A program made the translations under genes and the position numbers. The notes below the pieces were generated by a model that searched no databases, was not told the origin of the DNA, and was given only the letters and a program-made list of their open reading frames with translations. Of a stretch of DNA of 34,386 bases, positions 1-34,386 are shown in pieces (within the stretch, counting starts at the first letter, position 1; each line of letters starts with the position of its first letter). Origin of the DNA: Deltaproteobacteria bacterium (GTDB taxonomy: Bacteria; Desulfobacterota; Desulfuromonadia; Geobacterales; DSM-12255); NCBI GenBank assembly GCA_021849045.1, contig JAJZTK010000026.1:1-34386 (forward strand), written 5' to 3'.

Positions 1-234
1 ATCGTAAGGTCGGAGCCCCAGCCGATTGAAATGCAGTGCCAGGCGTGTGGACAGGCGGTCCAGATCGGCATAGGAATAGCGTGCCCCGTCTTCAGAGATA
101 AGTGCGGTCCTGTCCGCGAAGCGTTCAAAGCGATCTGCGAGCAGTTCGCTGATCGTTTGGTCTTGCCAGTAGCCGGCATCCCGGTACCGCTGCGCGGAAT
201 CTTTCGGCCAAAAAGTAAAACCATTTTCTATCAT
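1..234 (-). CDS. Aryl-acid adenylating ligase, EntE/DhbE-like (N-terminal 78 aa, cut by window edge)
   Basis: The minus strand is open from an ATG at 234 to the window edge. The peptide begins MIENGFTFWPKDSAQRY and continues with a GYWQD...ISELLADRFERFADRTALI segment. This is the characteristic start of 2,3-dihydroxybenzoate-AMP ligases (EntE, DhbE) and related aryl-acid:CoA/AMP ligases of the ANL superfamily. A GGGAGGG ribosome site lies 7 nt before the ATG, and a -24/-12 promoter lies about 75-90 nt upstream. The ATP-binding and catalytic motifs are outside the window, so AMP transfer to a carrier cannot be separated from CoA-thioester formation. Given the aromatic-catabolism neighbours, activation of an aromatic acid to its CoA ester is the likelier job; this is inference. 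It is divergent from the histidine kinase gene. Confidence 0.8.
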   Translation of the reverse strand, partial: MIENGFTFWPKDSAQRYRDAGYWQDQTISELLADRFERFADRTALISEDGARYSYADLDRLSTRLALHFNRLGLRPYD

Positions 235-306
235 ATTGTGCCCTCCCTGTCGGTTTCATTGTGATGGTGGCGTGCGGCTGGTTAATTGCTCGTATATACG
301 ATGAAG

Positions 307-322
307 AGCAAGTGTTATGCCA
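307..322 (-). promoter_or_regulatory. Sigma-54 (-24/-12) promoter of the EntE-like ligase
   Basis: The minus strand reads TGGCATAACACTTGCT, matching TGGCAyr-N4-TTGCw with the required 10-nt spacing between GG and GC. Initiation would fall near 296, giving a leader of about 60 nt before the ATG at 234. A sigma-54 response regulator is encoded divergently just beyond the histidine kinase. Confidence 0.75.
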
Positions 323-356
323 TAAAAACAGCGGTTGTTTTGGCGTTTTTTAGCGG

Positions 357-413
357 GTTATGGAAAAAAGCTTTCAACGATACCTCTTGTGGGCATTGAA
401 AATTTTCCATAAC
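357..413. promoter_or_regulatory. Inverted repeat, candidate enhancer for the NtrC-type regulator
   Basis: GTTATGGAAAA (357-367) and TTTTCCATAAC (403-413) are perfect 11-nt inverted copies 35 nt apart. The related palindrome TTATGCCATAA (315-325) overlaps the -24 box. The arms lie about 35-95 bp upstream of the minus-strand sigma-54 promoter, where activator enhancer sites are usually found. Binding by the regulator at 2036-3406 is an inference. Confidence 0.5.
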
Positions 414-536
414 ATTGTTATTAGTCTCAAGGGATGGATATTCGGTTAATTGTGTCGAGTTTCATGGAAAGTTCCTTTCACAGTCCCTCTCGATGACCAA
501 AAGATGTCGCGGAAGCATCTGACAGCGGAGGTTGCA

Positions 537-2039
537 ATGGACGTTTTTAAAGCCCTTGGCGAGCACCACGCTGAGATCCTCGACGCGTGGGTCCACAGGC
601 TGCTTACTGACAGGTCGAGTCCCTATTGTCGTGAACCTGAAGCGGATCTACGGCCGCTGGTGAATCAGGCAACAGTTGCGTTTCGCCTGGTCCTCGACGG
701 AGGGGCTTGGGACGATCTCGATGCCTTTATCACGTTTATTGCGCGAAGGAGGCTCTCCCAGGGGTTCAAGCTGTCTGATGTGCAAAAAGCCTTTATGATG
801 TATCAACAGGTGGTTGCGCCAATACTTATCAGGGAAGCGCGAGACGAAGAGCGTGACGAAGCCATCTTTCGACTGGGTACCTGCATCTCGCAGACTGTTG
901 GAAAATTCAGCGATTTTTTCCAGGGGCTTCATGAAGAATACATGCGGCAGCAGACCGTTGTGCTCGAGAAGGAGGTCAGGAAGAGAACACGCGAATTGTC
1001 GGAGTCCGAGAGCAAGTACAAGGCACTTGTGGAGGATATTCGTGACGGCTATTACGTCCTGCATGAAGGAATCATTGTGTATGCGAACAATGCATTTTGC
1101 GGCATGCACGGCCGTATGATGAAGGGGATAGTGGGGATGCCGTTTCTCGAGCTCGTTGCCCCGGAATCGAGAGCGGATGTGGAACGTTCGTACGAGCAAA
1201 ATCGAACCAGCCAGGCGTCCAGCCTTGTGGAATATTTCCGCCTGCATCCTGATGGCAGAAAACTGCCGACCGAGACGCTCGCCAAGTTCTCTTTCTACGA
1301 GGGGAAGGCGGCAAACCTCGGCATTTGCAGAGACATCAGTGAACGCAGGGAGCTGGAGCAAAAGACCAGAGAGGCGGAGATGCTTAATGCTCTGGCACAG
1401 CAGGCGGCCTCGCTGGCGCATGACATCCGCAATCCTTTGACGGCCATCAAGATGAACGTGCAGATGCTTGCGGCTGAACTCAAAGATAATCCCACCTACC
1501 ATCGGCTGATCGAGATCTCGCAAAGAGAGGTGGCGAGCATCGAACGGTCGGTGTTGGAGATGATGGATCTCGCACGGCCGTTTCGCCTTAACCGGGAAAC
1601 CGTGCTTCTGCGGCCATTCATAAAGGATTGCGTGGAAGCGCTGCGGTCCCGCATGGCCCACAAGGAGGTACGCGCCTTGCTGCGGCTGAGCCCGGAGCTG
1701 GATCAGCTGAGGATGGACCCCCACCGCATCGAGCAGACGCTGGTGAACCTTCTTTTCAACGCAATCGAAGCAGTGCCAAGGGGGGGACATATCTACGTTT
1801 CCTCCGGCCTGATGGAGTTCCGGGATCGGCACTGGGGACGGATATGTGTGGCCGACAATGGACCGGGCATTCCCAAAGAACTCCTGCCGTATTACTTCGA
1901 TGAGAAGCGGAATCGGCGCATTGGCCTGGGGTTGGACAACGTAAAAAAAATCGTTGAGGCGCACGGCGGAGCGGTGGACGTGAGCCTCCGGCGGCCGCGC
2001 GGGCTTAATGTCTGCTTGCGGTTGCCCCTGGAGCAATGA
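537..2039 (+). CDS. Sensor histidine kinase (soluble, PAS-containing)
   Basis: A 500-aa cytoplasmic-looking sensor kinase with no membrane segment. The N-terminal ~150 residues are a helical sensory region resembling RsbRD-type N-terminal domains. A coiled linker (~140-165) and a PAS domain (~160-275) follow. The HisKA H-box is ASLAHDIRNPLTA with phospho-acceptor His295. The ATPase domain has an N-box (NLLFNAIEA, around 405), G1 DNGPGIP (440-446) and G2 GLGLDN (463-468). I chose the ATG at 537 because AGCGGAGG lies 7 nt upstream; longer in-frame starts, including the TTG at 450, lack a site. Its stop overlaps the next ATG (ATGA), so it is translationally coupled to the response regulator. The signal is unknown. 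By context it may be an aromatic compound or its CoA ester. Confidence 0.9.
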   Translation: MDVFKALGEHHAEILDAWVHRLLTDRSSPYCREPEADLRPLVNQATVAFRLVLDGGAWDDLDAFITFIARRRLSQGFKLSDVQKAFMMYQQVVAPILIREARDEERDEAIFRLGTCISQTVGKFSDFFQGLHEEYMRQQTVVLEKEVRKRTRELSESESKYKALVEDIRDGYYVLHEGIIVYANNAFCGMHGRMMKGIVGMPFLELVAPESRADVERSYEQNRTSQASSLVEYFRLHPDGRKLPTETLAKFSFYEGKAANLGICRDISERRELEQKTREAEMLNALAQQAASLAHDIRNPLTAIKMNVQMLAAELKDNPTYHRLIEISQREVASIERSVLEMMDLARPFRLNRETVLLRPFIKDCVEALRSRMAHKEVRALLRLSPELDQLRMDPHRIEQTLVNLLFNAIEAVPRGGHIYVSSGLMEFRDRHWGRICVADNGPGIPKELLPYYFDEKRNRRIGLGLDNVKKIVEAHGGAVDVSLRRPRGLNVCLRLPLEQ

Positions 2040-3406
2040 GCATGGCAGACTCGGTTCTCGTTATTGACGATCAGCCCTCGATCCTCCAATCCATGGAGGT
2101 TTTCTTCCAACTACGGGCTTGGAAAGTCCACACCGCGCCGAATGGGAGGAAAGGGATTGCGCTGGCCAGGAAGGTCCGACCTGACCTGGTGGTCCTCGAT
2201 ATCCGGCTGCCCGACATTGACGGGTTGGAGGTCCTGAAGGAACTCCGGTCCCGGGTCCCTGAAGCCGAGGTCATCATGATCACCGCCCACCAGGACATGG
2301 AGAGCACCATCCAGGCGATCAAGTCGGGCGCATTCGACTATCTGCACAAGCCGATAGATATCGATGAGATGGATAACGTTCTCAAACGACTGCTTACGGT
2401 GCGGATGGCCTCTCCTGCAGCTGTTGCCGATGAGTCGCCGAAACAGCCGACCTTGGCAGTGGGCAAGCTGCACCTGGTAGGCAAGAGCAAGGCAATGAAG
2501 GAGGTGTTCAAGAAAATAGCCTTGGCGTCCGGGGCGCGGGCCACTCTGCTGGTACAGGGGGAGAGTGGCACCGGAAAGGACATGGTTGCCCAGGTGATCC
2601 ACAGCAACAGTCCGTGGAGCAATAAGCCCTTTACCGTGATGGACTGCTCGACCCTTGCGCCGTCGCTTGTGGAGAGCGAACTGTTCGGCTACGAAAAGGG
2701 GGCATTCACCGGAGCCGACCGCACCCACGCCGGACGCATCGAGCTCACCGGCGATGGGACAGTCTTTTTCGACGAAATCGGCGAACTTCCGCTCCATCTG
2801 CAGAGCCGATTGCTGCGCTTTCTGCAGGAAGGCCAGTTCGTGCGCGTCGGGGGCGTTACCCCCATCCAGTCGAACGCCAGGATCATCGCGGCCACAAATA
2901 GAGATCTGATGGCCATGGTTGCGGAAGGGAAATTTCGCGAGGATCTCTACTTCAGACTTAAGGTCATAACCATCCATATGCCGCCGTTGAGAGACCGACG
3001 TTCCGACATTCCAGAGCTAGCGCAGTTCTTGCTGGAAAAGGTAGCGGCACGTTCTGCGTTACGGTCCCGAACCCTTTCAAATGAAGCGATTGGCGAATTG
3101 ATGAGGCGCGATTGGCCGGGCAATGTACGAGAGTTGGAGAACACCTTGACCCGCGCCGCCTTGATGTCCAAGTCGACGGTTTTGTCCGAAGAGGACATTG
3201 CATTGGCACTCGACGGCGACCAGTACCGGCCCTCGATAGAACGGTCCGTAAAACCCCTGGCGGAAGCAGAGCGTGACTACATCTTGTTCGCGCTCGAGTC
3301 ATACAACTGGAGCTTGGGCAAAACTTGTCAAGCCCTGCAGATCTCGCGCCCGACGTTGCGGGCAAAAATCAAGGCGTTCGGGCTGGAAAAGCGGTCACAA
3401 AAGTGA
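2036..3406 (+). CDS. Sigma-54 dependent response regulator, NtrC family
   Basis: A 456-aa NtrC-type activator with three domains. The receiver (1-125) has acidic DD at 11-12, phospho-acceptor Asp55 in LVVLDIRLPD and Lys105. The AAA+ domain (~145-380) has Walker A GESGTGKD (175-182), the sigma-54 contact loop GAFTGA (222-227), Walker B FFDEIGE (244-250) and the R-finger region FREDLYFRL. A Fis-type helix-turn-helix (~410-452) ends the protein. It overlaps the kinase stop by 4 nt, so kinase and regulator form a two-component pair. A second ATG at 2042 is possible. Likely targets are the -24/-12 promoters at 307-322 and 3649-3664, which flank this pair; that pairing is inference from position. 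Confidence 0.93.
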   Translation: MSMADSVLVIDDQPSILQSMEVFFQLRAWKVHTAPNGRKGIALARKVRPDLVVLDIRLPDIDGLEVLKELRSRVPEAEVIMITAHQDMESTIQAIKSGAFDYLHKPIDIDEMDNVLKRLLTVRMASPAAVADESPKQPTLAVGKLHLVGKSKAMKEVFKKIALASGARATLLVQGESGTGKDMVAQVIHSNSPWSNKPFTVMDCSTLAPSLVESELFGYEKGAFTGADRTHAGRIELTGDGTVFFDEIGELPLHLQSRLLRFLQEGQFVRVGGVTPIQSNARIIAATNRDLMAMVAEGKFREDLYFRLKVITIHMPPLRDRRSDIPELAQFLLEKVAARSALRSRTLSNEAIGELMRRDWPGNVRELENTLTRAALMSKSTVLSEEDIALALDGDQYRPSIERSVKPLAEAERDYILFALESYNWSLGKTCQALQISRPTLRAKIKAFGLEKRSQK

Positions 3407-3826
3407 AAATATCTTTCCACCCCAATTCGTACAGTTGAAAAGAAACGACGTGAATTCTCCGATAATCTCCTGGCAAGTGCAAACTTGTTTCAGACAAGAG
3501 TCGAAGTTGCAGTTTCGGAATCTGTCCCCTCATTGAATGACCAGCCGGCTATCCGCCTGGTCCCCCCCATAAAAGCCTTCTGATTCTAACCGTTAGCCAC
3601 ATCTGTACAGAGTCCACGCACATCGTCATGTGCTGCCTCGGCAATCGTTGGCATGTGCCTTGCTAAAAGCGGATACGAGCTGCCGTTTGCAGGGGAGTTG
3701 TGCACGAAAAAAAAGAAGTATTATGGTACTTAATTATTAATTTAGTTTTATGACAGCAGGGTACTCACGATCAGTCGCTTTAGTCACAAGGCACTGGGTT
3801 ATCTAAATCACTGGAGGAGGATGAAT
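3407..3826. other. Intergenic region between the regulator and the dehydrogenase
   Basis: About 420 bp without a gene. Besides the -24/-12 promoter at 3649-3664 it holds several short perfect inverted repeats: CTTGT/ACAAG (3484-3498), TCTGTACAGA (3602-3611) and GCACAT-CGTC-ATGTGC (3618-3633). The last two lie just upstream of the -24 box. An imperfect stem (ACCAGCCGG/CCGCCTGGT, near 3539-3562) might terminate the regulator transcript, but it lacks a clear T-run. Confidence 0.45.
3649..3664 (+). promoter_or_regulatory. Sigma-54 (-24/-12) promoter of the hydroxyacyl-CoA dehydrogenase
   Basis: TGGCATGTGCCTTGCT matches the -24/-12 consensus at all invariant positions with correct spacing. Initiation is expected near 3676, leaving a leader of about 150 nt before the dehydrogenase start. 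Confidence 0.75.
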
Positions 3827-4759
3827 ATGAAATTTGCCGTTCTGGGTACAGGAATTATGGGGCGCGGTTGGATTACGCAATGTGCAATGAGCGGACACGA
3901 CGTACACTGCTACGATGCAAGCGCTCAGACACTCGCCGGTACCGCCGCTGGCTGTGAGAAGCTTGCTGTCACAGTTGCCAAGAAGTTCAAGCACGATGAC
4001 CACTTTGTATCAAATGCCATTGGGAAGATTTGTATCCACAATGATAAAGGCGCGTTTATCGATGCAGCCAAAGGTTGCGACGTATTTTTGGAGGTGATCT
4101 ACGAGGACTTGAAGCTGAAGTGTTCCGTGCTTGCCGAGTACTTGCCGCAGCTTCCGGAATCTGTGGTGTTCTGGTCGAACAGCAGCAGCCTCGACATCGA
4201 CCCTATGGCTCAGGCTGGCGGCCGACCGGAACGCTCGATAGTCACCCATGGCATGAACCCGGTACCGCTGATGCCAGGCGTAGAGGTGGTACCAGGAGCC
4301 AAGACGAGCGCCGAGACGATTGAGTTCACTCGCCAGACGCTGCTCGGCATGAATAAGGCCCCGTTCCTGGCGCCGAACATTCCGGGTTTTTGGGTAAACC
4401 GTCTGCTCGTGCCCCAGATGCTGGATGCTGTGCGACTGCTTGAGCAAGGGAAGATCACGGTTGAAGACGGGGACACCGGCTTGAACACCAGCTTGGGGCA
4501 CCCCCAGGGAACCTTCAAACTGCATGATTTCGTCACTGCCCCCACCATGCTGCGGGTCGCACTACAGATGTATCAGGCGTCCAACGATCCCCGCATGTAT
4601 CCGCCCCTGACGCTCATGCGCATGGTGAAGAACGGAGAGTACGGCGCAAGCAGCGGAAAAGGATTCTACGACTGGAGTGACCCCCGCAACCCCAAGGCTC
4701 GGGACGTGTCAAAGTATGTCATCGGATCTGTCGAAGAGATGCTGGAGCAGTTGAAGTAG
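3827..4759 (+). CDS. 3-hydroxyacyl-CoA dehydrogenase (NAD-dependent)
   Basis: A 310-aa single-function enzyme that would oxidise a 3-hydroxyacyl-CoA to the 3-oxoacyl-CoA with NAD. The N-terminal Rossmann domain starts KFAVLGTGIMGRGW, a GxGxxG dinucleotide site. The family features SNSSSLDI and H-G-M-NPVPLMPGVEVVPG (catalytic His region) follow, then a C-terminal helical domain starting IPGFWVNRLLVPQM. Length is near the 280-310 aa of short HBD/PaaH-type proteins without a fused hydratase. ATG 3827 is preferred because AGGAGG ends 6 nt before it; ATG 3821 is too close to the site. Preceded by a sigma-54 promoter and followed by paaY, it may serve a beta-oxidation-like step on a ring-cleavage or aryl-alkyl-CoA product. 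The substrate is unproven. Confidence 0.88.
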   Translation: MKFAVLGTGIMGRGWITQCAMSGHDVHCYDASAQTLAGTAAGCEKLAVTVAKKFKHDDHFVSNAIGKICIHNDKGAFIDAAKGCDVFLEVIYEDLKLKCSVLAEYLPQLPESVVFWSNSSSLDIDPMAQAGGRPERSIVTHGMNPVPLMPGVEVVPGAKTSAETIEFTRQTLLGMNKAPFLAPNIPGFWVNRLLVPQMLDAVRLLEQGKITVEDGDTGLNTSLGHPQGTFKLHDFVTAPTMLRVALQMYQASNDPRMYPPLTLMRMVKNGEYGASSGKGFYDWSDPRNPKARDVSKYVIGSVEEMLEQLK

Positions 4760-4871
4760 GAGGTTGACCGGGAGCCTCCGCCTGCGAGTCTCCCTCACCA
4801 ACCGGGCCATACTGGTTCTGGGCAAATACACAAATAACCCAACCGAACAGCAGTACAAAACATTTCATCGC

Positions 4872-4918
4872 AGCCCTATTTCTCTGGCATTGCCGGGGGA
4901 ATAGGGCTACTTTGTTTT
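4872..4918 (+). terminator. Stem-loop between the dehydrogenase and paaY
   Basis: AGCCCTATT (4872-4880) pairs perfectly with AATAGGGCT (4900-4908) across a 19-nt loop and is followed by a T-rich stretch (TTTGTTTT). It could be a terminator or attenuator between the two genes. It ends only a few bases before the paaY ribosome site, so a regulatory leader hairpin is also possible. Confidence 0.4.
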
Positions 4919-4935
4919 CCGGGGAGGGAATGAGA

Positions 4936-5556
4936 ATGGCCAAAGTGTATGAAATTGATGGGGTTATACCGGTGATCGATCCGACGTCATTCGTGCATCC
5001 GGATGCAGTCATCATCGGGGACGTGATAATCGGTCCCCGTTGCTACATCGGTCCGTGCGCCTGCCTGAGGGGAGACCTCGGTCGCATTATGATCAGCGCA
5101 GGGGCGAACATTCAGGACACGTGCGTGATTCATTCGTTTCCCGAGGTGGATGTACTCCTGGAGGAAAACTGCCATGTGGGTCACGGTGCGATATTGCATG
5201 GCTGTACCATCGGGAGGAACGCGTTGATAGGCATGAACTCCGTCGTGATGGACCGCGCAGTCATTGGAGAGAACTCCTTTGTTGCCGCGATGTCGTTCGT
5301 GAAGTCGGATATGTCGGCAGGTGCGAACATGCTGATTGGCGGGGTGCCTGCAAAGGAGATCCGTCCCCTGAAAGAAGAGGAGCTTCTCTGGAAGTCGAAG
5401 GGGACAGAGCTGTATCAGCGGCTGGCGGCCCATTCATTGGTGTCGATGCGGGAGGTGGCGCCGTTGGCGTCGGTAGAGCCCGATCGCAGACGGGTAAGCT
5501 ACACAAAAAATGATGCTATTCCGTTGAGGGCGGCTGTCAATAATGGACATCCATGA
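4936..5556 (+). CDS. paaY: PaaY-like gamma-carbonic-anhydrase-fold protein
   Basis: A 206-aa left-handed beta-helix hexapeptide-repeat protein. The sequence MAKVYEIDGVIPVIDPTSFVHPDAVIIG is typical of PaaY/CaiE, and the repeats run to about residue 145. The metal-binding histidines of the gamma-carbonic-anhydrase fold appear in IHSFPE and HVGHGAILHG. PaaY is known as a thioesterase that removes dead-end CoA thioesters in phenylacetate metabolism; the same proofreading role in an anaerobe is inference. ATG 4936 lies 7 nt after GGAGGG; the ATG at 4930 is too close. The C-terminal ~45 residues after the helix are poorly conserved. It lies 176 bp downstream of the dehydrogenase with a stem-loop between. 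Confidence 0.85.
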   Translation: MAKVYEIDGVIPVIDPTSFVHPDAVIIGDVIIGPRCYIGPCACLRGDLGRIMISAGANIQDTCVIHSFPEVDVLLEENCHVGHGAILHGCTIGRNALIGMNSVVMDRAVIGENSFVAAMSFVKSDMSAGANMLIGGVPAKEIRPLKEEELLWKSKGTELYQRLAAHSLVSMREVAPLASVEPDRRRVSYTKNDAIPLRAAVNNGHP

Positions 5557-5695
5557 TAACGGCGGTCTATTGCCAGAAGAAACTCTACCAGCTTACGGGC
5601 TACTGCCAGAGTTGCCCTATAGAACAGCCTTTGCTCACCACATCATCAGCCTACCTCACTGCCTCAGGTAGTGACGCTTAGGCGCGCTTCGAAGG

Positions 5696-6508
5696 CTAAG
5701 GCGAAAGGGGTGATTCCACCGCCGCTCTGGCGGGTGGCGTGAAGGACTCACCAGCCCTCAGGATCACGGCTTCGATTCCGGAATAATGGGCGAGCTCCAA
5801 GGCGAAGTCCCTGTGACGCTCCAACATGAAGTTTAGGGGAGGAAATCTCTGGATGAGACCTCTCATTCCCTCGGGGTCTGCGGCGTCCTCCGGATTCGGG
5901 AACCAGTGATACGGGATAGCGTGCTTGACTCCAAGGGCCTTGGCAGCAAAGGCTCCCTCGGCAGGCCCCATGGTAAAAATGTCCCCGGTCGAAAGTACGG
6001 CAAGGTCGGGCTTGTAGAGGGGCTTGATGAGGGTTTCCATCTCAGAGGTATAAGAAGTATCGCCCGAGACGTAGATGGTGTACCCATTCTCCAGCCGGAT
6101 GACGAAGCCGGCGGGGACCCCGGCCGACTCGAAAGAGCGCTCCTCTCCGAAGCTAGAGCTGTGGTTGGCAGTGACGAGTGTCACCCTGATGCCGTTGAGA
6201 AGCGAGTAGGTGCCGCCAAAATTGAGGGGAAATACATTGGATGCCCGCCCTGCAAACTCTTTTAAGAAGTGCTCGTACTGGACCACGCCCATCACCCGTC
6301 TGTTTGCCTTCAGCAGCTCCTTAAAGCCCAGACTATGATCAAAGTGCGCGTGTGAACAGAGCACCAAATCCACGTCCTCCCACTTCTGGGGTGTCTGCCA
6401 CTCCTTCGGGCATGTAGGGTTTCCCGCGATCCAAGGGTCGACGACGATGACCTTACCTTTTTCAGTCTTGATCCGGAGCATACTATGGCCAAGAAGTCTA
6501 ATCTCCAT
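5696..6508 (-). CDS. Metal-dependent hydrolase, metallo-beta-lactamase fold (UPF0173-like)
   Basis: A 270-aa protein with the metallo-beta-lactamase fold. It shows an early LGHSMLRI strand, the metal motif SHAHFDH (around 72-78), TANHSSSFGE, SGDTSYTSEM and AIPYHWFP, all typical of UPF0173/UlaG-like hydrolases that bind two metal ions. No signal peptide. The exact reaction is unknown; thioester or lactone hydrolysis fits the neighbours but is speculation. GAGGAGAG precedes the ATG at 6508. Its first codons overlap the 3' end of a truncated livH in another frame, so it now sits at the end of the minus-strand operon beginning at 17650. A weak stem (CTACCT/AGGTAG, 5651-5671) lies downstream. Confidence 0.8.
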   Translation of the reverse strand: MEIRLLGHSMLRIKTEKGKVIVVDPWIAGNPTCPKEWQTPQKWEDVDLVLCSHAHFDHSLGFKELLKANRRVMGVVQYEHFLKEFAGRASNVFPLNFGGTYSLLNGIRVTLVTANHSSSFGEERSFESAGVPAGFVIRLENGYTIYVSGDTSYTSEMETLIKPLYKPDLAVLSTGDIFTMGPAEGAFAAKALGVKHAIPYHWFPNPEDAADPEGMRGLIQRFPPLNFMLERHRDFALELAHYSGIEAVILRAGESFTPPARAAVESPLSP

Positions 6509-6884
6509 TTGGTCTCTCCTCTTTGTGTGGGTCCTTCCCCCATAGCAGCATGGCCAGCCCGCGGATCAGAATGCTGCCGCCGATGGTGATGATGATCATG
6601 TTGATGGCGGAAGGGCGATGGAGCGGCCTTATGGCGAGGCGTTCGAAAAGGAAACCTGCCAGGGTGGAGGCGGCCACGGCGCAGGTTATCGCCAGCCAGA
6701 TCGGGAGTTTGACCAGCTCCAGGGGAAAGACCTTCAGCATCCCTCCCAGCATGACGAACTCATCCTGAGCAAAGTTGATGATGCCGGTGGCGTTGTAGAT
6801 GATGGAAAACCCGATGCCGATCAGGGCATAGATTGCCCCGTTAGACATGCCGGACAGCGTGTACTGAAGCATCTCAAACTGCAT
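6498..6884 (-). pseudogene. livH: Truncated livH-type ABC permease (N-terminal 128 aa only)
   Basis: The frame starts with a good ribosome site (GGAGG, 6 nt) and encodes MQFEMLQYTLSGMSNGAIYA, then the typical LivH beginning with hydrophobic helices and NFAQDEFVMLGG. Homology stops after LLWGKDPH, where a normal LivH of about 290 aa would continue. The last eight residues (KEERPNGD) are simply the ribosome-site region of the hydrolase gene read in another frame. A deletion has therefore joined livH directly to the hydrolase gene. livM, livG and livF are absent here, so the transporter cannot be functional from this locus unless other subunits complement it. The product would hold only three or so membrane segments. 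Confidence 0.85.
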
Positions 6885-6931
6885 GAGGTACCTCCGATGA
6901 TCGGTGAAGCCAGCGACAGGTTCAGCTCAAA

Positions 6932-6966
6932 GGGAGCCGGCAGATTGCCGTGATCTGCCGGCTCCC
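6932..6966 (-). terminator. Strong intercistronic stem-loop after livK
   Basis: GGGAGCCGGCAGAT (6932-6945) and ATCTGCCGGCTCCC (6953-6966) form a perfect 14-bp stem with a 7-nt loop. On the minus strand it is followed by only three T residues. It lies between livK and livH and may terminate or attenuate transcription, or protect the 3' end of an abundant binding-protein mRNA. Confidence 0.6.
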
Positions 6967-6991
6967 GGCTAAAATGGGATCGATGGGTGGT

Positions 6992-8134
6992 TTATTTGGC
7001 GATGGCCCAATCCCCTTTGGTGATGCGAACCATTTCGAAGGCAGAGTGGTCGAGACCGTTGTGGTCCCTAGGGGACATGTTGAAGATGCCAGAGACGCTC
7101 ACCACCTTGCTAGCGTGTTCAATGCCGTTTCTGATCTGTTCCGGCGTATGGCCGTACCTTTTGATGGCGTTGGCGATGAGCATAAAGGCGTCATAGGCGT
7201 AACCGCCGAAGGTTGATGCCTCGTCGTGGAACGCCTTACGGTAACCGAGATCGTACTCCCTAAGGAGACTCGCCTGGGGGTCCGACTTGGGAAGGACTTC
7301 GTAGATCGCCAGCTTCCCTGCTGGAAGGATCACCCCTTCGGCGGCGTCTGCGCCTGCCAGTTGGATGTACTTTTTGGAGGCGACGCCATGGCTCATGTAG
7401 AGAGGGACTTTGATGCCGAGCTGCCTGATGTTCCTCGTGATCACGGCAGGACCGGGGTTGGTCCCCCAGCAGATGATGGCGTCCGGCTTGATGCCCCGGA
7501 TCTTGGTGAGCTGCGCGGTCATGTCGGTGTCTTTGGGACCATAGAGCTCGTCTGCCACGATGCGGAACCCTTTCTGGGTGGCCATCGCCTTGAGCTGTTC
7601 GCGGCCGGAGGCGCCGAACCCGTCGGTGACAGTCAGAAGGGCGATGGTCTTCTGACTCTTTGCGGACATGTAGTTCAGGATCTTCTCCACCGCTACATGG
7701 TCGTTGGCCGGGGTCTTGAAGACCCAGCGCTTCACCGGGTCAATGATCTTGATGCTGGCGCCGCAGGATATCATCGGGACCTTCTCCCTCTCCGCCACGG
7801 GGATGACCGCCATACTTTCGCCGGTGGTGGTCGGGCCAAGGATGACGCTCACCTTGTCGTCCTTGATCAGTTTGGTGGCGAGCTGGACCGCTTTGGTGGC
7901 GTCACCGCCGGTGTCGTAGCTGACGGCCTCGAGCTTCATGCCGTCTATACCGCCGCTGTCGTTGATCCTCTTCACCAGCATGTCGAAGGTCTTCTTACCG
8001 GGGTCCCCAAGAAAGGAGGCTGGACCGGTTACGGCAAACAATCCACCGATTCTGATCGTGCCGGCGGCAAAAGCAGTGCCATAGAGAAAAATCGCCATCA
8101 TTCCCAAAACTGCGCCCGCGATACACCTTTTCAT
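6992..8134 (-). CDS. livK: LivK-type periplasmic substrate-binding protein (ABC transporter)
   Basis: A 380-aa Peripla_BP_6-family protein. The start MKRCIAGAVLGMMAIFLYGTAFA is a Sec signal peptide with probable cleavage after residue 23. The mature protein begins TIRIGGLFAVTGPASFLGDPGKK, with the family's GPTTTGESMAVIPVAE and YAYDAFMLIANAI segments. GGGAGG lies 7 nt before ATG 8134; longer in-frame starts would hide the signal peptide. Family members bind branched-chain amino acids, but in anaerobic aromatic degraders relatives bind aromatic acids (for example the hba and cou systems of Rhodopseudomonas). The cognate permease next door is truncated. The ligand cannot be told from sequence. 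Confidence 0.88.
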   Translation of the reverse strand: MKRCIAGAVLGMMAIFLYGTAFAAGTIRIGGLFAVTGPASFLGDPGKKTFDMLVKRINDSGGIDGMKLEAVSYDTGGDATKAVQLATKLIKDDKVSVILGPTTTGESMAVIPVAEREKVPMISCGASIKIIDPVKRWVFKTPANDHVAVEKILNYMSAKSQKTIALLTVTDGFGASGREQLKAMATQKGFRIVADELYGPKDTDMTAQLTKIRGIKPDAIICWGTNPGPAVITRNIRQLGIKVPLYMSHGVASKKYIQLAGADAAEGVILPAGKLAIYEVLPKSDPQASLLREYDLGYRKAFHDEASTFGGYAYDAFMLIANAIKRYGHTPEQIRNGIEHASKVVSVSGIFNMSPRDHNGLDHSAFEMVRITKGDWAIAK

Positions 8135-8299
8135 CGTAGACCTCCCGTCCGTTTGTTGGACTGACTTTCCCATTGAACCTCGAACCCGCCAATGCAGGTG
8201 AGACATTTGTTGGAGCAGCATTCATGCCGCGTCCAGCTGTCATCGTGGCAAGAAGGCCCACTCCTGCAGGGTTGTCTCATCCCTCCCTTCAGGATTGCC

Positions 8300-9289
8300 T
8301 CATGAAGGCTTTTCGTTTCCGGGGTGCCGCCAGCCGTTTCCTGCGGCTTTGGCCTCGATCGCCTTGACCAAGCCGCGGATCATGCTGTTGTACGGAGTGG
8401 GAACGCCGACCTGCGTACCGTATTCCACAATCTTCCCGTTGATATAGTCGATCTCGGTTCGACGCCCCGCCTCGATGTCCTGCAGCATGGACGGCTTCAT
8501 GTTTCCTGCGTTCTTGATGTAGTTAAGGCTGTAGGAGTAGAAGCCGGTGCCGAGGATAAATTCGCTCGCCCGGGCCACCGCGATCCCCTCCCTGATCATG
8601 GCGTCAACCAGTTCGAAGAGGACCGGGTCCTTCACCGTCTCGACGATGGTGTTGCCGGTCACTGCGCAAATCGCCATCATGCAGGAGTTGAGCACTGTCT
8701 TGCGCCAGACCATGTCCCCGATCCGGTCGGTATGGAGCGTGTCGAGCCCGCAGTCGGTGAATGCCTTGCAGATAGCAACGGCGGCGTCCGCCGAATACGG
8801 ATCGAGTTCCTGGAGATAGTTAGGCCGGTGGTGGAACGCCACCTTGACATGGCAGGAACTGAGCGGCATACAGCCGTAGTTGACGATCCCCCGCATGACG
8901 TGCCTGGCCCCGAGCTTTTGGGCCAGCTCAAGTTCGGTGTCGATGCCGTTTTGCCAGCTGACGACATAGCGCCCTTCGCCGATAACACCCTCCAGGGCTG
9001 AGGCGACCACGGGGAGCGCGGTGGCCTTCACGGTGACGATGACGACGTCGGGGGGATCGTTGATAAGATCGTCAATCCGGGTGGTCACCTTTGCCACGCA
9101 CCCCTGCAGGTTGTCGGCCCCTTCAATGATAATCCCGGGGTTCAGGGCCGGCTCCAGCAGAGCGGGGATTACGTCGCAGAGGGTGACCTGGTAACCACCC
9201 TTGGCAAGGAAGGCGGCGACCACCCCGCCGACGGGGCCGGCGCCGATCACGGCAAATTTTTTCGGTTTATAGCTGGATGGTTCTTTCAT
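8300..9289 (-). CDS. Ketopantoate-reductase-family 2-oxo-acid reductase
   Basis: A 329-aa PanE/ApbA-family enzyme. The N-terminal NADP site is FAVIGAGPVGGVVAAFLAKGG (a GxGxxG variant). The second-strand region is VKATALPVVASAL, the C-terminal domain has the catalytic Lys region DMVWRKTVLNSCMMAICAVTG, and EIDYINGKIVEYG is a family hallmark. These enzymes reduce a 2-oxo acid to the (R)-2-hydroxy acid. Ketopantoate is the classic substrate, but family members also act on branched or aryl 2-oxo acids. ATG 9289 is chosen for its AGGAG site. It lies just after iorB in the operon, so a 2-oxo acid shared with IorAB is a reasonable inference. Confidence 0.82.
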   Translation of the reverse strand: MKEPSSYKPKKFAVIGAGPVGGVVAAFLAKGGYQVTLCDVIPALLEPALNPGIIIEGADNLQGCVAKVTTRIDDLINDPPDVVIVTVKATALPVVASALEGVIGEGRYVVSWQNGIDTELELAQKLGARHVMRGIVNYGCMPLSSCHVKVAFHHRPNYLQELDPYSADAAVAICKAFTDCGLDTLHTDRIGDMVWRKTVLNSCMMAICAVTGNTIVETVKDPVLFELVDAMIREGIAVARASEFILGTGFYSYSLNYIKNAGNMKPSMLQDIEAGRRTEIDYINGKIVEYGTQVGVPTPYNSMIRGLVKAIEAKAAGNGWRHPGNEKPS

Positions 9290-9350
9290 AGCGTGCGCTC
9301 CTGTAAGTATGATGGAGGTTGCGGGCGGCATCACGCCACCCGCTTCTGGA

Positions 9351-9923
9351 TCAGCCCGCAGCGCCGCCGCGTAGGGCGCTCAGGTTCACCTCAACGCCTT
9401 TCCCCTTTGAGAGCGTCTTGACCACCCCATCGATCACCTTCGCATCGAGCGGGACGTTTTTGATGACGGAGCCGACCATGACCATGTTGACCGCCCTGAC
9501 GTCCCCCGCCTTGTTGGCAATGGAGAGGGCATCGATGGCGTGGGAGTTAGTGCAGCAGCGCACGATCTGCTCCTCGACATCCTTCGGGTAGACGGCCATC
9601 CCGGAGGCGACTGTACTCGGGTTGATGGTCCCCGTGTTGTAGACGAGCCTCCCGCCCGGCTTGAGGAAGTGGACGTACCGCAATGCCTCCAGAGGCTCGA
9701 AGGCGATGAGGAGGTCTGCGGTGCCGGCAATCACGGCGGGGGAGTAGACCTTGTCCCCGATCCGGACGAAGGAGGTGACGCTCCCGCCGCGCTGGGCCAT
9801 GCCGTGCACTTCGTTTTGTTTGGCGTCCAGGCCGCTGGCGAGGGCGCTTTCGGCAAAGACCTTGGAGGCCAGGAGGACCCCCTGCCCGCCGACTCCAGAG
9901 ATAACGATATTGAAGATGTTCAT
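9351..9923 (-). CDS. iorB: Indolepyruvate:ferredoxin oxidoreductase, beta subunit
   Basis: A 190-aa gamma-domain subunit of the 2-oxoacid:ferredoxin oxidoreductase family. It begins NIVISGVGGQGVLLASKVFAE, the typical IorB start, followed by NEVHGMAQRGGSV, which contacts the thiamine cofactor. It works with IorA to convert aryl pyruvates plus CoA to arylacetyl-CoA, CO2 and reduced ferredoxin. It starts 15 nt after the iorA stop and is translationally close-coupled. Confidence 0.93.
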   Translation of the reverse strand: MNIFNIVISGVGGQGVLLASKVFAESALASGLDAKQNEVHGMAQRGGSVTSFVRIGDKVYSPAVIAGTADLLIAFEPLEALRYVHFLKPGGRLVYNTGTINPSTVASGMAVYPKDVEEQIVRCCTNSHAIDALSIANKAGDVRAVNMVMVGSVIKNVPLDAKVIDGVVKTLSKGKGVEVNLSALRGGAAG

Positions 9924-9938
9924 AGTTCCCTCCGCTCC

Positions 9939-11681
9939 TTAACCTTTGGACATCGCGTCGAATTTGCAAAGCTGAGAACAGACTCCGCATCCGTTGCAGA
10001 TATTTGGGTCGATGGCGACCTTCGGTTTGTCCCCGCAATCTCTGAGACCCAGAGCCACGCAGGCGGCCTTGAGGCAGGCTCGGCACCCGGTGCACGTCTC
10101 GGAGTCCACCTTGAGCGGCGGGTTTTTCACCCGGTAGCGGAGAATGCAGGGGTTCCGGTCCACCAGAACGTATGGGCCCGGGGTCTCCAGCCCCTTCTTG
10201 ATGGCCTCCTCGGTAGCCACCAGGTCGTAGGAGTTGATCTCCACGACGTTTTCGACCCCCATCACCTTCGCCAGCTCCATAATGTTCACCTGCTTGGCCG
10301 GATTCCCCGTCAGTACCTGGCCGCTCCCTGGGTTCTCTTGTCCGCCGGTCATACCGGTGGTCCGATTGTCCATGACGATGACCAGGGCGTTGCCGTTGTT
10401 GTAGACCAGGCTAAGAAGGCCGGTCATGCCGGAGTGGAAAAAGGTGGAGTCCCCAAGGACAGCCACCGGCTTCTCCGCCCTCCCGGCTACGGCGTTCACC
10501 TTGGCCATGCCGTGGGCCGCGCTGATACTCGCCCCCATGCAGATGCAGGTATGCATCGCGCCGATCGGTGGAAGCGCTCCCAGCGTGTAGCAGCCGATGT
10601 CGCCGGAGACGAAGACCTTCAGTTTGGCGAGGATCGAGAAGAGACCGCGATGGGCACAACCGGGGCAGAAGATTGGGGGACGCTGCGGGAGGTTCTGAAC
10701 CGGCGCCATCGCGGAGGTCTCCTTCTCGCCGGCCGCCTTCCGGATGATCTCGGAATCGACCTCCAGGCAGTAAGAGATCGGTCCTTTCCCCAGATCGATC
10801 CGGATCCCCATTGCCCTGATCTGCTCCTCGAAGATGGCGTCCATCTCCTCGATGATCATGAACCTTTGCACCTTACCGGCAAACTCACGGATCATCTCCT
10901 CCGGGAGCGGGTGGACCAGACCGAGCTTGAGCACCGAGGCGTCGGGGAATGCCTCGCGGACGTGCTGATAGGCTACGCCGGAGGTGAGAATCCCGATTTC
11001 GGTTCCCCTCATCTCAACACGGTTCAGGGGGGTCGTCTCGGCGTACTCCTTCAGCTTGAGAAGACGTTCCTCGACCTGAATGTGCTTGATCTTGCCGTAG
11101 TTGGGGAGCATGACGTTCTTGGGAACGTTCTTAACCCACTCGCCGACTTTCGGGGTTATCTTCTCCCTCTGCTCGACGTACCCTTTGGCATGGGCGGTTC
11201 GGGTGGTCATGCGCAGGAAGACCGGCGTGTCGAACTGCTCGGAGAGCTCCAGCCCCGTCCGCACGAAGTCGTATGTCTCCTGCGAGTCGGAAGGGTCTAA
11301 CATCGGGACCTTGGCGAACTTTGCGTAGTTGCGGCTGTCCTGCTCGTTCTGGGACGAGTGCTGTCCCGGGTCGTCCGCCACCATGACGATGAAACCCGCG
11401 CCGACCCCTGTGTAAGAAAAGCTCATCAGCGCGTCGGCGGCGACGTTGACGCCGACGTGCTTCATGGTGGCGAGCGCCCTGCCGCCGGCTATGGAGGCGC
11501 CCATGGCTGATTCGAAACCGACCTTCTCGTTGGGAGCCCACTCGCAGTAGACCGCTCCCAGACGCGCCATTTCCTCCAGTACCTCGGTGCTTGGCGTCCC
11601 GGGATAACCGGAGGCGAAAACGCCGCCGGCATCGCCAAAACTCAAAGCGATTGATTCGTTTCCGGAAATTATTCTTTTCAT
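9939..11681 (-). CDS. iorA: Indolepyruvate:ferredoxin oxidoreductase, alpha subunit
   Basis: A 580-aa subunit. The N-terminal pyrimidine-binding domain starts RIISGNESIALSFGDAGG and has GYPGTPSTEV. The thiamine-diphosphate domain has FCPGCAHRG (339-347), GDIGCYTLG and VLGDSTFFHSG (408-418) with MDNRTTGMTGGQENPG. Two C-terminal [4Fe-4S] ferredoxin motifs follow: C530/533/536 with C541, and C562/565/568/572. The length matches IorA. The enzyme is a cytoplasmic oxidoreductase for indolepyruvate, phenylpyruvate and p-hydroxyphenylpyruvate. ATG 11681 has GGGGGAG 8 nt upstream; a GTG at 11690 overlaps the site. In this operon its reduced ferredoxin could feed the activase at 16814-17650, which is inference. 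Confidence 0.95.
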   Translation of the reverse strand: MKRIISGNESIALSFGDAGGVFASGYPGTPSTEVLEEMARLGAVYCEWAPNEKVGFESAMGASIAGGRALATMKHVGVNVAADALMSFSYTGVGAGFIVMVADDPGQHSSQNEQDSRNYAKFAKVPMLDPSDSQETYDFVRTGLELSEQFDTPVFLRMTTRTAHAKGYVEQREKITPKVGEWVKNVPKNVMLPNYGKIKHIQVEERLLKLKEYAETTPLNRVEMRGTEIGILTSGVAYQHVREAFPDASVLKLGLVHPLPEEMIREFAGKVQRFMIIEEMDAIFEEQIRAMGIRIDLGKGPISYCLEVDSEIIRKAAGEKETSAMAPVQNLPQRPPIFCPGCAHRGLFSILAKLKVFVSGDIGCYTLGALPPIGAMHTCICMGASISAAHGMAKVNAVAGRAEKPVAVLGDSTFFHSGMTGLLSLVYNNGNALVIVMDNRTTGMTGGQENPGSGQVLTGNPAKQVNIMELAKVMGVENVVEINSYDLVATEEAIKKGLETPGPYVLVDRNPCILRYRVKNPPLKVDSETCTGCRACLKAACVALGLRDCGDKPKVAIDPNICNGCGVCSQLCKFDAMSKG

Positions 11682-11762
11682 AGATGGCACTCCCCCTAGA
11701 TATGGCTTTACGTTGCAGCCTTGGCCGCCGAAGCTTTCCTTCCCGCCGGAGAATAAGGGCGG

Positions 11763-13103
11763 TTACAGGTATTTCAGCTCCTTTCCCCGCTCCTTCAGTT
11801 CCGCCCGGAACTTCGGGTGCGCGATATTGATGAGCGCCTGGCAGCGCTGGCGAATCGTCTTCGCGTACAGGTCCGCAACGCCGTACTCGGTCACCACGTA
11901 CCGGACGTGGTTGCGGCTGGTCACCACCCCGGATCCATGTTTCAGAAGGGGAACGATCCGGCTCACCACCGTTTCGTCTTTCATCTTGGTCGTGCTCGGC
12001 ATGGTGATGACCGAGAGTCCCCCCTTGGACCGGGAGGCGCCGTAGACAAAGTCGAGCTGGCCCCCAACCGCGGAGTAGAGCTTGGGGCCGATGCTGTCGG
12101 CACAGATCTGCCCGGTGAAATCGACCTCGATCGCGGCGTTAATCGAGACCATCCGGTCGTTTTGCATGATCACGAACGGGTCGTTGATATGCTCAGTCCG
12201 GTGCATCTCGATCATCGGGTTGTTGTGAGCCCAGTCGTAGAGGCGCCTGGTCCCGAGCAGGAAGCCGCAGACGATCTTCCCCTTGTGGAGGGTCTTGTGG
12301 GAGCAGTTCACTACCCCCGCGTCGACCAGATCTATCACCCCGTCGGAGATCAGTTCCGAATGTATCCCCAGATCCTTCTTCTTGAAGAGATGCTTCAACA
12401 CCGCGTCGGGAAGCGAGCCGATCCCCATCTGCATGGTGGCGCCGTCCGGGACCAGCTCCGCAATGTGCCGTGCCAGCTGCTCGACGACCTCCGGGTCCCC
12501 CTCCTCTCCCATGTGCCTTTCCGGGAGGACGCCGTCAGCCTCGATGATCTTTGTCATCCGTGAGACGTGGAGGAAGGTATCCCCAAGGGTCCGCGGCACC
12601 AGCGAGTTCACCTGGGCAATCACTTTCTTGGCCGACTCGGCGGCCGTAAGGGCGAGCCCCGCCTCCGTCCCCAGCGAGCAGAACCCCTTGTCGTCCGGGG
12701 GGGCTACGTTGATGATGGCCACGTCGAGCGGAAGATGGCCGTTTTTGAACAACAGGGGGAACTCCGAGAGAAGGACCGGGGTGAAATCGGCGCGCCCGTC
12801 GTGAATGGCCGGCCGGACGTTGGGGCTGATGAACATGGAGTTGATCCGGAGGTGCCCGTCCATTTCGGGCGCAACGTAGTCCGACGGACAGATGGTCACC
12901 GCCTGGCAAATTTCGACGTTCTTAAGGTTCGGCGCGCGTTTCACCAGGGCCTCCAAAAGCTGCGCCGGTACCGAGGCGTTTCCGGTCAGAAAAAGGCGGT
13001 CGCCGGAGGTCACCTCCTTGACGGCGTCGTCGGCGGTAGTCACTCGTGAAGCGTATATCTCCCGCCAGTCTTTGGTTTTTTTGAGCGTCAGTGTAGCGGT
13101 CAC
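11763..13103 (-). CDS. Acetyl-CoA hydrolase/CoA-transferase family (Cat1/4-hydroxybutyrate CoA-transferase-like)
   Basis: A 446-aa family I CoA-transferase. Features are SGDRLFLTGNASVP near the start, the oxyanion/CoA segment MQMGIGSLPDAV (225-236) and the catalytic Glu250 in HSELISDGV, which forms the glutamyl-CoA thioester in this family. The length (~440) fits butyryl/4-hydroxybutyrate:acetate CoA-transferases rather than the ~510-aa succinate group. I prefer the GTG at 13103 with AAGGAG 6-7 nt upstream; an ATG at 13121 has no site. The likely role is moving CoA from acetyl-CoA or another acyl-CoA to the pathway acid. A 250-bp gap upstream contains only short inverted repeats (CAGCGGC/GCCGCTG, 13199-13217, and ACTCTG/CAGAGT, 13279-13294). 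Confidence 0.87.
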   Translation of the reverse strand: MTATLTLKKTKDWREIYASRVTTADDAVKEVTSGDRLFLTGNASVPAQLLEALVKRAPNLKNVEICQAVTICPSDYVAPEMDGHLRINSMFISPNVRPAIHDGRADFTPVLLSEFPLLFKNGHLPLDVAIINVAPPDDKGFCSLGTEAGLALTAAESAKKVIAQVNSLVPRTLGDTFLHVSRMTKIIEADGVLPERHMGEEGDPEVVEQLARHIAELVPDGATMQMGIGSLPDAVLKHLFKKKDLGIHSELISDGVIDLVDAGVVNCSHKTLHKGKIVCGFLLGTRRLYDWAHNNPMIEMHRTEHINDPFVIMQNDRMVSINAAIEVDFTGQICADSIGPKLYSAVGGQLDFVYGASRSKGGLSVITMPSTTKMKDETVVSRIVPLLKHGSGVVTSRNHVRYVVTEYGVADLYAKTIRQRCQALINIAHPKFRAELKERGKELKYL

Positions 13104-13344
13104 TTTATTCTCCTTTCTCATTCGATGAAGAGTCGTTCGATGGAACCCCTTGCCCCCCTTCCACCACTCCTTGCGGGAGGAGGACAGGAGAGGCGCCACA
13201 GCGGCAGATGGCCGCTGAACTCAGACCACAGCTTCTCCCCGCATCCCAGCAACGGAGAGGGACTAATCGAGGTCTTTTACTCTGGGATCAGAGTCTGCAG
13301 CGGTGTCAGGATCTTCCTTGCTCGCTTGCCCCCTACTTCGCAAA

Positions 13345-13370
13345 GGAGAATCCTTAGATCCTGATTCTCC
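13345..13370 (-). terminator. Short stem-loop at the end of the acyl-CoA synthetase gene
   Basis: GGAGAATC (13345-13352) and GATTCTCC (13363-13370) are perfect inverted arms that enclose the stop codon of the synthetase. The minus strand continues with TTTG. It may be a weak terminator or a processing site before the 250-bp gap. Confidence 0.35.
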
Positions 13371-15441
13371 CGTCGACTGCATAGACGGAGTCGGAGAAGG
13401 CGAGGATCGGGTTCAGGTCAATCTCCTTGATCATCGGGAGGTCGGTGAGGAGCATGGAGACGCGCTGGATCAGCTTCAGAACCCTTTCCTTGTCGATCCC
13501 CTTGTCACCCCGCACCCCATCAAGCAGGGCCGCGGCCTTGATCCTGGCCAGCATCTCCTGGGCTTCCACCCGGGTCACGGGTGCGATTTTGAACACTACG
13601 TCTTTCAGGACCTCGACGTAGATCCCTCCCAGCCCGAACATCACCAGATGCCCCAGATTCCGCTCTGCGGTGGCACCGACGATCAGCTCGCGCCCCCCGG
13701 GAAGGAATTTCTGCACGAAGAACTTGAGGCCACCGTAGCAGCCGAGCCGCAGCTGCATATCCTCCACCGCGGCGCGGACGGCGGCAGCGTCCTTCAGATT
13801 CACAGCCACCCCGCCCATATCGCTCTTGTGGTCGATCTCCTCGCAGTCCACCTTCACCACCACCGGGAAACCGATCAATTCGGCGGCAACGACCGCCTCG
13901 ACCGCAGTCTCCACAATTCTCCATTCGGCGACCGGGACGCTGTAGGCCCCGAAGATGCCGTAAACCTCGGCGGCAGTGAGAACGCTGCGTCCCTCTCGCT
14001 GCGCACCCTCCACGATTTGCTTGGCTTTGGCAGGATTCACGTCGCTGAAGCTTTCGGGAACCCCGATATCCCTTCTCTTAAGCCTGCCGTACCTTGCCAG
14101 CGACCCGAGCACCCTGGCGGCGGCGCTCGGGTTGGTGTAGCAGGGGACTCCCCCCTCTCGGAGAATCTGGCTGGTGACCTGGAAATTTTCTAGCACCAGG
14201 TTGGTCATGAAGTTGCAGACGATCGGCTTCTTCCCCTGACGGCTCACCTCGACGATCTCCTGCGCTATGGCATGGGTATCGGCAAAGGGGGCGGTTACGA
14301 AGTTCATGAAGACGCTGTCTATACCCTCCTCCGCCATCAGCACGTCAAGGGCGGCCCGGAAGTGCTTGCTGCTCGCGGTTGCCACCACGTCTATCGGATT
14401 TTCCAGCGCCGCCTCAGGGAGCAGAGCCTCCTTCAGCTTCGCGATTGAGGTATCAGACAGGCGCGGGACGTTCAGCCCGCACGTCACCAGCACGTCAGTG
14501 GCGATGACCGCAGGGCCGCCGGTATTGGTGATCACCCCCACACGGTTCCCGGCGGGGATCGGCTGGGTCTCGAAGGCCATGGCGGCGCGCACCATTTCCT
14601 CCTCGTCCGAGAAGGAGAGTATCCCGGTTTTCTCGAAGATGAGCTCGGTGGCGATGTCGACTCCGGCAAAGGAGCCGGTGTGGGAGGAGGCTGCCTTGGC
14701 CCCCCGCTCGGTACGCCCCGCCTTCATGGCAAGGATCGGCTTTCGGGGCGCCACCTGTTTGGCCGCTTCAAGGAATGCCCTCGGGTTGGCAAACCCTTCG
14801 GTATAGAGGAGAATGGCCTTGGTCCCCGGGTCAGAGCCGTAATAGCTCACCACCTCCGAGATGGAGACGTCGCAAGCATTGCCATTGGAGGCGTAGAGGC
14901 GCATGCCGATCCCAAGGTCGAAAAGGGCCTGCATAATGATGGAGCCGACCCCGCCGCTCAGGGCCACTACAGAGATGCCGCCCGGCTTGGGATAGGTGTA
15001 GGTGAAGTTGCAGTAGGCCTTGAAGGTTGGATCGGAGTTGATGATCCCCTGGCAGTTGGGGCCGAAGATTCGAACCCCGTACTCCTTGGCGTTTCCCAGG
15101 AACACCCTCTGGAGTCGGTCCCCTTCCTCCCCCAGTTCAGAAAAGCCGGCCGAGTTGATGATTACCGCCTTGACCCCCTTGGTGCCGCAATCGACAATGG
15201 CCTGGGGGACCTGCGTGCTCGGGATGATCACATGGGCCAGATCGATCGGCCCCGGGACCTCCTCCAGCGATCGGTAGGCCTTGAGCCCGCGCACCTCGGG
15301 CGCAGTCGGGTTGATGGGATAGATCTTTCCCGTGTAGCCGTAATGTTGCAGGTTTTTTATGATGACGTTGCCGATGGAAAGCTCTTTGGTGGAGGCGCCA
15401 ACGATGGCGATCGCTTTCGGCTTAAAGAGTGGATCCAGCAT
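13354..15441 (-). CDS. ADP-forming acyl-CoA synthetase (fused alpha-beta)
   Basis: A 695-aa fusion of the alpha (CoA-binding, ligase-CoA) and beta (ATP-grasp) halves of NDP-forming acyl-CoA synthetases. The N-terminal CoA-binding domain is KAIAIVGASTKELSIGN, FGPNCQGIIN follows, and the phospho-acceptor His254 lies in ASSHTGSFAG. The ATP-grasp domain occupies about 480-695 (GFPVVVKVDC, HKSDMGGV, GRELIVGA, EIDLNPI). The reversible reaction is acyl-CoA + ADP + Pi to acid + CoA + ATP. With IorAB this is the classic route by which some anaerobes make ATP from arylacetyl-CoA. The start at 15441 lies 1 nt after the upstream stop, with GAGGAGG before it; coupling is certain in layout. Acid range cannot be read from sequence. 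Confidence 0.9.
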   Translation of the reverse strand: MLDPLFKPKAIAIVGASTKELSIGNVIIKNLQHYGYTGKIYPINPTAPEVRGLKAYRSLEEVPGPIDLAHVIIPSTQVPQAIVDCGTKGVKAVIINSAGFSELGEEGDRLQRVFLGNAKEYGVRIFGPNCQGIINSDPTFKAYCNFTYTYPKPGGISVVALSGGVGSIIMQALFDLGIGMRLYASNGNACDVSISEVVSYYGSDPGTKAILLYTEGFANPRAFLEAAKQVAPRKPILAMKAGRTERGAKAASSHTGSFAGVDIATELIFEKTGILSFSDEEEMVRAAMAFETQPIPAGNRVGVITNTGGPAVIATDVLVTCGLNVPRLSDTSIAKLKEALLPEAALENPIDVVATASSKHFRAALDVLMAEEGIDSVFMNFVTAPFADTHAIAQEIVEVSRQGKKPIVCNFMTNLVLENFQVTSQILREGGVPCYTNPSAAARVLGSLARYGRLKRRDIGVPESFSDVNPAKAKQIVEGAQREGRSVLTAAEVYGIFGAYSVPVAEWRIVETAVEAVVAAELIGFPVVVKVDCEEIDHKSDMGGVAVNLKDAAAVRAAVEDMQLRLGCYGGLKFFVQKFLPGGRELIVGATAERNLGHLVMFGLGGIYVEVLKDVVFKIAPVTRVEAQEMLARIKAAALLDGVRGDKGIDKERVLKLIQRVSMLLTDLPMIKEIDLNPILAFSDSVYAVDGRIRI

Positions 15442-15442
15442 G

Positions 15443-16690
15443 TTATTTCCCCTCCTCAAGCTGCTCTATGAAAGCCTCGATGTTGGTCTTGGTCTGTTCG
15501 TCCGAGATGCAGCGCATGTCAGTGACATCACCGGAGATCACCAGGGCGGGTATCCCGGTTTTCATCTCCAGTCGCTGGGGGAGGCCGTAGTGTGTGTTCG
15601 CGTTGTGGGGACAGGTCTTGGAGTCGTGGAAGACGATCCCGTCGACCCGGAACTTTTCCAGCATTTCCTGGAGGTGCTTTTCCTTGTAAACGTCGGCGCG
15701 GACGATGAAGAGTTCGAGGTAAGCCTTGGCCATGCTCCGGATCGGATCGTCCGGGTCGAGCGCCGGGAAAATCCAGCTGCTGCCGTAGGAGGATGCAACG
15801 ATGTTCGCCTTAAGGCCGGCAAAGATCTCCGAGTGCTGGCGTAGACGGCCCCAGACCGGCAGCCCTTCCCAGAAAAGCCGCAGCCTCTCCCCATCTACCG
15901 CAGCGATTCCGGAGCCAACCCGCTCCTTCATCTCGGAAAGGAGCAGCCGGTAATAGGCCACTGCCTCCCGGGTCCCGCGCAGGACCACGGCCGGCCCCAT
16001 GTGAATTGCGCTGTCGAAGAAGGTGAGCGGCGCCGGCGAGGCGGTCGCCGTCTCCAGTACCTCCTTCCAGATGTCGGTGCACTGCCTGGAGAGGGAGACC
16101 ACCTCCCTGAGCCGGGCCAAGTCCAGCTTCTGCTCGGAGATCGAGACAAGGGTGGGGATCAGCGCCTCTATCTGGCGGGTGACATCGTCGATATGCGCGG
16201 CGGTCACGTCGCTTATGCATTTGGGGGAGGAAACGCCGATGCATGGGACGCCGAGCGTTCTGGAGTACCAGGCGAACCAGTCCTGAACGTCTCTGCATTG
16301 GTTCGTGTTGTAGACCAGGACGTCCGGTTTGGGTACGCTCTTGATGCCGGGGTAGGCCTTGGAAAGCGGTGTGATCCCCTTGAGATAGGCACCGATGTCT
16401 GAGGTCAGGTAGGAGCAGATATCCGGGGAGTAGCCGATGGCGGTCGCTGTTGGTATCACCTCGTTGGAAGTCCGCGTGGCGCCGAGCATGGCCGCGTGGT
16501 TTTCAGGGAAGTACACCACGAATCCCATCGCCCTCAGCAACTCCACGGGTCCGACGCTCGTACACCAGGCGACCTTCTGACTTCCAGTTGTGGCCGCCTG
16601 GTTCAGGCCGTAAAAGTAATCGGCCATGATCTTGTTCATCTGGTCGGTGGTCTGAATCTTCTTTCTGACCGTTTTTTTGTCATCCATCAT
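15443..16690 (-). CDS. Benzoyl-CoA reductase / 2-hydroxyacyl-CoA dehydratase family subunit
   Basis: A 415-aa member of the HgdB/BadE/BcrB family. It has KVAWCTSVGPVELLRAMGF and FPENHAAMLGA as in the BadE-like branch. The cysteines at C92 (DICSYLTSD), C132 (NTNQCRD) and C360 (KTCPHNA) correspond to the usual [4Fe-4S] ligands as I recall the family. Others are at 43, 150, 158, 204 and 394. Such subunits receive single high-energy electrons from an ATP-driven activase. Normal enzymes pair two different subunits of this fold, and only one is encoded here, so it may be a homodimer, have its partner elsewhere, or be a double-cubane-type protein. The paired start ATGs at 16690/16687 follow AGGGGG. 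It is coupled by 1 nt to the synthetase. Confidence 0.85.
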   Translation of the reverse strand: MMDDKKTVRKKIQTTDQMNKIMADYFYGLNQAATTGSQKVAWCTSVGPVELLRAMGFVVYFPENHAAMLGATRTSNEVIPTATAIGYSPDICSYLTSDIGAYLKGITPLSKAYPGIKSVPKPDVLVYNTNQCRDVQDWFAWYSRTLGVPCIGVSSPKCISDVTAAHIDDVTRQIEALIPTLVSISEQKLDLARLREVVSLSRQCTDIWKEVLETATASPAPLTFFDSAIHMGPAVVLRGTREAVAYYRLLLSEMKERVGSGIAAVDGERLRLFWEGLPVWGRLRQHSEIFAGLKANIVASSYGSSWIFPALDPDDPIRSMAKAYLELFIVRADVYKEKHLQEMLEKFRVDGIVFHDSKTCPHNANTHYGLPQRLEMKTGIPALVISGDVTDMRCISDEQTKTNIEAFIEQLEEGK

Positions 16691-16813
16691 TGTTTCCCCC
16701 TGTGTAAGCGCGCCCCGTAACCTGGGCACGCCATGAAGTGATACGCATTCCTTGAATTGAAACCGTTCTCTTGCGGATAATGACTCGACAATTGATGTTC
16801 AAAAGGCACAATT

Positions 16814-17650
16814 TTATTGCAATGCCCAGATAAGTTTCGCGCCTCCCCACCCAGGTTCAGCCGGAGGATCTCCTTCTCCCTCAACGGCATACAGTGCCGC
16901 GCCGACCGCGCCGGCCAGCTGTGGGAAATCAGGAACTAGCACCGGCCGCTCAATCATTTCCTGGGCCATCTCGACCAGATAAGGGTTGTGCTCCACCACG
17001 CCTCCGGTCATTGTCACCTGCTCGGTTAGAGCGTCCATCTCCAGCACGCGTCGGATCACCGAATAAAAGATCCCCTTGACGATGTCGCTCACCTTCTTGC
17101 CGTGCCGGATGCTTTCCAGAACTTCCGTGGCGGAGAAAACCGTACAGAAACTCCCGAGCTTGATCATCTCCCGTGATTGTTGGGCTAAGGCGTTCATCTC
17201 TTCCAACTGCAGATCGAGACGCCCTGCCATCTCCTCGAGGAAGGCGCCGGTTCCGGCCGCGCACTTACGGTTCATTTTGAAACTACCGCGTCGGCCAGCA
17301 GCATCAAGGTTAATGACCTTGTTGTCCTGGCCACCGATGTCGATGATGGTGATCGCTTGGGGAAAATAGTGGTAACACCCTTTGGCTAGGCAGCCGATTT
17401 CTGTCTTGCTCCTATCGGTGATAAATGAGACGTTGGTCCGACCGTAACCGGTAGAAACGGCGCCGGCGATCTCCTTCCGGGTTCCTCCGGCCATATCGAG
17501 TGCAACATCCAAGCAGGCCTTGGCGGTTGCGGCGAAATTGGTTCCCGACTTCTTAACCGCGTGACCGACCAGTTGCCGATCGGCATTGAGGAGCGCAACC
17601 TTTGTCCGAGATGATCCCATGTCGAGACCGACGAAAAACCGCTTTGACAT
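16814..17650 (-). CDS. ATP-dependent activase (BadF/BadG/BcrA/HgdC family)
   Basis: A 278-aa ASKHA-fold ATPase that hydrolyses ATP to push one low-potential electron into a 2-hydroxyacyl-CoA dehydratase or benzoyl-CoA reductase-like partner. It shows the phosphate loops FVGLDMGSSRTK (6-17) and IIDIGGQDNKVI (102-113), with the bridging-cluster cysteines C130 (NRKCAAGTGAFLE) and C169 (GSFCTVFSATEV). A homodimer sharing one [4Fe-4S] cluster is expected, fed by ferredoxin. Its length is near HgdC (~260). ATG 17650 has AAGGAG 7 nt upstream. First gene of the operon, 123 bp before the dehydratase gene, downstream of a -24/-12 promoter. Only one activase is present, which resembles dehydratase systems more than the class I reductases with two. 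Confidence 0.92.
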   Translation of the reverse strand: MSKRFFVGLDMGSSRTKVALLNADRQLVGHAVKKSGTNFAATAKACLDVALDMAGGTRKEIAGAVSTGYGRTNVSFITDRSKTEIGCLAKGCYHYFPQAITIIDIGGQDNKVINLDAAGRRGSFKMNRKCAAGTGAFLEEMAGRLDLQLEEMNALAQQSREMIKLGSFCTVFSATEVLESIRHGKKVSDIVKGIFYSVIRRVLEMDALTEQVTMTGGVVEHNPYLVEMAQEMIERPVLVPDFPQLAGAVGAALYAVEGEGDPPAEPGWGGAKLIWALQ

Positions 17651-17729
17651 GCTCCAACTCCTTTTCCAATAGCGCTCTCGCCTTATCCGTTATTGCTTTT
17701 GAAATCTAGATATTATAAAAACGATGTAT

Positions 17730-17745
17730 TGCACTTGTTGTGCCT
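17730..17745 (-). promoter_or_regulatory. Sigma-54 (-24/-12) promoter of the activase operon
   Basis: The minus strand reads AGGCACAACAAGTGCA. It retains GGCAC and TGCA at the exact -24/-12 spacing, with mismatches at T1, G7 and one T of the TTGC. Initiation near 17718 gives a leader of about 68 nt to the ATG at 17650. The upstream palindromes at 17840-17986 support it. Confidence 0.65.
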
Positions 17746-17839
17746 TTAGGTAATTAAACTAATTGCACCATGTAACATATTGATTTTTAGAGTATATTAA
17801 ATAGAATACTATTTCTTGATTGGCGTAACAGGAAGGTGG

Positions 17840-17857
17840 CCGACCATATTTGGTCGG
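17840..17857. promoter_or_regulatory. Palindromic operator 1, candidate enhancer site
   Basis: CCGACCATATTTGGTCGG: perfect 6-bp arms around an ATATTT centre. It lies about 100 bp upstream of the -24/-12 promoter at 17730-17745. The same ACCATATTTGGT core returns at 17956-17969. Confidence 0.65.
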
Positions 17858-17910
17858 TAGCTATGATGACAGCAGCAAGCAAAGCGTTGCAGTCAGTTGC
17901 TAATGAGCTG

Positions 17911-17925
17911 AATCATATTGGGATT
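17911..17925. promoter_or_regulatory. Degenerate operator-like sequence
   Basis: AATCATATTGGGATT keeps AATC/GATT outer arms and a CATATT core like the other operators in this leader, but has an odd number of bases. Possibly a decayed or weak site. Confidence 0.25.
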
Positions 17926-17955
17926 AATGAAAAAGGAAGCCACCGGTAGGGAAGA

Positions 17956-17986
17956 AACCATATTTGGTTGGGCCGTCCATATATGG
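17956..17986. promoter_or_regulatory. Palindromic operators 2 and 3, candidate enhancer sites
   Basis: AACCATATTTGGTT (17956-17969) and CCATATATGG (17977-17986) are perfect palindromes sharing the CCATAT core of operator 1; their centres are 19 bp apart, near two helical turns. A pair of sites with such phasing is typical for an NtrC-type activator hexamer. The most likely ligand is the activator at 18114-20081, which is inference. Confidence 0.6.
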
Positions 17987-18113
17987 TCTGTTGATGAGAC
18001 TGATCCTTTGAAGAGGCTTCTATATTCTCGGCTGTTGAATTATCATTTGGGCGGGGGGGATACGTGTCTGTGTCTAGGAGGCAGGAGCTTTATGTTTCCT
18101 GGCACGTTATCTC

Positions 18114-20081
18114 TTAAGATTGAGCGTTGCTCCTTCTGATTCCTAACTTTTTGATTCTCGCGTGAAGTGTCGTCGGTTTCATCCCGAGGATTTCAGCTGC
18201 TCCGTTTTTTCCACGAATGCGCCACCCTGTTTTATCCAGCACTGAGGTGATATGGCTTCGTTCCAGGCTTTCGATGGTCATGGGGGGGGCGGCAGTTGTG
18301 CCGGAACCGTCCGGCACGTCAACAACGAGCGTCGTACCTTTGCTAAGGATCATGGCCCTTTCAACCAGATTCCGTAGCTCCCTGATATTGCCGGGCCAAA
18401 GGTAGCGCTCCATGGCATCCATGTTTTTTTTGGGGATACGCTCTATCGCCTTACCGAAGGTCTGACTGAACTCCTCGATCATTGCCCAGACAAGAAACGG
18501 GATATCCTCCCGGCGCTCGCGCAAAGGAGGGACTGAAATCGGAAAGACATTCAGACGATAATACAGGTCTTCGCGGAACCTCCCTTCCCTGACGGCCTGA
18601 GCAAGGTCTCGATTGGTCGCCGCAATGATCCGCACATCTACATCAACCGGCTTCGGACTCCCCAACCGTTCAAACTGCCCTTCCTGAAGCACGCGAAGCA
18701 GCTTCGATTGCTGCTCTAGAGGTAATTCACCAATTTCATCCAAAAAAATGGTTGAGCAGTTGGCAGCTTCAAAACGGCCGATTTGACTCGACACCGCCCC
18801 CGTGTAGGCTCCCTTTTCGTATCCGAAAAGCTCAGCCTCGGTAAGCGTTGCCGGTAATGCTGCGCAATTCACCTTGATCATGGCGCGGGCCTTGCGGTTG
18901 CTTTGGTTATGAATGGCTCTTGCTATTAGCTCCTTCCCCGTTCCCGTCTCACCCAAAATAAGCACAGTGGCATCGGTCTTGGCGACCTGTCCCAACTGTA
19001 ACAAAACGTTTTGAATACCCTCGGACTTCCCGATGATCTCATCATGCTTATATTCGATGCTGATCTGATCGCGCAGATAGAGGTTTTCCGCCTCCAGGCG
19101 GTCTTTTAACCGCTGGATTTCAGCCAGTGCATTCTGAATCTTCTCGTCGGCCCGTTTCCGTTCCAAGGCATTGGCGAAAATTTCCCACAAGAGGCGCAGT
19201 CTTTGGATCAGTTCTTCGGGCCATTCTCTTTTGGCCCGGTAAGAAACGAAGACGATTGTGCCCACGACTGTTCCGCCTGAACTGGTCGGAATGAACAAAA
19301 TCGATTTGATTCCGCCTTGGTCCTTACAAAATTTCTTCTCGCGCCAATATATGTCAGGCAATTCGTCGACATCGGAAACCCTGAAAATCTCTCCTTTGCG
19401 GAGCAAATTAATCCAAACGGGGATCAAACCGTCAATATCGAGAGGTGGCCGTTTGATTCTCGGTAAAGCAAAGGAATGCGTGAGTAGCATCCGTCCGGGT
19501 AGCACCTCCCAAATGCTGCTCCTATCAAATCCCAAGAACTCGACGACCTTTTGCAGGCCTCGCTCTATCTTGATGTCCACTTCGCTAATGGGCACGTTGA
19601 TAAATGTAGTCGATACATCCAGGAGCAGAGCTTCGATCTTCAGGCGTTCTGTCTGCTCCGCCTCATTTACCTTCTGTTCTGTTACATCATGGACAATGAG
19701 ACAGTAACCAATCATCGTTCCGTCTTCTGTTTTGAGACAATGACAGCTGATCAGCCAGGAGACGGCTTTCGACGGCCGTCCCGGAAATGTGTTGTGCACA
19801 ACAACCTTGCACTCCACAAAGGGCCGGTCATCAATGGTCTTCCGCGAAAGCAGGGGCTCGATGGCCGATGCAACCTGCAGATCAAGTTCCCTAACCGTTT
19901 TGCCAATATGTTGTTCTGCCGGAATGCCGTCAATCGATGCCATTCGATCGTTAACATGGATATAGCGTAAATCCGGATCGAGTATCGAGACCCCAAACTG
20001 GACCTGCTCACCCAAATGCTCGGGTCTGATTGATTTTGCTGTAATTAAATCAGCATCGCTTGCTGTTTTTCTAAGCGTCAT
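18114..20081 (-). CDS. Sigma-54 dependent transcriptional activator (PAS-GAF-AAA+-Fis)
   Basis: A 655-aa one-component activator. It has a PAS domain (~25-137; VSILDPDLRYIHVNDRMASIDG), a GAF domain (~145-305), a coiled linker (~308-342) and an AAA+ domain (~346-575). The AAA+ domain has Walker A GETGTGKE (377-384), a GAYTGA sigma-54 loop (424-429, the common Tyr variant) and Walker B FLDEIGE. The Fis-type helix-turn-helix covers ~604-650. The layout is that of ligand-sensing FhlA/HbpR-like regulators. The ligand is unknown; GAF and PAS could bind an aromatic acid or CoA ester. It shares the minus strand with the operon it adjoins, and the ACCATATTTGGT palindromes in the gap make it the likely regulator. 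The ATG at 20081 has only a weak AGGA site. Confidence 0.9.
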   Translation of the reverse strand: MTLRKTASDADLITAKSIRPEHLGEQVQFGVSILDPDLRYIHVNDRMASIDGIPAEQHIGKTVRELDLQVASAIEPLLSRKTIDDRPFVECKVVVHNTFPGRPSKAVSWLISCHCLKTEDGTMIGYCLIVHDVTEQKVNEAEQTERLKIEALLLDVSTTFINVPISEVDIKIERGLQKVVEFLGFDRSSIWEVLPGRMLLTHSFALPRIKRPPLDIDGLIPVWINLLRKGEIFRVSDVDELPDIYWREKKFCKDQGGIKSILFIPTSSGGTVVGTIVFVSYRAKREWPEELIQRLRLLWEIFANALERKRADEKIQNALAEIQRLKDRLEAENLYLRDQISIEYKHDEIIGKSEGIQNVLLQLGQVAKTDATVLILGETGTGKELIARAIHNQSNRKARAMIKVNCAALPATLTEAELFGYEKGAYTGAVSSQIGRFEAANCSTIFLDEIGELPLEQQSKLLRVLQEGQFERLGSPKPVDVDVRIIAATNRDLAQAVREGRFREDLYYRLNVFPISVPPLRERREDIPFLVWAMIEEFSQTFGKAIERIPKKNMDAMERYLWPGNIRELRNLVERAMILSKGTTLVVDVPDGSGTTAAPPMTIESLERSHITSVLDKTGWRIRGKNGAAEILGMKPTTLHARIKKLGIRRSNAQS

Positions 20082-20490
20082 GTCCTATCAATACCTTTCA
20101 GGTAAAGTAGTAAATTGTAATTATTTCATGAATCAGGACATGCTGGGTATAGATATTCTATTACCTGATTAGCACTAATCTTCCGCCCGCTTGAAAAAAA
20201 TCCCCTCCCCCCTGGCGGGGGAGGGTGATGGTGGGGGGGAAGTTGCCACGAAGTCCGCTGGTTGCAGCTTCACCCACCCCCCCGCCCCCCTCCCGTCAAG
20301 GGAGGGGGAGAGTGTGTTGCGGAAGATTGGTACTAATCAGGTTCTATTAAAATAACGAGTCAGTTGAGCCTCTTGCAAAAGCGTATGCAAGAAGTTGAAT
20401 GATAGGTATATCTCTACATGAAAGGCGAGCTTCAAAGGTAACCATCTGACACTATTGAGTTGTGAGTCACAATAAATCAGGAGGTTGCCG
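20082..20490. other. Gene-free stretch upstream of the activator
   Basis: Holds the palindromic element (20163-20342), a candidate terminal inverted repeat of an IS (GAGCCTCTTGCAAAA, 20366-20380) and the perfect 13-bp palindrome TTGTGAGTCACAA (20460-20472). No clear -24/-12 promoter for the activator was found; the short segment 20082-20162 is A+T-rich. Confidence 0.5.
20163..20342. repeat. 180-bp palindromic MITE-like element
   Basis: The ends are inverted copies of 24 nt beginning ACCTGATTAG (20163-20186 and 20319-20342), with two mismatches. Inside are two C/G-tract hairpins: one around 20201-20228 (CCCCTCCCCC..TGG..CGGGGGAGGG), and one around 20286-20309 with CCCCCTCCC and GGGAGGGGG arms about a GTCAA loop. 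The whole folds into a long near-palindrome without coding capacity. This is the form of the C/G-rich interspersed repeats common in Geobacter-type genomes. It lies 80 bp upstream of the sigma-54 activator gene and may affect its expression. Confidence 0.75.
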
Positions 20491-20754
20491 ATGAAGCTCA
20501 AGGAAAGAATATCATGGCTGATGGGGACAGTACAGCAAAGCCTGTTCCCCCACCTTGACGAATGTTTCCCCGCCCCACTCACTAAGCGGGAGCAACATCT
20601 GGTCAAGGTCCTTGAGCTGATCCAGATTGAAAAGTTCGTCCCGGTCACAGCCAGTCGGCAATGGTTGGGACGACCGACCAAAGAGCGCGAAGCGATTGCC
20701 CGGGCCTTTATCGCCAAGGCGGTCTTGAATTATCAGCATACCAGTTGTTACTGA
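20366..20754 (+). mobile_element. Remnant of an insertion sequence (left end)
   Basis: The stretch starts with GAGCCTCTTGCAAAA, a terminal-repeat-like sequence of the kind found on IS1182-type elements as far as I recall, and includes the transposase start at 20491. No right end or matching inverted repeat was found before actP, whose 3' end begins 8 bp after the ORF stop. The rest of the element has been deleted. Confidence 0.45.
20491..20754 (+). pseudogene. Transposase, N-terminal remnant (87 aa)
   Basis: ATG 20491 follows a strong AGGAGG with 6-nt spacing. The product MKLKERISWLMGTVQQSLFP, then LTKREQHLVKVLELIQIEKFVP and GRPTKEREAIARAFIAKAV, is the N-terminal region of IS1182/ISNCY-like transposases, which normally run to 400-500 aa. 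The frame ends after AVLNYQHTSCY, where full-length relatives continue with the DDE catalytic domain. It is therefore a truncated, inactive transposase. Could still make a small DNA-binding-like peptide, but nothing suggests it does. Confidence 0.75.
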
Positions 20755-20761
20755 GCACTGC

Positions 20762-22744
20762 TTAGTGATCAACCGCTGACTCTATGCATACTCCCGTATT
20801 CTGGCGCACGTACAACTCATCAAAAGTCTCCTCCGCACGTCGGTCACGAAACACAAGACAGCCGATTATTGCAGCTAGAAAGCCGAGCGGCGCCGAAACA
20901 ATGCCGGGATTTTTCAGAGAAAAGAGTGGCGCATCAAGACCGATTACGGATTTGCCGTCCTTGTTTTTGGCGTAATCCAAGCGGGCCTTTTCCAGTGTTT
21001 TAAGGTCCTTGTCGGCAAGAACCACACCTTCCAACTGCTTTTTTTCCAAGACAGCAACTATCTTCTTGGCGTCCGCTGCAATCTTTTTCGGGTAGACCAT
21101 GTTGGGAGAAACCAGCATCAGCCCGATTGCGGCAACACTGCCGACCACCAGTCCGGATATGATTCCCGCCATATTGAACTGTTTCCAGAAAAGCGAGAAC
21201 AGTATCACCGGAAAGTTGCTGGATGCGGCAACGGCAAATGCCAGGGTCACCAGTTGGGCGACATTGACGTTTTCGCAGGTAAGCCCAAGAGCTACGGCGA
21301 CGGCTCCGACCGCCAGTGAGCTGATGCGCGCAACCTTCACTTGCTCTTGCTGCTCAGCCTTGCCGTCTTTAATGATATTCACGTATATGTCGTGCGCGAT
21401 GGCTGCCGATGATGCCAGAACCAAGCCGGAAACCACCGCAAGAATGGTCGAAAATGCTACCGCGCAGACAATGGCGAAAAACAGGTCTCCACCGAAAGTG
21501 CCGGCGCCTCCGCCGAAGGTCTGGGCCAGCAGAAGTGCCGCCATATTGCCCCCCTTATCGACGGCCATGACATTTTGAGGGGTAACGTACAGGGCAGCTC
21601 CCAGGCCCATGATGGTCACCAGCACCAGGAAGATGCCGATGATAAACATGGCGATTACCACGCTCTTGCGAGCGGCCTTGGCGTTGGGCACCGTGAAGAA
21701 GCGCATCATGATGTGCGGCAGACCGGCGGCGCCGAAGACGAAAGCAACCCCCATTGAAACCTGGTCAAGCGGATCCTTGAGGAATAGCCCGGCCTCCAGG
21801 AAACGCTGACCATAGTCGAATCCGGGTTCTGCGACGGGATGCTTCAAAAGCCCACGCACATGGTCCTGAACCGCCTGGAGATTGGCAACTTCATCAAACA
21901 GCCGAACAAGGTTCATCCCTGATTTCCAAAGAACGATCCCCGCAAGCGCTACACCGGCCGACATAAGCAGTACCGCCTTGATAATCTGCACCCAGGTAGT
22001 CGCCTTCATTCCACCAAAGACCACATAGATGGTAATCAGAATACCTACCCCGACCACCGCTGCCGAGAAGGGGATGCCCAGGAGAAGCTGCATCAGCTTG
22101 CCAGCGCCCACCATTTGGGTCAGCAGGTAAAAAATTGACAGGGTCACCGTTGAAACGGCCGAGGCTGCGCGCACCACCTTGGACGGAGAACGAAAACAGA
22201 GGATGTCTCCCATGGTGTACTTGCCGGCATTGCGCAGGGGCTCGGCGAATATCAGCAGGATGGTGATGAAGGAGATCACCGGACCAACCGAATACAGGGC
22301 GCCGTCAATTCCGAAAATGGTGACGAGCCCGGTTAAACCAAGGAACATGGCAGCCGACATGTAGTCTCCGGCAATGGCCCAGCCATTTTGGACCCCGGAA
22401 ATTCCACCGCCGGCAGCATAATAGTCGGAAGCCGTCTTGGTTCTTCTGGCAGCCCAGAATACCACCCCCAGTGTGGCTAAAATAATGACCAAAAAAACCC
22501 CTACCGTGAGGGTCCGGTTCGGTTTAAGCTTTGCTGGCGGCGCGGCCGATTCTTTTGCCGTCGTCGCAGCCGGAACTGACGGTGTCTTCGCCAAAGCCGA
22601 CTGGCCGGGCGCGGAGGTCATCGGCGCCGGCGCAGTAACGGTTGCCGCAGGTGCGCTCGTCGCAGCCTTGGCAAGAGGATTGGCAGTCACAATACACGGT
22701 GCCAGGACCAATGTCGTGATCAGCAATAGCAGTAACTGCCTCAT
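20762..22744 (-). CDS. actP: ActP-type sodium:solute symporter
   Basis: A 660-aa member of the solute:sodium symporter family, most like the acetate permease ActP. Multiple membrane segments include DYYAAGGGISGVQNGWAIAGDYMSAAMFLG, the family hallmark. The protein is about 110 aa longer than E. coli ActP. An Ala/Pro/Thr-rich periplasmic tail of ~50 residues follows a signal-like start (MRQLLLLLITTLVLA), and a charged loop of ~60 residues rich in Lys sits between the last helices. The ATGA overlap with the DUF485 gene ties it to the hcr operon. It may import acetate or a short organic or aromatic acid; the substrate is inferred from similarity only. Confidence 0.88.
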   Translation of the reverse strand: MRQLLLLLITTLVLAPCIVTANPLAKAATSAPAATVTAPAPMTSAPGQSALAKTPSVPAATTAKESAAPPAKLKPNRTLTVGVFLVIILATLGVVFWAARRTKTASDYYAAGGGISGVQNGWAIAGDYMSAAMFLGLTGLVTIFGIDGALYSVGPVISFITILLIFAEPLRNAGKYTMGDILCFRSPSKVVRAASAVSTVTLSIFYLLTQMVGAGKLMQLLLGIPFSAAVVGVGILITIYVVFGGMKATTWVQIIKAVLLMSAGVALAGIVLWKSGMNLVRLFDEVANLQAVQDHVRGLLKHPVAEPGFDYGQRFLEAGLFLKDPLDQVSMGVAFVFGAAGLPHIMMRFFTVPNAKAARKSVVIAMFIIGIFLVLVTIMGLGAALYVTPQNVMAVDKGGNMAALLLAQTFGGGAGTFGGDLFFAIVCAVAFSTILAVVSGLVLASSAAIAHDIYVNIIKDGKAEQQEQVKVARISSLAVGAVAVALGLTCENVNVAQLVTLAFAVAASSNFPVILFSLFWKQFNMAGIISGLVVGSVAAIGLMLVSPNMVYPKKIAADAKKIVAVLEKKQLEGVVLADKDLKTLEKARLDYAKNKDGKSVIGLDAPLFSLKNPGIVSAPLGFLAAIIGCLVFRDRRAEETFDELYVRQNTGVCIESAVDH

Positions 22745-23064
22745 ATCTGTCCCCTTTCATTGATCCCTTCCAGCACTTCCTGGGTAAGAGGGTCAAACTC
22801 TTTGTTTGCGCGATAGGTGTAATAAAGAGCAATAGCCAGGGTCATGACATATTGATACAGGCAGAATATGTAGGCGAAGTTTATCCTGCCGATCACCTTC
22901 TTCTTGAAGAGTTCCGGAGCGTACCCCACCCCCAGCGGCAGAAGAAAGTACGAAAGCACCCCTATGAACCATAACATGATGAGAAATCTTGATTTCTTAC
23001 GTTTGAGTTCTAAAAATTTCTGACTCTTAGCTATTGTCGCCCACTCATACGTCACCTTCTCCAT
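22741..23064 (-). CDS. yjcH: DUF485 (YjcH-like) inner-membrane protein
   Basis: A 107-aa protein with two transmembrane helices (FLIMLWFIGVLSYFLLPLG and FAYIFCLYQYVMTLAIALYY) between charged ends. This is the small partner gene that almost always precedes actP; its function is unknown, but it probably assists the permease. ATG 23064 has AAGGAG 6 nt upstream. The stop overlaps the actP start by 4 nt. Confidence 0.85.
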   Translation of the reverse strand: MEKVTYEWATIAKSQKFLELKRKKSRFLIMLWFIGVLSYFLLPLGVGYAPELFKKKVIGRINFAYIFCLYQYVMTLAIALYYTYRANKEFDPLTQEVLEGINERGQI

Positions 23065-23109
23065 GTGAAACTCCTTTCTATAGTTAACGACCACACACAA
23101 TGACCATTC

Positions 23110-24681
23110 TTAATCCCAATTTGTTAATTTCATGGTTCCGTTTTCCTCAAGATTTCTGTGCATGTTGAAGGCCTTGTAAAGCATGTGCGGCTCATGGGCG
23201 CTTCCGCTCGTCACACATTCTCTCAGTGCACGATCGAAGTATTCCTGCAGGATCGGCCGATAGTCTGGGTGCGCGCATCGGTCGATGATCCTCCTGGCTC
23301 GTTGCCGGGGAGCCAGCCCGCGCAGGTCGGCGAGTCCCTGCTCGGTCACGAGGATGTCGAGATCATGCTCGGTGTGATCGACGTGGGTCGCCATCGGCAG
23401 GACGCAACTGATGCCGGTGGGGTCTGCCTTTGAGGGCCGGGTCGAAGGGGTGTGCATGATGGAGAGATAGGCGTTGCGCATGAAGTCCCCGGAGCCGCCG
23501 ATGCCGTTGATCATCCGGGAACCGTTGATCATGGAGGAATTGGCGTGGCCGTAGATGTCGAACTCGACCGGCGTGTTCATGGCAATCACCCCCAGTCGCC
23601 GGATGACCTCGGCATGGTTGGTGATCTGCACCGGACGCAACAGGGTCCGTGACGTGTATTTGTCCCAGTCAGCCAATAGACGCTGCAACCCTCGTTCGGA
23701 GAGCGCGAAAGAGGCGGCGGTTACGTAGTCGAGTTTGCCGGAATCGAACAGATCCAGGAGATTGTCCTGAAAGACCTCTGTCCAGACCGTCAGATGTTCG
23801 AATGGGCTGGTACCCAGGCCGCCGACCACGGCATTGGCGATGGAACCGACACCAGACTGCACAGGGAGGAGATTTTTCGGTAAACGCCCGTTTTTTGCCT
23901 CGTTCTGGAGGAAATCGATGATGTGGTCTGCGATCAGTACGGAATTGTGGTCTGGATCCTTCAGGGGACGTCCGACCGGGTCCTTGCGGGATTCGACGAT
24001 GGCAACGATCTTGTCGACGTCGCAAGGGATGCTGGTGGAGCCGATCCTACCCTTGGCAGTAAGGATGTCATAGGGCTTTTTATTGGGAGGGAGAGTCATG
24101 TAGATACAGTCGTGAAGGCCTTCCAGAAACGGTAATTTGGTATTTATTTCAATAATTATTTTGGATGCACGAGACACGATCTCGGCGATAATGCCGACGG
24201 ACAGGGTCGGGACGATGCCCCCATCCTCGGTGATGCAGCTTGCCTCTATGATGGCAATGTCAATCTTTCCCCCGTTGTCGAGGGTATAAAAGCCATACCC
24301 GAAATCCTGGGCATACATGGAAAGATGACGGTCGCCAAAGTTGACTTCTGCGGCATTGACCGCTCGTTGGATGTGAAACCCCTGCTGTTGCGGCCAACGC
24401 CGGTCCAGCATGCCGAGCCGGCACCAGCGATCATCCACATCCACGCCGATGGATGCACCGGTGTACACATTGAAGCGCATCTTTCCGGCAAGCCCCTTGC
24501 TTTCCACGTGATCGGCCAGCACTGCCGGCACCAGTTTGGGGTGCCCCTCGGAAAACCCCGAGAACCCGAGATACATGCCGTTCTCGAAAAGCGGTACCGT
24601 ATCCTCGGCCGTCATGATCTTGGACCGGAGTTTTTCATTCCTGATCCGTTCCAGCAGTTGAGTCGATTGTTCTGCCGCCAT
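23110..24681 (-). CDS. Succinyl-CoA:acetate CoA-transferase-like protein
   Basis: A 523-aa family I CoA-transferase of the acetyl-CoA hydrolase/AarC group. It has FSGFSEGHPKLVPAVLAD near the N-terminus, the CoA-binding segment VQSGVGSIANAVVGGLG (274-290) and catalytic Glu302 in VWTEVFQDNLLDLFDSG. The reaction would be acetate + succinyl-CoA to acetyl-CoA + succinate, the entry point of acetate into the Geobacter citric acid cycle; an aromatic acid as CoA acceptor is an alternative. The ATG follows GGAGG by 9 nt. Spacing to the acyl-CoA dehydrogenase gene is 26 nt and to yjcH 45 nt, so it belongs to the seven-gene hcr operon. Confidence 0.88.
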   Translation of the reverse strand: MAAEQSTQLLERIRNEKLRSKIMTAEDTVPLFENGMYLGFSGFSEGHPKLVPAVLADHVESKGLAGKMRFNVYTGASIGVDVDDRWCRLGMLDRRWPQQQGFHIQRAVNAAEVNFGDRHLSMYAQDFGYGFYTLDNGGKIDIAIIEASCITEDGGIVPTLSVGIIAEIVSRASKIIIEINTKLPFLEGLHDCIYMTLPPNKKPYDILTAKGRIGSTSIPCDVDKIVAIVESRKDPVGRPLKDPDHNSVLIADHIIDFLQNEAKNGRLPKNLLPVQSGVGSIANAVVGGLGTSPFEHLTVWTEVFQDNLLDLFDSGKLDYVTAASFALSERGLQRLLADWDKYTSRTLLRPVQITNHAEVIRRLGVIAMNTPVEFDIYGHANSSMINGSRMINGIGGSGDFMRNAYLSIMHTPSTRPSKADPTGISCVLPMATHVDHTEHDLDILVTEQGLADLRGLAPRQRARRIIDRCAHPDYRPILQEYFDRALRECVTSGSAHEPHMLYKAFNMHRNLEENGTMKLTNWD

Positions 24682-24707
24682 GGTGAACTGCCTCCGTTTT
24701 TGTCTGG

Positions 24708-26507
<1,800 letters not shown>

Positions 26508-26542
26508 GCGTTCGTTCTCCTTTGGTTGTTAGCTGGCCAATC

Positions 26543-27523
26543 TCATGCTCCGGCCAGCTTTTCCAGAGCGTCCCTGACCAGCACGCCGACCAGTTCTTTG
26601 CGGTAGCTGGGGGATACCTCCATATGCGAGACCGGTTTCACCTGTTTTCGTGCGATTTCAGCCATGCGGTTGATCATCTCGTGCGTCAATCCGGATCCTG
26701 CCGGGAAATCTGCCGGGGGGACGACCAGCAGTGGTGATGATCCCACGCCGGTGACGGCGATGCGCAACCGCGAGGCAGCGGTCGACTCCTTGGTGATGAC
26801 CGCTGCCACGCCGACGATGGGGAAGTCCAGGGCACCGCGCTTTCGGTACTTGAGGTAGGTGCCGTGTTGTCCCGCTCCCGGCCCGGGGAGGATGACCTCG
26901 GCCAGCAGTTCGGCGGGTTGCAGATCGGTGTGGCGCATACCGTTGTCAACAAAGAACTCCTCAATCGGTACGGTGCGCTCCCCGCAGGGGCTCACCAGCC
27001 GTACCTTTGCACCCAGGGCGAGGAGCGCTGGTGCGGTGTCGCCGCAGTAAAGCGCGTAGCAGCGCGTGCTCCCTTTGGCCATGTAGCAGACGGCGCCGCC
27101 GTTCTTGAAACAGTCGGCCCTCGCCTGCCGCCATGAGCTCCCCTGCTGGAAGTACCAGCAGCGCGGTTCCAGGCAGATGTTGCCGCCGATGGTCCCCATG
27201 TTCTGCAGCTGGGCTGCGCTGACCGCCAGGGCCGATTCCGCGAGTACGGGGTAGCGTTCTCGCACCAGGTCGGAGCATCGTACCTGGGTGAGGGTGGCGA
27301 GGGCTCCCAGGTGCAGGTTTTCGCCGACCAGGTTGATACTGCTGAGGCCTTCCACTTTCTTCAGGTTGATAAGGTACTCCGGCGTTGTCACGCCGTATTT
27401 CATGCGGACCACGAGGTCGGTGCCGCCGGCGATCACTGCCGCCTTACCCGCATGTTCTTTCAGGAGCTGGCAGGCTTCAGAGAGCGTCCTCGGCTCAAAG
27501 TGCTCGAACTTTTTCAATCTCAT
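26543..27523 (-). CDS. hcrB: 4-hydroxybenzoyl-CoA reductase, FAD/[4Fe-4S] beta subunit
   Basis: A 326-aa member of the FAD-binding subunits of the xanthine-oxidase family. It has AVIAGGTDLVVRMK (29-42, FAD site) and NMGTIGGNICLEPRCW (108-123). A roughly 40-residue loop carries cysteines 122, 138, 146 and 155. That loop with four cysteines is the special feature of 4-hydroxybenzoyl-CoA reductase, which holds an extra [4Fe-4S] cluster that reverses the usual electron flow and allows reductive ring dehydroxylation with ferredoxin. Other family members lack it, so the assignment is firmer than for the neighbouring subunits. Its ATG overlaps the hcrA stop (ATGA). Confidence 0.92.
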   Translation of the reverse strand: MRLKKFEHFEPRTLSEACQLLKEHAGKAAVIAGGTDLVVRMKYGVTTPEYLINLKKVEGLSSINLVGENLHLGALATLTQVRCSDLVRERYPVLAESALAVSAAQLQNMGTIGGNICLEPRCWYFQQGSSWRQARADCFKNGGAVCYMAKGSTRCYALYCGDTAPALLALGAKVRLVSPCGERTVPIEEFFVDNGMRHTDLQPAELLAEVILPGPGAGQHGTYLKYRKRGALDFPIVGVAAVITKESTAASRLRIAVTGVGSSPLLVVPPADFPAGSGLTHEMINRMAEIARKQVKPVSHMEVSPSYRKELVGVLVRDALEKLAGA

Positions 27524-29853
27524 GGCTGTCCCTCCGTAGTTGCCCTGGCCTGCGCCTTCTTATCCCTCAGGGCCTTTAGCACCTTCTCGGGAGTGACGGG
27601 GAGATCGGTAATCCAGACCCCGATGGCGTTGTGAATAGCGTTGACGATCGCCGGAATGGTGGAGACCTGGGTTCCTTCCCCTGACTCCTTGGCGCCGAAG
27701 GCCCCCACCGGATCGATGGTTTCGATCGACAGCGAGACCATCTCCTCAGGCAGATCATAGACAGTGGGGAGACCGTATGCTGTCAGGTTTGGCGTAAGGT
27801 TCTGCCCATTTTCCTCGACACAATGTTCGTAAATGGTATGGCCGACCCCACCGGCGATGGAACCTTCGTGCTGGCCCTCAACGGCAAGTGGATTCAGGGC
27901 GAATCCGAGATCGTGCGCCACCACCATGCGCGGTACCGTCACCTTGCCCGTCCGGGTATCCACCTCGACCCATGCGGCCTGTGTGCCAAAGCTGTAGGCA
28001 CCGCCCGCGTCTCCCTCTCCTGTTTCGAAGTTAAGGGGGGGAATGCTCTGCCCCCAGCTACCCTGGCCGATGACCGTGGTTCCCGACCCCCAGGCCACGG
28101 TCTGGCGGGCAAGATCCCGAAAACGTAGCGACCTCTCCGGAGCTTCCCTGACGAATACCTTGCGGTCGCGAAATTCGATGGTGTCCGGGTCTGCCTTAAG
28201 CAGTTCAGCAGCAACCTTGAGCAGTTGCTGTTTGGCATCCTTGGCTGCTATCAATACGGCATTACCGGCAGTGGAACTCACCCTGCTGCCGAAGCTGCCC
28301 GGATCAACCGGCGTGACACTGCTGTCGGTTTGAGGAACAAAGACATCCTCCAGGCGCGTCCCCAGAACTTCGGCCACGATCATGGCAAGCACGGTTTCGG
28401 AACCTTGGCCGGAATCGGTTGATCCCGTCAGTAGCGATACCGTTCCATCCTCATGGACCTTGATCACTGCCGTGCAGCAGTTGTGGCCGGTCAGGCGCGC
28501 ACCGGACTCGAACGAATTGCAGGCAATCCCCACCCCCGTCGCGATGCGGCCGAGCGGCTCATGCATTTTTTCCCGCCAGGGGCGGTAATGCGTCTCCCAC
28601 TCTGCGGCTCTGATCGCCTCAGTTATTGTCTCCCGCAACCCGCAGCTCTTGACATGCATTCCGCTTGTCGTCTTGTAGCCGGTGTAGGCTCCGTTTTTCT
28701 CCCGAATCTCAACCGGGTCCCGACCGAGATCTTCAGCGATCATGTCGAGCTGAACGTCCGCCGCAAAGCGTATCTGCTGGATGCCGTTGCCCCGTTGTGC
28801 CACTGAGATGGGTCGGTTCGTGTAGGCGCGGATACCGTCGAATCGAACATTGGGGACCACATAGGGGAGGTTCAGAAAATAGAATGCGTTGGCTATCGTA
28901 CTGGGTCCCACCCCCGTTCCCGCGCCGCCATCGGCGATGATGCGGCAGTCGTGAGCGAGCAGCGTACCGTCCTTTTTTACTCCCGTTTTCAGCCAGACGA
29001 TCATCGGGTGCCTGCGACGGTGCGAGGAGAGGACTTCTTCCATAGTGAGCACGATCCTTACTGGCCGACCCGACTTCTTGGAGAGCATCACCGCGCAGAA
29101 GTCGACCGGGTACCCGCCGTTTTTTCCGCCAAAGCCGCCGCCGATGTACGGCTGGATGAGCCGGACGTTGCTCAGCGGCACGTTGAAACAGTTGGACAGG
29201 TTGCGATACAGGAAGTAGGGGCTCTGCTTGGAGGCCCAGATGGTGATCCGGTTGGGCGCCTCCCAGAGAGCGAGAGCGGCATTCGGTTCCAGAAAGCCGT
29301 GTAAGACGGATTGGCTATAGAAGCGGTCTTCCCGGATATAATCCGCCTGCCGGAAAGCCTCGTCCACATCACCGAAGCTGGTTTTCATATGGACACTGAT
29401 ATTGCCCGGCTTGTCATCATGGATGAGGGGGGCACCTTCCCGCAGAGCCTCCTCCGGGTCCGTCACAGCCTGTAACACCTCGTAATCCACCTGGATCAGT
29501 TCCAGCGCCTCCAGGGCGGTATCTTCGTCTACGGCCGCTACTGCTGCCACCTCTTCCCCGAGATACCGCACTTTGCCCCGGGCCAGCGGGTACTCGTCCC
29601 GCGTGTCGGGCTTCAATCCATAACGGTAATCGCCGAAATCCTCTCCCACGATAACCGCACGCACTCCCGGATGGCTCTCGGCCAGGGTGGTATCTATGCG
29701 CAGAATCCTCGCGTGGGCATGGGGACTGCGCAATATTTTGCCGTGAAGCATTCCCGGCAGCGACAGGTCGTCGGTAAAGCGAGCAGTCCCTGCTGCCTTG
29801 ACAGGCCCGTCCACTCGTGGCAATCGCTTGCCTAACACAGCATATTCAGACAT
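27520..29853 (-). CDS. hcrA: 4-hydroxybenzoyl-CoA reductase, molybdenum alpha subunit
   Basis: A 777-aa molybdopterin-cytosine-dinucleotide subunit. It starts LGKRLPRVDGPVKAAGTARFTDD; the domain has GGGFGGKNGG (238-247) and GSTDSGQGSETV near the cofactor. The active-site Glu723 in GAFGAKESGEG corresponds to the conserved glutamate of the family. Together with HcrB and HcrC it would reduce 4-hydroxybenzoyl-CoA to benzoyl-CoA, removing the para hydroxyl, a central step of anaerobic phenol/4-hydroxybenzoate degradation; Geobacter homologues are named PcmRST. ATG 29853 has AGGAG 8 nt upstream; the longer frame to 29949 has none. Length is close to HcrA (~770). 35 nt after hcrC. Confidence 0.92.
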   Translation of the reverse strand: MSEYAVLGKRLPRVDGPVKAAGTARFTDDLSLPGMLHGKILRSPHAHARILRIDTTLAESHPGVRAVIVGEDFGDYRYGLKPDTRDEYPLARGKVRYLGEEVAAVAAVDEDTALEALELIQVDYEVLQAVTDPEEALREGAPLIHDDKPGNISVHMKTSFGDVDEAFRQADYIREDRFYSQSVLHGFLEPNAALALWEAPNRITIWASKQSPYFLYRNLSNCFNVPLSNVRLIQPYIGGGFGGKNGGYPVDFCAVMLSKKSGRPVRIVLTMEEVLSSHRRRHPMIVWLKTGVKKDGTLLAHDCRIIADGGAGTGVGPSTIANAFYFLNLPYVVPNVRFDGIRAYTNRPISVAQRGNGIQQIRFAADVQLDMIAEDLGRDPVEIREKNGAYTGYKTTSGMHVKSCGLRETITEAIRAAEWETHYRPWREKMHEPLGRIATGVGIACNSFESGARLTGHNCCTAVIKVHEDGTVSLLTGSTDSGQGSETVLAMIVAEVLGTRLEDVFVPQTDSSVTPVDPGSFGSRVSSTAGNAVLIAAKDAKQQLLKVAAELLKADPDTIEFRDRKVFVREAPERSLRFRDLARQTVAWGSGTTVIGQGSWGQSIPPLNFETGEGDAGGAYSFGTQAAWVEVDTRTGKVTVPRMVVAHDLGFALNPLAVEGQHEGSIAGGVGHTIYEHCVEENGQNLTPNLTAYGLPTVYDLPEEMVSLSIETIDPVGAFGAKESGEGTQVSTIPAIVNAIHNAIGVWITDLPVTPEKVLKALRDKKAQARATTEGQP

Positions 29854-29888
29854 AGCCTTCTCCTGTGGTATTAAAAGTGGGGTTGCTC

Positions 29889-30359
29889 TCAGGACAGCCT
29901 TGTTGCGGCGTCTTCGATTGCCTCTACTATCTTGGCGTATCCGGTACACCGGCAGAGATTTCCGGCGATGGCCCGGCGCACCTCTTCCCGTTCCGGCTGC
30001 GGGTTCTCGTCAAGAAGCGCCTTGGCCGACAGAACCATTCCGGGCGTGCAGAACCCGCACTGAACGGCGCCGCAATCGACAAAGCTCTGCTGAAGGAGGT
30101 CGGGGCGATCGCCGTCGCCCAGCGCCTCGATGGTCAGGATCTCCTTTTCCTGCACCTCCACCGCCAGGGTCAGGCAGGACAAGACCGCCTTGCCATCGAT
30201 GATGACCGTGCAGGCACCGCAATCCCCAACGCGACAGGCCCTTTTGGTTCCGGTATACCCCAACTGCTCTCTCAGCACCTCCAGAAGCGTCCGGTGCGGC
30301 GGAACTGCCACCGTGTGAAGCGTTCCGTTTACTTTCAGGTGAATCAGTTGATCCAACAT
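29889..30359 (-). CDS. hcrC: 4-hydroxybenzoyl-CoA reductase, [2Fe-2S] gamma subunit
   Basis: A 156-aa small subunit with two [2Fe-2S] domains. The plant-type ferredoxin fold has C42, C47, C50 and C62 (ACRVGDCGACTV; LSC). The helical domain has C101, C104, C136 and C138 (QCGFCTPGM; GNLCRCTGY). It passes electrons between the beta subunit and the molybdenum site. ATG 30359 is chosen because AAGGAG lies 6 nt upstream, rather than the TTG one codon earlier. It is the first gene of the operon running down to 20762. Confidence 0.93.
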   Translation of the reverse strand: MLDQLIHLKVNGTLHTVAVPPHRTLLEVLREQLGYTGTKRACRVGDCGACTVIIDGKAVLSCLTLAVEVQEKEILTIEALGDGDRPDLLQQSFVDCGAVQCGFCTPGMVLSAKALLDENPQPEREEVRRAIAGNLCRCTGYAKIVEAIEDAATRLS

Positions 30360-30578
30360 CAAGTTCTCCTTTCACGCAGCAAAGAGCCGCGTTTACTGTG
30401 TTGTCTCCAGGCCAAACAATGTTCGGTGTATTTGGATCCGAATAACGATGTCAACTAATCCGCAATGTCTGTAGTTCCTTTGCAAGTAAGAAAAAACTCC
30501 ATCACACTCAAGGTTACCTTCTAAGGCTTAACCCCTAATCATTCAGCGAACGTTGTTTTATTCCACAAGCCTCATTAA

Positions 30579-30594
30579 TGCTCTTTCTGTGCCA
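30579..30594 (-). promoter_or_regulatory. Sigma-54 (-24/-12) promoter of the hcr operon
   Basis: The minus strand reads TGGCACAGAAAGAGCA: perfect TGGCAC, correct GG-to-GC distance and GCA, with TT of the -12 box replaced by GA. The start near 30567 leaves a long leader of about 208 nt before hcrC. The inverted repeat just upstream (30644-30682) supports it. Confidence 0.6.
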
Positions 30595-30643
30595 ACGTAA
30601 AAGTACTTTGAAATAAGATAGTTACGTAGATGGATTTGTTTAA

Positions 30644-30682
30644 TTATCAAATACCTCAGTATGGTGTTGATGTATTTGATAA
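30644..30682. promoter_or_regulatory. Inverted-repeat operator, candidate enhancer for the GAF activator
   Basis: TTATCAAATAC (30644-30654) and GTATTTGATAA (30672-30682) are perfect inverted 11-mers with centres 28 bp apart. A related GACAAATATGATAA lies at about 30698-30711. The site is 50-105 bp upstream of the hcr -24 box and also close to the divergent activator gene, so it could serve both activation and autoregulation. Confidence 0.6.
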
Positions 30683-30742
30683 ATAGGTATACAAATTGAC
30701 AAATATGATAATTACCCGACGTTGTATCAGGAGAGGATCACA

Positions 30743-32275
30743 ATGATCGTAAGCCGTGATGAGTTTTTTCGGGAAGTAACACGCAGAATATGCAGCAGCC
30801 TCAACCTGGAGACCGCTCTCAGAAATGCGTTTGTCTACCTGCGGGACTTTTTCCCCCTGGATGACATCTATCTCGACATACTGGATCAGAACCTGGGGGC
30901 AATACGAAGGATAGCTCACGTCGTTACGGTTGAGGAGGCGGCCCATGAAGAGATAGTCCCGGTACCCGAAGGGCTTTGGGAATGGCTCCGGAAAAAGCGC
31001 AAGCCCTTTATCGTCCTGCCCAGCGATCGGAAGAACTACATTCGTGCTATCGATCCGATGCTCAAGTTTTCGGGCAATTCCGACCTCGTGCTACCGCTTC
31101 AGATTGAAGGAGAGGTGATCGGGTTACTGGTCCTGCGTGCACGGGGGGACGGGAGATATTCATCCGAACATATCGATCTTCTGGCAACCGTCTCGGAACC
31201 GTTTGCCATCGCCCTGGCAAACGCCCTGGCGCATCAATCCGTGGTGAAGTACCGGGACACCCTCATCGACGACAACCGCTATCTTAAAAAGGAACTGCTG
31301 GCACAGGCAGGAGACGAGATCGTTGGCGGGAATTCAGGGATGCGGAATGTGATGGAGATGGTTCGGCAGATAGCGTCGTTGAACAACACCGTGCTGCTCA
31401 TGGGAGAGACCGGAACGGGCAAGGAGTTGATCGCCAATGCGATTCATTTTGCCTCGCCGCGTAAGGATGGTCCATTCATCAAGGTCAATTGCGGCGCCAT
31501 TCCGATAGAACTGATTGACTCTGAACTGTTCGGTCACGAAAGGGGGTCGTTCACCGGCGCGACTGCTGAAAAACGTGGTCGTTTCGAACGGGCCGATGGC
31601 GGGACCATCTTTCTTGATGAAATCGGCGAACTCCCTCCTCAGGCCCAGGTACGGTTTCTGCGCGTTCTCCAGAACCGTGAAGTCGAACGGGTAGGGGGGA
31701 ATAAACCGATATCCGTAGATATCCGGGTGATTGCCGCAACGCACCGCAACCTGGAAGGGATGGTTTCGGAAAACCGGTTCAGGGAGGACCTCTGGTTCCG
31801 GTTGAACGTCTTTCCCATCATCCTGCCTCCCCTGCGGCAGAGGAAAGAAGATATTCCTCCGCTTGTTAGACACTTTATCGCCCATAAAAGCCGGGAGATG
31901 GGGATAGCCGTTCCGCCCGGCATCGCACCCGGTGCGTTGGATCGGCTCATGAACTATAGTTGGCCGGGAAACGTCCGTGAAATGGAAAACCTGGTGGAAA
32001 GGGAGATCATACGGAACCGGGGGGGGCAACTGATGTTCGAAACGTTGCACGCCGAGGCTGTAGGCAAGGCCGGTCCTGGGCAGGACGCCGGGGGACTTGA
32101 ACTCCCCCTTGCGCTTGACGAAGCGATGGCCTTTCACATCAGCAGGGTACTGAAGATTACCGATGGCAGGATTAACGGCCCCGGTGGGGCGGCGGAACTC
32201 CTCAACATCAACGCCAACACACTGCGGGGTCGCATGAGAAAGCTCGGGATAAGCTACGGACGTGGCAAAAGATAA
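30743..32275 (+). CDS. Sigma-54 dependent transcriptional activator (GAF-AAA+-Fis)
   Basis: A 510-aa activator. It has a GAF-type sensor domain (~10-165), a short linker and an AAA+ domain (~193-425). The AAA+ domain has Walker A GETGTGKE (221-228), a sigma-54 loop that reads GSFTGA (268-273; Ala of GAFTGA replaced by Ser), Walker B FLDEIGE (290-296) and arginine region FREDLWFRL. A Fis-like helix-turn-helix is at ~478-505. No receiver domain is present, so it probably senses a ligand itself. ATG 30743 is preferred, with GGAGAGG about 7 nt upstream, over a TTG at 30722. It is divergent from the hcr operon, its likely target. The ligand, perhaps 4-hydroxybenzoate or its CoA ester, is not known. 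Confidence 0.91.
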   Translation: MIVSRDEFFREVTRRICSSLNLETALRNAFVYLRDFFPLDDIYLDILDQNLGAIRRIAHVVTVEEAAHEEIVPVPEGLWEWLRKKRKPFIVLPSDRKNYIRAIDPMLKFSGNSDLVLPLQIEGEVIGLLVLRARGDGRYSSEHIDLLATVSEPFAIALANALAHQSVVKYRDTLIDDNRYLKKELLAQAGDEIVGGNSGMRNVMEMVRQIASLNNTVLLMGETGTGKELIANAIHFASPRKDGPFIKVNCGAIPIELIDSELFGHERGSFTGATAEKRGRFERADGGTIFLDEIGELPPQAQVRFLRVLQNREVERVGGNKPISVDIRVIAATHRNLEGMVSENRFREDLWFRLNVFPIILPPLRQRKEDIPPLVRHFIAHKSREMGIAVPPGIAPGALDRLMNYSWPGNVREMENLVEREIIRNRGGQLMFETLHAEAVGKAGPGQDAGGLELPLALDEAMAFHISRVLKITDGRINGPGGAAELLNINANTLRGRMRKLGISYGRGKR

Positions 32276-32352
32276 GCGAAAACGAACATGCTTGAGCCTG
32301 CAACGATATCGGCCCCAAAAAGCATCGACCTTTTTCGTTTAAAGCGAACTCA

Positions 32353-33159
32353 TTACACGTTGTACACGGCCAGAATCGCCTCCAGCACCGCCCCACCCAG
32401 TGACCTGGCCTTCTCCGAGATGGTATCGCAGTAGCCAACAATGCCCCGCGGGTCCACATCCCCGATCTTGAGCCCTTTGGTGACTGTGGCGCTGGGCCTG
32501 ATCAGGCCGCGCAGGACGCCGTCGATCTGCGCGGCAACCTCGGCCGTGCCGACCAGGCCGATGACCTCTCCTTTGCAGACCGGGTCGCCGATCTCTTTCA
32601 CCGTGGTGAAGAGGCCGTCTGCCGGCGCGCGCAGGACCCGCTCCTTCGTATAGCCGGCGATGTCGCCGGGGATGCCGGTATTCGCCTCGGCCGTGCCGTC
32701 GGTTATCAGGCGGCCCAGATCGTGCCCCCGGTTGGTCTCGATCACCACGTGACAGTCCTTCCCGGCAATAAAGCCGGGGCCGAGGGCGATCACCAGCGGG
32801 GCATCGGCTTTGGTGATCCCCAGGTTGCGTTTGGCCAGGGTGGCGTCGATGAGCAGGTCCGGCCGGTAGCGGCCGATGCTTTCCCCTTGAGGGTCCACGG
32901 TGATGGCGATCCTCCCGGCTGCCCAGGCCTGCTCCAGCTCGGTCTCGTCACTGACTTTGACCGCTTCGATCGCTTCCACACTCATTTGCTGCTCGTGAAT
33001 CGCCTCGCAGAAGGAGACGCGCCTCCTGACGGCCAGGGGGGAAGGGGTCTCCAGCATGAGGATACGCCGGAAGTTGGCGCGATAGAGTCGACAGGCCACG
33101 CCGGTGGCCATTTCTCCTGCTCCCCTGATGATGATGACGCGATCCTTCAAAGCTTTCAT
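32353..33159 (-). CDS. yqeB: Selenium-dependent molybdenum hydroxylase maturation protein, YqeB family
   Basis: A 268-aa protein of the YqeB/EF2563 family. It begins with a Rossmann-like nucleotide fold (VIIIRGAGEMATGVACRLYRA). Further family segments are DPQGESIGRYRPDLLIDATLAKRN and APLVIALGPGFIAGKDCHVVIETNRGH, with a C-terminal biotinyl-like beta domain (APADGLFTTVKEIGDPVCKGEVIG). The family is associated with maturation of selenium-dependent molybdenum hydroxylases; its biochemistry is not settled. ATG 33159 follows the xdhC stop by 5 nt; the longer open frame overlaps xdhC and is not used. A convergent gap of 77 bp separates it from the GAF activator. It may serve the HcrABC molybdenum enzyme encoded near by. 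Confidence 0.82.
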   Translation of the reverse strand: MKALKDRVIIIRGAGEMATGVACRLYRANFRRILMLETPSPLAVRRRVSFCEAIHEQQMSVEAIEAVKVSDETELEQAWAAGRIAITVDPQGESIGRYRPDLLIDATLAKRNLGITKADAPLVIALGPGFIAGKDCHVVIETNRGHDLGRLITDGTAEANTGIPGDIAGYTKERVLRAPADGLFTTVKEIGDPVCKGEVIGLVGTAEVAAQIDGVLRGLIRPSATVTKGLKIGDVDPRGIVGYCDTISEKARSLGGAVLEAILAVYNV

Positions 33160-33164
33160 CGTGT

Positions 33165-33872
33165 TTACTCGCGCCCGTTGTAGGTGGCAAGGAGTTGGCT
33201 GGCGATGCTGATGGCGATCTCCCGCGGGGACTTGCCGCCGTTGTCGTGGCCGACGGGACAGTGGACCCGGGAGAGATCCAGCCCTTTCCCGTCCAGGTTG
33301 TTCCGGACCCCGGCCCATTTTGATTTGCTGCCGATCATGCCGACAAATCGCGCCGGGTGAGGCAGGACCTCTTCAAGAACCTGCTGGTCGACTGAGCCGT
33401 TGTAGGTGAGGATGGTGACGAAGCTCCGCTTGTCGCACCAGTTGGCGTTCTGAATGAACTCGCTCCAGTGGCAGTGGTGGCGAATCACGTTGCCCGGAAT
33501 GGCCGCACCGTTGATCCACTCATCGCGCTCGTCGATCAGATGGATGCGGAAGGGGGTCCCGTCCAGAACCTGGCAGAGGGCCTGGCCGATATGTCCGGCG
33601 CCGAAGAGATAGAGGCAGGGGTTGTCGTTGATCAACTCCATATAGAACTCCATGGTCCCGCCGCAGGCGGGGAACTCCCCTCGTTGCTGCAATGGAACTT
33701 TTGAACTGGCGCCTTGCATCTCGTCGAAGCATTTGCGGGCATCCTCCAGGGCGTAGTACTCCGGTACCCCGCCACCGACCGTGCCGAAAAAGGTGCCGTC
33801 CGGGAGGACGATCATCTTGGCCCCGTGCTTGCGCGGGGTCGAACCGGTACTTCTGATGACCGTCACCAGCAC
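33165..33872 (-). CDS. xdhC: XdhC-family molybdenum cofactor insertion protein (5' end uncertain)
   Basis: About 235 aa from a GTG at 33872. It has the XdhC_CoxI start LVTVIRSTGSTPRKHGAKMIV, GTVGGGVPE, the metal/cofactor motif FPACGGTMEFYMELI, and a Rossmann domain (YLFGAGHIGQALCQVL) with PHPARFVGMIGSKSK. XdhC proteins bind molybdenum cofactor, help its sulfuration and hand it to the hydroxylase. Homology-like residues continue upstream of the GTG in the same frame (ESKIIALRRQNQLAV), but there is no ATG, GTG or ribosome site before an in-frame TGA near 33955. The native start seems lost or unusual. It is coupled to yqeB and lies 58 bp after the binding-protein gene. Confidence 0.78.
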   Translation of the reverse strand: MLVTVIRSTGSTPRKHGAKMIVLPDGTFFGTVGGGVPEYYALEDARKCFDEMQGASSKVPLQQRGEFPACGGTMEFYMELINDNPCLYLFGAGHIGQALCQVLDGTPFRIHLIDERDEWINGAAIPGNVIRHHCHWSEFIQNANWCDKRSFVTILTYNGSVDQQVLEEVLPHPARFVGMIGSKSKWAGVRNNLDGKGLDLSRVHCPVGHDNGGKSPREIAISIASQLLATYNGRE

Positions 33873-33930
33873 GGCCAGCTGATTCTGTCGCCGTAGTGCT
33901 ATTATCTTTGATTCTTGCAGACGAAGATAA

Positions 33931-34386
33931 CTATAATTTGCCTGGATCCTTCACTGACTTGAACGTCTCAAACTCAACGTTGTAATAATGGCTGCCAATT
34001 TTCTTGACTTCACGTACATAAATATTTTGTATAACGTCCCTGGTAGTGGGGTCTATCTGGACCGGACCGCGCGGACTGTTCAGCTTCATTCCCTTGAACG
34101 CGGCCATCGCCTTGTCGCCATCCATTACACCGTCAAGTTGTTTGACAACGGTATAGATCGCTGCCATGCCGTCATATCCACCAACCGCCATGAAGTTGGG
34201 ACGCTGGGATTTTAGCTTGCCGAAGGCTGCAAGGAAGGCCCTGTTTTCCGGGGAGTTGTGGTTACCGGAATAGTGATGTGTTGTTATTACGCCCAACGCT
34301 TGATCTCCCAAAGCATCCTGCACCCCGTCATGCATTACGTCACCGGTTGTAAGCAGCTTGATGCCTGCCTTTGCCAGGCCAGATCG
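33931..34386 (-). CDS. LivK-type ABC substrate-binding protein (C-terminal 151 aa, cut by window edge)
   Basis: The frame enters from the right edge (RSGLAKAGIKLLTTGDVMHDG) and ends with the stop at 33931. The sequence ALGVITTHHYSGNHNSPENRAF, with GYDGMAAIYTVVKQL and the SPRGPVQIDPTTRDV segment, is the C-terminal half of Peripla_BP_6 proteins of the branched-chain amino acid/aromatic acid ABC transporter group. The signal peptide and N-terminal lobe are outside the window. It is different from the LivK at 6992-8134. Placed before xdhC-yqeB on the same strand, it may share their transcript. Ligand unknown. Confidence 0.83.
   Translation of the reverse strand, partial: RSGLAKAGIKLLTTGDVMHDGVQDALGDQALGVITTHHYSGNHNSPENRAFLAAFGKLKSQRPNFMAVGGYDGMAAIYTVVKQLDGVMDGDKAMAAFKGMKLNSPRGPVQIDPTTRDVIQNIYVREVKKIGSHYYNVEFETFKSVKDPGKL

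Follow-up and report, generated by a model that had tools for sequence, protein, structure and literature searches.

Gene content and organization of the cluster

The window (the whole analysed stretch of 34,386 nt of contig JAJZTK010000026.1) contains ten genes at 5696-17650, which are separated by gaps of -11 to 154 nt. An initial annotation had described these genes as one minus-strand series without a transaminase, and both points are borne out; the gene families and the enzyme identities that it named are supported by matches in Pfam and NCBIfam. In order, the run encodes the following:

16814..17650, minus strand: ACT, activase (BadF/BcrA-type ATPase) predicted to fire the dehydratase; PF01869; TIGR00241, 203 bits, above cut-off
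15443..16687, minus strand: HGDD, single HGD-D protein, predicted (R)-2-hydroxyacyl-CoA dehydratase of catalytic type; PF06050; ATG at 16687
13354..15441, minus strand: ACD, fused ADP-forming acyl-CoA synthetase, predicted aryllactate (or arylacetate) CoA ligase; CoA_binding_2, Succ_CoA_lig, ATP-grasp_5
11763..13199, minus strand: CoAT, family I CoA-transferase; PF13336 and PF02550; TIGR03948, 316 bits, below cut-off
9939..11690, minus strand: IorA, arylpyruvate:ferredoxin oxidoreductase alpha-like; TIGR03336; ATG at 11681
9351..9923, minus strand: IorB, beta subunit-like; PF01558; IorB models at 171-218 bits, below cut-offs
8300..9334, minus strand: PanE/ApbA-type reductase, predicted to convert a 2-oxo acid to an (R)-2-hydroxy acid; PF02558 and PF08546; TIGR00745, 186 bits, above cut-off
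6992..8221, minus strand: LivK-type substrate-binding protein; PF13458
6498..6884, minus strand: LivH remnant, 128 aa, cut off past about residue 118; 77% identical to the N-terminal part of the 293-aa LivH that is intact on C31 (L009)
5696..6508, minus strand: metallo-beta-lactamase-fold hydrolase, last gene of the run; NF001911, above cut-off

The best equivalog for ACD, 4-hydroxybutyrate-CoA ligase, is matched at 517 bits, which is below its cut-off. IorA falls narrowly short of TIGR03336 (643.5 bits, cut-off 650.9) and IorB does not reach the equivalog threshold of TIGR03334 (171.3 bits, cut-off 205.8); judged by sequence, the pair is IorAB-like, i.e., close kin of indolepyruvate:ferredoxin oxidoreductase IorAB and not called an equivalog. 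Membership of the PanE family does not fix the substrate of the reductase. LivH is intact in L013, and the remnant form is also found in Geobacter argillaceus (L025), where the run is ~99% conserved; the search for the same order in other Desulfuromonadia, proposed in the initial annotation, recovered an identical gene order in this species.

Upstream elements and neighboring genes

Three candidate regulatory elements and a regulatory gene lie upstream of the run:

17731..17745, minus strand: sigma-54 -24/-12-like element AGGCACAACAAGTGC, 95 nt ahead of the activase ATG
17843..17854, minus strand: upstream repeat ACCAAATATGGT, copy 1, possible activator site
17957..17968, minus strand: upstream repeat ACCAAATATGGT, copy 2, possible activator site
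18114..20081, minus strand: PAS-GAF sigma-54 activator, which probably regulates the run; PF00158

Scanned against the sigma-54 consensus, the whole window gave 20 matches against 18.9 by chance, showing no enrichment; the comparison of upstream regions across loci is the only informative promoter evidence. Similar elements occur at -84 to -96 in L025, L014, L015, L018, and L111 and at about -166 in L008 and L016. The repeat is present twice in the window against an expectation of 0.04, and a homologue of the activator, 74% identical, adjoins the related cluster on C57. A molybdenum hydroxylase farther upstream (26543-29949) was considered as proof of a tyrosine route and was rejected, as its best models, the alpha and beta subunits of 4-hydroxybenzoyl-CoA reductase, are matched below cut-off (714 vs 995 and 284 vs 405 bits). 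Since an alpha subunit above cut-off (1211 bits) is encoded elsewhere in the genome, on C245, the link to tyrosine is only circumstantial.

The dehydratase subunit

HGDD and its activase are members of the BCR/HAD radical enzyme superfamily, to which they conform in the HGD-D fold, the BadF/BcrA-family activase, and three cysteines. These cluster ligands (C105, C145, and C373, numbered from 16729) match the active-site [4Fe-4S] cysteines of HadB (C84, C117, and C346) and are kept in 83 of 83 loci, and residue conservation across the HGDD copies is very high. HadB (3o3m_A) is the nearest solved chain. The AF2 model of HGDD gives Z scores of 45.5 to HadB, 44.0 to BzdO, and 31.3 to HadC, so that HadB and BzdO are nearly tied in fold, and in sequence HGDD is closer to HadB (220 vs 158 and 108 bits); on sequence and model, HGDD is assigned to the catalytic, HadB-like type. 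A tree with HadB and MbdO gave very long branches to both, and its branching order at subfamily level was therefore disregarded; the window HGDD clusters in it with L014 (PaaK, ACT8) and L015 (PaaK and beta-oxidation genes).

To our knowledge, all characterised 2-hydroxyacyl-CoA dehydratases have two HGD-D subunits. A second HGD-D subunit was found neither in the run nor in the annotated sister clusters, and the remaining HGD-D proteins encoded in these genomes are not linked to the clusters, with one being of the double-cubane type. A beta subunit acting in trans was considered and rejected: G182 has one other HGD-D protein, which is unlinked and weakly double-cubane-like.

Conservation and sister clusters

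The core of the cluster (HGD-D protein, activase, CoA-activating enzyme, and usually PanE) is shared by 83 sampled loci, with hosts as diverse as Geobacterales, Zixibacteria, Anaerolineae, and Thermoplasmatota; gene calls at related loci were made with a simple ORF script, and their starts are approximate. The initial annotation took the arrangement to be unfamiliar from the Geobacter group, but it is not rare there, with the dehydratase encoded in 42 of 277 Desulfuromonadia genomes. Among the openly licensed papers searched, no description of the arrangement in Geobacter was found; the G. bemidjiensis genome paper discusses benzoate genes close to this locus, and neither its aromatics section nor a term search mentions the cluster.

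Two additional homologous clusters occur in the same MAG (on C57 and C31), and its three HGDDs are 72-73% identical. The C57 order is ACT-HGDD-ACD-thiolase-ECH-HBDH-CoAT-PaaK-IorAB-ACT8-PanE, whereas LivK is a partner in the window and on C31. Thiolase, enoyl-CoA hydratase, and 3-hydroxyacyl-CoA dehydrogenase genes stand beside the dehydratase in C57 and many relatives and, like a phenylacetate-CoA ligase, are absent from the window run, so that the window substrate could differ. Copies of the same thiolase, hydratase, and dehydrogenase occur in L111 both in the HGDD operon and in a neighboring one, which also includes a symporter, a CoA-transferase, and a FadE-type dehydrogenase. The differing partners and the limited HGDD identity would fit a window copy that acts on a non-aromatic 2-oxo or 2-hydroxy acid (e.g., a branched-chain one, cf. 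HadBC on 2-hydroxyisocaproate) or on an indole acid, with only the C57 copy being aromatic, and the ligands of the LivK family include branched-chain amino acids, among others. This reading is unlikely, given the tree placement of the window HGDD, the very high residue conservation across copies, and the preference of IorAB-type enzymes for aryl pyruvates.

Unrelated enzymes swap in for PanE, ACD, and IorAB at homologous loci, which supports the predicted reactions: a GlcD/GlcF-type 2-hydroxy-acid dehydrogenase adjoins HGDD in L058, L067, and L084, loci in which no PanE is seen, ACD is replaced by an AMP-forming ligase, and POR/TPP-type oxidoreductase genes replace IorAB in L071. ACD occurs without IorA in 31 of 48 ACD-bearing loci and therefore follows the dehydratase rather than IorAB, and IorA is present in 13 of 14 loci with PaaK, a CoA-forming ligase. 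The identity given to the ADP-forming synthetase in the initial annotation stands, and ACD is more likely to activate the hydroxy acid than to have the role proposed there, making ATP from arylacetyl-CoA.

Both counts also argue against the Stickland-like split first proposed for this operon, in which arylpyruvate would be partly oxidised by IorAB to arylacetyl-CoA, with ATP made by ACD, and partly reduced via aryllactyl-CoA to a reduced acid. All enzymes named in that scheme are present, and an acyl-CoA dehydrogenase family gene 7 kb upstream (24708-26507) is a possible enoyl-CoA reductase, but the run itself contains no enoyl-CoA reductase/Etf set of the Stickland reductive branch, the sister clusters carry beta-oxidation genes instead, and the host belongs to the Geobacter lineage, which respires. 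In paralogous and homologous clusters, the dehydratase branch meets genes for beta-oxidation (thiolase, hydratase, 3-hydroxyacyl-CoA dehydrogenase) and for benzoyl-CoA ring cleavage; its product is therefore probably not a reduced end product, and such a split appears improbable.

Linkage to benzoyl-CoA ring cleavage

The oah/bamA gene is found in 37 of the 42 Desulfuromonadia genomes with HGDD and in 9 of the 235 without it (genome counts, kinship ignored), and the HGDD-oah distance is 3.8-12 kb in 16 genomes. In L020/L106, oah-had and dch, all above cut-off, run straight into ACT-HGDD-ACD-thiolase-ECH-HBDH-CoAT. Ring-gene linkage was restricted to NCBIfam-confirmed cases, and loose counts based on generic hydratase or alcohol dehydrogenase matches were set aside.

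This tight linkage to oah, had, and dch, the fold near BzdO, and the superfamily and activase partner shared with class I benzoyl-CoA reductases and double-cubane proteins would also suit a minimal ATP-dependent aryl-CoA (benzoyl-CoA) reductase formed by HGDD and the activase in place of a dehydratase. That function is highly improbable, as subunit make-up and genomic partners differ from those of both groups and equivalog cut-offs are not reached (150.5 bits against TIGR02260, cut-off 486.6). One catalytic and one activase subunit are encoded rather than two of each, the sequence is nearer HadB, the catalytic His131 of BzdO is Val in HGDD (though MbdO also lacks the His), a 2-hydroxy-acid oxidoreductase recurs beside HGDD, and AOR-type genes adjoin oah in this genome, as in class II reductase.

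The counterpart in Desulfococcus multivorans

The D. multivorans genome (G293) has the published size of 4,455,399 bp. Its HGDD, activase, PanE, ACT8, and IorAB-like genes occupy 2.791-2.797 Mb, next to the thiolase, two kinase, TRAP, and ligase genes that belong to the published clusters for phenylacetate and phenylpyruvate. This region encodes proteins published as substrate-specific for phenylacetate and phenylpyruvate (PMC5109826), and among the proteins that the main text of that proteomics paper names as detected, the dehydratase does not appear. Between the hydratase/dehydrogenase gene of this region and its copy in the 3-phenylpropanoate operon there are 4 mismatches over 2043 nt, and thiolase identity between the two operons is 73%. 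D. multivorans degrades phenylacetate and phenylpyruvate without the full Pad gene set, its route to benzoyl-CoA being published as unclear, and Desulfobacula toluolica reportedly does so as well (PMC5109826).

Proposed route from aryl-2-oxo acids to benzoyl-CoA

The best explanation, with a probability of about 0.7, is that the run encodes the upper steps by which aryl-2-oxo and aryl-2-hydroxy acids (derived from phenylalanine, tyrosine, and relatives) are channeled anaerobically into benzoyl-CoA, and this route is probably an entry to complete oxidation and not a fermentative split. The 2-hydroxyacyl-CoA logic of the initial annotation is supported, as is its alternative of aryl-2-hydroxy-acid degradation. 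The PanE-type enzyme would interconvert arylpyruvate and (R)-aryllactate, and (R)-aryllactyl-CoA would be formed by ACD (ATP to ADP) and/or the CoA-transferase. The activase, using ATP, would inject one low-potential electron into the [4Fe-4S] center of HGDD, which would then remove water by a ketyl-radical mechanism to give a cinnamoyl-type CoA. Hydratase, 3-hydroxyacyl-CoA dehydrogenase, and thiolase, which the sister cluster C57 of the same genome may supply for the window route, would yield benzoyl-CoA (or 4-hydroxybenzoyl-CoA) and acetyl-CoA. IorAB would connect arylpyruvate with arylacetyl-CoA, and arylacetate could thereby join the route. We tentatively suggest that, in strict anaerobes without Pad genes, reversed IorAB might reductively carboxylate arylacetyl-CoA to arylpyruvate, followed by reduction, activation, and dehydration by a one-subunit (homodimeric) enzyme to cinnamoyl-type CoA and then benzoyl-CoA and acetyl-CoA.

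Comparison with known systems

FldABC/FldI (the phenyllactate dehydratase system of Clostridium sporogenes) and HadBC/HadI (Clostridioides difficile) constitute the Stickland reductive branch and share with the run the predicted order of 2-oxo acid, (R)-2-hydroxy acid, CoA ester, and radical dehydration, as well as an activase and an HGD-D catalytic subunit with the three cluster cysteines of HadB. In contrast to the heterodimers HgdAB, HadBC, and FldBC, the run encodes one HGD-D subunit; it has a PanE-type rather than a D-LDH-type reductase and an ADP-forming ligase with a family I CoA-transferase rather than a family III CoA-transferase, and its predicted product would feed beta-oxidation and benzoyl-CoA formation, whereas theirs is reduced and excreted. 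The lower steps to benzoyl-CoA are the same as in 3-phenylpropanoate/cinnamate beta-oxidation (D. multivorans, Aromatoleum aromaticum), which is entered by acyl-CoA dehydrogenase from arylpropionyl-CoA and not, as proposed here, by aryllactyl-CoA dehydration. The Pad pathway of Thauera and Aromatoleum (phenylalanine/phenylacetate) shares substrates and the benzoyl-CoA product but proceeds by alpha-oxidation to phenylglyoxylate and PadE-type oxidative decarboxylation, and no match to the PadE model above cut-off was found in the 277 Desulfuromonadia genomes. Conversion of phenylpyruvate via cinnamoyl-CoA to benzoyl-CoA has been proposed as a hypothesis for the benzene-degrading culture BzS1 (PMC13416013, 2026); as far as that account extends here, its intermediates are the same, but they serve benzene activation, the candidate genes are different or undetected, and no link is drawn to a conserved HGDD-activase-PanE-IorAB cluster (PMC13416013).

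Significance

The conserved module represents a complete candidate route from phenylacetate and phenylpyruvate to benzoyl-CoA in strict anaerobes and could fill the published gap. A dehydratase built from one HGD-D subunit is predicted, and the module points to a radical 2-hydroxyacyl-CoA dehydratase serving complete oxidation across several phyla. The module would also offer a marker for the anaerobic turnover of aromatic amino acids and arylacetates in sediments and aquifers.

Gene organization and putative promoter region

The ten-gene minus-strand run at 5696-17650 described in the initial annotation is borne out, with order and family assignments as in the window (contig C56 of the 4.33-Mb MAG G000): activase, HGDD, fused ADP-forming acyl-CoA synthetase (ACD), family I CoA-transferase, IorA, IorB, PanE-type reductase, LivK, LivH remnant, and metallo-hydrolase, separated by intergenic gaps of -11 to 154 nt. 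Its Stickland-like interpretation, in which a 2-oxo acid is split oxidatively and reductively, is partly supported and is better replaced by a funnel in which benzoyl-CoA would be formed from aryl-2-oxo and aryl-2-hydroxy acids. The features discussed are:

17650-16814, minus strand: activase
16687-15443, minus strand: HGDD, a single HGD-D protein (predicted (R)-2-hydroxyacyl-CoA dehydratase)
Upstream of the run: PAS-GAF sigma-54 activator
23110-30400, minus strand: upstream group of 4-hydroxybenzoyl-CoA-reductase-like molybdenum hydroxylase, acyl-CoA dehydrogenase, succinyl-CoA:acetate-type CoA-transferase, DUF485, and acetate-type symporter

Scaffold 30 of Geobacter argillaceus is about 99% identical to the run. 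The 128-aa LivH remnant aligns only to the start of an intact permease of roughly 293 aa, and one relative (L013) retains LivK-LivH-LivM; near the contig end (33931-34335) lies the C-terminal part of a second LivK-type binding protein. A -24/-12-like element is located 95 nt 5' of the activase, and comparison of upstream regions places five such elements at -84 to -96 and two more at about -166 in relatives, with none in clusters that lack the sigma-54 activator (e.g., loci L009, L017, and L020); L027 is an exception, having the activator without the element. Two perfect repeats of ACCAAATATGGT occur between the element and the activator (0.04 expected).

Distribution and the HGDD protein

Two more homologous clusters occur in G000 (HGDD 72-73% and IorA 78-79% identical between clusters), one on contig C57 (activase-HGDD-ACD-thiolase-enoyl-CoA hydratase-3-hydroxyacyl-CoA dehydrogenase-CoA-transferase-PaaK-like ligase-IorAB-ACT8-PanE) and one on C31 (activase-HGDD-ACD-CoA-transferase-IorAB-LivKHM, preceded by genes for an acyl-CoA dehydrogenase and for FadB-like and thiolase-like proteins). 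HGDD relatives, 58-80% identical with one at 99%, are found at 80 loci in Desulfuromonadia, other Desulfobacterota, Zixibacteria, Aminicenantes, Anaerolineae, Planctomycetota, Elusimicrobia, and Thermoplasmatota. Archaeal MAG contigs (L041, L044, and L052; Euryarchaeota, Proteinoplasmatales, and Thermoplasmatota) carry an HGDD-ACD-AMP ligase-PanE set, which suggests transfer between domains.

Three cluster cysteines (HadB C84, C117, and C346), together with a serine and a glutamate aligning to HadB S37 and E55, are invariant in 83 loci. The AF2 model of HGDD (mean pLDDT 85) matches HadB at Z 45.5, BzdO at 44.0 (nearly tied), MbdO at 39, a double-cubane protein at 32, and HadC at 31, and HadB is clearly closest by sequence (220 vs 158 and 108 bits); HGDD is therefore a catalytic-type subunit. 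A second HGD-D subunit is not linked to HGDD, and a homodimer, like the double-cubane proteins, would be the natural guess. Elsewhere in G000 (L011, 2-2732, and L012, on contigs C98 and C200), an activase-HGD-D fusion is followed by another HGD-D gene, apparently split across two contig ends.

Roles of the partner genes

At the 57 loci where 9 kb or more of context was available, HGDD is accompanied by activase in 51, ACD in 48, PanE-like in 35, IorA in 20, and PaaK-like ligase in 14. PanE was not seen at L058, L067, and L084, where a GlcD/GlcF-type 2-hydroxy-acid dehydrogenase precedes HGDD; such replacement patterns support the involvement of a 2-hydroxy acid. ACD occurs with IorA at 17 loci and without it at 31, and loci lacking ACD usually have an AMP-forming ligase, which is never found together with the CoA-transferase (0/57). 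On these patterns, ACD more probably ligates CoA to the hydroxy acid than generates ATP. Of the 14 loci with PaaK-like ligase, 13 also have IorA, a pattern suggesting arylacetate entry via arylacetyl-CoA and IorAB; IorAB running as a reductive carboxylase would be a bold prediction, and it may instead work in the oxidative direction. The substrate of the window copy is most likely of phenylalanine or tyrosine type, with branched-chain or indole acids as less likely candidates.

Link to the benzoyl-CoA pathway

At L020, which shares its contig with L106, oah-had, dch (all above NCBIfam cut-offs), activase, HGDD, ACD, thiolase, hydratase, dehydrogenase, and CoA-transferase are arranged in succession on one strand. 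In Zixibacteria (L080), had and oah above cut-off and a dch-like gene come after the cluster. The oah (bamA) gene is present in 37/42 Desulfuromonadia genomes with HGDD vs 9/235 without (Fisher p 6e-32, kinship among genomes ignored), at 3.8-12 kb from HGDD in 16 genomes. In G000, oah on contig C129 adjoins AOR-type genes, as expected for tungsten benzoyl-CoA reductase. PadE, the marker of the known phenylglyoxylate route, had no match above cut-off in 277 Desulfuromonadia genomes.

In genome G182 (L111), copies of one thiolase, hydratase, and dehydrogenase set are present both in the HGDD operon and in an adjacent operon, the latter also containing a CoA-transferase, a DUF485-symporter, and a FadE-type dehydrogenase. 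In the window, a symporter, a CoA-transferase, and an acyl-CoA dehydrogenase occupy the same position past the sigma-54 activator, and the group at 23110-30400 is possibly a corresponding operon for arylpropionate or hydroxyaryl compounds; both alpha and beta of its molybdenum hydroxylase fall below the 4-hydroxybenzoyl-CoA reductase cut-off. Five alpha homologues occur in G000 (contigs C245, C198, C30, and C56), only one above the family cut-off, and that on C198 adjoins a double-cubane-cluster reductase gene. At 32353-33872, an XdhC-type gene overlaps the frame of a downstream protein with no Pfam match, which by eye looks like a YqeB-like molybdenum-hydroxylase maturation factor.

The Desulfococcus multivorans locus

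The HGDD of D. multivorans (2.791 Mb, 58% identical to that of the window) is followed by activase, PanE-like, ACT8, IorB, and IorA, and is preceded by thiolase, response regulator, two kinases, TRAP transporter, and CoA ligases in the same order as the phenylacetate/phenylpyruvate-specific clusters published "at 2.77 Mbp" (PMC5109826). The dehydrogenase, hydratase, and thiolase of those clusters were assigned to phenylglyoxylate formation, the step to benzoyl-CoA was described as unclear, growth on phenyllactate was recorded, and HGDD is not named as detected in the main text (PMC5109826). The hydratase/dehydrogenase genes of the phenylacetate/phenylpyruvate cluster and the 3-phenylpropanoate operon differ at 4/2043 nt (99.7% protein identity), and the thiolases are 73% identical; in the simplest reading, both operons would convert cinnamoyl-CoA into benzoyl-CoA. 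The duplicate 680-aa genes (L117, 10113-12155 and 16550-18592; 2.770 and 2.777 Mb), whose identity stops near the gene ends, would have arisen by recent copying or gene conversion involving the two operons. Beside the window cluster (450-3406), a histidine kinase (RsbRD_N-PAS) is paired with an NtrC-type regulator; a homologous pair (37% and 46%) lies in D. multivorans at 2.807-2.810 Mb (L119), near an oah-like gene.

The families of the parts are already known; what is new is how they are combined, how widely this combination occurs, and how it fits the published gap.
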